Shown here: in pieces, positions 1 through 64,000 of the stretch | Layout of the letters: every line of letters starts with the position of its first letter | Position numbering within the stretch: position 1 is the stretch's first letter | Origin: Fontisphaera persica | Lineage (GTDB): Bacteria > Verrucomicrobiota > Verrucomicrobiia > Limisphaerales > Fontisphaeraceae | Length of the DNA: 64,000 bases | Direction: 5' to 3' | Assembly (NCBI RefSeq): GCF_024832785.1 | Contig: NZ_CP116615.1 | Span: forward strand, 2,418,001 to 2,482,000 | Made by a program: the position numbers and the translations under genes | Notes under the pieces: model-generated | Told to the model about the DNA's origin: nothing | Database searches by the model: none | Seen by the model: only the letters and a program-made list of their open reading frames with translations

Positions 1-1005
1 GACAACCCCAGCGCCATCACTCAATTTCGCACTGGCACAGGCCGGCCCAACGCGGGGCCGCGCGTTGGGCCGGTGGTTATCAGCGAGATTCACTTTCAAC
101 CGCCGGCGAGCGTGACCAGCGCCGACGAGGAGTTTGTGGAGTTGCACAACCCCACGGGGAATCCCGTCGCGCTTTACGATCCGCTCCATCCCACCAACCG
201 GTGGCGGATTCGGGATGGCGTCAGCTTCGATCTGCCCCCCAACACAACGCTGGCCGCAGGGGGATATTTGGTGCTTGTCAGCTTCGACCCAGTCACGGCG
301 CCGGGCAAGCTGGCCGCGTTCCGCGCCAAGTTTGCAGTTCCGGCGCAGGTGCCGGTCCTAGGACCGTATGAAGGGAAGTTGAGCGATGCCGGAGAAACCC
401 TGAAATTGCTGTGGCCGGACAAACCCGAAGGACCGGCGGAGCATAATCCAGGCTACGTGCCGTATGAATTGGTGGAGATGGTCAAATACCAGCCGGGACC
501 CCCATGGCCCAGCGGCGCGGCAGGCACGGGGCAGTCGCTGCAACGGCGCGACGCCTTGAGCTATGGCAATGAGCCTTTGAATTGGTATGTGGGCGCGCCA
601 ACCGCCGGCCGAGCCAACGTGGTGGACAGCGACGGAGACGGGATGCCCGACGAGTGGGAAATCGCCCACGGGCTGGCACCGTATTCGAACGGCGACGCGG
701 ACTTGGACTTGGATGCGGATGGGATGAGCAATCGCGCCGAGTTCTTGGCGGGGACTGATCCCCAAAATCAGCAAAGCACACTGCGCTTGAGTATCGCCCG
801 GGCGGGGGACGGTGGGTTGCAGGTATGCTTCTCCGGGGTGACGGGGCGCAACTACACCATCCAACGTCGCGGCCTGGCGCTGACCGACCCGTGGCAGGCG
901 GTGACGAACCTCGGCCCGGCGGCACACAGCGGGCCGGTGCTCGTGCCCCTGCCGATGGGGCTGGACGGCGCCATCTACCGGGTCACACTCTCGTGGCAAC
1001 CCTGA
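1..1005 (+). CDS. C-terminal part of a secreted lamin-tail-domain protein (5' end outside window)
   Basis: The reading frame is open from base 1, so the start lies upstream. A lamin-tail (LTD) beta-sandwich begins near base 75 (VVISEIHFQPP, then EEFVELHNP and a GGYLVLVSFDP strand). It is followed by an Asp-rich segment starting DSDGDGMPDEWE and ending FLAGTDPQN, the calcium-binding-like repeat common near the C-termini of extracellular proteins in Verrucomicrobiota and Planctomycetota. A short beta-rich tail ends the protein. The broken gene at 18-26 kb ends the same way, so this is the same kind of giant surface or secreted protein. The TolC-family gene starts 18 bp downstream on the same strand. 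Molecular function is unknown. Confidence 0.8.
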   Translation, partial: DNPSAITQFRTGTGRPNAGPRVGPVVISEIHFQPPASVTSADEEFVELHNPTGNPVALYDPLHPTNRWRIRDGVSFDLPPNTTLAAGGYLVLVSFDPVTAPGKLAAFRAKFAVPAQVPVLGPYEGKLSDAGETLKLLWPDKPEGPAEHNPGYVPYELVEMVKYQPGPPWPSGAAGTGQSLQRRDALSYGNEPLNWYVGAPTAGRANVVDSDGDGMPDEWEIAHGLAPYSNGDADLDLDADGMSNRAEFLAGTDPQNQQSTLRLSIARAGDGGLQVCFSGVTGRNYTIQRRGLALTDPWQAVTNLGPAAHSGPVLVPLPMGLDGAIYRVTLSWQP

Positions 1006-1023
1006 CGCCGGTATTGCCGTCCT

Positions 1024-2583
1024 ATGACTAACACTCTTCCGACTTTGAAGCAGGCTGCCGTGCTGGCAGCGGTGTGGGGTGGTTTGCTGTTGCTCTCCCC
1101 TGTCCACGGCCTCGCCCAGGAGCAATCACCGACGTTCCGCCCCATTACGCTTTTGGAGTGCATCCAAACCGCCCTCCTCAAGAACCATGCGCTCCAGATC
1201 CAGCGGTTGAACCCGGCCATCGCCCGCAACACGCTGCGCGGGTCGTATGGCTACTATGATCCCTGGTTCACCGCCGACGTGCGGCGCGAGAGCCTTTCGG
1301 ACAGCGGCGGTTTTGACCCGGCGGACTTCAGCAAGGACGCCGTCTATCGCGCGGACTCGACGACGGCACGCCTGGCGCTCACCGGTGTTCTGCCAACCGG
1401 CGCGCGCTACACGCTGGGCGGCGATTACGCGAACAGTTACGGAACCCGCAACTTCATGGATTTTGATTCCTACAATCTCAACGCGGATTTAACCCTGCAA
1501 CAGCCGTTGCTCAAGAACTTCTGGATTGACCAGGGCCGGATGACGATTCAGATCAACAAGCATAATTTGAAGATAACCGAGCTGGGGGTGAGGTACCTGG
1601 CCAACGACGTGATCAACCAGGTCCAATTAGCCTATTACGAGCTGCTGTATGCTCGCGAATACTTGGGTATTCAGCAAGGGCTGGTGGCGATGCGCCACCG
1701 GCTGCTGGCCGGTGTCAACCGCCAGATTGAGGTCGGTATGCTCACCCCGCCGGATGCGCAATTGGCGCAGTCCCAGTTGGCGGTGGCGCAGGCGGAATGC
1801 GTGAGCGCGAGCAACCTGGTCGTGCTCGCGGAGAATGCGCTGAAGACCATCTTGGGCGAGGCTCATGACCAGGCGCCGGCAAGGCGGCTTCTGCCCCAAG
1901 AGCAGTTGATTACGGTGCCGGAGGCGTTTGACCTACACGAAAGTTGGACCCGGGCATTGCGCCTGCGCGCCGATCTGGCGCAACTGCGGCTGGATTTGAA
2001 GAAGGCGGAAGTGGATTTGAAATACCGCCACAACCAGTTGTTCCCATCGCTTGACTTGGTGGCGGGGTATGGGCGGCGGGGCGCCAGCACCGTCCAGACC
2101 TGGCCGGGCTATCCCGCCGCCGCCTCCGCCTCCGAGGCTTTCAGTCAGATTGGCCGGGGGGATAATCCGAGCATCCGGGTGGGAGTTATCTTCTCCCTGC
2201 CGCTGGGGCGGACGATGGAGCGCGGCAGCTACCAGGCCAGCAAGCACCTCAAGATGCAGGCCGCTCTGTTGGTGAAGCAAAAGGAGCAGGTGGTGATGCA
2301 GGAAGTGTCGGACGCCTTGCATACCGCCCAGGCGGATTGGGACCGGTTGCAGGTGATGCGTGAGGCCGTGAAGTCGGCGGAAAACGCCTTGGCGGCGGAA
2401 GAGCGCCGACTGGCAGGGGGAAAAAGCACCCTGTTCGTGGTGCTGCAATTGCAGCGCGATCTGGCTACCGTCCAAACCACCGAGGCCCGCGCGCGCGCGA
2501 ACTATAATCAGGCCGTTTCCCGATGGCGGTGGGCCGAAGGCAGCTTGCTGGAAAGCCACCGGATTGCCCTGGACCTCCGCTAA
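1024..2583 (+). CDS. TolC-family outer membrane efflux protein
   Basis: A 519-residue protein with an N-terminal signal peptide (hydrophobic stretch VLAAVWGGLLLLSPVHG) followed by ITLLECIQTALLKNHALQIQ, the typical opening of an outer membrane efflux (OEP) domain. Long amphipathic helices rich in Ala, Gln, Leu and Arg follow, with a typical QSQLAVAQAE stretch. TolC-family proteins form trimeric channels through the outer membrane for RND, ABC or secretion systems. No pump or adaptor gene lies beside it in the window, so the cargo cannot be inferred. It closely follows the lamin-tail protein gene and may be co-transcribed. A short palindrome (GCCGCCTAGGCGGC) follows the stop, between this gene and the convergent DUF1737-like gene, but it lacks a T-run. 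Confidence 0.88.
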   Translation: MTNTLPTLKQAAVLAAVWGGLLLLSPVHGLAQEQSPTFRPITLLECIQTALLKNHALQIQRLNPAIARNTLRGSYGYYDPWFTADVRRESLSDSGGFDPADFSKDAVYRADSTTARLALTGVLPTGARYTLGGDYANSYGTRNFMDFDSYNLNADLTLQQPLLKNFWIDQGRMTIQINKHNLKITELGVRYLANDVINQVQLAYYELLYAREYLGIQQGLVAMRHRLLAGVNRQIEVGMLTPPDAQLAQSQLAVAQAECVSASNLVVLAENALKTILGEAHDQAPARRLLPQEQLITVPEAFDLHESWTRALRLRADLAQLRLDLKKAEVDLKYRHNQLFPSLDLVAGYGRRGASTVQTWPGYPAAASASEAFSQIGRGDNPSIRVGVIFSLPLGRTMERGSYQASKHLKMQAALLVKQKEQVVMQEVSDALHTAQADWDRLQVMREAVKSAENALAAEERRLAGGKSTLFVVLQLQRDLATVQTTEARARANYNQAVSRWRWAEGSLLESHRIALDLR

Positions 2584-2613
2584 TCGCCGCCTAGGCGGCC
2601 TTCCAACAGAGTC

Positions 2614-2787
2614 TCAATGCGCCGCACCCATAGCCCGGACCATCGCCTGGCACAACTCGTAGGGGCGGTCTTGGGAGCAAACGCACGGCGAGCCCAGCGG
2701 CTGCCAGCCCGCTTCCATCAACTGGTTGACCTCGGTTTGCACGTCTTCCCATGAGCCGATGACCAGCCGGTAATGTGTTGGTTTCAT
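2614..2787 (-). CDS. Small DUF1737-like protein (57 aa)
   Basis: This short minus-strand gene encodes 57 residues starting MKPTHYRLVIGSWEDV, with the pattern EVNQLMEAGWQPLG followed by a C-terminal YELCQAMVRAM. That layout (short beta strand, helix ending in GW-P-G, then a final QAM segment) matches the DUF1737 family of small bacterial proteins of unknown function. The start ATG is at 2787 and the stop TGA at 2614. It is convergent with the TolC-family gene and lies just downstream of the murB fragment on the same strand. Composition is ordinary for the window. It was found by reading the strand directly. Confidence 0.65.
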   Translation of the reverse strand: MKPTHYRLVIGSWEDVQTEVNQLMEAGWQPLGSPCVCSQDRPYELCQAMVRAMGAAH

Positions 2788-2796
2788 AAAGTTGCC

Positions 2797-3175
2797 TCAG
2801 CCAAGTCTTTCCACTTCCCACTCAATGTCAATGCCGGTCGCGGTCCTCACCACCTCCGCAATGTGCCGGGCGAAACCCTCGATCTCAGCTGCGCTGGCGC
2901 CGCGGCTCACCAGCACCAACGCCTGTTGTTCGTGCGTGCCCACGCGGCCGCGCTGGACCCCCTTCAGGCCGCAGACTTTGTCGAGAATCCATCCCAGCGG
3001 CACTTTCATGCGGCCGTCGCCTTCGTCATGCCCCGGCGGGCCGGGGAAGCGCGCGGCCAGCGCGGCAAACTGCGCCCGCGGGAGGATCGGGTTCTTGAAG
3101 AAAGAACCGGCGGTGGCCACCTGCGCCAAATCGGGCGGCTTGCTTTGGCGGATGGCGTGACCGCCGCGTGCCGGT
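2797..3175 (-). pseudogene. murB: murB C-terminal fragment (UDP-N-acetylenolpyruvoylglucosamine reductase)
   Basis: The frame encodes the C-terminal substrate-binding domain of MurB: IRQSKPPDL, then AGSFFKNP, VPLGWILDKVCGLKG, GTHEQQALVLVSRG and a final IDIEWEVERL. In intact MurB this follows an FAD-binding domain of roughly 200 residues. Here an in-frame stop (TAA) lies just upstream of the homology and no FAD domain is seen nearby. The fragment runs directly into the 3' end of the DUF5060/DUF4038 gene in another frame, and both homologies stop within about 30 bp of each other near 3175-3198. This is either a deletion or rearrangement joint or an assembly joint. The fragment should not be an active reductase. 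Confidence 0.75.
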
Positions 3176-5465
3176 TAGTCTTGCAGGCCGCCAAAGCCAG
3201 CGTGCCGGAAAAACCGCTGGAAGAATCACCATCGTTATCCGCAAACACCAGCGCCGCGCCGCAAAAGTGAATCACAAAGGTGTTCTTGCGCAGCTCCTCA
3301 TCCGTGTAATCGCGCTTGATGCCGCGAATGTGATAGGTGTTGCCGCTCCACAACGTTTCCTGCGCCAGCATGGGCTTCGCCGCATGATGACTTTCCAGCA
3401 ATCCGCGCGCCAGGTGGGCGCAGTTGACCGTCTTGGGCCCCTGCATGGTGCCGTAGGTCAGCCACGGCTCATTCCGGAATTCATCATCGCCGGTGCGGTT
3501 ATGCACCGAGAGCGGCTTGCCAAACACATTGTGCTGCTGAATCAATGCCCCCAGCCGGTTGACCTCCTCGCGGCTGAGATAGGGGCTTTCCCGCAGCAAC
3601 GGCTCCGGACCGGCGACATTGAGCAACAGGTTCCAATAAGCCCCCAACCGGGCATAGGTGTAACGCACATAAAGCTCCTGCTCCGCCGGCTGGCGCGGAA
3701 AATTGGAGTCGCGGCCAAAAAATCCCGCAAACGGATACACCAGCAGGCGGCGGCGGGCCAGCTCTTCAATTTGAGTCTCCAGCCACGCGTATTCCGCAGG
3801 GTTCAACGGCCACAACGCCGGCGTTTGCCAGCCCTGCCCGCGGCCTTTGGCGTTGCGATTCAAATAATGACTGGCCACCGACAACAGGTTGTAACCCTGC
3901 GCCTGCACCCAATTCAAAAAAGCCTCACGCTGGGCTTGGGGAAAATTGCGGGCAAAGAAACGGTCTCCCACGTGCAGACCCCGCAACAGCACCGGCGGCC
4001 CATCCTGAAAACCAAACCAAACCGGATTGGCCTTGTACGCCGCAATCATCCCGGGAAGGTCGGATGCCACACACTCAAACTCCTCCTGCACGGACACTGA
4101 GCCATCCGAAAACGCAGCCCTCACCTTCCACCGGCCCACCTGGTCCGGCATGAAGCGGATGCGCCAGCTTTGGCCGCCGTCGTAATACCCCCAAAACTTC
4201 ACCGTGCTCCCATCCGGCCGCGTGAACAGAGCGTCCAGCGAAACATCCCGGAACGGGTCCTGGTAATTTCGTTGGGCAGCGATAGTCATCTCAAAGCGGT
4301 CCCATCGCTTCACCGGCCCCGACGCCTTGCGGGGCGCCGTTTCCACGGCAGGCCGGGCGGCCTCAGCAGCCTGCGCGGGCGGCGCCGACGGAAAAACTCC
4401 GGCCACCAGCGGCATCAACCACAACCCCGAAGTCCCGGCCAACTGGTCATTGTTGACCTGCTCGCCTTCCTCCCAGCAGGCCCACACCCGCCCGTCAGGC
4501 GTGGTGGCCAGCGCTACAAAGCCGGGTTTCTGTCCACGCGGCGCGGGCAGGCGTTGCTCGCCCACCCACTTCCCCTGCACCCGCGCATTCCAGCGCCCGC
4601 CAAAACTGGCGGCGTACAAGTTTCCCGCCCCGTCCGCCGCCAAGACCGGCAGGTCACGGCGGCCGGCGACCAGGGCGCGCCCCAAAGAGCGCCATTCGCC
4701 GGGACCACCCACCCGTTGATGCACCGTGCCATTGCCACTGATGACGAACACGGAGCCATCTGCCAGCGCCAGACCACTGGGGGCCTCCTGGTCATCATCG
4801 CTGATGCCGCCACCAGCCCACGTCTGGCCGCCATCGGTGGAAACGCGATACGCGCAGCGGGTGGGCGCGCCGTGCCGATACACCACATGCACCGACTGAT
4901 CCTTGGGACTGATGAAGACGTGGCCGTACACGTGATCGTTCTGGCCCTTGGGCAGTCCCCCCGCCACATCCGGGTCTGGCAAATCCACAAACTGCTCTGC
5001 GCCTGCCCGCCGCAAACGCAGACCCAGCCAGCCGCCGCGCACCCCCCCGCGGCGGCAAATGTAGATATTATCCGCGCGGTCTATCGCCATCGCCGTATCG
5101 CGCTCCACCCCAGGATCGAGTATCTTCCATACACCCTTTTCCCGCCAGGCATAACCACGATCCACCAGCACGTGCGGCTGGCCGCGGGAATCCACCACCA
5201 CTTCAGGGTCGCTGCGCTGCGGGTTTGCCGCCCGCAAACCGGTGGCCTCCTCCGGCCCCCACGCCGCCGCCCCGGCAGGCCGATGGCGATAGTAAAGCAC
5301 CCCCTCGCGCACATAGGTTAAATGCAGGCCGCCAGCGTCATCCGCCGCCAGGTCGGGATACGAGCCGTCGCCCACACGCGCAGGTTTCATCGTCACGGGC
5401 GCCGCCGCTGCCGTGCCAGCCCAAACGGTCATCACCAGCCATAGAATAGGGTTCAAGTTAGACAT
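3006..5465 (-). CDS. Secreted BNR-repeat/DUF5060/DUF4038 glycosidase-like protein, 3' end truncated
   Basis: An 819-codon frame with a signal peptide (WLVMTVWAGTAAAA). Residues of about 25-370 look like sialidase/BNR-type beta-propeller repeats (DGSYPDLAADDAGGLHLTYV and similar). Then comes a DUF5060-like immunoglobulin fold (RFEMTIAAQRNYQDPF, FWGYYDGGQSWRIRFMP) and a DUF4038-like TIM-barrel section (GQGWQTPALWPLNP, LLVYPFAGFFGRDSN, SVHNRTGDDEF). DUF4038 is found in apiosidase-type plant-polysaccharide hydrolases. Homology ends near 3198 at DGDSSSGFSGTL. The last 63 codons read through the murB fragment in the wrong frame, so the natural C-terminus is lost. It probably acted on polysaccharide outside the cytoplasm; whether the truncated product folds is unclear. 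Confidence 0.7.
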   Translation of the reverse strand: MSNLNPILWLVMTVWAGTAAAAPVTMKPARVGDGSYPDLAADDAGGLHLTYVREGVLYYRHRPAGAAAWGPEEATGLRAANPQRSDPEVVVDSRGQPHVLVDRGYAWREKGVWKILDPGVERDTAMAIDRADNIYICRRGGVRGGWLGLRLRRAGAEQFVDLPDPDVAGGLPKGQNDHVYGHVFISPKDQSVHVVYRHGAPTRCAYRVSTDGGQTWAGGGISDDDQEAPSGLALADGSVFVISGNGTVHQRVGGPGEWRSLGRALVAGRRDLPVLAADGAGNLYAASFGGRWNARVQGKWVGEQRLPAPRGQKPGFVALATTPDGRVWACWEEGEQVNNDQLAGTSGLWLMPLVAGVFPSAPPAQAAEAARPAVETAPRKASGPVKRWDRFEMTIAAQRNYQDPFRDVSLDALFTRPDGSTVKFWGYYDGGQSWRIRFMPDQVGRWKVRAAFSDGSVSVQEEFECVASDLPGMIAAYKANPVWFGFQDGPPVLLRGLHVGDRFFARNFPQAQREAFLNWVQAQGYNLLSVASHYLNRNAKGRGQGWQTPALWPLNPAEYAWLETQIEELARRRLLVYPFAGFFGRDSNFPRQPAEQELYVRYTYARLGAYWNLLLNVAGPEPLLRESPYLSREEVNRLGALIQQHNVFGKPLSVHNRTGDDEFRNEPWLTYGTMQGPKTVNCAHLARGLLESHHAAKPMLAQETLWSGNTYHIRGIKRDYTDEELRKNTFVIHFCGAALVFADNDGDSSSGFSGTLALAACKTNRHAAVTPSAKASRPIWRRWPPPVLSSRTRSSRGRSLPRWPRASPARRGMTKATAA

Positions 5466-5566
5466 ATTTCAGGTTGGACACATGATGAATCTTATGTTGG
5501 CCAGGTTCTGGTACTGCAAACCCACCCCAGCCTGATCCTGGGCTTGATGTTCGGATGTAAGCAGCC

Positions 5567-8500
5567 TCAAGGTTGCAAGCGGAAGAACCGGAGCGGTTGG
5601 TCCGCGTTGAGACGCACCGTGGATTGCCCACCTTGCACTTCCACTGTGGCCTCCACCGGTTGCCAGTTTCCGTTGCCCAGGTCATCGGTGTAAAACAACC
5701 GGAACGGCACAGGCGAAGTCCAGTTGAATATGAGCTGGCCTCCTTGGCGGCCCAGTCCCAGCCAGGGCGCTGTGACGATGAAGTTCGGCGGCAAACCCAC
5801 CTGCACATACCGAATCTCCTGCAGGCTGAGCGCCCGATTAAACACCTGGATTTCATCCATCAACCCCCGGAAACACCGGCTGTTCGAGGAGCCGGTGGCG
5901 GTGCGAACCGTCCCCGCCACAGCGCCAAAGTTCCCCAAGGTCACCTGACCAGTGGCCTCGATGGGTCCCCGCAGGTAATTGGTGGCCAGGTCCAGAGCAG
6001 CGGCGCTGCCAGGGCTGCCAAAGAAGAACTTCACCTGTCCCACCTCCAGCCCCGAATCATAGGTCACCGCAAAGAACACCCAATTTTGCGGGCCCGCCTG
6101 CGGATCCGCCGTCAACCGGCCCGCGGAACTTCTGGCCGGCGTGCCATCCGGCCATTGATTCACCCCCAATTGCAGCGAGCCATCCGCCTGATGCACCAGA
6201 TCAAATCCGCGACCATTCGGGCTTTCCAGCGCGAACACAATGCGATTGCCCCCGCCGCCCACGGTTGAATCGCGGCAGTTCAACCATCCGCACACCGTAA
6301 ACGACCCCATGCGGCCCAGGGAATTTCCAAACCCATGCACCAGGTCCACCGCCCGGTTACCGTCGGCGGCGCCAAGCGTGCCAAAATCAAGCGCCGTGAC
6401 ATTGCTGGCAGGCGCATAGATTCCCGCCGGCACGGAAACCGAGAACTGCGGAAAACCACCCTGCTGGATGAAATCGCCCCGGCCGCCCACATTGCCCAGA
6501 TTGGTGCTCCATGTGCCATTCCCTTCATTGAACGAAAACCGCACCTTCCTGCCGTCCTCGGGCAGCACCGTCAACCGGGCCATCTCACTCAGGTTCGTGC
6601 CATAATTATTATACACTTCCGCCCGGAAAACGGCCCCGTCATCGGCCGGCGCAGCCATAAAGGTGTAGATGAAATTGGTGGCCGCGGGAATGACCTCCCC
6701 GTTGCGCAACCAACGCACGTTCAATGGGGGCGTGCCCGTGGCAATCACGCTGAACACCGCGGGTTGTCCGGCAAATAAGGTCAATGACACTGGCTGCGAC
6801 ACCACCCCCGGCGGAGCCTCGGGGGCGGTCTGCCCGCCCATCACCTGCACCTGCCGGATTTCCTCCTCCGTCAGGGCTTGGGCAAAAAACCGAATCTCGT
6901 CCATCAAACCGCGGAAAGCGCGGGAGTTGCTGCTGCTATCCCGCGTCCCTGCGTCATTGGACGTGCCCGCCACAAAATTCCCCAGCGTCAGCTCACGCGC
7001 CACGCTGGCATCCAGCACCGGGCCGCGATTATAGTTCACCAGCGTTGCGCCAGCATCCCTTGTGGCCGGTGTGTTGCCATTGCCAAAGTAAAATTTCACG
7101 TTGTCCGACGGCAAAGAAGCATCGTAGGTAATGGCAAAAAAGGTCCAGTTGCCGGGCGATGCCGTCGAATCCCTGGGCACCCGCCCCGACGAGCTGGTGG
7201 GGCCAATGTTGCCGGGGGGATTGGGAAAGTCCGGCGCCTGATTCACCCCCAGCCGCAGCCGCCCATTGGACTCCATCACCACGTCAAAGCCCGTCAGCCG
7301 GTTGCTGGTGATGGAGCCAGCATCGCTGGGCCAGGTGGAGATGATGCGGTTGCCTCCGCCGCCAATAGTCCCATCAGTGGCATTGATCCATCCCGTGACC
7401 GTAAACTGGCTCACCCCCACCGTGTTGGTCTTGACCGCATAGGGGAAATCCACCGCTTTGCCGGCGTAATTGGAGTGGGCCGACCCGGCGCCAGTATAGA
7501 GTGCATAAAGATTGCCCGCCGGCGCATACGGCCCCAGCGGCACATTGTTGGTGAAAGTGGGCAATCCTGGCAGAGAACTTGCCGTGCCATAGTCAATCCA
7601 CCCCACGCCCCCCGCGCGCCCGCTGTTGGTCACGGTGTTGCCGGAGCCTTCTTCAAAGCGCACTTCCACCACCGGCACGCCCCGCGGCGGCGGCATGTAG
7701 GCCGTGAAGGTCACATTCGTCTCCAATAAAAAGTTGGGCAGTGGCAAAGCCCGATCCGCGATGGCCTGCACCGTGAGCGTATATACCGCGCCAGTCACCA
7801 TCATGTCGGTCGTCAGCAACACATTGCTCTGGTTGGCCGCCAAAACCGCCGTCCAGATGCCCAGATTGCCCGGTTGCACCATGTAATTTCCCACCTCCTG
7901 GGCCATGCCAGCATCCAACGGCTCGGAAAAAGTAATCAAAAGGTTCGTCAAATTCGGCGCCACCACCTGCACAATCCAGGGCGGCGTCACATCGCTTTGC
8001 ACCTGCAATGTGGCGTTGCTGCTCACCAACTGGCTGACCAGATTGGACACCACCACCCGGAATTGCGCCCCGTGCTCCTCGGCCCGCACCGGATTCAACA
8101 CATAGGTCGCATTGGTCGCGCCCGGTATGTCCACCACATTCCGCTGCCACTGGTACCAAATCGGCAAACCGCCGCTCACCACCACACTAAACACCGCTTC
8201 CCGGCCAGCATAAGCCGTTTGGTTGGCAGGCTCGGCAAGAAAAGCCAGCGGAGCGGGCGGCTGCGCGGCTTTCACCTGGGCAGCCTGAATTTCCTCCAGC
8301 GTTAATACATTGGTGAAAACCATCACCTGATCCAACAACCCACGCAACACCCGGCTGCCCCCGCCGGGGCCGAGTTCAGCGCGCGCCCCAGCCACCGGCC
8401 CAAAATTGGCCAGTGTCACCGCACCGCATTCCGGCAACACACCGCGGCTATAGGTGCGCGTCACGTCCAGCGCCGCAGGAGTATCGCCATTGCCAAAGTA

Positions 8501-10483
8501 AAACTTTACATTATCCGAGGCTTGTGTCCCGTCATAGGTGACCGCGAAAAACACCCAGTTGGCAGGCCCCGTGCCCGCATCAGCCGTCAATCGCCCGGAC
8601 GAACTGACCGCCGGTGAACCATCCGGCCATTGGTTGACCCCCAACTGCAATGATCCATTGGCCAGGTGCACCAAATCAAACCCGTTGCCATTTGGCGCCA
8701 CCAGGGCAAACACCACGCGGTTGCCCCCCCACCCCACCGTTAAATCGCGGCAATTCACCCACCCGCATACCGTAAAGCCATTGATCGGCCCCAGTGCCCC
8801 CGGCAAGTCCACGGCCCGGTTGCCGTCCGAAGCAGCCACTATCGGCCCAAAATCCATCGCGCTGCTATTGAAGGCAGGCGCATACGGCCCCACCGGCGCA
8901 TTCGCCGCAAACATCGGGTAGCCCCCTTGCGTGGCAAAGCTGGCCAGCCCTCCCCGCGTCCCGCGGTTGGTCGTCGCCGTGCCGCTTCCCTCGCTAAAGG
9001 AGAAATCCACTATGGGCACCACCGGCGGCGGCACGTAGGCCGTGAATGCAACATTCGTCCCCAGTAAAAAGTTGGGAAAAGGCAGGGCCCGGTCAGCAAT
9101 CCCCTGCACCGTCAGCGTATAAACCGCCCCCGTGACCATCAGGTCCGTGGTCAGCAATACATTGCTCTGGTTGGCTGCCAAAACCGCCGTCCAGATGCCC
9201 AAATTACCCGGTTGCACCATGTAATTCCCCACCTCCTGCGCCATGCCCGCATCGAGCGGCTCGGAGAACGTAATTAAAATGTTCGTCAAACTCGGCGCCC
9301 CCACCGAAACCACCCAGGGTGCCACTAAATCGCTCTGCACCCCCAGCGTCGCATTGCTGCTCACCAGCACGCTGACTAGGTTCGACACCACCACCCGAAA
9401 CTGTGCCCCATGGTCCTCCGACCGAGCCGGACTTAACACATACGTCGCATTGGTTGCCCCAGGTATGTTCTCCCCATTCCGCTGCCACTGGTACCAAATC
9501 GGCAATCCCCCAGTGACGACCACCGAAAACACCGCATCCTGCCCAGCATTCACCACCCGTTCCACCGGTTCGCTCACAAACGCCAACGGCGCAGGCGGTG
9601 CGGCAGGTGCCACCTGCACCGCCCGGATCTCCGCCAAACTCAACACATTGGTGAAAACCATCACCTGGTCCAGCAACCCACGCAACACCCGGCTGCCCCC
9701 GGCCGGCCCCAGCTCCGTCCGCGCCCCGGCCACCGGCCCAAAATTGGCCAGCGTCACCGCGCCGCAGTCCGGCAGCACCCCGCGGCTGTACGTGTGTGTC
9801 ACATCCAAAACCGCCAGCGTCTCCCCGTTTCCAAAATAAAAATTCACATTGTCCGCACCCAGCGTCCCATCATACGTCACCGCAAAAAACACCCAATTGG
9901 CTGGCCCCGTGTTGGGATCCGCCGTCAACCGACCCGCCGAACTGACCGCCGGTGAACCATCCGGCCATTGATTGACCCCCAATTGCAGCGACCCATCAGC
10001 CAGGTGCACCAAATCAAACCCGTTGCCATTGGGCGCCACCAAAGCAAACACCAATCGGTTGCCGCCCCAGCCCACGGTCAAATCGCGGCAATTCACCCAC
10101 CCGCATACCGTAAAGCCATTGATTGGTCCCAGTGCCCCCGGCAAGTCCACGGCTCGGTTGCCGTCCGAAGCAGCCACAATCGGCCCAAAATCCATCGCGC
10201 TGCTGTTGAAGGCAGGCGCATACGGCCCCACCGGAGCATTCCCCGCGAACATCGGATAGCCCCCCTGCGTCGCCAACGTCGCCTGCCCGCCGCGCGAACC
10301 GCCATTGGTGGTCGTGCTCCCCCCTCCTTCACTAAATGAAAAATGGACCACCGGCGTCGGCTGGGCGAAAGACCGCCCCGCCAACATAAAGACCAGGAAG
10401 ATGACCAGCCAGGCCGGGGCAGCCAGCCGGGTCATGAACCTTCCATTCCATGGGAATAACGGATTTGATTTTGGGGTTTTCAT
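5567..10483 (-). CDS. Giant secreted LamG/Ig-like repeat protein (about 1638 aa)
   Basis: I choose ATG 10483 because it gives MKTPKSNPLFPWNG followed by a clear signal peptide (WLVIFLVFMLAGRSFA). The open frame extends upstream, but without a signal. Four concanavalin A-like LamG domains begin at VVHFSFSEGGGS, VPIVDFSFSEGSG, VPVVEVRFEEGSG and KVRFSFNEGNG. They alternate with Ig-like domains (IWYQWQRNGENIPGATNATY) and SbsA-type Ig-like domains (LITFSEPLDAGMAQEVGNY). Such arrays usually bind carbohydrate or mediate adhesion; no catalytic domain is seen. The first two LamG-Ig-SbsA units are a near-identical 1338-bp tandem duplication. It lies 107 bp downstream of the CotH/LTD gene on the same strand and may share its transcript. 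Confidence 0.85.
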   Translation of the reverse strand: MKTPKSNPLFPWNGRFMTRLAAPAWLVIFLVFMLAGRSFAQPTPVVHFSFSEGGGSTTTNGGSRGGQATLATQGGYPMFAGNAPVGPYAPAFNSSAMDFGPIVAASDGNRAVDLPGALGPINGFTVCGWVNCRDLTVGWGGNRLVFALVAPNGNGFDLVHLADGSLQLGVNQWPDGSPAVSSAGRLTADPNTGPANWVFFAVTYDGTLGADNVNFYFGNGETLAVLDVTHTYSRGVLPDCGAVTLANFGPVAGARTELGPAGGSRVLRGLLDQVMVFTNVLSLAEIRAVQVAPAAPPAPLAFVSEPVERVVNAGQDAVFSVVVTGGLPIWYQWQRNGENIPGATNATYVLSPARSEDHGAQFRVVVSNLVSVLVSSNATLGVQSDLVAPWVVSVGAPSLTNILITFSEPLDAGMAQEVGNYMVQPGNLGIWTAVLAANQSNVLLTTDLMVTGAVYTLTVQGIADRALPFPNFLLGTNVAFTAYVPPPVVPIVDFSFSEGSGTATTNRGTRGGLASFATQGGYPMFAANAPVGPYAPAFNSSAMDFGPIVAASDGNRAVDLPGALGPINGFTVCGWVNCRDLTVGWGGNRVVFALVAPNGNGFDLVHLANGSLQLGVNQWPDGSPAVSSSGRLTADAGTGPANWVFFAVTYDGTQASDNVKFYFGNGDTPAALDVTRTYSRGVLPECGAVTLANFGPVAGARAELGPGGGSRVLRGLLDQVMVFTNVLTLEEIQAAQVKAAQPPAPLAFLAEPANQTAYAGREAVFSVVVSGGLPIWYQWQRNVVDIPGATNATYVLNPVRAEEHGAQFRVVVSNLVSQLVSSNATLQVQSDVTPPWIVQVVAPNLTNLLITFSEPLDAGMAQEVGNYMVQPGNLGIWTAVLAANQSNVLLTTDMMVTGAVYTLTVQAIADRALPLPNFLLETNVTFTAYMPPPRGVPVVEVRFEEGSGNTVTNSGRAGGVGWIDYGTASSLPGLPTFTNNVPLGPYAPAGNLYALYTGAGSAHSNYAGKAVDFPYAVKTNTVGVSQFTVTGWINATDGTIGGGGNRIISTWPSDAGSITSNRLTGFDVVMESNGRLRLGVNQAPDFPNPPGNIGPTSSSGRVPRDSTASPGNWTFFAITYDASLPSDNVKFYFGNGNTPATRDAGATLVNYNRGPVLDASVARELTLGNFVAGTSNDAGTRDSSSNSRAFRGLMDEIRFFAQALTEEEIRQVQVMGGQTAPEAPPGVVSQPVSLTLFAGQPAVFSVIATGTPPLNVRWLRNGEVIPAATNFIYTFMAAPADDGAVFRAEVYNNYGTNLSEMARLTVLPEDGRKVRFSFNEGNGTWSTNLGNVGGRGDFIQQGGFPQFSVSVPAGIYAPASNVTALDFGTLGAADGNRAVDLVHGFGNSLGRMGSFTVCGWLNCRDSTVGGGGNRIVFALESPNGRGFDLVHQADGSLQLGVNQWPDGTPARSSAGRLTADPQAGPQNWVFFAVTYDSGLEVGQVKFFFGSPGSAAALDLATNYLRGPIEATGQVTLGNFGAVAGTVRTATGSSNSRCFRGLMDEIQVFNRALSLQEIRYVQVGLPPNFIVTAPWLGLGRQGGQLIFNWTSPVPFRLFYTDDLGNGNWQPVEATVEVQGGQSTVRLNADQPLRFFRLQP
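7684..10359 (-). repeat. 1338-bp in-frame tandem duplication within the LamG protein gene
   Basis: Two adjacent blocks share most of their bases at a spacing of 1338 bp (446 codons). For example, GCTGCT[A/G]TTGAAGGCAGG occurs at 8861 and 10199 on the plus strand. Each block carries one LamG, one Ig-like and one SbsA-like domain. Substitutions are scattered and mostly silent, so the copies are diverging rather than freshly made. The boundaries given are approximate. The unit length is divisible by three, so copy-number change keeps the frame. Confidence 0.75.
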
Positions 10484-10590
10484 GGGATTTACCGGGTTGA
10501 GGTTAAATAAAAAGACACACACCGCCATGCCGCTGGCCAGCGCCACGTTTTCCTGGAAATATCCTTGTGCATAATTCTTCGTGGGCGCGT

Positions 10591-13500
10591 TCAAGGCTCC
10601 AGCACCGTTCTCAAGCGGAAATATCCTTGCCGCCCGGAAAGCGGTACGTTCGTGGTCCGCAAAGTATCCCCCGTCGCCTGATTCGTAAGCCACGGACTCC
10701 AGGCCGGCGGGCTTAGACTGGCGCTATAATCAAGAATGTAGGTCATGCCCGCCCGCGCGGGCCAGGCGAGTTCCCACCGGCCCCCGTTGAAAGCAGGCGG
10801 TTGCAACGCCGGGCGGGCAAGGACTTCAATTATAAAAGACCCCAAACTGCCCAGCGGTGGCTGGCCATTGTCCGTAACCCGCACCTGAAAGAGGTACACA
10901 CCCGGCGCGGCTGGCACCCACATGAAGAAGCCGTTGGTGGTCACTTGGGCATCGGCCGGAGCGCCAGGTTCCAAACTGAATGACACGGTTTGAGAGGGAC
11001 CGTCCGGGTCCATGGCTTGCAACGCGAAAGCCACCGGTTGTCCCACAAACACCGTCCGATTGCCCACCGGCGCCACCGCCGGCGCCTGATTGGCGCCCCG
11101 CAACCAGTTGCCGGTGCGCGGCGACGCCGAACCGGCCATGTACACGATTTCCACCCCGCCGTCCGGGTATCGGCCCATGCTCACATCGTTGGTCTGGAGG
11201 CCGAACTCCACCGTGTCAATCACCGTGCCATCCGCGGCAAACAACCCAATGCTCTCACCGCTGGCGGACAGTTTGAAATTCACATGCAAATCCGACCGGG
11301 GCCGGCCCAATGCATCAGTGTTCTGACCGGTTTCTTCATCGGCCCACACCAGCAGGTAACCTCCCGGCGGGATGATGTGAGCGCCGTTGGTGGTAATCTG
11401 ATGCTTGAACCGGTTGGACAACGTATCCGTGAGATAACATCCGGACAGGTCCACTGGATTGGTGCCGGGATTGTACAGCTCAAACCAATCCTCATAGTCC
11501 CCGTCCGCCGGGTCAGCCAAAGTGCGCTGGTTGCTGGCCATCCATTCATTGACAAACACCATCAATGGCAAACCACGCGGATCATTGGGAGCGTCGGCGG
11601 TCGGGTGAATAAACTGCTGGCGGTCAAATGGCTGGCCATCCGGATATGACCCATAGCTGCGTTCAGCCGGCACCTGTGGGTAATTTACATAATCCAGCAC
11701 CTGCGGCTGGCCGTTGTGCAGACGCGCCAGAGCCACCGAGCCGCCGCCGGGGGCGAGCCTGAAATTCGTATGCCATTCACCGGCGGTGCTCTGATGGGGC
11801 TGCCCGTCGGCAATCACCACCAGGAATTGGCCCGGGCCAATCGTCGCGCCTGCGGGAAAGGCCCACTGCGTCAAGTTCGAGTAATTGGCCGAAAGGTACA
11901 ACCCCTGCAACGCCACGGTGTTGCTACCGGCATTATATATTTCCAGCCACGGCTCCTCCTCCCCCGCCGCATCGCGATAACCCGCCGCGCCCCCAGGCGC
12001 CACCTCGTTGATCCATAAAGGCGGGAAAGCCGGCAGCGTGGCAGCCAATTGATTGGCCACACCCGGCGTGCGATAGGTCACCGCCGGCGACACCAGCCGC
12101 GGCGGCAAATTAATTTCCGGCGTCACCGTGGGCAAAATATTGGTGCTGGTGGTCAACGCGGCACTGTTCTGGATGCGCACATAAAGATTGGTGGCGGAAT
12201 TGGTGGACCAGAACCAGAAACTCAGCGTGCATATCGTATTGGGAGCCGGCGCTGGGGAGAGATTTTGCGAAATCACCCGCCCATAGCTGTTGCCAAAAGT
12301 CGTGCACTCCAGACGCAAGGCTCCCTGCCCCGAACGCGCCGGGGCGCTCACAATGGCGGTTTTGGTGTAATTGCTGGGAATGAACCAGCTATTGGTCAAC
12401 GGTGGCTCGTCCGCCAAGGGCATTTCAAAATCGCCGTTGCGAATGTAGTTGAAGCCCACGGCGGCATTGGTGCCCTCCACCAGGCATATATCATCAATGA
12501 GCGCGCTCGCACCATTGGTTTCGCCCAGGTAAATCAGCAGTCGTTGCGCGCCACCGCCCACGCCCAGCCCAATGCTACCAGTCAGCACCACCTGGCGCCA
12601 TCCCGTGTTGGTGGTGGCCGGCTGGTAAATCCCGCCCTCATAGACCGCCGGCACATACTGCGCCGTCCAGTTGCCTGCTCGGGCATTGTCCTGATTCACA
12701 TCCACCAACTGATACGCGGAGCCGGTGCCAGCCACGGCGGCCGCCGGCCACGGTGGAGCGCCCTCATAACGCACCCGGTCCACCACCACCTCAGGTCCGC
12801 CCTCGGCCCCTGGCATCAACAAGGTCAGGGTCTCACCATGGGCCTGCAAGTTGCCGGAGTATTCATCCAGCAAGGGCGTGGTGGGACCGTAAGCGGCGAG
12901 GTAGGCCCACCGGTTCTTGGTCAGCACCAGGTAACTTCGCGGCGCCAGCCAGGTGCCGGACGGAAACCGGTAGTCCAGCCCATTAATGCGCCACCTGGAA
13001 AGGTCAAAGGCGGTGTTGGTGGAACGATTGAATATTTCCACGTATTCCGCGCCTGGCTGCGCCGGTTGGGCCATGATTTCGGTGAAAATCACGTTGCCCA
13101 CCGGCGACTCCTGCGCGGCGTTGACCAGGGCATTGACGCTGGCAACAGCATTGCTCACCGGCTGGCCCCGCAGGTCCAGTCCCGTGATGCGCACAGTATT
13201 GGTGGCCAGACTAAGCGGCACACGCAGCGTCCAGCTCGAAACGCTGTTCCAGGTCACCGGCCACGGCGTGCCATTGACCAACAAAGTTTGCACCGCCACC
13301 GGCGCCGTGCCCGACAGCGTCACCACGTTGCTGCCCGTCACACTCACGTTGGTGGCAGTCACACTGAACACCGCATTCCCCCCGGCGCTGGCAATCACGC
13401 TTTTCACATAATCACTGCGCTGCTGGATGTAACTCAGGCGATGCGTGTACGTGGCGCTGGAAAAGGGCCCGTAATGCGCCAGCCAGTACGCCAGATAATT

Positions 13501-16500
13501 GGTGTTGTAATGGCTTTGCATCAGGTCCAGCAGTTGGGCGTACAGCATCCGCAAGTTGGACGGCAGGTTGATGATGCGCCCCAGATTTTGCCCCCCCACA
13601 ATCACATCCGTGGCGGAACGGGTGAAGGTGAAGTCATTGTCCCACATCAGATACACCGCCTTGTGGTCCTCCGGCCGAAAATAAAACATCATGTTGTGGT
13701 TCAGCCAGAAGGTGTACGTGTCATTCACTCCGCACAAGGTGATTACGGCATACGCCCGCAGCCATTCCGGCATGTCCATCAACTGCTGCGTTTGCGTCTC
13801 CAGCGCCGCCCCGCTCAAACTGAAGGCCTTGCCCAGCGCCATCATGGGACGGTAATCATCCACCGCCCGCTGGTTTTTGCGGATGTAGTAGTAGCGGTAA
13901 TTCTCCTTGTCATTCCCATGATCCGTGAGATCCACGTACTGCGTCGTGTTCGGCTGCGGCAGCTTGAACCCATCCGCGGTGGCGCTGGTGGAATAGTAAA
14001 TGCCTTCCATCTCAAACAGCAGCCCCCGCTCCCCGTCCTTGAAAGCGCTGGCCGCAAATTCATCCTCGTAACTGGGCGTCAGCAACGCAGGTCCATTCTC
14101 CGTGCCGCGCGGGGACAGCACCCGCGCCACATCCAAATACATGGTGGGTATCCCCCCCGCCGCCAACGCCAGGTGCCGCACCACGATTTCCTCGTTCGCC
14201 GGCGAGCTATCCCCAGGCCGCCGGTCCAAACCCATGGTGGGATGCACTCCCCGGAACTTCTGGTCCGGTTGAAACGCCAGGTGAAATCCCACCCGATTGC
14301 TGAACGGCCGCCCGTTCATGCTGGCCTTCAATCGCAAGCCCACATTGTAATAAGCCACCCGCTCATTGTAGATCACCGTGCAGGGCCAGTTGTGATTGCT
14401 CATCACATTGGTCGCCTGATGCAGCCACGACGCCAGGGCAGGCGTCGTCACCATCCGGATGGTATGCCCGGGATAAGGTGTCGCCTGTCCATCATTCACC
14501 TTGTACAGCGCGCCTCCCTGCGCCCCCTCAGGCGGAAACATCCCCACCGCGCCCAGGGCGTCCACCGCCCGCACATAAAACTGCACCACCGCGCCAGACG
14601 CCTGGCCCGGCAAACTCCCTGAATACTCGCCGTCCGCCCCCAAGGTCATGGGAGCGTTGGACCACGCCCCGCCGTTCACCGACCAAAACACCTGACATTG
14701 CACGATGCCCTCGGCATCCGAGGCGGCCACCCGCACGGTCACCGGCGCGCCCGCCGCCGGCACCACCGGCTCATGTCGCAGGCGGCTGAAGGTGGGGCCA
14801 AGGTTGGCCACGAACCGCGAATTGCGCGCACCCGGCGTCCCATTGTTCTGCGGCGTCACCAGTTCCGTGGTGCGCGCCACCCGGTTGAACCACAGCCGGG
14901 TGTTCAGCAGGCGATTGCCCCCCAGCCACTTGGCCCGGAAACTGACCTCATATAGCTGACCATTCACCACACTCAGGTTGTCTTTGAGTGTGGTTACAAT
15001 GTGATTGTGCATGTGCTCCTGCGGGCCGCTGGCCACCACATGCAATACCTGGTTGCCCGGCCGGTCGGGGTCAGGAATCACCCGGCTTTGCATGTGGGTC
15101 CCCAACACACGCCACCCGCTGAGGCCGTTTTCAAAATCGCCGTTGGTAATCATTTGCACCGGATTATTGGTGGGCGATTGCGTCACCCGAATGTCATCCA
15201 CCAGACACTCCCCGGCAGCCTGCAGCCCCAGCAGGAATTCACGCCACACACTGTCAGGATTGGCCGTGACGCTGGCCTGCGCCGTCATGCGGTACGTATA
15301 GGTGCGCCAGCCTGCCTTGCTGCCCTCATCACTGGCAGCCCAGGCCTCAGCACTGGCAGCATCAGCAAAAGGATTGCGCAACTCCAGACTGGACCCCCCG
15401 CCATTGGCGTACTGCGGCCAGCGTCCCCAGGAATAATAAAGCACCTCGAAGGCCGGGTTGCCCCGCCCGTCCACCAACCGCAAAGGCACATCCTCCGATG
15501 AAAGACGGCCGTTATAATCGCCGATAATGTCGGCCGCCGGCCAGGCCGCCCGGAGCGTGGCCGCGTCTTTGGCTACCACCAGGTAACCACCCGGCAATAA
15601 CACTTTGCCGTCAGGAAACCGATAGCTGACCGCTCCTTCCAACCGCCAGTCCGTCAAATCCACCGGGTTGGTGCCCCGGTTATACAGCTCAAGCCATTCT
15701 TCAGGGTTTTCCTCCGGCGGCAAATCCCCCACCGCGGGGAAGGGCTGATGATGATACATAATTTCATTGACCACCACGTCCGATTGCAGCCGCACATCAT
15801 TGGTGGCGCCTGGGGTGGCCTGATGCGGATGCATCCAGCGCCCCAACCCTTCAGGATATCGCGCCTGCGGATAATTCCTCGCCACCACGGCATCATAAAC
15901 CCTCACCTTGCCCGGCGCGTACAACACCACCCGGTCACCCCCATCCGCCCCAAAACCCACCGTCGCCCGGTCCAGCACCCACCGCTCACCCGGGAGCAGC
16001 GTCCGCGCCGGCAACACATACTCCATGTAGTGCGTCCCAAACCGCGCCAGCACGCAGCCGTCCAAGGCCACCGGCTCGCGGCCATAGTTCATCAGCTCCG
16101 CCCAGAATTGCTGGTTGGTCACCGCCGGCAGCTCATTGAAGCAAACCGTCAATTCAGGGGCCTGAACCCCAGGCGGCGCATTGGTGACTGAAGTCACTTC
16201 CTCCAACTGCAAACCAAAGACAATGTCTGAACTGGTGCTGTTCACCTGATGCACCTCTGCCGCGATGACATTGGTGCCGGGGCGCAAGCTGGCCGCCGAA
16301 ATTCCAAATGGCCCCTCATACACCGCATCGTTCACCGTCCGGCTGGCCAGGGTGGCGCTGGTCACCGGATCATTCACCCCCAGGCGCCACACCTCCACCC
16401 CGTTCAAATACACCACCACCCCGTCATCCACCACGTGCCGCAACACCAGTGTGGCCCGGCTCACGTCCCCAGTGTAGGTAAAGGCCGTGCGAAAATAGTA

Positions 16501-17244
16501 CGTCAGCTTGCTGCTGCCCACGCTCAAGGTCGTGCGAATCGGCTCCGGCAGACAATTGCAATCTTCCCGCGCCAGCAATGCCGCTCCCTGCGCCCATCCC
16601 TGGTCATCAAACTCCGGATTCCGCCAGGCCGTCCCCCAATCCGCGCCCGATTCGTCATAACGCCATACAGCGTCCATGGGTAGCAATGTCCGGCTTTGGG
16701 TGGTAATCGTAACCCGCGGCTCATTGGCCACACCCGGAGACCCGCCCATTTGCACACTGGCCCGCCAGTTGGAAGGCGTCCCCGTGGCCAGTTCCTCGTC
16801 TATTTTGGCCAAGGAGGGACCGGCACCATCCGGTGCCACCGGCCAAAGCCCGGAGGTCCCATAATCCAGCCGGTCCATCACCCTCCCACTATTATTGCGC
16901 AATACCAGGGTACCCCCCGCATTGGACAGCCGCCGGTTAAAAGGCCCCATCACATGGGTGGCCCCGGTGGCTGCCATCAGCGCAGCAGGCTGGATGGCCA
17001 CCACCACAAAACCGCGCCCGGGCACACGTGTTCCCGGCGGAAACTTGTAGTCAATCTCGCCCTCCAAACTCCAATCCGACACATCCAAATCCACCGCCAA
17101 CTGGTTGTACAATTCCACCCACTCCATCGCCGCCTCATTGGTGGCGGGATGGTACATGACTTCATTGAACACCAGTGTGGCATCACCGCGTGCCGAGTAC
17201 CACGCCGCCAGAACAAGCACGGCGCCTGCATAAATAACTTTCAT
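10591..17244 (-). CDS. Giant secreted CotH-kinase/lamin-tail-domain protein (2217 aa)
   Basis: A signal peptide (MKVIYAGAVLVLAAWYSARG) precedes the first of about five lamin-tail domains (LVFNEVMYHPATNEAAMEW; VVVNEIMYHHQPF; VIFTEIMAQPAQPG; LWINEVAPGG; VFVNEWMASNQR). A central CotH-like region runs from VGLRLKASMNGRPFSN through YYIRKNQRAVDDYRP to KAVYLMWDNDFTF. Near the C-terminus there is a cadherin/He-PIG-like domain (NQAPAVAPVGNRTVFVG). CotH proteins are atypical secreted kinases known from Bacillus spore coats; whether this one retains activity is not shown. It is divergent from the AraC-type regulator and upstream of the LamG gene. It resembles the gene at 18-26 kb in architecture, so the two look like paralogues. 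Confidence 0.85.
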   Translation of the reverse strand: MKVIYAGAVLVLAAWYSARGDATLVFNEVMYHPATNEAAMEWVELYNQLAVDLDVSDWSLEGEIDYKFPPGTRVPGRGFVVVAIQPAALMAATGATHVMGPFNRRLSNAGGTLVLRNNSGRVMDRLDYGTSGLWPVAPDGAGPSLAKIDEELATGTPSNWRASVQMGGSPGVANEPRVTITTQSRTLLPMDAVWRYDESGADWGTAWRNPEFDDQGWAQGAALLAREDCNCLPEPIRTTLSVGSSKLTYYFRTAFTYTGDVSRATLVLRHVVDDGVVVYLNGVEVWRLGVNDPVTSATLASRTVNDAVYEGPFGISAASLRPGTNVIAAEVHQVNSTSSDIVFGLQLEEVTSVTNAPPGVQAPELTVCFNELPAVTNQQFWAELMNYGREPVALDGCVLARFGTHYMEYVLPARTLLPGERWVLDRATVGFGADGGDRVVLYAPGKVRVYDAVVARNYPQARYPEGLGRWMHPHQATPGATNDVRLQSDVVVNEIMYHHQPFPAVGDLPPEENPEEWLELYNRGTNPVDLTDWRLEGAVSYRFPDGKVLLPGGYLVVAKDAATLRAAWPAADIIGDYNGRLSSEDVPLRLVDGRGNPAFEVLYYSWGRWPQYANGGGSSLELRNPFADAASAEAWAASDEGSKAGWRTYTYRMTAQASVTANPDSVWREFLLGLQAAGECLVDDIRVTQSPTNNPVQMITNGDFENGLSGWRVLGTHMQSRVIPDPDRPGNQVLHVVASGPQEHMHNHIVTTLKDNLSVVNGQLYEVSFRAKWLGGNRLLNTRLWFNRVARTTELVTPQNNGTPGARNSRFVANLGPTFSRLRHEPVVPAAGAPVTVRVAASDAEGIVQCQVFWSVNGGAWSNAPMTLGADGEYSGSLPGQASGAVVQFYVRAVDALGAVGMFPPEGAQGGALYKVNDGQATPYPGHTIRMVTTPALASWLHQATNVMSNHNWPCTVIYNERVAYYNVGLRLKASMNGRPFSNRVGFHLAFQPDQKFRGVHPTMGLDRRPGDSSPANEEIVVRHLALAAGGIPTMYLDVARVLSPRGTENGPALLTPSYEDEFAASAFKDGERGLLFEMEGIYYSTSATADGFKLPQPNTTQYVDLTDHGNDKENYRYYYIRKNQRAVDDYRPMMALGKAFSLSGAALETQTQQLMDMPEWLRAYAVITLCGVNDTYTFWLNHNMMFYFRPEDHKAVYLMWDNDFTFTRSATDVIVGGQNLGRIINLPSNLRMLYAQLLDLMQSHYNTNYLAYWLAHYGPFSSATYTHRLSYIQQRSDYVKSVIASAGGNAVFSVTATNVSVTGSNVVTLSGTAPVAVQTLLVNGTPWPVTWNSVSSWTLRVPLSLATNTVRITGLDLRGQPVSNAVASVNALVNAAQESPVGNVIFTEIMAQPAQPGAEYVEIFNRSTNTAFDLSRWRINGLDYRFPSGTWLAPRSYLVLTKNRWAYLAAYGPTTPLLDEYSGNLQAHGETLTLLMPGAEGGPEVVVDRVRYEGAPPWPAAAVAGTGSAYQLVDVNQDNARAGNWTAQYVPAVYEGGIYQPATTNTGWRQVVLTGSIGLGVGGGAQRLLIYLGETNGASALIDDICLVEGTNAAVGFNYIRNGDFEMPLADEPPLTNSWFIPSNYTKTAIVSAPARSGQGALRLECTTFGNSYGRVISQNLSPAPAPNTICTLSFWFWSTNSATNLYVRIQNSAALTTSTNILPTVTPEINLPPRLVSPAVTYRTPGVANQLAATLPAFPPLWINEVAPGGAAGYRDAAGEEEPWLEIYNAGSNTVALQGLYLSANYSNLTQWAFPAGATIGPGQFLVVIADGQPHQSTAGEWHTNFRLAPGGGSVALARLHNGQPQVLDYVNYPQVPAERSYGSYPDGQPFDRQQFIHPTADAPNDPRGLPLMVFVNEWMASNQRTLADPADGDYEDWFELYNPGTNPVDLSGCYLTDTLSNRFKHQITTNGAHIIPPGGYLLVWADEETGQNTDALGRPRSDLHVNFKLSASGESIGLFAADGTVIDTVEFGLQTNDVSMGRYPDGGVEIVYMAGSASPRTGNWLRGANQAPAVAPVGNRTVFVGQPVAFALQAMDPDGPSQTVSFSLEPGAPADAQVTTNGFFMWVPAAPGVYLFQVRVTDNGQPPLGSLGSFIIEVLARPALQPPAFNGGRWELAWPARAGMTYILDYSASLSPPAWSPWLTNQATGDTLRTTNVPLSGRQGYFRLRTVLEP

Positions 17245-17461
17245 GAACTGCTTGCCTTATCTTCCAACCCTCATCCCCAACAGGCGGCGCGTTAAAAGCA
17301 TTCCCCGTTGGGGTAGCCACCCTTCGCCCAGCCAATAACCTCATTGCATGGCACTTTCTGGGCTGATGGATGATTTGCTAAATCTAAAATTATCCCTCCT
17401 TCCCCAAAGATTTCTCCCTTTATTTCCAAAAAAACTTGCAGGATATTAAGATTTAGCCGGT
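17245..17461. promoter_or_regulatory. Divergent intergenic region between the CotH/LTD gene and the AraC-type regulator
   Basis: A 217-bp region separating two divergent starts. The half nearest the regulator (17370-17460) is clearly AT-rich (AAATCTAAAATTATCC, GATATTAAGATTTAG) in an otherwise GC-rich window, as expected for a promoter. I could not pick one convincing -35/-10 pair. The AraC-type protein may act here, but no operator repeat was identified. Confidence 0.4.
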
Positions 17462-18325
17462 ATGATGCGTTTCAATGCCAATCGCAAGGACTTCGAGCCG
17501 TACGGTTTCACCTGCGTGCGGTGGGAGGCCAGCATCATCAAGCGTCCCGACCGGCATAACGAAATTGAACTCAATTTCCTGGAAACCGGCCAGGTCACCT
17601 ACCTCTTATTTGGCCAAACGGTGATGGTGCCAGCGGGACGCTTGGCGGTTTTTTGGGCCGGCATCCCCCACAATACCATCCACTTTGAAGGGCTGACGGA
17701 ATACTTCGTTTCCACCATCCCCTTGGTCTGGTTTCTGCAATGGCGTCTGCCAGAGCATTTTACCCACCTTATCATGCACGGCCACCTCATTATGGAACCA
17801 GACCCATCCCGCGCCGCGGCGGATGCCACCTTGTTTCGGAATTGGCTGGAGGATGTGGCCACCCCGTCCGAGGAAAGACGCCACATTACCCTCTTGGAAA
17901 TTGAGGCGCGCTTGCGGCGGCTGGCCTTGAACGTGCCAGCGCCGGACACGGCAAGTCCCCCCTCCCGGCACCCCACCCCGGCGGTTTTAAGCGAAAGCCA
18001 TCTCAGCCGGGCCGAGCAGATGGCCGCCTACATCGCCCAACATTACACCGAGCCTCTGACGCTGGAGCATATCAGCCGCGCCGCGGGCTTGCACCCCAAC
18101 TACACCGTCGGCGTCTTTCGCCGCGTGTTCGGCACCACCCCTTTGGAATACGTCATCCAACACCGTCTTTCCCATGCCCAACGCCTGCTGGCCACCACCG
18201 ATGAATTAATTCTGGATGTGGCATTGAACAGCGGGTTTGGCAGCCTCAGCCGCTTCAACCAGGCATTCCGCCGTGCCTTCGGTTGCACCCCGCGCGAGTA
18301 CCGGCAGCGCCATCGGGCCACCTGA
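17462..18325 (+). CDS. AraC-family transcriptional regulator with N-terminal cupin-like sensor
   Basis: A 287-residue protein. The N-terminal part (EIELNFLETGQVTYLLFG, VPAGRLAVFWAGIPH) is a cupin-like sugar-sensing fold. The C-terminal 95 residues form a double helix-turn-helix AraC domain (AAYIAQHYTEPLTLEHISRA, then SGFGSLSRFNQAFRRAFG and TPREYRQRHR). The overall pattern resembles MelR/RhaS-type activators of carbohydrate genes. ATG 17462 or 17465 could be the start. It is the only regulator in the 1-26 kb block of secreted proteins, and it sits between the two CotH/LTD genes, so it is a candidate regulator of one or both. The effector is unknown. Confidence 0.88.
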   Translation: MMRFNANRKDFEPYGFTCVRWEASIIKRPDRHNEIELNFLETGQVTYLLFGQTVMVPAGRLAVFWAGIPHNTIHFEGLTEYFVSTIPLVWFLQWRLPEHFTHLIMHGHLIMEPDPSRAAADATLFRNWLEDVATPSEERRHITLLEIEARLRRLALNVPAPDTASPPSRHPTPAVLSESHLSRAEQMAAYIAQHYTEPLTLEHISRAAGLHPNYTVGVFRRVFGTTPLEYVIQHRLSHAQRLLATTDELILDVALNSGFGSLSRFNQAFRRAFGCTPREYRQRHRAT

Positions 18326-18383
18326 AACAAGCATCTCAGGTGGATTCAACCTGCTATTTTGGTCTTCTCCTCTTGCGCCTCAA

Positions 18384-19700
18384 TCATGGGCCGGGCAGGG
18401 TTACGCCCAGGCGGTAATAGCGTTGTCCACTGCCACCGCTCTGCACCGGCACCTCCACCCACCGGTTGCTCCCCGCCGCCGGCACACTCTCCAGCGTCAG
18501 CCAGTTCGTCCCCCCCAAACTCCCCAAATACTCCACCACATACACCCGGTTCGACACCGCCTCAAACCGCAGCGTCAACCCACCACCCCCTCCCCCAACC
18601 ACCCCGCCAGCCCCCAGCCGCATCACACTCTCCCGCACCCCAGGATGCGTCCCCGCCACGTACTCCTCCCAGTTGCTCATCCCATCCCCATCCAAATCCC
18701 CATCCCGATTGTCCACCCCCACCACCAGCCCATGCGCCACCTCCCACTCGTCCGGCAACCCGTCCCCATCCACATCCACCACTCCCCTCCACCGTCACCA
18801 CCGCCACCCCGCTCGTCACCACCCCATACGCATTGCTCACCACCACCCAATAACTCCCCCCATCCCCCAGACCCACACTCGCCACCACCAGCTCCGACCC
18901 CGTCGCCCCCACCACCAACACCCCTCCCGATACCACCGGTAGCTCAACGGCTCACTCCCCAGCCACCACCCCCAACCGCAATTCACCCCCACCCGCACCA
19001 CCACATTGCTCGGCCCCACCACCACCCGCGGCCCCTCCTCCAAACTCACCACCGCCACCCCGCTCGTCACCACCCCCGCCGCATTGCTCACCACCACCAC
19101 ATACGCCCCCACATTGCTCGCCCCCAAACCCAACAACCCCAAAACGCATTCGTCCCCCACCACCGCGTTGGTCCCCTCCCGCCACCACTGGTAGCTCAAC
19201 GGCTCAGTCCCGCTCGCCACCACCCGCAACAACGCCTTGCCCCCACCGGCCCGCTCACATTCGTCGGCCCCACCACCACCCCTGGCCCCACCGCCCCTCC
19301 CGCACCACCAGCCGCATCGGATACTCCTTCACCCGCCCCGCCGGATTGCTCACCACCAAACTCCACTGCCCCCATGCTCCGCCACCACCGGACTCAACAC
19401 CAATCTGTCCCCACCGCCCCAGGCACATTCGTCCCCTCCCGCCGCCACTGGTAACTCACACTCCCCACCGCCGCCACCACCGCCCGGATCACCACATTGC
19501 TCCCCAACACCACCTCCCGATCCCCCACCGGCTCCACCACCGTCACATTGCCAAAACTGCTCGACAACCCACCCCCCGTCGTCGCTATGTTCGTCACCAC
19601 CGCCCGATACAAACCCGCCTCCTGCAACAACATCCGCCCCCACCGCAACACACTCTCCCCACCCACGTGTCGTTCGTCCACACCGGCGTCGCCTGCCGCT
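18384..19700 (-). pseudogene. Frameshifted C-terminal region of the giant CotH/LTD protein gene
   Basis: Coding sense continues downstream of the 2086-codon frame but hops between frames. Pieces read RMLLQEAGLYRAVVTN, then DRLVLSPVVAEHGG, then LSYQWWREGTNAVVGDE, then a final intact stretch with DVDGDGLPDEWEVAHGL and GDGMSNWEEYVAGTHPG, ending at 18384. These are Ig-like repeats followed by the same calcium-binding-like C-terminal signature as the gene at the window start. Several frameshifts are needed to join them. The stretch is extremely rich in G and Val/Gly codons on the coding strand with many homopolymer runs, so sequencing error is as likely as real decay. The true gene probably ends at 18384. 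Confidence 0.7.
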
Positions 19701-22700
19701 GCCACACCAGCCGATACGGCGGCGTCCCCGTCACCACCACCCGCATCACCAACTCCTCCCCCTGCGTCACCAGCTCATGCACCGGCTGCACCGCATACCC
19801 CGCCCGCACATACACCACCAACCGCCCCACCGCACTGGTGTCCATCCCATACGCATTGCTCACCACCAGCCAGTACCGCCCCGCCTGCCCCTCCTGCACA
19901 TTCGCCAAACTCAACACTACATTCGTCCCACTGGCCGTCGCCCATCCCCCACCGGCGCCCCTCAAAATACCACTGGTACCCCACCGGCGCCTCCCCACCA
20001 CCACCGCCCGCAACACCGCCGTGTTCCCATTGGTCGCCACCACCTCCCCCACCGGCCCCACCACCCGCGCCGGCACGTTCACCACCAGGTTCGCCACCGC
20101 GCTCGTCACCACCCCCGCCGCATTCCACACCACCGCCTGCCACTGCCCCTGCTGCCCCTTCTGCACATTCGTCAACACCAGCGTCAAATTCGTGCTCAGA
20201 TAATAATTCGCCCCGTTCAACCGCCACTGCACCCAGTACGGCGGCGTCGGCTCCACCCCCACCCGCAACACCGCATCGCTAAACGCCAACACCGCCTGAC
20301 TCGCCGGCTGCTCCACGATCACCGGCGGCACCTGCACCGAGACCCAGGCGGGGGCCGTTTCAAAAGCCCCGGCCTGGTTCGACACCACCACCGAGTAATA
20401 ACCGCTCTGACTCAATTGCGCATTGGCAATGACCAGCACGGAATTATTCTCCCCGGGCATATTCTGGCCATTAAACCGCCATTGATAAGTCACCGGATAA
20501 TGCGAGCAGACATCCACCGACAGCACCGCGGTGCCATTGGTGGCGATGGCCACCGATGCCGGCCCCGCAACCAAGGATGCCAGCCCCCGAGGCTGCGACA
20601 CCGAAGGCCCGCCGGCCGTGGGCGGTTGCGCCGCCCAATTGAGCGGGTCAGCGCCCAATTCACGCGCCGACAACCGGTGCAAGGACCGCCCACTGCCATC
20701 AGCGCCGCACGGCCACGGCAAATTGTCCCAATAAGTGAAGGCGTCCATGTACACATAATTCCCCTGATAAAATTGTTGCAACCGAATGATATCAGTATCG
20801 TTGTTAAGCTTGCCTTGGTATGGGCCAAAAAGTGCCACCTCTTCAGGCACCTGGTACATGGAACGGAAGGCCGCCGCCATGGCGCTGTCAGCCGGGTCGA
20901 AATTCACCAGCAACACATACCCCCCGGCGGGAATGACGGCATTGGTGGGGAAATCAAAATCCACTCCACCCCGCAAACGCCAGGCATTGGTGCCTGTCGG
21001 GCTGCCCAAGACCATGGCATTCGTCGTGGTATTCCACAACTCAATGAACTCGTCGCGGGTATTATCCACCGGCACATACATCGAGGGATTGAAACCGACA
21101 GGATCAAATTGCAACAAGTCCGGCGGCCGATACATGATTTCATTCACCACCAACGGACTGTACAGCGGCCCGCTGTTGGCTGCGCCCATGGTGTTGGAGG
21201 CTTGCAACACGCACAGCTCCTCGCCCAGTTCGGTCACGTGCCGCCCAAACGTCACTCCCACCGGCGACGCGCCAAAAGTGAAACCGTGGTAATAGCCGGT
21301 CAGTTGGCCGGCGCTGTTGCCGCTGAACAGGTACACATCATCCCCGCCCGCGCCAAAGGCAAACCCCTGTCCATTGGGATTAAACTGCGCCTCGGTGACC
21401 ACCAAATAACCATACGCAGGAATGCTGGCACCCGTCGGGAAACGATATTTGCGCGGCGCATTAAAGTCATCGCTCAGGTACCAATTTGCCACGGACACCG
21501 CCGTCGGATTGGGATTGTACAATTCCACCCAATCGCCACCCGCCGAGCCACTGTTAGCCATCACCTCGTTCACATAGACCGGCAGCAACGACGGCGGAGC
21601 CAAATCATCCTGGCCAGGAGACCCATTTTCACTGGTGCTGGTGCGCCATTGCTGCGGATTTTCCCACGCCCGCCAGTCCGCCAAGTCATTGACCACCACC
21701 AAGGAGGCACCCAAGCCGTCCGCCAAAGGCTGCCAATTGTTGTTGTAAGTAAACTCCAGGATTTTCTCGCCCGTGGCATCCACTAAACGGAGAGTTTCCC
21801 CGTCGTTGTTGAGGTAGCCGCTGTACTCGCCGGCAATCCGCAGACCCGCCCCGTAACGATTGGTGAAGGCCCCGCGATTTTTCACCACCAACACTTTTTC
21901 GCCCGGCCCCAGTGAGGTCACACTGCTGCCAGTAAAATTGAATTCGATGCCCGTGGTGAATCGGATGCCGTTCAAATCCAAAGTGACATTGGTGCTGATA
22001 TTCTTCAGCTCCACAAATTCATATTCCTCCTTGTACGTGGAATCCCCGGCCACCGCGGGCGGGTTGTACATGACTTCCGTGATGCGCAGGAATTGCTGCG
22101 CCAGACTCGGCGAAGGCGGATAGCTGTTGGAGCTGACCAAACGCCCACGATCATCAGACAACAGAATAACATCGCCCCAGGACGAAAGCTGGCCGTCATA
22201 CCCTCCCACCACAAACAAGCCCTGCCCCGCCCGCGGCCCCGTGGCACGGGACTTGAAGCCCACAATGCTACGGGCCACATACACCGCGCCGGTGGCAGGC
22301 ACTACCGTGCCCGGCTTAAAGGTGAACCGCACCCCCCCCTGCAAGCGCCAGCCCGAAATGTCCAGCGCCAGATTGTTGCGATTGGTGATGCAAATATATT
22401 CCTGGTCTTGATTACCCGAGGCCGGATTCACCTCCCAATCCAAAATATCCAACACGGCATTGGTGGGCTGCGGCAACGGGATGCCGGCATTGCTCGTCTT
22501 GGTAATACCAATGGGCAAGGCGGTGTTCGTCACACAATGCTTGCCAAAGAAATGCCGACGGCGGGCGTAAAAGAACTGCTCAATCATTTGCTGCACCCCC
22601 GTGTAAATATCAATGCCGGGCGTGAAATTATTCTGGCCGCCCACCGCCGGCCAGCCCCAGCGGGCGCGGTCGCGTATCGCCTCCTCGGCCATGTAATCGC

Positions 22701-25700
22701 GCAAGGCATAAATGCGCTGTTCCACGGGTGATGCACCCGGCGGCGCGTCCGGCGGCAAAATCCATGTGTCCATCAACGTGCGCAAACGCCGCAAGTACAT
22801 CTGCCGCAGTTGGGGCACCAGGAAGAAGGTGTCATAAACCCGGTTATAAGCGCCGCCGGGGCCGCTGAGCGCCAAAGTCTGCGATGATCCATACAACGGA
22901 TGCGCCTTGTGATTGTCATTGGTGGCCTGCACCCCATTGTACAACGAGGCGTCGCCTTCCGCGTAAATCGCCCCCCACGAAAGATTCATGTCAAAACCAA
23001 TGATGCGCCACAGCCCATCGCCGTCGTTGTCGTGATACAGGGTCATGTTGGCCCAGACGTCGTCGTTTTCATGCACCCACCGCGCCACTGCCAGGTAATT
23101 GAGCACGTTGGGCACGTCGAACAAATCCAGAGCATTGATGCGCCGGGTCTCCGTGGGCACGGACTCCGCAATTTTATTGGCCAGGTCCAAATAATCGGCA
23201 TCAGTGGTGTCCCAGCGGCGGGTCTTCTTGTCGAAGCCCCCCGTGCTGGCCTTGTTTGGCGTGACCTGCCCGGCGGAGTTGTAGAGCGCGCCATTGGGAT
23301 CCCAGCCCAGCCGCTCCAACAACTCTTCCCCATGCAAAATATTATGATTGGCCAACTGGTAAAACGCACCATTCATTTGCAGCCGCACCGGATGGTAAAA
23401 GGTCGCCGGCGAGCCAAACATTTCACACAACCAGAACGACAACCCCTGTCGCATGTAAGTAGGGTCCGGCCAGTCCGCCACAAAAGAGGTCTTGCGCAGC
23501 CTCCCACCCCCGGGCCCGGGGTGCCGGAAAGGCTGTTCGCGATTAAACTCCAGGCGGTGGGATTTTTTGGTGTAAGACCGCGTCGTATTACCCCTTACGC
23601 GCATGAAGATGTTGTCATAGAACTCCCCGTCGTAAAACACCGACGCCCGCCCGCCGGTCTTGTTGGGATCATCCACCCCCACGTTGGCCGTGTAGTTGGA
23701 AACAAAGAGATGAATGATGGGCAGCTTGCTCGTCAAATTGGGATCGGCCACCACCGTGCCAAAATATTCCGCCGAACCCAGCGGGTCCTGGAACAAGGGC
23801 CACCGCGATGAACGCCCTTGCACATCCTGCGCCTGGAAATACCACCGAATCATCTGCCCATTGGTGGCGCCCGGAATGATCGCTGTGTAAATGCCGTCCC
23901 CCGCCACTGCATCCCCCGCCGCCCCATCATCGCGCATGGAAATGACGCTCTGATTGTTGTACATCACCCGGTAATACAGCAGCACGTTGGACACGGCGCT
24001 GAAAGTAGGCGTCACCTTCGCCGTGATGGTCAGGTTCTGGTTGGGATCAGGCTGGGGCCGCGGCGAAAAATCGTTGTTGCTGATGACCGGCCCCAAATCC
24101 CGCGTGCCCACCCCGTTGAAATCGCCGGGCGTGGCCGTGATAAAATAGCGGGGCGTAGCCTCATAATTCCCCGCGGAGGAGTAGGTCAGTTCCGCCTCCA
24201 GCAGGAAATCCCCGCTGGTGGCCGAGTCGTTTAATCCCTGAATGGCCAGCACGTTGGTGCCCGGACGCAGCAGCGAAATATAATCCGCCAAATCAAACGT
24301 TTCCCACACCATGGCCTGTGCCTTGCCGCGATCGGCCAGCGCCGTGGCATTCCACGTCAAGGTCTCCGGATCATTCGCCGAAGCCACCAACTGCCCGTTC
24401 AAAAACGCGGCAAAACCATCCTCGTAACGCATGCGCAGCAGCAACTTGTCCACCGAGGACGGGTCATTCATCGTAAACTTAAACCGCGTGTACAGCGTGG
24501 CATTTTGGTTCAGCATTACGCCGCGCACATCGGCGCGCACCAGGTTGCTGATGCTCAGCGGCGTCAAGGCCCCCTGGTAAATCTGGTTGATTTCCGTGGC
24601 GCTCAATGCCCGCAGCCACACCGCCAGTTCATCAATGTCACCGGCGAAGTAATTGCCGTTGGCATCCAAAATCCCGCCACCCCCAATGTTAAACGGCGAG
24701 GCGCTCGTGCCATAACTGCTCGAACCCGTGCCCGAGGCCACTTGCACCCCGTCCACAAACAACCGGATGCCCGTGGAATCGCCCACCGCCGCCACGTGAT
24801 GCCACTCGTTAATGGGATAAGGATAACTCCAGGAAAAATTCCCGCTGGGGGTGTACAAGTGAATCTGCGGCGTGCCCGGATTAAGCCAGCCAAATTCCAG
24901 ACTGTCATTCTGCCCAAACAACCCATCCCGCGCGCGCGGAGTGGCCGTGGGACGAATCCACGCCATCATGGTGAAAGCCGTCGCATTCACAATCATCGCG
25001 CTGCCCGCGGTGGCATACGAGCTGGAGCCATTGAACGAAGCACAGGTATTGTTGGCATCAAAACCCGGCTGCCCCGGCGGGCGCACCCCGGCCGCCCCCA
25101 GCGTCACCCCATTGTAAGTGGCGTGGTACAGGTTGGTGGCTGCATTGGTCGCCGTGGTACCGCTCAGTTCATTAAACCGATAATACATCCGCGGCCCCGC
25201 ATTCAAGATGACCTGCGCTCCCCCGCTGCCGCCTCCGCTGCCGGTGTCAAAGCCCATCCCATTGCCCGCTGTGGCCCACCCACTGTCATCAAAATCCTCG
25301 CGCAGCCAGTTCGTGCCCAACGCATCATCCACCGGCACCCGGATGCGCGCCATCGCATTGGTGCCCACCAACACATAATTCGTCACCAACATCGGCAAAC
25401 CATAACCGACATTCTGAAATTGCTGGGGATAACTGGGCGTGTACTGGCTGGCAATCGTCCCGTCCGGCCGCACCAGCGCCAGGAACCGCCCTTCAGCCGA
25501 CAGGCGAAAACTCGTGTGCAACGGGCTGCCCGGCTCCCGCCGATTCTTGCCCGACGCCCACACCAGCATAAACCGATTCGGTCCCAGATTGGTCGCCGGG
25601 AAGCGCCAGCGATTCAGATTATTCGCGCTGTCCGTCAACGCCCAATTCAACAAATTGACCGTGTTGGAACTGATGTTGTGAAGCTCAATCCAGTCGGAAC

Positions 25701-25854
25701 TATCTCCATCCTCGTCGGTAATCAGCCCCCCATTGGAGGCCATAAACTCGCTGATTACCACATCCGCCGCGGGCAAAGTTAACGGCACGTTGAGGACAAA
25801 CAGGAGGGTCAGACCGGCAAAAACTGCCGCCAGCCGTTGCGCCAATGTTTTCAT
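19594..25854 (-). CDS. Giant secreted lamin-tail/LamG/CotH-kinase/Ig-like protein, main frame (2086 codons)
   Basis: A signal peptide (FAGLTLLFVLNVPLTLPAA) is followed by a lamin-tail domain (VVISEFMASNGGLITDEDG), a LamG domain (YYRFNELSGTTATN, FTMMAWIRPTATPR) and a canonical CotH kinase domain: IFMRVRGNTTRSYTKKSHR, MNGAFYQLANHNILHGEELL and LWRIIGFDMNLSWG. The RGN..KK and FDxN motifs are those of classic CotH proteins. Further lamin-tail domains (ITEVMYNPPA, VYVNEVMANSG, VVNEIMYRPPD) and Ig-like repeats follow. The frame breaks near 19.67 kb and continues in other frames to 18384. It lies upstream of the AraC-type regulator. Likely a cell-surface or extracellular protein; the substrate is unknown. 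Confidence 0.85.
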   Translation of the reverse strand: MKTLAQRLAAVFAGLTLLFVLNVPLTLPAADVVISEFMASNGGLITDEDGDSSDWIELHNISSNTVNLLNWALTDSANNLNRWRFPATNLGPNRFMLVWASGKNRREPGSPLHTSFRLSAEGRFLALVRPDGTIASQYTPSYPQQFQNVGYGLPMLVTNYVLVGTNAMARIRVPVDDALGTNWLREDFDDSGWATAGNGMGFDTGSGGGSGGAQVILNAGPRMYYRFNELSGTTATNAATNLYHATYNGVTLGAAGVRPPGQPGFDANNTCASFNGSSSYATAGSAMIVNATAFTMMAWIRPTATPRARDGLFGQNDSLEFGWLNPGTPQIHLYTPSGNFSWSYPYPINEWHHVAAVGDSTGIRLFVDGVQVASGTGSSSYGTSASPFNIGGGGILDANGNYFAGDIDELAVWLRALSATEINQIYQGALTPLSISNLVRADVRGVMLNQNATLYTRFKFTMNDPSSVDKLLLRMRYEDGFAAFLNGQLVASANDPETLTWNATALADRGKAQAMVWETFDLADYISLLRPGTNVLAIQGLNDSATSGDFLLEAELTYSSAGNYEATPRYFITATPGDFNGVGTRDLGPVISNNDFSPRPQPDPNQNLTITAKVTPTFSAVSNVLLYYRVMYNNQSVISMRDDGAAGDAVAGDGIYTAIIPGATNGQMIRWYFQAQDVQGRSSRWPLFQDPLGSAEYFGTVVADPNLTSKLPIIHLFVSNYTANVGVDDPNKTGGRASVFYDGEFYDNIFMRVRGNTTRSYTKKSHRLEFNREQPFRHPGPGGGRLRKTSFVADWPDPTYMRQGLSFWLCEMFGSPATFYHPVRLQMNGAFYQLANHNILHGEELLERLGWDPNGALYNSAGQVTPNKASTGGFDKKTRRWDTTDADYLDLANKIAESVPTETRRINALDLFDVPNVLNYLAVARWVHENDDVWANMTLYHDNDGDGLWRIIGFDMNLSWGAIYAEGDASLYNGVQATNDNHKAHPLYGSSQTLALSGPGGAYNRVYDTFFLVPQLRQMYLRRLRTLMDTWILPPDAPPGASPVEQRIYALRDYMAEEAIRDRARWGWPAVGGQNNFTPGIDIYTGVQQMIEQFFYARRRHFFGKHCVTNTALPIGITKTSNAGIPLPQPTNAVLDILDWEVNPASGNQDQEYICITNRNNLALDISGWRLQGGVRFTFKPGTVVPATGAVYVARSIVGFKSRATGPRAGQGLFVVGGYDGQLSSWGDVILLSDDRGRLVSSNSYPPSPSLAQQFLRITEVMYNPPAVAGDSTYKEEYEFVELKNISTNVTLDLNGIRFTTGIEFNFTGSSVTSLGPGEKVLVVKNRGAFTNRYGAGLRIAGEYSGYLNNDGETLRLVDATGEKILEFTYNNNWQPLADGLGASLVVVNDLADWRAWENPQQWRTSTSENGSPGQDDLAPPSLLPVYVNEVMANSGSAGGDWVELYNPNPTAVSVANWYLSDDFNAPRKYRFPTGASIPAYGYLVVTEAQFNPNGQGFAFGAGGDDVYLFSGNSAGQLTGYYHGFTFGASPVGVTFGRHVTELGEELCVLQASNTMGAANSGPLYSPLVVNEIMYRPPDLLQFDPVGFNPSMYVPVDNTRDEFIELWNTTTNAMVLGSPTGTNAWRLRGGVDFDFPTNAVIPAGGYVLLVNFDPADSAMAAAFRSMYQVPEEVALFGPYQGKLNNDTDIIRLQQFYQGNYVYMDAFTYWDNLPWPCGADGSGRSLHRLSARELGADPLNWAAQPPTAGGPSVSQPRGLASLVAGPASVAIATNGTAVLSVDVCSHYPVTYQWRFNGQNMPGENNSVLVIANAQLSQSGYYSVVVSNQAGAFETAPAWVSVQVPPVIVEQPASQAVLAFSDAVLRVGVEPTPPYWVQWRLNGANYYLSTNLTLVLTNVQKGQQGQWQAVVWNAAGVVTSAVANLVVNVPARVVGPVGEVVATNGNTAVLRAVVVGRRRWGTSGILRGAGGGWATASGTNVVLSLANVQEGQAGRYWLVVSNAYGMDTSAVGRLVVYVRAGYAVQPVHELVTQGEELVMRVVVTGTPPYRLVWQRQATPVWTNDTWVGRVCCGGGGCCCRRRVCIGRW

Positions 25855-26232
25855 GCGTCTGATGGATGGTTGTTACACTTAGGTTACAAGCTAAACCAAA
25901 AATTGCAATGCCTGAATGCAAAATCCACCCCCAAAACCTCCATTTGCACCAAGGGCCGCTGACACCGCAGCGGATTCTCAGCGCCCTCACCTCCGTCCGC
26001 GCTCCCGCTTACCTCCTACCACCATGCGCAGATGCCGCGTGATGGCGGTGACATGCCACCTCCACGCAAATCTCCCCTCACGCTTTGCGGTTGCCAAATC
26101 GGCCCAACAATGGTTGACTGGGCCTCATAGCCTGAATTGAAAAAAAACATGGGATGCACCGCGCCAGTAATCAAATGCCGACTCCTGCCGTCGTGCCACG
26201 GTCGCTCTGCAGAGCACTCCGCATGCAACCAT
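25855..26232. other. Intergenic region between the giant secreted-protein gene and the CRISPR locus
   Basis: There is no convincing gene in these 378 bp. The side next to 25854 is AT-rich (for example TTGCAATTTTTGG on the minus strand) and probably holds the promoter of the giant gene, but I could not fix a -10/-35 pair. The right part should contain the cas9 promoter or lie just outside it; nothing specific was recognised. Confidence 0.4.
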
Positions 26233-26344
26233 AAAAAAATCGCCGGCGGGGAACCGGCGATTTTTTATGAGATGCTCTTCAAACCCGGTGTGCGGCTTGG
26301 CCGCAGGGAACCGGTCTGCACGCATCTAACTTTGTCTTGATTCA
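26233..26344 (-). ncRNA. tracrRNA of the type II-C system
   Basis: Read on the minus strand, TGAATCAAGACAAAGT (26344-26329) is complementary to the first 16 bases of the minus-strand repeat (GCTTTGCCTTGATTCA) with one mismatch and one G-U pair, which defines an anti-repeat. Downstream comes a nested fold: an outer 6-bp stem AGATGC/GCATCT (26327-26322 with 26275-26270), an inner CCGGT/ACCGG stem and an apical hairpin TGCGGC-CAA-GCCGCA (26305-26291). A strong intrinsic terminator ends the RNA, giving about 110 nt. It is divergent from cas9 and directly adjacent. The opposite orientation would have no hairpins or terminator before running into cas9. Fold and ends are inferred from sequence only. 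Confidence 0.88.
26234..26266 (-). terminator. tracrRNA intrinsic terminator (potentially bidirectional)
   Basis: A perfect 13-bp stem, AAAAAATCGCCGG paired with CCGGCGATTTTTT, with a 7-base loop. The U-run on the minus strand ends the tracrRNA. Because the stem has A-runs on one side and T-runs on the other, it could also stop plus-strand transcription entering the cas operon from upstream. Confidence 0.88.
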
Positions 26345-26349
26345 TTAAC

Positions 26350-26378
26350 ACTCTACCTCATCCCTTTATGCAAAGCAA
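26350..26378 (-). promoter_or_regulatory. Putative tracrRNA promoter, inside the cas9 5' end
   Basis: On the minus strand, TTGCTT (26378-26373) and TAGAGT (26355-26350) are separated by 17 bp. Counting 7 bases on gives a start near 26343, at the beginning of the anti-repeat. The -35 box lies within cas9 codons 2-4. The boxes match consensus only moderately (3/6 and 4/6), so this is a prediction from position and spacing. Confidence 0.5.
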
Positions 26379-29300
26379 CCACAAAAATACTCCCTCCCAA
26401 CCCGACCTCGAACTGGCCTTTGACGTCGGCCACAGCTCCATCGGCTGGGCCGTCCTCCAGGAGGTCAACTCCCCATCCCCGGCCAACGATGAATTGCCCA
26501 CCCCAGCCCTGCTGGGCTGCGGCGTGGTCATCTTCGGCGCCGACGATTGCCTGGCCAAAAAACGCCGCGATTACCGCCGCCAGCGCCGCCACATCCGCGC
26601 CACCCGGCAACGCATCGCCCGCTTGAAATCCCTGCTCGCGCACCTGGGCGTCCTCAAACCGCACCAACTGGACAAGCCCGGCTGCGCCTGGCCCTGGCTC
26701 CTGGCCGCCCGCGTCCTCCGCGGTGGCCCCCTGCTCTCCTGGCCGGAGTTGTGGGACGTCCTCCGCTGGTATGCCCACAACCGCGGTTACAACGCCAACC
26801 GCCTCTGGAGCCGCCAGGAGCACGGGGAAGAAGAAGATGCGGAAAAAGTGCAAAATGCCCGGCATCTTTTGGAGAAGCATCAGACCCGCACCATGGCCGA
26901 AACTATTTGCGCCATTTGCGGCCTGGACCCCCTCGGCAATAAACGCTCCTGCCATCTTCCTGGCGACCAGCGTCCCAAGGGCCTGAACGCCGCCTTCCCA
27001 CGCGAAATTGTGGAAGCTGAAGTGCTGGACATCCTCGAACGTCACAAAAATCGCCTTCCCCAGCTCAATCAGGCTTTCATACATGCGCTGATGAGCGATT
27101 GGAAAGCCATTGGTTGTCCGTCCATTAAATTGCCGGAGCGCTACCACGGCGGCCTCCTCTTTGGCCAGCTTGTCCCACGCTTCGATAACCGCATCATTTC
27201 CTCCTGCCCCATCACCTTTGAAAAAGTTTTTCAGCAAACCCTCCAGGAAACCCAAGACCCCAAAGAGGCCGAGCACCGCGCCACCAAAGCCGCCAAAGTG
27301 CCCGCCGCCAAATGTCCGGAATTCCTGCGCTTCCGCTGGGCCATGCTCCTGGCCAACGTCAAAATCTCCCAGGCCGGCAACGGCCATGTGCGCCCGCTAT
27401 CCGTAACAGAACGGCAAACCCTGCACCAAAAAATGGAGGCCAAAGGCTTCCTGACCAAGGACGAATTCAAAAAAGCCGTGCGAGAATTGACCCACAACCA
27501 GCCCGACAACCTGGACCAGATGCTCATGCCGCCGGATGCCGACAAAATGCTCGTCCTTGACCCGGTCAAAAAGGCGCTTTCGCAGCCCTTCCTAATCGCA
27601 ATTTGGCCCCATCTGCCCATCCGGCTCCAAAAACGCGCCATCGGCCAGTTACGCCATGGTAAAAGCATTACCTTGGCAGAGCTTTGCAAAAACGCCTCGG
27701 AAGAAGAACGGCGGCGCCTCCAGCAAGCCCTCCAGGATTTTGCCGCCCAGGAAAATACCAAGAAGAAACGTGGCCAGACCCACACCGTGGAGGACTGGCT
27801 CAAACAACGCCTCCATGCCGACCTCCCCAGCGCCCGCGCCCCTTACACCCGCGAAGTCATGCGCCAGGCATGGCAGGACGTCATGGAAAAAGGCATCCAC
27901 CCCAAGGAAAAAGACGGTTGCCTCTACCGCGATGAAGCCATCCGCGAAGCCCAAATCCAACGCAGCATTGACCAACAAACCAACAACCATCTCGTCCGCC
28001 ATCGTCTCAAAATCCTCGAGCGCCTCCACCAGGACATCCTCAAAGCCTATGCCAATGAGGACCCATCGCGCATCAAACGCATCACCATCGAGGTCAACCG
28101 CGAATTGCGCGACTACTCCGGCATGACCCGCAAAGAGCAGGAACAAGACCTGGGCCAGCGCCTTGCCCATTTTAAATCAGCCGTCAAAAAACTGGAGGAA
28201 GACCTCAAAGGGAACAATATCCGCATCACCGCCGGCCTCATCCGCAAGGCGCGCATCGCCATGGATTTGGACTGGACCTGCCCTTACACCGGCAAAGATT
28301 ACGATGCCATTACCCTGGCCAGAAAGGGCGTGGACAAAGACCACGTCATCCCGCGCAGTCAACGCGCCAGCGACAGCCTGGATTCCCTCGTCATCACCTT
28401 CCCGGAAGTCAACCGCATGAAAGGCAAACGCACCGCCCTGGCGTTCATTGAGGAATTCCAAGGCCGCACCGTGGAAGGACGCCCCGACCTCACCATCCGC
28501 ACCGTCAGCCAATACCGCCAATGGGTGGAAAGCCTGGATACCCGCAAAGGACATGCAGAAGATATACGCCGTAAAAAACGCCGCAAAGAACTCCTCCTCC
28601 TCCGCGACTATGTCGAGGAGGAATTCACCCCCCGTGACCTGACCCAAACCTCCCAGTTGGTCCGTCTGGGCGCCGCTTTGTTGCAACGTCCCTATCTTGA
28701 ACTCGAGCAAAAACCCGTCATCACCTCCCTCCCCGGCAGCGTAACTGCCTTCATCCGCCGCGGCTGGCAATTGCTGGGATGCCTCAGCCTGGCCAACCCC
28801 CAGGTCCTCGACGAATCCGGCCACGTCCGCACAAAGGATGAAATCCGCGGCATCACTCACCTGCACCACGCCTTGGATGCCTGCACCCTCGCCCTCGCCA
28901 GCCATTACCTCCCCCGCGATGGCCACTTCTGGCGCCTCCTGCTCAAACGCCGTCTCAATTCCGCCGAGCAACGACAGCTCGCCCACGCCACCCGCGGCCT
29001 ATGCCAATTCAACAACGACGGTGAAGTTGTCCTCCGTGACCTGCCCGCCGCGTTCAAAGAACAATTGCGCCAGCGCCTCGCCGAGCGCCGCGTCGTCCAG
29101 CACATCCCCAAAGACATGTCCGGCCTGCCGGCCGAGGAAACCGTTTATCGCGTCTTCGACCCCCAGGACTCCCACCCCTCCGCCAAGCGCCTGCGCCGCT
29201 GGTTTGAAGCCCAAAAGGTCAAAATCCCCGCACCCCAAGATGACACCGTCCTCATCGTGTGCCGCAAGCGCATCTCTTCGGCAGATGCCCAGTCCGGCAC

Positions 29301-29781
29301 CGTCTTGCATGAAACCAAAACCTGGCGCTGGGTGTACAAAGAAGTCGAGAAATCCAAACTCATCGGCTTGAACCCCGAACCCGGCTCCCCGGGCAAACTC
29401 AAAAAACTTAAGGCCGTCAAAATCATTGGCGACAACTTTGGCATCGCCCTTGACCCTCAGCCCACCATCATCCGTTTCCACAAAGTCTGGCACCAGCTCC
29501 AGGCCCTGCGCCGCCAAAACCAAAACCGCCCCGTCCGCGTTTTGCGTAACGGGCAGCTTATTCGAGTGCCCGATGGTAGGTACGAAGGCGTGTGGCGTAT
29601 TGCGAGTGTGAAAGCAGCCATGACTTTGGACATAATCGCACCAGATCGGGTTAAAGTCGAAAGCAAGGGAGTTGGAATTAAAAGAGATGTAAAACTTGCA
29701 ACCCTTGTAAAAAACGCAATGGAAATTCTCGATTCCAGCTACGTCGGAATTGCAGCATGTCCTATCACATCGTCAACATAG
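26368..29781 (+). CDS. cas9: Cas9 endonuclease, type II-C (1137 aa)
   Basis: RNA-guided DNA nuclease using tracrRNA:crRNA. RuvC-I is LAFDVGHSSIGWAV with catalytic Asp19. The Arg-rich bridge helix is KKRRDYRRQRRHIRATRQR. RuvC-II is RITIEVNREL with Glu575. The HNH domain has a CPYTGKDYDA lead-in, DKDHVIPRS (Asp658, His659) and EVNRMKG (Asn682). RuvC-III is HLHHALDACTLAL with His834 and Asp837. All nuclease residues appear intact, and the length fits subtype II-C. The next gene is cas1, overlapping by 25 bp in another frame; there is no csn2 or cas4. The last 70 or so codons are visibly AT-richer with different codon choice, hinting at a swapped PAM-interacting C-terminus. The first codons overlap the predicted tracrRNA promoter. 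Confidence 0.97.
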   Translation: MQSNHKNTPSQPDLELAFDVGHSSIGWAVLQEVNSPSPANDELPTPALLGCGVVIFGADDCLAKKRRDYRRQRRHIRATRQRIARLKSLLAHLGVLKPHQLDKPGCAWPWLLAARVLRGGPLLSWPELWDVLRWYAHNRGYNANRLWSRQEHGEEEDAEKVQNARHLLEKHQTRTMAETICAICGLDPLGNKRSCHLPGDQRPKGLNAAFPREIVEAEVLDILERHKNRLPQLNQAFIHALMSDWKAIGCPSIKLPERYHGGLLFGQLVPRFDNRIISSCPITFEKVFQQTLQETQDPKEAEHRATKAAKVPAAKCPEFLRFRWAMLLANVKISQAGNGHVRPLSVTERQTLHQKMEAKGFLTKDEFKKAVRELTHNQPDNLDQMLMPPDADKMLVLDPVKKALSQPFLIAIWPHLPIRLQKRAIGQLRHGKSITLAELCKNASEEERRRLQQALQDFAAQENTKKKRGQTHTVEDWLKQRLHADLPSARAPYTREVMRQAWQDVMEKGIHPKEKDGCLYRDEAIREAQIQRSIDQQTNNHLVRHRLKILERLHQDILKAYANEDPSRIKRITIEVNRELRDYSGMTRKEQEQDLGQRLAHFKSAVKKLEEDLKGNNIRITAGLIRKARIAMDLDWTCPYTGKDYDAITLARKGVDKDHVIPRSQRASDSLDSLVITFPEVNRMKGKRTALAFIEEFQGRTVEGRPDLTIRTVSQYRQWVESLDTRKGHAEDIRRKKRRKELLLLRDYVEEEFTPRDLTQTSQLVRLGAALLQRPYLELEQKPVITSLPGSVTAFIRRGWQLLGCLSLANPQVLDESGHVRTKDEIRGITHLHHALDACTLALASHYLPRDGHFWRLLLKRRLNSAEQRQLAHATRGLCQFNNDGEVVLRDLPAAFKEQLRQRLAERRVVQHIPKDMSGLPAEETVYRVFDPQDSHPSAKRLRRWFEAQKVKIPAPQDDTVLIVCRKRISSADAQSGTVLHETKTWRWVYKEVEKSKLIGLNPEPGSPGKLKKLKAVKIIGDNFGIALDPQPTIIRFHKVWHQLQALRRQNQNRPVRVLRNGQLIRVPDGRYEGVWRIASVKAAMTLDIIAPDRVKVESKGVGIKRDVKLATLVKNAMEILDSSYVGIAACPITSST

Positions 29782-30701
29782 ACTCTCCGCAATGCTCCAT
29801 CAGTTGTCGCGACGGCCAGCTCGTCTGCAAAACGGCTGACTCCGAACGCAAGCTGCCGCTGGAAGATGTGGCCGCCATTATCATTACCAGCTTCTCCGCC
29901 TCCATCCACAGCCATCTCTTCCTGCAGGCGGCCAAACATGGCGTGGCCCTCATTTTGTGCGAGGCCTTCAAGCCCGCCAGTCTCGTCCTCCCCGCCCGGA
30001 GGGCCACCGACACGCTGCTTTGCCGCGCACAAATCGCCCTCAGCGAACATCAGCGCGCCGCCCTTTGGCAAAAAACCATCGAGGCCAAATGCCAGAACCA
30101 GCTTGCCCTGGCCGAGTCCTTGGCCCCCCGCCATGAACGCCTGCCCGACTTGCGCACCGCCGCTCGCAGCCGCAAACCTCACAAGGAATCCTTTTGTGCC
30201 CGATATTACTGGCAAATCCTAGGCTCCGCCCTGAACACGCCCGACTTCAATCGTGGACGCCATGCAGGCAGTTGGAATAACCTGCTCAACTATGGATATG
30301 CCGTCCTCCTCTCCGCCACCCTCCAAAAACTTTTTGCCCTGGGGCTGGACCCAACCTTTGGCATCTCGCACGCCACCCGCGAGCGCAGCACCCCCCTGGC
30401 TTATGACCTCATGGAACCCTTCCGCCCCTGCGTGGATTGGCGCGTCATCCAGTGGATGCTCAACCACCCCCACGCCACCGCTTGGGAAGTCACCAAGGAA
30501 TTCCGCCAATGGGTCACCGGTTTCGCCATCGAGCGCGTGGAATACCTCGGCTTCAACCTGGACATTCACGGCTGCCTGGAAGGCGTAATCCGCGGCTTCC
30601 GCCGGGCGGTGGTGGAAAAACAAACCAGATATTACCGCCCCTGGCTGACCAAAAATGGTTTTGCCAAAGTTGAAAAAATTACAAACCAGCAGCTTTCCTG
30701 A
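29757..30701 (+). CDS. cas1: Cas1 integrase (type II-C), 314 aa
   Basis: Spacer-integration nuclease that acts as a Cas1-Cas2 complex. The expected metal ligands are present: Glu144 (HKESFCARYYWQIL), His205 (FGISHATRER) and Glu220 (LAYDLMEPFRP). The N-terminal beta domain (MSYHIVNIDSP, DVAAIIITSFSASIH) and length are typical. ATG 29757 lies inside the cas9 3' end, so translation is probably coupled. cas2 follows after 50 bp. A complete Cas1 beside Cas2 suggests the locus can, or recently could, acquire spacers. Confidence 0.96.
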   Translation: MSYHIVNIDSPQCSISCRDGQLVCKTADSERKLPLEDVAAIIITSFSASIHSHLFLQAAKHGVALILCEAFKPASLVLPARRATDTLLCRAQIALSEHQRAALWQKTIEAKCQNQLALAESLAPRHERLPDLRTAARSRKPHKESFCARYYWQILGSALNTPDFNRGRHAGSWNNLLNYGYAVLLSATLQKLFALGLDPTFGISHATRERSTPLAYDLMEPFRPCVDWRVIQWMLNHPHATAWEVTKEFRQWVTGFAIERVEYLGFNLDIHGCLEGVIRGFRRAVVEKQTRYYRPWLTKNGFAKVEKITNQQLS

Positions 30702-30751
30702 GGCGCCAGACCGCTGCGCGCAGTCGGCCGACAGGGCTTCCTGCTGAAATA

Positions 30752-31087
30752 ATGGATACGGAGAAGTACAAAATGGGCTGGCTCATCGTTGCCTTCGACC
30801 TCCCTGTGCTGACCCCCAAACAGCGCAAGGCGGCCACCGATTTTCGCAAATTCCTCCTCGACGACGGCTACCTCATGGTACAATTGAGCGTCTATGCCCG
30901 CCCCTGCGTCTCTTTCGCCCGCCAGGAAACCCACCTCGAACGCCTTAGAAAGGCCATTCCCCCTGAAGGCTCAGTGCGCGCTATCTTTGTCACCCGCGCC
31001 CAATGGGAACGCTCCTTTGTCATTACCGGCTCGCCAGCCGCTCCCACCGACCCTGAAGCCATGCCAGAACAAATGCAATTCTGGTAA
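30752..31087 (+). CDS. cas2: Cas2 (type II-C), 111 aa
   Basis: The small ferredoxin-fold partner of Cas1. It has the conserved first strand with aspartate (LIVAFDLPVLTPKQRK, Asp16), then FRKFLLDDGYLMVQLSVYAR and GSVRAIFVTRAQWERSF, as in type II Cas2 proteins. It is the last cas gene, ending 167 bp before the first repeat. Gene order cas9-cas1-cas2 with nothing further defines II-C. Confidence 0.95.
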   Translation: MDTEKYKMGWLIVAFDLPVLTPKQRKAATDFRKFLLDDGYLMVQLSVYARPCVSFARQETHLERLRKAIPPEGSVRAIFVTRAQWERSFVITGSPAAPTDPEAMPEQMQFW

Positions 31088-31133
31088 AAAATCACGTCAC
31101 CGGCGAAGCATCACCCTCAAAGCCAAGCCACCC

Positions 31134-31165
31134 GGGGCATCGCTTTCACCACCAAACGATGCCCC
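31134..31165. other. Stem-loop downstream of cas2
   Basis: GGGGCATCG (31134-31142) pairs perfectly with CGATGCCCC (31157-31165) across a 14-base loop. There is no T-run after it, so it is not a classic intrinsic terminator. It may stabilise the 3' end of the cas mRNA. Confidence 0.5.
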
Positions 31166-31211
31166 GCCCGTCCACCATGCTGCCATGTGTGCGCCAACAA
31201 CCCCAGCACCC

Positions 31212-31246
31212 AAAAAACTGCAACCGGCTTATACCAAGCCAGTTGC
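31212..31246 (-). terminator. Intrinsic terminator between the array and cas2, reading minus strand
   Basis: On the minus strand an 11-bp stem (GCAACTGGCTT with AAGCCGGTTGC, one U-G pair, 5-base loop) is followed by AGTTTTTT. There is no matching T-run on the plus strand. It sits 9 bp past the cas2-proximal end of the array, where it would stop array or repeat-promoter transcripts before they run antisense into cas2 and cas1. This independently supports minus-strand transcription of the array. Confidence 0.85.
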
Positions 31247-32598
31247 AACTTTCGATTATACCTCCCCCGTTTTTTGAATCAAGGCAAAGCGTGAGGAATT
31301 CGGCAAGAACAAGCCGAAAATTATACCTCCCCGTTTTTGAATCAAGGCAAAGCGAGTTGAGCGCGGTATATTCCGGCAGGGTTATTATACCTCCCCGTTT
31401 TTGAATCAAGGCAAAGCATCAACCCAAGCGCGCTGATACGGCAGCAGATTATACCTCCCCGTTTTTGAATCAAGGCAAAGCGAGCCTGGGCACGAAGTGG
31501 TTTTTGATAACATTATACCTCCCCGTTTTTGAATCAAGGCAAAGCCATCGGGCCGAGTGTCCGATGCCTTTTTATTATACCTCCCCCGTTTTTTGAATCA
31601 AGGCAAAGCGAAGCTTGGAGCTTCTGGCTTCGGCAGTTGATTATACCTCCCCGTTTTTGAATCAAGGCAAAGCATGGCGCGGGTGAGGGTGATGAGCAAA
31701 AGCATTATACCTCCCCGTTTTTGAATCAAGGCAAAGCCTCCAGTCACCACACCATTCTGCACCCGCCATTATACCTCCCCGTTTTTTGAATCAAGGCAAA
31801 GCCGCATCACAACGCACAAGATTTTGGCGCGGATTATACCTCCCCGTTTTTGAATCAAGGCAAAGCCAGCGAGTGGGGCGGGAGGCGGTCAATCGGATTA
31901 TACCTCCCCGTTTTTTGAATCAAGGCAAAGCTCGCTGTCATACACTGGTTGTCCGAATGTTATTATACCTCCCCGTTTTTGAATCAAGGCAAAGCAACCA
32001 TATTTCATCATGAGTTTATGTTGACATTATACCTCCCCGTTTTTGAATCAAGGCAAAGCTTGCGATTCCTCGCAATGCCACGTATTTCGATTATACCTCC
32101 CCCGTTTTTGAATCAAGGCAAAGCTCCAGTCCATCCAGTCCATCCCACAGACATATTATACCTCCCCGTTTTTTGAATCAAGGCAAAGCTGCTGACGGCA
32201 TTGAATCCATTGGGTGCCGATTATACCTCCCCGTTTTTGAATCAAGGCAAAGCTCGTCATGGGCAGGATTGAATCTGGGTCACATTATACCTCCCCGTTT
32301 TTGAATCAAGGCAAAGCTACTGAACCATGCATCCGCCCTGCAAACCCATTATACCTCCCCGTTTTTGAATCAAGGCAAAGCGGAGGCGCCGAGGTCTTCG
32401 CGGATGGCGGATTATACCTCCCCGTTTTTTGAATCAAGGCAAAGCATTCGGCATCCAGATTTGGTTGGTGACGTTATTATACCTCCCCGTTTTTGAATCA
32501 AGGCAAAGCTCCCTGTCCCAGCCGCAGCAGTCCCGAGTTATTATACCTCCCCGTTTTTGAATCAAGGCAAAGCACTGCCCTCGCCGCTGCCTGCGATT

Positions 32599-34017
32599 TG
32601 CGCCAAAAGATTGTTACCCAGGCGGGGCTGACCGGTTGGCGGAAACTGGTCGTTGTGCCAAAAGTCGGTGTTACCGAGCCATGAACACCGAAATGAGTCA
32701 AAACACTCGTCAAGAAGTCCTGGCCCAGCTGCGTCGGCGCTATGCCCGGGCCGGGCGACTCTACAAAGCCCAACTGCTCGACCAGGCCGTCGCCCTGTTG
32801 GGCTACCATCGCAAGGCGACCATTCGGGCGCTGCGGGCCGGGCCGTCGGCGCGACGGGCGCCCGGCTTGGTTTTGGGGCGGCCGAAGACCTACCACCCGG
32901 AGACGCTGCTGCCGGTGATTCGGCCGATCTGGCAGGCGGCCTTCCAACCCTGCGGGGTGCGGCTGCGTGCCCTGCTTCCCGAGTGGCTGGCCGCCTATGA
33001 AACCGATCATCGCCGCCTGGACCCGGATTTGCGCCAGGCGCTCTTGAGTATCAGTGCGCGCACCTTGGATCGTTTGCTGGCCCCGCTGCGGCGGGCGGGC
33101 GGCGGCCGACCGGCACCCGGCCCGGCAGCCTCTTGCGTCAGAGCATCCCCCTGCGCGGCGAGTGGACCGAGACCGGCCCCGGCTGGCTGGGCTGGACACG
33201 GTGGCCCTATGCGGCGGCTGTCTGGATGACCGGCATCTGTGGATGCTGGATGGGGTGGATATTAGCACCGACTGGGCCGGGCTGCGCGCCTTGGAAAACC
33301 GCAGCCAGCACGCCACTTTGACGCAGATTCGCGATCTGGAGGCCAGCCTGCCCTTTGCCCTGCGGGGTGGACACCGACAACGGGGGCGAGTTCATCAACC
33401 ATCACCTGGTGGCCTACCTGGGGCAGCGTCCCCGGCCGGTGCTCTTCACCCGCGCCCGGCCCTATCAGAAGAACGACAACGCCCATGTCGAGCAGCGCAA
33501 CTGGACGCGGGTGCGCCAGCATTTCGGTTATGGGCGTTACGACAACCCGGCGGTCACGCCGCTCATCAACACCCTCTGCAAAGAGGCGTTGGAGCCGTTG
33601 CTCAATCATTTCCTGCCGACCCTCAAGCTGGAGGGTAAGTCTCGGAGCGGGGGCGGATGGTGCGGCAGTATGGCGTCCCCCAAACGCCCTACGCCCGGGT
33701 GCTGGCGGCGGCGGAAGTCAGTGCCGAAACCAAGGCGCGCTTGCGGGCGCTGCACGCCACGCTCAATCCCTTCCAACTGGGGCGGGACATCGAACGCCAG
33801 AAGCAGGCGATTGAAGCCCGGCGGCGACTAACGGCTTGAATTCGGAGGCGTCTTGGAGTACGGGAATTTCCCCAAGAAACGGGAACAAGGGAGGCCGGCG
33901 GGACTGCGTCCGGCGGCTTTCTTTGTTCTCAAATGAGGGGTCAACTTGGGTAACACCCTTTTTGGCGCAACGGGCCCCCTGCCCACCCCGCGCCGGGTAA
34001 CAGTTACTTTTGGCGCA
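32599..34017 (+). mobile_element. Insertion sequence (about 1.4 kb) inserted in the CRISPR array
   Basis: The ends are inverted: left TGCGCCAAAAGATTGTTACCC (32599-32619, written here as a 21-base span whose core is GCGCCAAAAG..GTTACCC) and right, at 33995-34017, the reverse complement of the same core. A second, inner copy of the core lies at each end (32654-32675 and 33948-33969), so each terminus has two similar sites in tandem, probably transposase binding sites. One transposase gene fills the middle. The flanking spacer remnants are 25 bp (left) and 21 bp (right); no clear target-site duplication was seen. Base composition is G-richer than the neighbouring plus strand, which fits a recent arrival. 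Confidence 0.85.
32681..33838 (+). pseudogene. Frameshifted DDE (rve-type) transposase
   Basis: From ATG 32681 the protein starts MNTEMSQNTRQEVLAQLRRR with an N-terminal helix-turn-helix region (QAVALLGYHRKATIRALR). The catalytic core is spread over several frames: LDTVALCGG (first Asp), GVDTDNGGEFINHH (second Asp) and NAHVEQRNWTRVRQHFG (Glu), ending FQLGRDIERQKQAIEARR. At least four frame changes are needed, near 33122, 33190, 33365 and 33650. It belongs to the integrase-core transposases (IS481/IS3-like fold); I could not name the family. If the frameshifts are real the element is dead. If they are homopolymer errors, it encodes an intact protein of about 385 residues. Confidence 0.8.
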
Positions 34018-37000
34018 CAACGGTTGTTTTTTGTTTCTATTATACCTCCCCGTTTTTGAATCAAGGCAAAGCACAGGAATGTCCGCCCCGCGCAAGCCCA
34101 CGATTATACCTCCCCCGTTTTTTGAATCAAGGCAAAGCAGAAGGGCCAACTGGGACTAATATAAAATTATTATACCTCCCCCGTTTTTTGAATCAAGGCA
34201 AAGCCAGATTGGGGATCGAGGCCGCGCTGAAGGCATTATACCTCCCCCGTTTTTTGAATCAAGGCAAAGCAGGCAACACGCGATAGATGAGATTGGTCCC
34301 ATTATACCTCCCCCGTTTTTTGAATCAAGGCAAAGCAGTTGCAATCGGATTCACCGCTTCAAGTGGATTATACCTCCCCCGTTTTTTGAATCAAGGCAAA
34401 GCACCGCGCCAACACCGCCGCATCCAGAGCATATTATACCTCCCCCGTTTTTTGAATCAAGGCAAAGCCCTGAATTGTGCTGCGCGGAGATACGGCATAT
34501 TATACCTCCCCCGTTTTTTGAATCAAGGCAAAGCGCGCGAGGCGCACCGACACAACGACATTGAATTATACCTCCCCCGTTTTTTGAATCAAGGCAAAGC
34601 CCAGTTGGCGCTTTTTCTTCCGCACCTCCAATTATACCTCCCCCGTTTTTTGAATCAAGGCAAAGCCCCTCACCCGGTACACCGTCCCGTCCGGCGATTA
34701 TACCTCCCCCGTTTTTTGAATCAAGGCAAAGCAGGTGACTCGCGCCATGTAGGAGGCGCTGGATTATACCTCCCCCGTTTTTTGAATCAAGGCAAAGCCG
34801 CGCCGCTCCGCGCCCCGGAAGGCCCGAATTATACCTCCCCCGTTTTTTGAATCAAGGCAAAGCTTGGGGGCGCGGTGTGCTTTGGGTTGTGCGATTATAC
34901 CTCCCCCGTTTTTTGAATCAAGGCAAAGCGGGCTTGGTGGCAGCCCCATAATGTGAGGGATTATACCTCCCCCGTTTTTTGAATCAAGGCAAAGCAAAGC
35001 GGGGCCATCAATTCAGGGATTGAAGAATTATACCTCCCCCGTTTTTTGAATCAAGGCAAAGCAGGCGGCACTGAATGCGGCGGGCGGCGAGCATTATACC
35101 TCCCCCGTTTTTTGAATCAAGGCAAAGCAGATCAATCGATCACGGCAGCCTGCTGTTCATTATACCTCCCCCGTTTTTTGAATCAAGGCAAAGCCAAATG
35201 TCTTCATTCTTTTTTCCTTTCGTATTATACCTCCCCCGTTTTTTGAATCAAGGCAAAGCTTACTCTCGCACCAATGCCCCAATTCAATTATTATACCTCC
35301 CCCGTTTTTTGAATCAAGGCAAAGCATTGGGTCAATCCACCCCCCGCAACCAAATATTATACCTCCCCCGTTTTTTGAATCAAGGCAAAGCGAGGAGTTG
35401 TTGGTTGTACTTGAGTAGTCCATTATACCTCCCCCGTTTTTTGAATCAAGGCAAAGCACGAGTTAGGGGGGAGAGATGTCGGATGCGATTATACCTCCCC
35501 CGTTTTTTGAATCAAGGCAAAGCGAACCTCAATGCCAGCAGGCCGCGGTTTGGATTATACCTCCCCCGTTTTTTGAATCAAGGCAAAGCGTGAGCACAAG
35601 CGCGGGCGAAGCTCTCGATATTATACCTCCCCCGTTTTTTGAATCAAGGCAAAGCTGCAATATGCAGGGAAGGCCTTGAGCAATGATTATACCTCCCCCG
35701 TTTTTTGAATCAAGGCAAAGCTGCAATGCAGGTGTTGTTGTCCAAGTCCAAATTATACCTCCCCCGTTTTTTGAATCAAGGCAAAGCGGCTCTGATAAAC
35801 AGGGACGAACTGAGTTTATTATACCTCCCCCGTTTTTTGAATCAAGGCAAAGCCTATGGGAACCCTCGCTGAGAAAAAAAATAATTATACCTCCCCCGTT
35901 TTTTGAATCAAGGCAAAGCAACAGCTGCCGTTTCAACGTCGTCAGATTAATTATACCTCCCCCGTTTTTTGAATCAAGGCAAAGCTGCAGCCCAAACGGC
36001 CGCGAACTTTAGTTTATTATACCTCCCCCGTTTTTTGAATCAAGGCAAAGCGGGTCCGAGCGTCACACAATCGGTCGAACCATTATACCTCCCCCGTTTT
36101 TTGAATCAAGGCAAAGCGCACACCTTGTTACTCGTCGAAAAATACATATTATACCTCCCCCGTTTTTTGAATCAAGGCAAAGCCGGCTGCTGCGCGGTTG
36201 CCACCTCCATGACATTATACCTCCCCCGTTTTTTGAATCAAGGCAAAGCCAATGCCATGTCGGGCCGATTCACATTATCATTATACCTCCCCCGTTTTTT
36301 GAATCAAGGCAAAGCAGGATACGTGTGGGGCTGGCTGAAAGCGGATTATACCTCCCCCGTTTTTTGAATCAAGGCAAAGCTTGCAATTGAACGATGTGCT
36401 GGTGTTGAAATTATACCTCCCCCGTTTTTTGAATCAAGGCAAAGCATAGAGGAACGTCGGCCAGTTGTCGAACCAATTATACCTCCCCCGTTTTTTGAAT
36501 CAAGGCAAAGCACAGGCTCCGCCAGGTCTCCCGCGCCCAGGATTATACCTCCCCCGTTTTTTGAATCAAGGCAAAGCAACTGGTGCCGCCAGCCGTTATC
36601 TCCAAATTATTATACCTCCCCCGTTTTTTGAATCAAGGCAAAGCTACGAGTTGGTGATCCATGAGTTGGTTACCATTATACCTCCCCCGTTTTTTGAATC
36701 AAGGCAAAGCCATTCACCTGCTCTGTCATCACTACAACGTATTATACCTCCCCCGTTTTTTGAATCAAGGCAAAGCATACAACTGAGTATCGAGTGACGC
36801 CATCCCATTATACCTCCCCCGTTTTTTGAATCAAGGCAAAGCCGGTCGCTGCGAACTCCCATCGGGGTGTGGATTATACCTCCCCCGTTTTTTGAATCAA
36901 GGCAAAGCCGATGTGGGCCGCAATCGACTACGAGACTGATTATACCTCCCCCGTTTTTTGAATCAAGGCAAAGCAGCCGATAATGTGAATCGGCCCGACA

Positions 37001-40000
37001 TGGCATTATACCTCCCCCGTTTTTTGAATCAAGGCAAAGCCAACTTGTCAAGCTTTGTGTTAATAGCGCTATTATACCTCCCCCGTTTTTTGAATCAAGG
37101 CAAAGCCCCAACAGACGGTTACCTTCCGCATCAAGATTATACCTCCCCCGTTTTTTGAATCAAGGCAAAGCATGGGCTCGAATCCACCCCCGCAACCAAA
37201 TATTATACCTCCCCCGTTTTTTGAATCAAGGCAAAGCACCGGTGTAAAACGTTTTTACACCGGTGTCATTATACCTCCCCCGTTTTTTGAATCAAGGCAA
37301 AGCGCAATATGGTGTGGCAATTGGCGATGCAGATTATACCTCCCCCGTTTTTTGAATCAAGGCAAAGCCTTTAAGGATGATGCTGTCACCGAACCTGGAT
37401 TATACCTCCCCCGTTTTTTGAATCAAGGCAAAGCGTTGGTTCGTATTTTATTTCTTTTGGGCAATTATACCTCCCCGTTTTTGAATCAAGGCAAAGCAAA
37501 AATTTGACGAAAAAAACAATGTTATTATACCTCCCCCGTTTTTTGAATCAAGGCAAAGCTGGGTATCGTGCAACGCATTGCCGGGACGTATTATACCTCC
37601 CCCGTTTTTTGAATCAAGGCAAAGCAAAAGCCGCCACTTCATTGAAATTTCACGCATTATACCTCCCCCGTTTTTTGAATCAAGGCAAAGCATGACCAGC
37701 GGCCATGGAAATTGAAGATTGATTATACCTCCCCCGTTTTTTGAATCAAGGCAAAGCACGCATTGCAGGGATGTTAGGATTGATAGCATTATACCTCCCC
37801 CGTTTTTTGAATCAAGGCAAAGCGATTGATTGCTGACGAAATACTGGACAAAGATTATACCTCCCCCGTTTTTTGAATCAAGGCAAAGCTATACGCCACC
37901 CCAAACATGGTATTTTCGATTATACCTCCCCCGTTTTTTGAATCAAGGCAAAGCTAGATTTTGTAAGATATTTTGCAAGGTATTATTATACCTCCCCCGT
38001 TTTTTGAATCAAGGCAAAGCCACACGACCTGTGTTTTCATCACGCCAGTTATTATACCTCCCCCGTTTTTTGAATCAAGGCAAAGCCCCAGCCCATACCG
38101 CAGCAAACTTTAGTTTATTATACCTCCCCCGTTTTTTGAATCAAGGCAAAGCTTCCCATGAGGCCTTCCCTCCTCCAATGTAATTATACCTCCCCCGTTT
38201 TTTGAATCAAGGCAAAGCAACTGGTTCTGACCAACCAACAAATCCTGAATTATACCTCCCCCGTTTTTTGAATCAAGGCAAAGCACCAAATCAAAACACG
38301 TTTGGTTCCATCCGATTATACCTCCCCCGTTTTTTGAATCAAGGCAAAGCTAACAAGTGGGAATTGGAGAGCTACACCAAATTATACCTCCCCCGTTTTT
38401 TGAATCAAGGCAAAGCTGCGCCGGACGCAATCCTGCTCGCCGCTGGATTATACCTCCCCCGTTTTTTGAATCAAGGCAAAGCTATGGGGGACTGTCGGTG
38501 GATATCGTGCCAATTATACCTCCCCCGTTTTTTGAATCAAGGCAAAGCCGAGGGCAGCGGATTGTCAACCGCAATGTCATTATACCTCCCCCGTTTTTTG
38601 AATCAAGGCAAAGCGCTTTGAGTTGCCCGGCGGATGGGGCGGAGATTATACCTCCCCCGTTTTTTGAATCAAGGCAAAGCTTCGGCTGGGGTGACATTGC
38701 GAATGTTAAGATTATACCTCCCCCGTTTTTTGAATCAAGGCAAAGCGGTCATATGATACAAGCGCGGGGGTGGGGTATTATACCTCCCCCGTTTTTTGAA
38801 TCAAGGCAAAGCTAATTTGGCAATCAAGTTGAATCCGTGGGATTATACCTCCCCCGTTTTTTGAATCAAGGCAAAGCTGCACTCATTCCATTCAACTCAC
38901 CGCCTGAATTATACCTCCCCCGTTTTTTGAATCAAGGCAAAGCGCTACTGCTCAATTCTTGGCGGCGGTAGCCATTATACCTCCCCCGTTTTTTGAATCA
39001 AGGCAAAGCGCAGTTGGGCAATGTTCGACAGACGACGGCATTATACCTCCCCCGTTTTTTGAATCAAGGCAAAGCGTCAACCTGGCATTTTCTCGGTCTG
39101 CGTTTATTATACCTCCCCCGTTTTTTGAATCAAGGCAAAGCGAAAGTGCGCGGTTAATCAACGGGCCCGGAATTATACCTCCCCCGTTTTTTGAATCAAG
39201 GCAAAGCCTTGGTTGCGCTCGGTGTCTTTTTGGCGGTATTATACCTCCCCCGTTTTTTGAATCAAGGCAAAGCCGACATTTGCCGGTCGTGTATCGGGGC
39301 AAAATTATACCTCCCCCGTTTTTTGAATCAAGGCAAAGCGCTTGGTATTGATTGAACCAAGCCGGTCGTATTATACCTCCCCCGTTTTTTGAATCAAGGC
39401 AAAGCTTGTGGAGACTTTCGCCGAGTGTTTGGCAAATTATACCTCCCCCGTTTTTTGAATCAAGGCAAAGCATAACCGGAATCCATGACCACGCATCCAT
39501 ATTATACCTCCCCCGTTTTTTGAATCAAGGCAAAGCCCTGCTCCTTGGCCAGGCGCGCCCGTTCCTATTATACCTCCCCCGTTTTTTGAATCAAGGCAAA
39601 GCGATAAATCTTTGGTGCAGATTTTGAATCGCATTATACCTCCCCCGTTTTTTGAATCAAGGCAAAGCTGATACTCCCGTCCAGGCCACCACCGGCTTAT
39701 TATACCTCCCCCGTTTTTTGAATCAAGGCAAAGCCACTAAAGGCGTTGAACATGAGCAATCACGATTATACCTCCCCCGTTTTTTGAATCAAGGCAAAGC
39801 CCATGAAATTAGTGGTGGATGAGTTGGTTAATTATACCTCCCCCGTTTTTTGAATCAAGGCAAAGCTATTAGAAAATCTAATACAAAGTTTAAGACATTA
39901 TACCTCCCCCGTTTTTTGAATCAAGGCAAAGCAATCAGCGTTAGAGTTAAATCGCTTGCCGCATTATACCTCCCCCGTTTTTTGAATCAAGGCAAAGCGA

Positions 40001-42005
40001 GATGGCGTTTAGATACTGATTGGGAGAGATTATACCTCCCCCGTTTTTTGAATCAAGGCAAAGCCGGCGTTCACGAGGTCTTGAAGTTCCAAAAATTATA
40101 CCTCCCCCGTTTTTTGAATCAAGGCAAAGCTAACGGCGTCGAGTGGGTAAGGATTTGGGAATTATACCTCCCCCGTTTTTTGAATCAAGGCAAAGCAGTG
40201 TCCGGATCATGTTACCTGACAGTTGTATTATACCTCCCCCGTTTTTTGAATCAAGGCAAAGCAGTTTCACCGTGATGCACGCGTCGGCAACATTATACCT
40301 CCCCCGTTTTTTGAATCAAGGCAAAGCTGGCTTTCCCTCGACAGGCAAGGCAACTCTATTATACCTCCCCCGTTTTTTGAATCAAGGCAAAGCTGTCGGA
40401 CCTACTTTTGTGACTCGACCAGTATTATACCTCCCCCGTTTTTTGAATCAAGGCAAAGCCAAAATGGAATTGAGAGGAGAGCAGCAGAAATTATACCTCC
40501 CCCGTTTTTTGAATCAAGGCAAAGCTGCCTGCCCAATCTGCTTGAAATCACCGCGATTATACCTCCCCCGTTTTTTGAATCAAGGCAAAGCATGCAGTTG
40601 GTGGTGGACGAGCTCGTTAAAATTATACCTCCCCCGTTTTTTGAATCAAGGCAAAGCAAACGGTTACATTAATGGTGTGTGCGATTTATTATACCTCCCC
40701 CGTTTTTTGAATCAAGGCAAAGCTATATTTCCTGGAACGCGCTTTTTGGGCAAATTATACCTCCCCCGTTTTTTGAATCAAGGCAAAGCAATGATTTTGG
40801 CTACGTGTTTCCACTCGAAATTATACCTCCCCCGTTTTTTGAATCAAGGCAAAGCGAGACTTGGCCTGGAAATTGGACGTGGTTGATTATACCTCCCCCG
40901 TTTTTTGAATCAAGGCAAAGCAAAATGAAAAAAGACTTGAAAAGTTATGTGATTATACCTCCCCCGTTTTTTGAATCAAGGCAAAGCAGGACAGTATCTC
41001 CCTGGAGATTCACGGGATTATACCTCCCCCGTTTTTTGAATCAAGGCAAAGCATCGTCCAGGGTCAAGGTAACACTAGTATCATTATACCTCCCCCGTTT
41101 TTTGAATCAAGGCAAAGCCTCAGTGACCATGCGCCAATATTGCTGGGTATTATACCTCCCCCGTTTTTTGAATCAAGGCAAAGCAGAGATCGAGGCATCA
41201 CCGTCCCCGTCCTAATTATACCTCCCCCGTTTTTTGAATCAAGGCAAAGCATTAATCACGTCATTGTGGACATTGCCAGCATTATACCTCCCCCGTTTTT
41301 TGAATCAAGGCAAAGCTGCCAACAAACTGCGCAATCCATGGTGGAGATTATACCTCCCCCGTTTTTTGAATCAAGGCAAAGCGCAGGCTAGCGGTTATTA
41401 TCATCCTGAGGCATTATACCTCCCCCGTTTTTTGAATCAAGGCAAAGCACCAAAGCATAACTATTGTTATGCTCGATTATTATACCTCCCCCGTTTTTTG
41501 AATCAAGGCAAAGCTACCTAATAATGGCGGTAGCAGTAGCCAGCATTATACCTCCCCCGTTTTTTGAATCAAGGCAAAGCCGTTCCATGCCCGGGCTGCA
41601 AAAAAATGGTATTATACCTCCCCCGTTTTTTGAATCAAGGCAAAGCCAGCGTGAAATTGTTGTCCATTGACTGCCAATTATACCTCCCCCGTTTTTTGAA
41701 TCAAGGCAAAGCAGCCAATCTGTAATGCGTGTTCGTGGTATGATTATACCTCCCCCGTTTTTTGAATCAAGGCAAAGCACCCCAGCATGTACAACCCCAA
41801 CCAAACAATTATACCTCCCCCGTTTTTTGAATCAAGGCAAAGCTGGCCGGGAAAGCTTCGCCGGGCTTTGCCGATTATACCTCCCCCGTTTTTTGAATCA
41901 AGGCAAAGCTGAACGCGGTGATTGGGGCGAGCATGTCGCATTATACCTCCCCCGTTTTTTGAATCAAGGCAAAGCCCCCGCGCAGGGTGCCAAACGGGTC
42001 AACGA

Positions 42006-42041
42006 ATTATACCTCCCCCGTTTTTTGAATCAAGGCAAAGC
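42006..42041 (-). promoter_or_regulatory. Repeat-embedded crRNA promoter (representative copy; present in every full-length repeat)
   Basis: On the minus strand each full repeat carries TTGATT (here 42033-42028) and a perfect TATAAT at its very 3' end (42011-42006), separated by 16 bp. Transcription would begin about 6-8 bases into the next spacer, leaving a guide of roughly 22-24 nt. This is the arrangement known from Neisseria and Campylobacter II-C arrays. In 34-bp repeats the gap would be 14 bp, so those copies should be weak if their length is real. Confidence 0.75.
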
Positions 42042-42071
42042 CTTGTTGTTATACTTTATCGAGCGTTGGTA

Positions 42072-42107
42072 ATTCTACCTCCACGATAGAGTTATAGCCA
42101 TAGAGTT
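42072..42107 (-). repeat. Degenerate terminal CRISPR repeat
   Basis: Exactly 66 bp after the last full repeat, the plus strand reads ATTCTACCTCCACG, matching the first bases of the repeat with two differences, and then loses similarity. The intervening 30 bp (42042-42071) has spacer length. On the minus strand its -10 equivalent is TAGAAT, and no -35 box is kept. Confidence 0.7.
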
Positions 42108-42397
42108 ATAGTTTCAATCTTAACCTACAAATTAAAAAAGCCCCCGTCCGGTTTTTCCACCGGTTTCCAAATTAGGCCGTTGTGGACCATCAAAGCCACG
42201 CTGGCGCGTGCCCGTGAGAGCCCCTCTTGCCCAAGGCTGACTATGGTCAGCCTGACTAAAATCTACTCTCTTTTTCTTTTGAATCAAGCCGCACGCCAAA
42301 GAAAGTTGAACATTTCGCATTTTAAGCTAATCAAAAGGTTGTGCGGGCATGCCCGCTGCCTGGTCATTCCACGCCGGCAAGCCTTCACCTCATACGC
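42087..42397. other. Region between the array and htrA, with an isolated repeat-like segment
   Basis: No gene was recognised. At 42261-42296 the plus strand carries ATCTACTCTC and then TTTTGAATCAAG, with GCCAAAG a few bases later, like a second degraded repeat. On the minus strand it keeps TTGATT, a 16-bp gap and TAGATT, the same promoter geometry as the repeats. It could be a leader promoter, a repeat fossil or a second anti-repeat (no terminator was seen for the last). A short direct repeat of ATAGAGTTATAG lies at 42087-42110. The right end should contain the htrA promoter. Confidence 0.45.
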
Positions 42398-43852
42398 ATG
42401 AAACGTTTTTGGCATCTCGCAGCATATCCCGTGCTGGCTCTGGCCGCGCACGCTGCCGCCGCTGAGCCTCCGGCGCTCAAGGCCATGGATCTGGCCCGCG
42501 CGCTCAATCAGGCCTTCACCGAAGTGGCCAGCAAGGTCAGTGACTCGGTGGTGGTCATCAAAGTGGCCCAGCGCAACACCTTTCACGACTGGACCGAGGG
42601 CAATCCCTTCCTGGACATGTTGCCCCCTGAGTGGCGGCGCCGGTTCGAGGAGCGCCGCGAGCGCGGGCCGGCCGAGCCGCGCTTCAACGGTCAAGGCTCA
42701 GGCGTCATCATCCGCGAAGATGGTTATTTGCTGACCAATTTTCATGTGGTGGACAACGCGGAGAAAATCCGGGTGCGCCTGCACGATGGGCGGGAATTCG
42801 ATGCCACCCTCACCGGCTCCGATGCGCAATCCGACCTGGCGGTGCTGAAGATTGCGGCCACCGGCCTGAAGGCCGCCCGTTTCGGGGATTCCTCCGCCAC
42901 CAAAGTGGGTGAGTTTGCCATTGCTGTGGGCGCGCCGTTTGACCTGGATTACACCGTCACGGTGGGGCACATCAGCGCCAAGGGCCGCTCGCGCATTCTG
43001 CCGGACCCTTCCATGGACCAGGACTTCCTGCAAACCGATGCCAATATCAACCCCGGCAACAGCGGCGGCCCGCTGGTCAACCTCGAAGGCGAGGTCATCG
43101 GCATCAACACCATGATTGCCGGCTTGAACACCGGCATCGGGTTTGCCATCCCCTCCAACCTCGCCCGCGAGGTCGCCGCCCAGCTCATCCAGCATGGCAA
43201 ATACACCCGCGGCTGGCTCGGCGTGGCTATTACTTCCCTGCGCGAGGACCCGGACTACCGCAACCTCGTCCAGGGCGTCCAGGACGGCGTGGTGGTGCGC
43301 GAAATTATGCCCGACGGCCCGGCCGCCAAATCCGATTTGAAACCGGCGGACATCATCACTGCGGTGGACGGGCATCCGGTGGCCACCTCCCAGCAACTGC
43401 GCTACGAAATCCGCTCCAAGCCCCTCGGCCGGGAGGTGGTGCTCGATGTGTACCGTAAAGACCGTTCCCTCAAAATCAAGGTGCGCCCCGAGGCCTGGCC
43501 CGATGCCCAGGAAACCGCCGCCACCGTCCGCCGCCGCCCCGCTCCCGCCGCGGTGGATTCCGAATCGTTGTTGGGCCTCACCGTCCAGCCCCTCACCCCT
43601 GAATTGCGGAAAAAATTTGCGCTCCAGGCCCAATCCGGCGTGGTCGTTACCGCCGTGGCCGGAGACAGCCCCGCCGCCGCCAAAGAATTGAAAGCCGGCG
43701 ATGTCATCACCGAGCTGGACCACCAGCCCGTGCGCAACTTGCGGGATTTTCGCGAAGCCCTGAAAAACGCCGACACCACCAAAGGCGTGGTGGTCAATTA
43801 TTTGCGCGGCGGCGCCGGCCGTTTTGTGATTCTCAAGAGCAGCGGCGACTAA
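42398..43852 (+). CDS. HtrA/Do-family periplasmic serine protease (484 aa)
   Basis: I choose ATG 42398, which gives a compact signal peptide (MKRFWHLAAYPVLALAAHAA); the frame is open further upstream. The trypsin-like domain has the full triad: His116 (LLTNFHVVDNA), Asp146 (SDAQSDLAVLKI) and Ser222 (NPGNSGGPLVN). PDZ1 (about 265-355: GWLGVAITSLRED, PADIITAVDGHPV) and PDZ2 (about 395-484: LGLTVQPLTPELRKKF, AGDVITELDHQPV) follow. HtrA proteins degrade or refold misfolded envelope proteins. It stands alone, with a terminator just after it. Confidence 0.95.
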   Translation: MKRFWHLAAYPVLALAAHAAAAEPPALKAMDLARALNQAFTEVASKVSDSVVVIKVAQRNTFHDWTEGNPFLDMLPPEWRRRFEERRERGPAEPRFNGQGSGVIIREDGYLLTNFHVVDNAEKIRVRLHDGREFDATLTGSDAQSDLAVLKIAATGLKAARFGDSSATKVGEFAIAVGAPFDLDYTVTVGHISAKGRSRILPDPSMDQDFLQTDANINPGNSGGPLVNLEGEVIGINTMIAGLNTGIGFAIPSNLAREVAAQLIQHGKYTRGWLGVAITSLREDPDYRNLVQGVQDGVVVREIMPDGPAAKSDLKPADIITAVDGHPVATSQQLRYEIRSKPLGREVVLDVYRKDRSLKIKVRPEAWPDAQETAATVRRRPAPAAVDSESLLGLTVQPLTPELRKKFALQAQSGVVVTAVAGDSPAAAKELKAGDVITELDHQPVRNLRDFREALKNADTTKGVVVNYLRGGAGRFVILKSSGD

Positions 43853-43876
43853 CCTCCTCCCGCCCTGCTTGTTGAG

Positions 43877-43908
43877 CGCGCCAGCTCACCAGGTTGGCGC
43901 GTCTTTTT
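43877..43908 (+). terminator. Intrinsic terminator after the htrA-type gene
   Basis: A 7-bp stem CGCGCCA/TGGCGCG with an 11-base loop is followed by TCTTTTT. It lies 25 bp after the protease stop and just before the end of the convergent DUF3616 gene. Confidence 0.8.
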
Positions 43909-43924
43909 ATGGCGCAAGGCCGTT

Positions 43925-46900
43925 TTACGGAGCCACGATACGGTAAAAACGCTGGCCCCCGGCGCCGTTGGTATGGGTCCATTCCAGCCACGGAGCCGGG
44001 GCCGTCAAATCCGCCGTCAAGTCCGACCATGCCGCATCGTTGAGATTGGATTTGAACTGCACCCGATAGGCAACCCCCGCCTGCCCGCGCCATTGCAGCC
44101 GCACATGGGCCCCCTCCAGGCTAATCCGGCGCAACAAAGGCGCCGGCCGGGTGATTTCTCCCAAAGCCACCCAGTCGCTGCGCGCCTTGCGGAATTCGCG
44201 AATCGGTAAAAACTTGGCCTGCTGGCCATCCCCGTACCAATCCATCACGCCGTTGTCGCTGATTAGTTGCACCTGGGTTTGGGGCGTCCAGGGCCGCGGC
44301 GGCAATTGCACGATGCCCTCGGGGTTCATGCCCGCCAAATCTGCCGTCAATTCCTGCGGCGCGTCCTGCGGTTGCCCGCTCCAGAGGTACAACTTGAAAT
44401 CATCCGGATACGGCCCACGGAAGTTCAGTGGTGTGCCGGCAATGATGAGATAGCCCTCGTCATCCCGTTCCAGGCTGCGGATGCCGCGGCCAAACAAATC
44501 CAGCTCGATCGGCGGCCCAAAAACCGCACTGCCGGGCGGCACATTGCTGCCGATGAGCTGAGTAAAGTTCAACACCGGCACCACCAGCGCAAAACAGCGG
44601 TTGGTGGGCGGCACAATCGGCGCGCGAAACCCCACATAGGCCACATTGGTGCTGCCCGGCGCCCAGGCCAGCCCTTCCAAATTAAAGCCCCCGGGCGATT
44701 TGGGGTCCACCCCCGGCTCCGTGCTGGCCGCCAGCCCATAATAATTGTGGCCTTTGCCGTGGCCGTTGCTGGCGTCCCACTGCACCAAATCCAGTTTCAG
44801 GTAATCGTAACGCCCCGCATAAACCAGCGTGATATTGGTGCCGCTCCCCACTAAATCTGTGGCAAACAAACGCGAGCGATTGGTGCGCACCTCGGCAATG
44901 TTGGCGTGTGAGTGTGCGCCCATCCAATAAATGCGGTTGCCCCCGCGCACCGACGCCTCAATGTCCACCTCGCGCGGCTGGCCCGCCTCAAAATCCGTCA
45001 GCCCCAGAAATGGCGTCATGTTCGTCTGCCAGACCGGCGGCCCGGAAAACCGCCGGGAATACAGCCGCAGCACCTGGTTTTCATCGTCCCCCACCAGCAT
45101 CCAATCCTCATCCAGGGCAATGGCGGTGGAGGCATCGGCTGCCCCAGCATGATAACGGGTGGTTTCCCGCTCCCGCGCCGAAGCCGCGTACGGGACCGCC
45201 AGCCGCGCCCGCAGGGCGCCGTCCCACGCCTCCAAGGTTAGATTGGCATAACCAACGCCATGCGGTTCAATGCGCAACGCATAATCACCCGGCCCGCGCA
45301 ATTGCAGCACCAAACTGCAATTGGAGACCACCAGCGGATTATCGCTGCTGGCCGACACCCACAACAACGCCGCATTGGTGGGGATGACCCGGAAGAGCAA
45401 CGGAGGATTGGTGGGGTCTCCCACCGCACCGCAAATGGGCCGGACCCCTTGAAATTGCAACGTGCCCCCGTTGGGCGCGCCCGGCGTCAACAAGGCTCCA
45501 AGGGGAAAACTGGCGTTGACCCGTGTGATGTCATACTCCAAAGACTCCGGCGCAGCGCCATAGAGCTGCCCATAAAACCAGGCGCCCGCCGAAGAAGGTT
45601 CCGTGTTGCCCGGCCAGCGCGTGGCCGCATCAAGCGTGCCCGCGGGCAGTTGCAACACCGCCGGCGAATACACCAGGGCATTCGTATTGCCGCCCGAAAT
45701 GGCTACCGAATCCAGCACTTGGGCCAGCGGGGGCAATCCCTCCAACACCCCGTTGTTGCCGCGGTCCCAATCCTCGCCGGGCGTGATGGTGCCCGGCGTA
45801 GCAAGCAGCAAGTAGGTGGTGGATTTATTGGGCAGTATGCCGCCGTTGGTGGAAAAGGCCGGAAGCAGGTACTGGGCAGTGGCCGGCGGCAGCACCCCAT
45901 AGGGATGGTTGGTGGCGCCCAGCCACAACAGCCCGTTGGCCCCCAATCGCTGGCCGCTGAGATTAGCCGCCCATCCCACCAGCCCGGGATTGTCATCCGG
46001 ATGTCCGTCAATCAAAACCACCCATAGATTGGTCAGCCAGCACAACGGCTCCCCTGCAATTTCGATGTACTCCGCCGGCGCATCCACGCCCGGGGGATTG
46101 ATTTTCAATTCATTCAACCAAACCCGGTCATTGTCGCGCACCCGGATGAGCGGCGCAGGCAGAAGTTTGTTGGTGGGGTAGAAAACAGCATCACCCGTCT
46201 GCGCCACGGCCACGACCAAGTTGCCAAGATGATGAGTGCCGCCAACCCAGTCATTCTCAGGCGCGCGCGCCAGGAGGCTTGCCGGTGTGGTATTGCTCAA
46301 GGCAAGCGTCACCACTGGCCGGTAATTCTGTCCGCCATTCGCGCTAAGCTCCACCCACGGCGCCGCCGTAATTTGCAATACCACCGGCCCGCTGGGAGTT
46401 GTGCTGAGCGCCACTGTAAATGTGAAAGCAGACGGATTCCCCTCCTCCAATTCCCACGGCCCTTCAGGCTGCACCAGCACGGCGGGCAGGGACGGCGCGC
46501 CGAAGTTGGGGCCGCCAATATGATTCAAAGGCCGGCCAATCATCGAGGGATGAGTGACTTGGCTCTCATCGCCCAGGCTCAGATTCGGTGGCCCGCCCTG
46601 CAGATTGTTGGCGGCCATCCAATCCAGCGCGGTGGCGCCCGTCGTGTTACCCAATCGCGCCACATAATCCGGCGTGAAAGAAACCGGCATCACCAGCCCT
46701 GTCACGGCCAGCGCCGCCGGATTACGCCGGAAATTAATGGACCCGTAGGCGATGTCCCCCGCTCCGGTATTGTCGAGGATACCCACCGAATCCCACACCC
46801 GCCAACCATTGAACCATGCCGCGTCCGGCAGGCCATCATTGTTCCCATCCAAATCATCGCCAATCGCCGGTGCGCGATTAGTCGCCTGAATCAGGAAAAA

Positions 46901-47341
46901 AGTCACCGAGGGCAGTTCCAAATCCGTGCGCCCCTCCTCCCCCCGATGTCCCACGGTGCTGCTGTTTCCATGGCCAAAACCGTCCGCTGGCCCGCTCTGC
47001 CGCAACACGGCGGCCCCGGTCACCACCTGATACAGGTTGGACCGCTGCAACAAAACCAGAAAACCATTTTGCCCAAAAACACGCTGGGAAAAATTGAAAA
47101 CGTTTTGAATGACCCCCGGATTTCCGTTGGCATCGCCTTCCACCGCCACCAGGTAACTGCCCTCCGGCAAAACCTCATTGGGCGCGCCCCGGAGCTCTAT
47201 ATACTGGTGAATGCGCGTATCCCCTGCCGGCGGGCGCAGCAAGATTTCGTTAATCAATGGCGCGGCCCCGGCAGGGTGGACCAGCCACCCCACGACCATC
47301 ACGAGCCACATCCAGGCCCTGCCGTTGCATCCCGCAAACAT
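43925..47341 (-). CDS. Secreted lamin-tail-like/DUF3616 protein (1138 aa)
   Basis: The signal peptide (WMWLVMVVGWLVHPAGA) is followed by a lamin-tail-like domain (LINEILLRPPAGDTRIHQYI, EGSYLVAVEGDANGNPG), a Calx-beta-like segment and a second lamin-tail-like domain (VWLNELKINPPGVDAPAEYI). The region of about 720-960 matches DUF3616: STAIALDEDWMLVGDDENQV, DIEASVRGGNRIYWMGAHSH and NLEGLAWAPGSTNVAYVGFR. That family is a secreted beta-propeller of unknown function. The C-terminus (AYRVQFKSNLNDAAWSDLT) resembles the endings of the other large proteins here. A GGGAGGG tract abuts the start codon. It is divergent from the SDR gene. Confidence 0.85.
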   Translation of the reverse strand: MFAGCNGRAWMWLVMVVGWLVHPAGAAPLINEILLRPPAGDTRIHQYIELRGAPNEVLPEGSYLVAVEGDANGNPGVIQNVFNFSQRVFGQNGFLVLLQRSNLYQVVTGAAVLRQSGPADGFGHGNSSTVGHRGEEGRTDLELPSVTFFLIQATNRAPAIGDDLDGNNDGLPDAAWFNGWRVWDSVGILDNTGAGDIAYGSINFRRNPAALAVTGLVMPVSFTPDYVARLGNTTGATALDWMAANNLQGGPPNLSLGDESQVTHPSMIGRPLNHIGGPNFGAPSLPAVLVQPEGPWELEEGNPSAFTFTVALSTTPSGPVVLQITAAPWVELSANGGQNYRPVVTLALSNTTPASLLARAPENDWVGGTHHLGNLVVAVAQTGDAVFYPTNKLLPAPLIRVRDNDRVWLNELKINPPGVDAPAEYIEIAGEPLCWLTNLWVVLIDGHPDDNPGLVGWAANLSGQRLGANGLLWLGATNHPYGVLPPATAQYLLPAFSTNGGILPNKSTTYLLLATPGTITPGEDWDRGNNGVLEGLPPLAQVLDSVAISGGNTNALVYSPAVLQLPAGTLDAATRWPGNTEPSSAGAWFYGQLYGAAPESLEYDITRVNASFPLGALLTPGAPNGGTLQFQGVRPICGAVGDPTNPPLLFRVIPTNAALLWVSASSDNPLVVSNCSLVLQLRGPGDYALRIEPHGVGYANLTLEAWDGALRARLAVPYAASARERETTRYHAGAADASTAIALDEDWMLVGDDENQVLRLYSRRFSGPPVWQTNMTPFLGLTDFEAGQPREVDIEASVRGGNRIYWMGAHSHANIAEVRTNRSRLFATDLVGSGTNITLVYAGRYDYLKLDLVQWDASNGHGKGHNYYGLAASTEPGVDPKSPGGFNLEGLAWAPGSTNVAYVGFRAPIVPPTNRCFALVVPVLNFTQLIGSNVPPGSAVFGPPIELDLFGRGIRSLERDDEGYLIIAGTPLNFRGPYPDDFKLYLWSGQPQDAPQELTADLAGMNPEGIVQLPPRPWTPQTQVQLISDNGVMDWYGDGQQAKFLPIREFRKARSDWVALGEITRPAPLLRRISLEGAHVRLQWRGQAGVAYRVQFKSNLNDAAWSDLTADLTAPAPWLEWTHTNGAGGQRFYRIVAP

Positions 47342-47460
47342 CCCTCCCTAATGTCGCTGATTTTCAGGCATTTGTCCATGCACAGGCTTGCGGGTGCTGC
47401 CGCTGCTCATGACCCGCTTTGTCCTTTGCAATCCCGCCGCCGCCTCCTTAACATGCGCCC

Positions 47461-48255
47461 ATGCAATCCGTGGCTCTCATCACCGGCGCCTCGCGGGGCA
47501 TTGGGCGGGGCATTGCCCTCGAACTGGCCAAACTGGGATGGAACGTGGTAATCAATTACGCCGGCAACCGCCCCGCCGCAGAAACCACGGCGTCCGACTG
47601 CCTGGCCGCTGCCCGTGCCGCCCAGCACGCCATTCGCGCCGAGCCATTTCAAGCTGACATTGCCGAAGCCCCCCAGCGGACGCGGCTGCTGGATTTTACC
47701 CGCGAGGTTTTCGGGCGGCTGGACTTGCTGGTCAACAATGCCGGAGTCGCCCCCCAGGTCCGTGCCGACCTGCTGGAGGCCAGCGAGGAAAGTTTTGACC
47801 GTCTCATGCGCATCAACGTCAAAGGCCCCTACTTCCTCACCCAGAAGGCCGCCCGCTGGATGATTGCGCAGGCCGCGCAAACTCCGCCCGGCCAGCCCCG
47901 GCCCAAAATCGTCACCATCACCTCCATCAGTGCCTACACCGCCAGCGTGAATCGCGGCGATTACTGCATGGCCAAGGCCGCCCTCGCCATGCTCACCCCG
48001 CTTTTTGCCGCGCGCCTGGCCGAATACGGCATCCAGGTGTTTGAAATCCGCCCCGGCATCATTGCCACCGACATGACCGGGCCGGTGAAGGACAAATACG
48101 ACCAGCTCATTGCCGGGGGCCTGACCCCCATCACCCGCTGGGGGCAGCCTGAAGACATCGGCAAAGCCGTGGCTGCCATCGCCCAAGGCCTTTTCCCCTT
48201 CAGCACCGGCGAAGTCATCAACGTGGACGGCGGTTTTCACTTGCGGCGGCTCTAG
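47461..48255 (+). CDS. Short-chain dehydrogenase/reductase (FabG-like, 264 aa)
   Basis: Classical SDR. The cofactor loop TGASRGIG is at 8-15 and NNAG at 92-95. The catalytic set is Ser155, Tyr168 and Lys172 ([18 protein letters not shown]), and the C-terminal INVDGGF is typical. Family members reduce 3-ketoacyl-ACP or oxidise and reduce sugars and sugar acids. As the first gene before a GH88-like hydrolase and an esterase, a role in sugar or uronate metabolism is more likely than fatty acid synthesis, but this is inference. Confidence 0.88.
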
Positions 48256-48279
48256 GTTGCGCCACACTGCTTGCGCCCT

Positions 48280-52002
<3,723 letters not shown>

Positions 52003-52072
52003 AGCGCTCCTTCCCGCCCACCGCCCTTTTTCCTTCCTCGCCATCAGCGCCATTCCCTTGATGACCATGCCC

Positions 52073-52399
52073 ATGCTCAAAGCGTTGATTTTGTTTACGG
52101 TCACCGCCGCCGCGGAAATCTTTGGTTGCTACGCAGTGTACCTATGGCTGCGCCTGCAACGACCCGCCTGGTGGCTCCTACCCGGCGCTGCCGCGCTGGC
52201 CCTCTTTGCCTGGCTGTTGACCCTCCACCCGCAAAGCGGAGCAGGCCGCATTTATGCCGCCTACGGCGGCGTTTATATTGCCGCCTCCCTGGCATGGTTA
52301 TGGGCCATCGAGGGCCTCCGCCCCGACCGCTGGGACATCCTGGGCGCCTTGATTTGCCTGGCCGGCGCCGCCATCATCCTGTTTGGCCCACGCGGCTGA
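52073..52399 (+). CDS. YnfA/UPF0060-family small membrane protein (108 aa)
   Basis: Four hydrophobic segments and signature motifs of the YnfA family: [37 protein letters not shown] and [14 protein letters not shown]. The length equals that of the E. coli protein. YnfA is related to small multidrug-resistance transporters. ATG 52073 (MLKALILF) best fits the family start; in-frame ATGs exist at 52061 and 52067. It is 70 bp after the phosphatase gene and convergent with the dynamin-like gene. Confidence 0.9.
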
Positions 52400-52405
52400 A
52401 TCCGC

Positions 52406-54091
52406 TCAGCCGCGCCCGCCTTGCTCCAATTGAGCAATCTGCTCCCGCAAGCGTGGCAAGGCGGGAGCCGTCTGGGCGGCCATTTGCGTTAAGGACTCCA
52501 ACTCATGCCACGCCGCGGCCTCGGCCTGCTGGCAACTGGCTTCAATGGCCTTCCCCACCCGCTCGCTCCAGTCTGCGGCCAGCCGCGACATATTTTTTTC
52601 CACCTCATAACGGGCCTTGCGCAACAAAACGCGCTCCAACGGCCGGCGCGCCACAAACCCGGGCAGCAGGTGACACACCGCGCTGAACGCCGGATCAAAC
52701 GGGTAATTCACATCCACCGGCGGCGCTTCCGGTTCTTCCACCTCCGGCTGAAAGTCCCACGCCGGCAGGCTCAACCCCAGCGCGCTTTTCACATGGTCGG
52801 CCAGCCGATCATGAAACGCCCGCACCGTCCGTGCCAGATGCGTTTGCACCTCCTGCAGCGGCGCGCAAAACAGCCCGCGTTGCTGCTGCGACACAGCGGA
52901 CAATTCACGCGCCAAAAATTCCTGCACCCCCTGCCGCCAGCAGGTCAACATCGCCGGCAACCGCTCCCGTTGCCCGTCAAAACGCTCCGCCAGCTCCCGC
53001 GTCAATTGCTCCTGCAACCGCCGTTGCGTGGGACGCAACCGGGCCAGCGACTCCTCCAGGGCCCGGGCCGCCCATTGTCGAGCCAGGACCATGAGTTCCT
53101 CCCGGAACAACCCAAACCCCTCGCGTTCCTCGCTCAGGCGTTCCCGCAAAAGCTGCCGTGCCGTCTCAGCCTGGCTGGCCGAGGCCAGCGCCACCCGCAA
53201 ATAACTCAACGTTTGCTGGCGCAGTGACTCCAGCTTGTGCCGTGCAATCTCCCCGCGCGCCCCTTCACCGTTTTCCGCCAGCGGTTGCAAAAAATCCCGC
53301 ACCAACTGGGCCCGCCATTCGGCTCCGCCCGGCCTGACCGAATAGAAAAAGACTGGCAGCCCCGTCATGGCCTGCTCGCGCAACCGCTGCTGAACATAGT
53401 GCAAAACCTCCGCCTGCTGCTGTTCCGTCAACAAATCCGCCTTGGTGAGCACCAGGGCCATCTGAGGCGTGTGCTTGCGCAATTCCACCAGCAGCGCCAC
53501 ATCGCGCTCCGCCAGCGGCGCATCAGCGCTGATGACCACCAGACTGGCGCCCACCCGCGGCAGCCAGTCCCACGTCACCGCCGTGTTGTGGGCCAGCGCA
53601 CTGTCCAGCCCCGGCGTATCCACCAGCCGCAAGGGCGCATACGGCCGCATCTCCGGCAGCACTACCTCCACGGCCGCCACCTGCTTCTGATTGCCCGGAT
53701 TGTGCTGCTCCTCCACATAATCCCGGATTTCCGCCAGCGCAAGGCTCCGTCTCCCCCCATCCAGGAAATGCACCGTGGCCTGCTCACGTTCCCCGTAAAC
53801 CAGCCGGGTGATGACGGTCGTGAGCGGCACCACGCCCACGGGCAGAACCGACCGCCCCACCAGGTGATTCAACAGGGAACTTTTGCCCGCCTTGAACCGC
53901 CCCAGCACCGCCACCTCCACCCCTGCCTGGGCCGCCAACATGGCACGGCAGGCCGCCAGCGCGGGACGCAACGCGCCGAGCTGCCAGGCGTCGGCCAGGT
54001 ATTCCAGGGCCGCCAGCAACTCTTCCTCCGTGCCGGCCCGCGGAACGCCGCGGCCGCTCCGGGCGGCGGAGGTGGCCAGGGATGCACTCAT
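52406..54091 (-). CDS. Bacterial dynamin-like GTPase (561 aa)
   Basis: A dynamin-family GTPase domain with Walker A GRFKAGKSSLLN (64-75), a PLTTVIT switch, DTPGL (158-162) and TKAD (216-219). A long helical, Glu/Arg/Gln-rich region follows (RLREQAMTG, QAETARQLLRERLSEEREG) and may form a stalk. Dynamins remodel membranes. ATG 54091 overlaps the USP stop by 4 bp (ATGA), so it is translationally coupled to it. The frame extends eight codons upstream, but that would overlap the USP gene further. Third gene of the antiporter-USP-dynamin operon. Confidence 0.88.
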   Translation of the reverse strand: MSASLATSAARSGRGVPRAGTEEELLAALEYLADAWQLGALRPALAACRAMLAAQAGVEVAVLGRFKAGKSSLLNHLVGRSVLPVGVVPLTTVITRLVYGEREQATVHFLDGGRRSLALAEIRDYVEEQHNPGNQKQVAAVEVVLPEMRPYAPLRLVDTPGLDSALAHNTAVTWDWLPRVGASLVVISADAPLAERDVALLVELRKHTPQMALVLTKADLLTEQQQAEVLHYVQQRLREQAMTGLPVFFYSVRPGGAEWRAQLVRDFLQPLAENGEGARGEIARHKLESLRQQTLSYLRVALASASQAETARQLLRERLSEEREGFGLFREELMVLARQWAARALEESLARLRPTQRRLQEQLTRELAERFDGQRERLPAMLTCWRQGVQEFLARELSAVSQQQRGLFCAPLQEVQTHLARTVRAFHDRLADHVKSALGLSLPAWDFQPEVEEPEAPPVDVNYPFDPAFSAVCHLLPGFVARRPLERVLLRKARYEVEKNMSRLAADWSERVGKAIEASCQQAEAAAWHELESLTQMAAQTAPALPRLREQIAQLEQGGRG

Positions 54092-54513
54092 GATTTGACA
54101 ATCAGCACACTGCAATGGGCGTGGTCACTAATCCGGTCCGCCGTATCCCCCAGCAGCCGCCCCCATAATTCGGAATGATCACTATGCCCCACCACAATCA
54201 GGTCATAGCCCCCTTCCGCCGCAAACTTGACAATCGTTTTCGCCGGATGCCCCCGGCGCGTCACCATTTCAATGGACACCCCCTGCTCCGCCGCCACCGC
54301 CGCCACCTCCTTGCGCAGACCCTCAAAATAATCATCCGCCGCTTCCGCCTCGCTCTCCGGCTCGCCCGGCAAGTCCGTGTAGCGCGGCAGCGGCTCTTGC
54401 ACCCACAGGGCGGTGAGCTGCGCCTGGTATTCCCGCGCCATCACCGCCGCCCGCCGCAGGGCCATCTGGCCGCCTTTGGAACCGTCGTAACCCACCAGGA
54501 TTTTTTTGAACAT
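54088..54513 (-). CDS. Universal stress protein (141 aa)
   Basis: A UspA-fold protein starting MFKKILVGYDGSKGGQMALR and ending HCSVLIVKS. The nucleotide-binding loop region is IVVGHSDHSELWGRLLGDTA. USPs bind ATP or act in stress tolerance, often beside ion transporters. It lies 6 bp after the antiporter stop and overlaps the dynamin start, so it is a central member of this operon and may regulate the antiporter. Confidence 0.92.
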   Translation of the reverse strand: MFKKILVGYDGSKGGQMALRRAAVMAREYQAQLTALWVQEPLPRYTDLPGEPESEAEAADDYFEGLRKEVAAVAAEQGVSIEMVTRRGHPAKTIVKFAAEGGYDLIVVGHSDHSELWGRLLGDTADRISDHAHCSVLIVKS

Positions 54514-54519
54514 AATCCC

Positions 54520-55737
54520 TCACTTTCCACCGGCGGCGCCGCCGGCCCTCCCGCCCGCATGCACCCGCCGCTGATACAATCGCCCCCACGCCACCATCGT
54601 GCGCAGCGAGGGTTGAAACCATTTTTGCGCCATCAGCGTGGGCACAAACGCGCTCAGGATGACCACCGTCACCAGCACGGAATACTGCTCTTGATTGATG
54701 ATGTTGTTCTGCAAACCAAACAACGCCGAAATCGTGCCAAACGTCAGCCCCGTGGACATCAGCAACGCCGTGTAGCTGGCCTCCCGCGACCGCATGAAAA
54801 AGTACCGCGACAACGGCCACACCCCGACGGTCTTGGTGGCCATCTTCAACAGCAACAACACGGCAATTATCCCCGCCCCCGCTTTCAAGGCCGGCAGCGA
54901 AACAAACAAACCCGCCTTGATGAAGTAAAATGGCGTGAAGATGGCAAACGCAATGCTCCGCATCCGGTGTACCAGCGTTTTATCCCGCAAAAACACGCCC
55001 GCCACCACCAGCCCCAGCAAATAAGCCGGCAGCACCGCCTCGCTTTTGGCCGATGAAGCCAGCCCCCCCAGGAAAAACAAAACTAAAAACAAAAACTTCA
55101 CCTCCGGCTCGCTCACCCGCGTGGCCCCCAGCCGCGCAATGAGATATTGCGTCCACCTCGGCATGAACCACAACATCACCGCCGTCACCGCCACAAAAAC
55201 CACCAGCCAGACATTGAAGTCGGCAAACAGCACCCCCAGCGCCAGCACCGTCCCAAAGTCTGTAATGAAACAGGCGGCCAGCAGCATCTTGCCCATGGCT
55301 GAGCCGCTTAATCCCCCTTCAATCATCACCGCATAAACCACCGCCACCGAGGTGGTGGACAACGCAATGCCGGCAATTTGCGCCTGCCGCAGCGGCCAAT
55401 CCAAAACATATTGGCAGAACAGCCACACCCCCAAAAACGGCAATAGAAAGGACAACACCCCGATGCTCAGGCTGGCCCGCAAATTGGCCCGCAAGGAACC
55501 CGGGTCAATCTCCGCCCCCGCCAGAAACGTCAACACCCCGCTCCCCAGCATGGCCAGAAAATTTGTCCACTCCGTCGTGTGCAGCAGCGGCGCATGGCCC
55601 GGTGGATGCAAATTCCCCACCACCACACCCAGCAATATCTCAATCAAGGCCACTGATATCCCCAGCCGGATGGAAATGAGGCTGGCCAGCAACGCCAGTC
55701 CCATCCAGAAAGTCGCGATGAACCAAATGTTATCCAT
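54520..55737 (-). CDS. CPA2-family cation:proton antiporter (405 aa)
   Basis: About 11-12 hydrophobic segments. The start (MDNIWFIATFWMGLALLASL) and the segments GVLTFLAGAEIDPGSLRAN and IAGIALSTTSVAVVYAVMIE are typical of Na+/H+ or K+ efflux antiporters of the KefB/NapA type. No C-terminal NAD-binding (TrkA-N) domain is present. It is the first gene of the operon with USP and dynamin-like genes. The ion is not determined. Confidence 0.9.
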   Translation of the reverse strand: MDNIWFIATFWMGLALLASLISIRLGISVALIEILLGVVVGNLHPPGHAPLLHTTEWTNFLAMLGSGVLTFLAGAEIDPGSLRANLRASLSIGVLSFLLPFLGVWLFCQYVLDWPLRQAQIAGIALSTTSVAVVYAVMIEGGLSGSAMGKMLLAACFITDFGTVLALGVLFADFNVWLVVFVAVTAVMLWFMPRWTQYLIARLGATRVSEPEVKFLFLVLFFLGGLASSAKSEAVLPAYLLGLVVAGVFLRDKTLVHRMRSIAFAIFTPFYFIKAGLFVSLPALKAGAGIIAVLLLLKMATKTVGVWPLSRYFFMRSREASYTALLMSTGLTFGTISALFGLQNNIINQEQYSVLVTVVILSAFVPTLMAQKWFQPSLRTMVAWGRLYQRRVHAGGRAGGAAGGK

Positions 55738-56130
55738 GAGTGCAAATAAATGGACGGCCAGGCTGGCAGGCCATGCGCCTGCGCGCCTCGCACGCTCCGT
55801 TGGAAGCCAGTGGCCGGTGAAAATCTGGTGGGAAGCAATCGGCGCCCTGCCACGTTGGCAGGTGCACTTCCGCTGAACTGCCCCTTCGCCTCATAACTTG
55901 CCCACCGTCACCTCAAACAAAACGGTAGGAGTTATCAGCGCTGAAAACCTGTCAGCACAGTTCTCTGGGCAGCCCAGACGGCAAACCCCATTGCCACGGT
56001 TACCATAACCCAAATCCGCCTTTATGCAATCCCCCACTCAGCCAGTCCCGCCTTAAGTGCCAATGGCAGAAGCGGCTCCGCCCCCGCCCCGCTTCTGCCT
56101 GTGCCGCGCCTCAACGCGGCATTGCCCCGC
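55738..56130. other. Intergenic region upstream of the antiporter operon
   Basis: A stretch of 393 bp with no convincing gene. It should contain the promoter of the antiporter-USP-dynamin operon; no clear -10/-35 pair was chosen. The right side abuts the stop of the convergently oriented uncharacterised secreted protein gene region. Confidence 0.4.
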
Positions 56131-57714
56131 TCATTTCCACAACTGCAGCCAGCCCCGCTCGCCCACCGGATGCCGCACGCCATTCAGCTCCACCCCCGCG
56201 AAATCTTCATTGAAATTGCAAATCACCCAACTGCCGTCCCGGTACAAGTGCAGCGATATTTTGTTGGGCGCGCTGAAACGGGTCTTGAACGGACGCAGCA
56301 GTGGCACCCGCAATTTGTCCAGCTCCTCGCGGCTCAATTCCAGCAGCCGCTTGGGATCGCCTTTCACCTCCAACACCTGCACCTCCCCCCGGCTCCAGTC
56401 CACCTGGCCCTCCAGCCGGGCCTTGAGTCCGTCCGTAATCAACACCGGCTTGCCCGCCGCCAAAAACGCCCGCAACTTCGGCACCAGTTGTTCATCCTTC
56501 AAGCAATGCACCGGAAAAAACGCCGCCGCCGCGTTGGTGGGAAACTCATGGCAGGGCAGCAGCGGCAGCCCCAGCATCCCCACAAAATCATACACATAAC
56601 GCTCCTTGCCCGGATCGCTCCCCGGCGGTTTGTAGGCCGCGATGCCAATCGGTTGGCGTTTGGCCACTTCCGCGGCCGTCGCCAACAGGCGCGGTATTTG
56701 CGCGCGCAACGCCTCAATATTCTTGGGGCCGGTGCTGCCCTGCAAACCGCCATAGCAAAACAACAGGCTCTCCCGCGCCCCGCCCAGCACCGTCAGCCGG
56801 GCCTGCTCCAGGTAGGTTTTCTCGGTGGTCCCCAGCCAGTCGTACCAACCCCCGCCGCACTTGGCGCCGCCCAGCCCCCCCAGCCAGCGCATGATGAAAT
56901 AGGCCTCGTATTGCACCGTGCCGCCCCACCGTTTATCCTGATAATCCCGCGTCTCCGTCCCCACCCAGATGCGGTCAAAAGCCGCTGTCTGCCGCACCAC
57001 ATCGTAACCCCGGACATGGAAGAAATCATACCATTGCGGATACTTCAGGATAAACGTGGCGCGGGGATTGACCTGACGGCCGGCCTCCAGCACGTACAGG
57101 CGCGAAAGTTGCAACATCAGCTCGCTGCGATAATCAGCCCAGCTTTCCCCGGCCACCGGAAATTTCTGGTCGCCAATCGTCACCACTCGCGCCCGCCGCG
57201 CCGCATCGCACTCCGCACAGGTGCACTCGGTGAACCAGAAATCATCAATCATTGTCTCGTCAAACAGCGCGGCGGCGTACGCATAAATCTCCCGCGCCCG
57301 CTGCTGTGTGGCCGCATCCGTATAGCAGGATATGTTGTTGCCCCATCCCGGAATCAGCTTGCCAATCTTGGTGGGCGTCACACAGCCCGACACCAGAAAA
57401 CCCGCCTGCCGGAAGGTGTCACGGGCCTTGATTAACGCCTCTTTCTCGGCCGTGTACCCATCCCGATAGGATTCGATATATACCTTGGTGACCGCCGTTT
57501 GCTTGCACCACTCAATGGCCTGCTGCAGCCCCTCCTCCGTGCTTAAATAACGGCGCACGTCCTGCGCCGTGAACAAGGTGGAAAAACGGTGAACCCCCGC
57601 ATATTTTTGCGCCAGCCCCCATAAATCATTGCTCTGCGCAGCCGCAGAAAACACAACGCCCAACAGCCCGGCCATCCACGCCAGCCGCACGGCCCATGCA
57701 TGAGGTGATTTCAT
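56131..57714 (-). CDS. Uncharacterised secreted protein (527 aa)
   Basis: ATG 57714 is chosen because it gives a signal peptide (WAVRLAWMAGLLGVVFSAAA) and has a purine-rich GGCGG just upstream; the frame stays open for 67 codons before it. Segments such as AIEWCKQTAVTKVYIESYRD, GWGNNISCYTDAATQQRARE and TMIDDFWFTECTCAECDAAR suggest a TIM-barrel glycosidase-like fold (strand-helix units, an acidic DD..FT.C motif and a CxxC pair). I do not recognise the family and assign no activity. Confidence 0.7.
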   Translation of the reverse strand: MKSPHAWAVRLAWMAGLLGVVFSAAAQSNDLWGLAQKYAGVHRFSTLFTAQDVRRYLSTEEGLQQAIEWCKQTAVTKVYIESYRDGYTAEKEALIKARDTFRQAGFLVSGCVTPTKIGKLIPGWGNNISCYTDAATQQRAREIYAYAAALFDETMIDDFWFTECTCAECDAARRARVVTIGDQKFPVAGESWADYRSELMLQLSRLYVLEAGRQVNPRATFILKYPQWYDFFHVRGYDVVRQTAAFDRIWVGTETRDYQDKRWGGTVQYEAYFIMRWLGGLGGAKCGGGWYDWLGTTEKTYLEQARLTVLGGARESLLFCYGGLQGSTGPKNIEALRAQIPRLLATAAEVAKRQPIGIAAYKPPGSDPGKERYVYDFVGMLGLPLLPCHEFPTNAAAAFFPVHCLKDEQLVPKLRAFLAAGKPVLITDGLKARLEGQVDWSRGEVQVLEVKGDPKRLLELSREELDKLRVPLLRPFKTRFSAPNKISLHLYRDGSWVICNFNEDFAGVELNGVRHPVGERGWLQLWK

Positions 57715-57863
57715 GCCGCCTTTATACGCCTCACGCCCTCGGACGCAAGGCCGGAGGCGGCGCTCCCAGCCCCCGGTTACCGTGCCCGCTCCCGGCGCGT
57801 TGCCCGCCCGCGGCACCCGCGCGGCCTGGCCTTCATCCCCCGCGTCCTCATCGCCTGCCGCGG

Positions 57864-58130
57864 TTATTTCTTGCGTTCCAGCTTGTGCCGGTACACGCGC
57901 TTGAAACTGGTGCAATCACTCAGGCTCTTTTTGCCCTCGTCATTAATCCACACCTCATCGTACACCGCCTCTTTGGGCTCCGTTTTCAAGGTTTTCTCGG
58001 CAAGAATGTCGCCCTTGGAATTGCATTCCACCTCCACATACACCCCGGGTTTAAGCGGCGTAAAACGGTTGGTCAAAATGACCAGCACCCGGCGCACAGC
58101 CGGAGTTTCAGTCTTCTTTTTCATGTCCAT
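57864..58130 (-). CDS. Small conserved hypothetical protein (88 aa)
   Basis: A Lys-rich small protein beginning MDMKKKTETPAVRRVLVIL and continuing NRFTPLKPGVYVEVECNSKG and VYDEVWINDEGKKSLSDC. It looks like a compact beta-rich cytosolic protein without signal or membrane segments. The start could be 58130 or 58124. It is divergent from the cNMP-fold gene. Lower GC and lysine-rich codons stand out from the surroundings, supporting real coding. No function is suggested. Confidence 0.6.
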   Translation of the reverse strand: MDMKKKTETPAVRRVLVILTNRFTPLKPGVYVEVECNSKGDILAEKTLKTEPKEAVYDEVWINDEGKKSLSDCTSFKRVYRHKLERKK

Positions 58131-58266
58131 CAATGCCCATTTACCCAAAAGCCGCCTTATGCCTACCCCACGCCGCGCACAGGTCAAGTCTGGAAAAAAG
58201 GATTGCGCCCCAAATCCCTCCGCCGATAAGCTGCCTCCGCGGTCACATCCGCATGAACACCAGGCC

Positions 58267-59619
58267 ATGGCCGCCACCAACACAGGCAACTCCAGCCCCC
58301 CTCCCGCCACACCCGCACCCCTGCCCCCCGCCTTGCTGGAACAATACTTGGACGCCCTCCTGGCCGGCCATCCCCCGCCACCCACCCATAAAACCAGCGT
58401 GGACTTTGGCCTGCTTCATGCCATTGCCTCGCCGGACACCTTCCTGCATGACAAGGCCCGCCGCGTCCTCGAAGTCATGAACGTCATGGACCGCTGGCGC
58501 CTCGCCCGGCTCGTGGATGACGTGGCCGCCCCCGCCCGCGCCATGGTCAAGGAACGTTTCGCCCCCTTCCAGGTGGGCATGTTGCCGGAAGACTTTGCCG
58601 GCACGCCCGCCCGCGATTACGCCTCCGGCGCCCGCTTGTTTGCCGCCGGCGACGAGGCCCAGGAAGCTTTCCTGGTGGAAAGCGGTCGCATTCTCATCTC
58701 CAAAAACGGCCGCCCCGTGGCGCAATTGGGCCGCAACGAATTCTTTGGCAACCTGCCCTTCCTCCTGCCCGTCCAACGCACCGCCGATGCCTTCGCGCTG
58801 GAACCCACCCGCGTCCGCGTCCTGGCCAAGGAGGCCTACCTGGCCAAGTTCAAAAGCTATTCCCCCCGCCGCCAGGCCGATGAATTCCAATTGGCCCATG
58901 TCATGCTCCGCCAGCTCATCCTCGGACTGGCCCGCTACGACTCCACCGTCAAGGTGCTGGTGGATTACCTGTTTCCCGACATGACCCGCAGCGAGCAGGC
59001 CGAAGCCCTGCAACGGTGGATTGAACATTTCACCCAGGGCGCCGGTCTGACCGAAGCCCGCCTCTACGGGCTGTTCAACTTGCTGGAGCTGCTCGACCGT
59101 GAACTGCTGCTCCTGGCCCACCTGGACCACGCCGGCGCCGAGGCCATTGCCAAAGTCCGCCAGCAACAGGGCATCCTGCGTGGTGTGGCCGCCTGCGGCC
59201 TTCGCCAGGCCCCCACCGGTTTGGAAGTTTTCACCCGCCCCCCACAATTCTGCCGCCTGGCCGAACAAAACGCCGCCTGGCTGACCAGCGCGCCTGCCTC
59301 GCTGGATGTCGTTTGCCTGCCCGAATTCCTGTGGCCCAGGGAAGGCAGCCGCCGCGCCTTGCTGACGGAAGCCGATGCCCGGACCCTGGCACAGCGCTTG
59401 CAGCCGCAAAGCTGGCTCTATGTCGCCGCCCCACCCGGCAGCCCCCTTCTGCCCGTCCTGCGGCAGGCCGGCCTGTTTGCCGGCATGATTGTACCCGGAC
59501 TCTACGCTCTGTCGCCTGCCGGCCCGCCCAAAGATTTGCCGCCCCCCGAGGCTTCACCCGTCGAAAAGAAGTCAGGCGCGAGCTGGCGCGAAAAGCTTCA
59601 AAGCTGGTGGCGCAAATAA
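58267..59619 (+). CDS. Cyclic-nucleotide-binding-fold (Crp-like sensor) protein (450 aa)
   Basis: After a Pro-rich N-terminus, residues of about 117-200 form a cNMP-binding beta-barrel (ARLFAAGDEAQEAFLVESGR, LGRNEFFGNLPFL, RTADAFALEPTRV). The position that is Glu in true cAMP binders (FGE) is Asn here (FGN), while the Arg of RTA is kept, so nucleotide binding is doubtful. The rest is helical, with no DNA-binding domain recognised, ending in a Lys/Trp-rich tail (SWREKLQSWWRK). ATG 58267 is preferred; upstream frame extension overlaps the divergent gene. Confidence 0.7.
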   Translation: MAATNTGNSSPPPATPAPLPPALLEQYLDALLAGHPPPPTHKTSVDFGLLHAIASPDTFLHDKARRVLEVMNVMDRWRLARLVDDVAAPARAMVKERFAPFQVGMLPEDFAGTPARDYASGARLFAAGDEAQEAFLVESGRILISKNGRPVAQLGRNEFFGNLPFLLPVQRTADAFALEPTRVRVLAKEAYLAKFKSYSPRRQADEFQLAHVMLRQLILGLARYDSTVKVLVDYLFPDMTRSEQAEALQRWIEHFTQGAGLTEARLYGLFNLLELLDRELLLLAHLDHAGAEAIAKVRQQQGILRGVAACGLRQAPTGLEVFTRPPQFCRLAEQNAAWLTSAPASLDVVCLPEFLWPREGSRRALLTEADARTLAQRLQPQSWLYVAAPPGSPLLPVLRQAGLFAGMIVPGLYALSPAGPPKDLPPPEASPVEKKSGASWREKLQSWWRK

Positions 59620-59637
59620 ACGGAAAGCCCGGCCGCC

Positions 59638-60663
59638 TCAGCGCCCGGGATACAAGAGTAATTGCAGGTATTTCTGCCCGGCCGCTGATATGGCAAATTG
59701 CCCCCCCTTTTCCTCCACCAGCTTGCGGCAGGGCTGTCGGCGGAATTCCGCCGCATTCACCGACAACAACGCCATGGCACCCCAATGCCGGGTTTCCGAG
59801 GTCGCGCGCGGCGTCAACTGAAAGGGCAGGCCGTTGTACGTAAAGGCAATCTCATACCCCGCCACCCCTTCTTTCTCCGCCACCGGATTGCGCCGCATCA
59901 GCACCGCATAACGCCGCGCATAGGGGAAATCCGCCTGCCGCACCCAGATGCGGCACAACTCCGTCTGGCCTTGCACAAACTTCAACAGGCTGAAATCCGG
60001 CCGCCGCTGCCGCACCAGGATTTGGGTGGGGTCCAGCCCCGCCAGATTTTGGCCATTCCAAACCCCGTGGTCATTACGCTCCCCCGGATGATGCTTCTGA
60101 AACCACGCGCTGAACTGGTCATTTAACAACAACGCCAGCTCAAAATGCAGATGAGCCCGCTCCCGGCTGATGCCCTCGCGCGTATTGGCCGTGCGGCCCA
60201 TCACCCCAATCACCTGACCCCCGCGCACCGGCCGCCCCGGCGCCAGTCCCGGCGCCACCTGGCTCAAGTGCGCGTAAAGACTGTACAACTCCACCCCCTC
60301 CACCACATGGCGCAAAATGAGGTATTTGCCGTAATTCGACAAATGCCCCTGCATATTCACATACGCCACCGTGCCATCCGCCGTGGCGTAAATCGAATCC
60401 GCCGCCTCCCCCTGCCGGTCACGCCGCACCGGCCGGATGTCAATCCCTTCATGAAACTGCCGCCCCTCCGACCGCACACAACCAAACGTGCCGCTCTCCC
60501 ACGTGCGCCCCGTCGTCGGCACGTAGTAACGCTCCATGCCGCCCACCTGATAAATCGCGCGGTTGGGCGTGGGCAAATGAAAAACCTCCGCCCCCCAGGC
60601 CCCGCCTCCTGCCATCCACATCCCGGCAATCACCGCCGCCCTGCACCATCCGGCAAACTTCAT
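59638..60663 (-). CDS. Secreted M23-family (LytM) metallopeptidase (341 aa)
   Basis: A signal peptide (AAVIAGMWMAGGGAWG) is followed by an M23 domain with zinc ligands in RQFHEGIDIRP and RAHLHFELAL and the intervening YSLYAHLSQV and GQVIGVMGRTANT motifs. M23 enzymes cut peptidoglycan cross-bridges, or serve as scaffolds when degenerate; here the ligands look intact. The C-terminal part is a beta-rich domain of unknown role. It lies 4 bp downstream of the lipoprotein gene, so the two form an operon. Confidence 0.9.
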   Translation of the reverse strand: MKFAGWCRAAVIAGMWMAGGGAWGAEVFHLPTPNRAIYQVGGMERYYVPTTGRTWESGTFGCVRSEGRQFHEGIDIRPVRRDRQGEAADSIYATADGTVAYVNMQGHLSNYGKYLILRHVVEGVELYSLYAHLSQVAPGLAPGRPVRGGQVIGVMGRTANTREGISRERAHLHFELALLLNDQFSAWFQKHHPGERNDHGVWNGQNLAGLDPTQILVRQRRPDFSLLKFVQGQTELCRIWVRQADFPYARRYAVLMRRNPVAEKEGVAGYEIAFTYNGLPFQLTPRATSETRHWGAMALLSVNAAEFRRQPCRKLVEEKGGQFAISAAGQKYLQLLLYPGR

Positions 60664-60667
60664 GGCA

Positions 60668-61252
60668 TCATGGCATCGGTTTCCGGCGGTCGAACCACGT
60701 CCCCTTTTTACGGGCCAGATTGTTCAACCCGCGCACAATCCGCTGGGTCTCCTCCAGGGAGGCATCCGGCGTGAATTCAAACACCCCATTGGTGGCCGGT
60801 TGCGTAATCACCGGCGCCGCCAGCCAGCGCGACTCGCCAAAGTCACTGTATATCGCAATGTGCCGGCTTCGCTGGGCTGTGGTCACCGATTCCAGCGCAA
60901 TCGCGCCCGACCGGTCAAACTCCACCCGCAAAGCGTACGTGCCCAGATTGGTCACCACCTCCGCCTTCACGATGTTCGCCTCCCACAAAAAAGGCGAACG
61001 GTCTATGTGGAAGGTCATCGGATGATTCCGATATACCGTGATGGGAATGCACCGCGGCGTGCCGTCCGGATTGATTACATAATGAAATCGCAAAGTGCTG
61101 GCCTCCTTGCGGCTCTTGGACGTGCGCGCCGCCCCCGGCGCGGAGGGGGCCTCCGGCTCGGCCGTCCGGCACCCCGCCCACAGGCCGGCCGCCAGCACCG
61201 GCACCCAGAGCCACAAAATACTATTGAACCGCTGCGAGCAAATCTTCATCAT
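60668..61252 (-). CDS. Lipoprotein with SecD-like P1 head segment (194 aa)
   Basis: A lipobox (VLAAGLWAGC) predicts lipid attachment at the Cys. The C-terminal part (AIALESVTTAQRSRHIAIYS, ESRWLAAPVITQPATNG and FTPDASLEETQRIVRGLNNL) has the strand-strand-helix pattern of the SecDF P1 head subdomain, a periplasmic fold that also occurs in stand-alone proteins. Function unknown. It is the first gene of an operon with the M23 peptidase. Confidence 0.75.
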   Translation of the reverse strand: MMKICSQRFNSILWLWVPVLAAGLWAGCRTAEPEAPSAPGAARTSKSRKEASTLRFHYVINPDGTPRCIPITVYRNHPMTFHIDRSPFLWEANIVKAEVVTNLGTYALRVEFDRSGAIALESVTTAQRSRHIAIYSDFGESRWLAAPVITQPATNGVFEFTPDASLEETQRIVRGLNNLARKKGTWFDRRKPMP

Positions 61253-61315
61253 TGCGGGCTAACAAACGTTATTCTTGCTTTCAAGTAAAGCAAAACGAAA
61301 CACGAAAACGACCTA

Positions 61316-61438
61316 TGAGCAAGCAATACAACAAACTGATTAAACGGCGTCGCCGCCTGGCCTACATCAAACGCCGCAAAGCGGCCGCCCGTGCCGCCGC
61401 TGGCCGCAAACCGGCCGCCGCGCCGGCAGGAGCCTGAG
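61316..61438 (+). CDS. Small basic protein (40 aa)
   Basis: An ATG at 61316 opens a 40-codon frame starting MSKQYNKLIKRRRRLAYIKR and continuing as Lys/Arg/Ala-rich sequence, ending in AAPAGA. The composition is like a ribosome- or nucleic-acid-associated peptide. It has its own AT-rich upstream region and lies just before the MTA phosphorylase gene. Related small basic frames may exist in other Verrucomicrobiota, but I cannot confirm this here. Confidence 0.55.
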
Positions 61439-61495
61439 GCGCCATGGAACGCCGGTGGCTGCGCCCGCCACCGGCGCCCGCTTCCTCGCCCACGC

Positions 61496-62389
61496 ATGAA
61501 TGCGTCCCCTGCTGCCATTGGGGTCATCGGAGGCACCGGCCTGTATGACCTGCCCGGCCTGACTCAAACCCGCTGGGTCACCCTCAAAACCCCCTTCGGC
61601 CCGCCCTCAGACCAGTTGCTCACCGGCACCTTGGCCGGACGCCCCGTGGTTTTCCTGCCCCGGCACGGGCGCGGCCATCGCCTGCTGCCCAGCGAGCTCA
61701 ATCACCGCGCCAACATCTGGGCCATGAAAAAATTGGGCGTGGCCTGGATTCTCAGCGTCAGCGCTGTGGGCTCCCTGCAGAAAAAATACCGGCCGCGGGA
61801 CATCGTCCTGCCCGACCAGTTTCTCGACCGCACCAAGCAATCCGCCGCCCATACCTTCTTCGGCCGCGGCATTGTCGCGCACATCTCGTTTGCCGAACCC
61901 ATCTGCCACGAGCTGCGCGCCATTTTGTATGATTGCGCCCGCGCCGAAAAAGCCCGCGTCCATAACGGCGGCACCTACGTTTGCATGGAAGGCCCCGCCT
62001 TCAGCACCAAAGCCGAGTCCCGCCTCAATCACCAGCTCGGCGGCGCCGTCATCGGCATGACCAACCTCGGCGAGGCCAAATGCGCCCGCGAAGCCGAAAT
62101 CGCCTACGCCAACCTGGCCCTCGTCACCGATTACGATTGCTGGAGTCCGGAGGAGGAGCATGTCTCGCTCTCGGTTATCCTGGACAACCTCCACCACAAT
62201 GCCGCCCTGGCTCGGGCCATCATCGCCCGAGCCATTCCGGAAATTCCCCGCCAGCCGGGTTGCAAATGCCAGCGGGCGCTGGAACATGCCATTTTCACCG
62301 ACCGGAGTCTCTGGCCCGCCAAAACAGTCAAGGAACTGCAGCCCCTGCTGGCGCGCTTCCTGAGCCAAAAGAAAAAAAAACCAAAATAA
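61496..62389 (+). CDS. mtnP: S-methyl-5'-thioadenosine phosphorylase (297 aa)
   Basis: Cleaves methylthioadenosine with phosphate to adenine and methylthioribose-1-phosphate in methionine salvage. Motifs: IGVIGGTGLYDLPGL, PRHGRGHRLLPSELNHRANI, YVCMEGPAFSTKAESR and IGMTNLGEAKCAREAEIAY, all diagnostic of the MTAP/PNP family. ATG 61496 (MNASPAAIG) is chosen; upstream extension would overlap the small basic gene. PNP activity on other purine nucleosides cannot be excluded. Confidence 0.93.
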   Translation: MNASPAAIGVIGGTGLYDLPGLTQTRWVTLKTPFGPPSDQLLTGTLAGRPVVFLPRHGRGHRLLPSELNHRANIWAMKKLGVAWILSVSAVGSLQKKYRPRDIVLPDQFLDRTKQSAAHTFFGRGIVAHISFAEPICHELRAILYDCARAEKARVHNGGTYVCMEGPAFSTKAESRLNHQLGGAVIGMTNLGEAKCAREAEIAYANLALVTDYDCWSPEEEHVSLSVILDNLHHNAALARAIIARAIPEIPRQPGCKCQRALEHAIFTDRSLWPAKTVKELQPLLARFLSQKKKKPK

Positions 62390-62452
62390 CCTTTGACGGC
62401 AGGCTTATTCCAAGCCATTTCTTACTGCCCTGCGCTTTGGATAGTGTGATTT

Positions 62453-62773
62453 ATGAGTCGGCATTTTGATGTGAACACATACAGCCCGCTCCGGCGGGCC
62501 ACGCCTCAGAAGGTCAAGAAACCCGTCAATTTCCTCTTTGTGGCCCCCCAGGCGCACTCCGTAACGGTATGCGGGGATTTCAATGATTGGAATCCCACCT
62601 CCCACCCTCTCAAACGCATGCCGGACGGCGCCTGGATGGCTACCATCGAACTGGCCCACGGCCATCACCGCTACGTCTTCATGGTGGACAACACCCCCCA
62701 CCTCGACCCCCGGGCCCAGGGCATTGCCCGCAACGATAAAAACGAACGCGTCTCCTTAATCGCCGTGAGCTGA
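62453..62773 (+). CDS. Stand-alone CBM48/AMPK-like glycogen-binding domain protein (106 aa)
   Basis: The fold is clear: VNFLFVAPQAHSVTVCGDFN, DWNPTSHPLKRMPDGAW, MATIELAHGHHRYVFMVDN and LDPRAQ. This is the isoamylase early-set/AMPK beta-type carbohydrate-binding domain with no enzyme attached. It probably targets glycogen or a glycogen enzyme. Its 3' end overlaps the convergent tadA end by 18 bp. Confidence 0.88.
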   Translation: MSRHFDVNTYSPLRRATPQKVKKPVNFLFVAPQAHSVTVCGDFNDWNPTSHPLKRMPDGAWMATIELAHGHHRYVFMVDNTPHLDPRAQGIARNDKNERVSLIAVS

Positions 62774-63265
62774 CGCGCCCCCGCCCTTCAGGGCGCGCTG
62801 CCGCGCAAAAAACTCGCGCAACAGGGCGCGGCATTCCTCCGCGCGCACCAGGCCCGTGATTTCGCAGCGGTGATTGAACGTAGGAAACTGCAGCAGGTTT
62901 AACGCTCCCCCTGCCGCGCCCGCCTTGGGGTCCGGCGCGCCAAAAACCACCCGGCCCACCCGCGCATGCACCAGCGCCCCCGCGCACATGGCGCAGGGCT
63001 CCTTGGTCACGTAGAGCGTGCAATCATTCAGGCGCCAGTCCCCCACCGCCTCCTGCGCCTGCGTCAACACCAGCATCTCCGCATGCGCCGTGGCATCCTT
63101 CAGCAACTCCACCTGGTTGTAGGCCCGCCCAATAATCTGCCCCCCACGCACCATCACCGCCCCCACCGGCACCTCCTCCGCCGCAAACGCCCGCGCTGCC
63201 TGCCGCAAAGCCTCGCCCATGAAATAGGCATCGCTGTGCAAATCTATGATTGCAGGCTCACCCAT
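62756..63265 (-). CDS. tadA: tRNA-specific adenosine deaminase TadA (169 aa)
   Basis: Converts A34 to inosine in tRNA anticodons. It has the zinc-deaminase motifs TAHAEML (His and catalytic Glu) and EPCAMCAGALVHARV (PCxxC), and the TadA-type C-terminal FFARQRALK. ATG 63265 gives MGEPAIIDLHSDAYFM; the open frame continues upstream, but without homology. The Nudix gene stop overlaps this start by 8 bp, so the two are coupled. Confidence 0.93.
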   Translation of the reverse strand: MGEPAIIDLHSDAYFMGEALRQAARAFAAEEVPVGAVMVRGGQIIGRAYNQVELLKDATAHAEMLVLTQAQEAVGDWRLNDCTLYVTKEPCAMCAGALVHARVGRVVFGAPDPKAGAAGGALNLLQFPTFNHRCEITGLVRAEECRALLREFFARQRALKGGGASAHGD

Positions 63266-63761
63266 GCGCTGGCCGGCTTTCTTCCAATGTCCATTCCCGC
63301 CGGCCATCGGGATGCACATGACAATACGCCGCAAAAAAACCGCCACGATGCCGCCAGAATAACGGCCAGATTTGCTCGCGATCGGTCTCCGGCAGCGGCA
63401 AACGCTCCAACCCCTCCCGGCTGATAAACGCAAACCGCCCCTCCCGAATGGGGGGCGGCGCCACGCTCAAGGGCGGGAGAATCTCAAACAAAAACATCAG
63501 CCAGTGCGCCTGGCCGGCGTACCCATGCTCACTCACCATCCCCACCAGATGCAATTGCGCCGGCGTGAGCTGCAACCCCAGCTCCTCCCGCGCTTCCCGG
63601 CAGGCGCACATGTACGGCGATTCTCCCTCGGCCGTGTGCAGCTTCCCCCCGGGCGGACTCCACAAACCCAGGTTGGGCTCCTGCGCCCGTTCCATCAAGA
63701 GCACGCGGCCCTCGCCATCAAACCCGTAAAGCAGCGTGGATATTTTATGGGGCATGCTCAT
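63258..63761 (-). CDS. Nudix hydrolase (MutT-like, 167 aa)
   Basis: The Nudix box is PPGGKLHTAEGESPYMCACR followed by EAREELGL, carrying two extra residues in the first loop compared with the usual G-x5-E spacing. The start MSMPHKISTLLYGFDGEGR is typical. It hydrolyses a nucleoside-diphosphate-linked compound; the substrate is not predictable. It overlaps tadA downstream and lies after the probable tig gene. Confidence 0.9.
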   Translation of the reverse strand: MSMPHKISTLLYGFDGEGRVLLMERAQEPNLGLWSPPGGKLHTAEGESPYMCACREAREELGLQLTPAQLHLVGMVSEHGYAGQAHWLMFLFEILPPLSVAPPPIREGRFAFISREGLERLPLPETDREQIWPLFWRHRGGFFAAYCHVHPDGRREWTLEESRPAHG

Positions 63762-63803
63762 GCTTCACCGGCCTTCCGCCCCGCCGCCAGGCCCCGGCGG
63801 CCC

Positions 63804-64000
63804 TCAAGCGCCCCCAGCCGGCGCCTCCCCGGCATCACCGGCAGCCGCGGGCGCCTTTTCAGTGACTTGCGCCTGGTCCACCACAAAATCCAGGGCTCGG
63901 TCGAGCAAGAGCCGACGATACACCGCCGACAGCTCCCCGCTTTTCTGCATCTCTTTCACAAGCTGCTCCGCCGGCACCTGACGCTGGTAGGCCAGATAGG
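63804..64000 (-). CDS. tig: C-terminus of a probable trigger factor (5' end beyond window)
   Basis: On the minus strand the frame enters from the window edge and ends at 63804. The last 65 residues read LAYQRQVPAEQLVKEMQKSG, then LSAVYRRLLLDRALDFVVDQ, AQVTE and an Ala/Gly/Pro-rich tail. The helix ending in LDFVVDQAQVTE is the usual end of trigger factor, the ribosome-bound chaperone. The assignment rests on this tail only. Confidence 0.65.
   Translation of the reverse strand, partial: YLAYQRQVPAEQLVKEMQKSGELSAVYRRLLLDRALDFVVDQAQVTEKAPAAAGDAGEAPAGGA

Follow-up and report, generated by a model that had tools for sequence, protein, structure and literature searches.

A large type II-C CRISPR array in Fontisphaera persica whose repeats probably each act as a minus-strand crRNA promoter

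The window analyzed here, a stretch of 64,000 nt that corresponds to positions 2418001-2482000 of the single-contig, 4.73 Mb genome of Fontisphaera persica, holds a CRISPR-Cas locus. The genes cas9, cas1 and cas2 are adjacent at 26368-31087 and are followed by the repeat array, with neither csn2 nor cas4 and with no further gene between cas9 and the array. Because cas9, cas1 and cas2 stand alone, the locus is type II-C. The array contains 143 repeats, 122 of which are one identical 36-mer (plus strand ATTATACCTCCCCCGTTTTTTGAATCAAGGCAAAGC, minus strand GCTTTGCCTTGATTCAAAAAACGGGGGAGGTATAAT). Read on the minus strand this 36-mer has the layout GCTTTGCC-TTGATT-N16-TATAAT, with TATAAT as the last hexamer in 122 of 122 copies. 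An earlier, sequence-only reading had noticed TTGATT 16 bp upstream of a terminal TATAAT in more than 120 uniform copies, and the count of exact 36-mers bears this out. The coordinates of all features are collected in Table 1. For the spacers in 34039-42038, i.e., 8 kb of the array, a search for protospacers gave no match in phage records.

Table 1. Features of the CRISPR-Cas locus, in window coordinates.
Feature	Position	Strand	Details
tracrRNA gene	26226..26344	minus	divergent from and upstream of cas9; anti-repeat TGAATCAAGACAAAG, covarying hairpin, intrinsic terminator
candidate tracrRNA promoter	26350..26378	minus	TTGCTT-17-TAGAGT; score hardly above shuffles when this genome is taken alone
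cas9	26368..29781	plus	type II, 1137 aa; TIGR01865 cas_Csn1, E 6.5e-59; HNH_4 and RuvC_III
cas1	29757..30701	plus	TIGR03639 cas1_NMENI (type II), E 1.4e-47
cas2	30752..31087	plus	TIGR01573, E 6.1e-16
terminator-like hairpin with T6	31212..31248	minus	follows the array immediately when read in the crRNA direction; TTGCAACTGGCTTG-GTA-TAAGCCGGTTGCAG TTTTTT; 14 bp; 60-nt fold z -4.0
conserved leader motif	31243..31254	plus	TTGCAACTTTCG; adjoins repeat 1 at the cas2 end; identical in congener L039 (10968-10979)
CRISPR array	31255..42041	minus (crRNA strand)	143 repeats; orientation via tracrRNA
block with 20 of the 21 shortened repeats	31320..34072	minus	repeats of 34-35 nt; possible homopolymer sequencing error
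insertion sequence inside one spacer	~32593..34023	plus	1.43 kb; transposase frame broken; the genome has two further, near-identical copies
example full-length repeat	42006..42041	minus	tracrRNA handle nt 1-16; TTGATT 42033-42028; TATAAT 42011-42006
degenerate oldest (144th) repeat	42072..42107	minus	exactly 30 nt past repeat 143, outside the array coordinates given above

The strand on which the array is read can be determined from the tracrRNA. Its anti-repeat (26344-26330, minus strand) is complementary to the 5' half of the minus-strand repeat and differs from it by one base; since it pairs with the minus-strand repeat, the functional crRNAs are those of the minus strand, as the sequence-only reading had proposed. 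An equivalent element adjoins cas9 in relatives, and 23 aligned tracrRNAs have the anti-repeat and the hairpin in common, with changes on both sides in 5 of the 6 consensus pairs. The tracrRNA of the window folds with z -4.9 against shuffles and has a strong terminator at its end. Another tracrRNA candidate, at 42278-42400 on the plus strand, folds no better than shuffles (z 0.34) and was replaced by the one at 26226-26344, and a sliding RNA-duplex search for anti-repeats gave no discrimination.

The leader motif at the cas2 end and the decayed repeat at the far end together indicate that spacers are added at the cas2 side and that crRNA transcription runs toward the leader, which is reported as the rule for II-C arrays (PMC8092290, PMC12080349). 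Each newly acquired spacer thus sits directly downstream of a repeat. It also follows that a promoter in the leader, lying downstream of crRNA transcription, cannot make the crRNAs, so that the proposal of an array needing no leader promoter stands. The oldest repeat itself has decayed unevenly: it carries mismatches at 7/8 positions of the handle, 5/6 of the -35, 8/16 of the middle and only 1/6 of the -10 (P 4.5e-4 in shuffled flank), i.e., the tracrRNA handle is lost and the -10 is retained as TAGAAT. The decayed far-end repeats of nine relatives have 25 changes in nt 1-8, 4 in nt 9-14, 6 in nt 15-30 and none in nt 31-36, and the far ends of three other genomes (G337, G401 and G298) have only a slight change or an indel in the G-run. 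With no spacer upstream of it to serve, the oldest repeat would be useful only in its promoter half. A survey of extraneous crRNAs in II-C systems likewise placed most mutations of the oldest repeat in its first ~15 nt and proposed that promoter function is retained (PMC12080349). Erosion from the outside inward could, in part, lie behind the same pattern.

How closely the repeat resembles a promoter depends on the box considered. TATAAT matches the -10 consensus at 6/6 positions and TTGATT matches TTGACA at 4/6, for a site total of 10/12, and the repeat has no extended -10 TG and a spacing, 16 bp, that is one below the optimum. The description of the site as near-consensus therefore holds for the -10, but the -35 is the weakest of the earlier claims. 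Among shuffled 36-mers of the same composition, 3.0% contain TATAAT on either strand and 0.17% contain TATAAT with a -35 of at least 4/6 at 15-19 bp. All copies descend from a single repeat: the 122 identical copies are one inherited sequence and one event, not 122 independent supports within the window, and we dropped them as such. The independent evidence must consequently come from the repeats of relatives.

A Cas9 alignment search of genomes returned 80 loci, nearly all from Verrucomicrobiota (a scan of named genomes with a single Cas9 as query gave no match). The repeats of relatives, gathered by Cas9 search and by repeat pattern, gave 68 distinct 36-nt sequences for comparison, which are mutually related so that the counts are not fully independent. 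Nucleotides 1-16, the tracrRNA handle, are nearly fixed across all 68. At the other end the conservation is selective: 64 of the sequences retain A32, 57 retain A34 and 63 retain T36, with A32 and T36 together in 61/68, while positions 31, 33 and 35 drift. A32 and T36 correspond to -11A and -7T of the -10 element, the two bases most important for sigma. On average nt 31-36 match TATAAT at 3.5/6 positions, compared with 1.6 in shuffles (maximum 2.0). A perfect TATAAT is shared by F. persica's own genus and a single further genome (G314). In many relatives the match is no better than 3/6 and position 31 is a C, which means that such promoters must differ in strength. Among the relatives, array size and -10 match do not correlate (rho -0.16, p 0.28), and the idea that a better -10 goes with a longer array was dropped.

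We give a probability of roughly 0.8 to what we consider the best explanation, namely that each repeat is a minus-strand promoter for crRNA. RNA polymerase would recognise the TATAAT with which a repeat ends, aided by TTGATT 16 bp upstream, and would start at a predicted ~5-8 nt into the next spacer. The transcript would cover what is left of this spacer and continue into the following repeat, where the handle GCTTTGCCTTGATTC could pair with tracrRNA and host RNase III would be expected to cut the duplex. The product of this single processing event would be a crRNA with a guide of ~23-26 nt; the earlier estimate was 22-24 nt, and the revised range follows roughly from the start at spacer nt 5 in Campylobacter jejuni. 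The boxes were judged as sigma-70-like, and the sigma factor preferences of the host may differ.

The same conservation has to be set against other ways of producing crRNAs. One is that a long pre-crRNA starts from a single promoter past the far end of the array (42042-42341, minus strand) and is then cut into units by tracrRNA and RNase III, and that the likeness to a -10 is a by-product of Cas1-Cas2 recognizing the terminal inverted repeat. The ends of the repeat do form an imperfect inverted repeat (GCTTTGCC / GGTATAAT), this symmetry alone would explain A32 and A34, and the oldest repeat is preceded by a promoter-like TTGAAA-15-TATAAC. However, the symmetry also predicts C36, which is observed in 5/68, and A33, which is observed in 22/68, so position 33 is free where symmetry would fix it, and both T36 and position 35 (A in 30, G in 10) break the symmetry toward the -10. 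Since T36 goes against the symmetry it needs some other reason, and a -10 element supplies one. A single transcript would, moreover, have to cross the insertion sequence that splits the array in order to reach the newest spacers, and in C. jejuni starts were mapped in each spacer (PMC3656092). We regard a lone far-end promoter as unlikely. Classical leader-driven transcription of the plus strand from the cas2 side is far less probable still: the leader does lie on the cas2 side, as in other CRISPR types with a leader promoter, but a plus-strand transcript cannot pair with a tracrRNA that is complementary to the minus-strand repeat, and the relatives share both the antiparallel arrangement and the tracrRNA.

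If promoters in every repeat are indeed the source of the crRNAs, does the polymerase use the TTGATT? The trinucleotide TTG is present in 66/68 distinct repeats and TTGAWT is fixed along with the rest of the handle. This segment must pair with tracrRNA and is conserved for that anyway, so its conservation is uninformative on, and not evidence of, use as a -35, and we dropped it as an argument for the promoter. In a variant of the preferred explanation, which does not exclude it, only the -10 matters: TTGATT would be purely tracrRNA handle, its spacing would be coincidental, and repeats of 34-35 nt should be about as active as those of 36 nt. The fixation of TTGAWT with the whole handle fits such a variant, as do the C. 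jejuni promoters, which have no clear -35 (PMC3656092). Against it, the repeats of the genus have no extended -10 TG to offset a missing -35, and the tracrRNA promoters of several relatives use TTG-type -35 boxes (e.g., TTGACA-17-TATAAT in G215), so that two-box promoters exist in the clade. We see the -10-only variant as a real but minority chance.

The furthest-reaching proposal, which we put at somewhat below an even chance, is that Verrucomicrobiota II-C repeats embed a full -35/-10 promoter in which one segment would serve both as -35 box in DNA and as tracrRNA-pairing handle in RNA, so that guide pairing and promoter spacing would constrain the same bases, and in which a leader-side terminator would shield the cas operon from antisense transcription by more than 140 tandem promoters. 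The candidate for this terminator is the hairpin with its T-tract between cas2 and the first repeat. It would halt transcription from the last repeat's promoter, together with read-through, before it could run antisense into cas2-cas1-cas9. The congener L039 has a hairpin followed by T5 at the equivalent position, different in sequence (z -3.9), and G188 also has a hairpin at the leader-side position. A significant hairpin (z below -3.5) is found there in 7 of 23 relatives, with a T-tract in three. We found no report of a leader-side terminator for a II-C array; those published for II-C are located upstream of the array.

Several known systems resemble the arrangement proposed here. The II-C system of Neisseria meningitidis, described by Zhang et al. 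in 2013, reportedly has repeats of 36 nt whose 3' end resembles a -10 (TACAAT), an array antiparallel to the cas genes and initiation at each repeat. Its repeat has an extended -10 (TGCTACAAT) and is not known to have a TTG at the -35 position, whereas the repeat here has no TG but a TTG-type -35. In the II-C system of C. jejuni, transcripts start at spacer nt 5 from a -10 that ends at the last base of the repeat, with no clear -35 (Dugar et al., 2013, PMC3656092); the position of the -10 is thus alike in both, and here TTGATT at 16 bp, a perfect -10 and 143 repeats come in addition. The II-C array of Clostridium cellulolyticum H10 is opposite to the cas genes and the terminal 9 nt of its repeat resemble an extended -10 (PMC7038990), though that array has 9 repeats, belongs to a firmicute and, like the one here, has putative repeat promoters. 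The arrays of Flavobacterium columnare and F. psychrophilum are read from their interior toward the variable (leader) end by promoters that the repeats encode, and in F. psychrophilum an array split by an insertion sequence is still transcribed in both parts (PMC8092290, PMC10309648). The motif proposed for Flavobacterium consists only of TTG ~33-35 bp upstream of the spacer, matching Bacteroidota promoters, whereas both boxes here are sigma-70-like. Finally, the survey of extraneous crRNAs treats a promoter in each repeat as general for II-C (PMC12080349); the terminators it describes lie upstream of the array, and the terminator-like hairpin here is downstream, at the leader.

By comparison and precedent, the interpretation as repeat-borne minus-strand promoters is probably right, and its novelty had been overstated: a promoter in each repeat is mapped in C. 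jejuni and treated as general for II-C, and what F. persica adds is an unusually clear and large case. The extras are modest, namely a -35-like box overlapping the tracrRNA handle, the 143 copies and the putative leader-side terminator. In the literature searched, no mapped repeat-borne promoters are reported for Verrucomicrobiota, and the preferred explanation, if true, would extend them to that phylum. If each repeat fires, the supply of a crRNA would be independent of its distance from any one promoter, and a 143-spacer array could stay expressed despite an insertion sequence in its middle. In practical terms, the II-C repeats collected across the phylum, together with the tracrRNAs that match them, form a catalogue for the design of Cas9 guides.

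The 21 repeats that depart from the 36-mer are shortened, 16 to 34 nt and 5 to 35 nt, by cuts in the G-run and/or the A-run, which brings the boxes to a spacing of 14-15 bp. If real, such repeats would be poor sigma-70 promoters, and the TTGATT segment common to variants of 36, 35 and 34 nt provides a natural test of the need for a -35 and for its spacing. The shortened copies are the cas2-proximal repeats 2-5 and 7-22, and repeat 74. Of repeats 1-22, 20 have a shortened G-run and 16-17 a shortened A-run, in combinations about as frequent as if independent, and the insertion sequence is set apart from its other two copies in the genome mostly by homopolymer indels of 1 bp. Both observations disfavour a single inherited short allele, and the block may instead reflect homopolymer sequencing error or slippage in each copy. 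However, runs of at least five in the spacers near the block show no clear depletion. The G-run also varies among the repeats of the relative G298, which makes slippage a possible source of the short repeats as well. In keeping with sequencing error, the one shortened repeat outside the block, repeat 74, has as its neighbour a spacer rich in A-runs that, at 26 nt, is shorter than any other in the array.

The II-C repeats of the Kiritimatiellae metagenome-assembled genomes L203 and L207 provide a natural comparison for two-box promoters: in both of them GCTTTGCCTTGAWTC is replaced by GCTTTGCCATAGWTC, which leaves no TTG at the -35 position, and one of the two also lacks the -10-like end, reading CTGAAC there. 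In the relative G298 (contig C21, about 59628-60236), the length of the G-run differs among the repeats of one array (7, 8 or 9 G), so that here again the spacing of the -35-like box from the -10-like box varies.

In the midst of the uniform part of the present array lies a single 34-nt repeat. The only 26-nt spacer of the array, containing two A-runs, adjoins it, and repeat and spacer together possibly reflect local homopolymer undercalling.

The termini of the insertion sequence share the inverted repeat GCGCCAAAAG. Its transposase frame is broken after 182 aa, as it is in two further near-identical copies at genome positions 4044221 and 2067546, and the differences among the three copies are mostly 1-bp homopolymer indels.

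Spacers of pair 1 are reverse complements of one target, overlapping by 26 nt, and those of pair 2 have a 3' core in common; in both cases one invader, or relatives of it, would have been sampled more than once.

The giant proteins carry laminin-G-like, lamin-tail (LTD), CotH kinase and Ig-like domains, and the riboswitch lies upstream of the exchanger gene.

Features in and around the CRISPR locus
Feature	Position	Strand	Remark
Three giant proteins	5567-25854	-	1708, 2217, 2086 aa; adjoin CRISPR locus
Insertion sequence	32593-34023		interrupts a CRISPR spacer
Spacer pair 1	36250-36279, 36975-37004		
Spacer pair 2	35326-35355, 37172-37201		
34-nt repeat and 26-nt spacer	37464-37523		
Na+/H+ exchanger family gene	54520-55737		
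Fluoride riboswitch	55919-56004	-	RF01734, 36.2 bits
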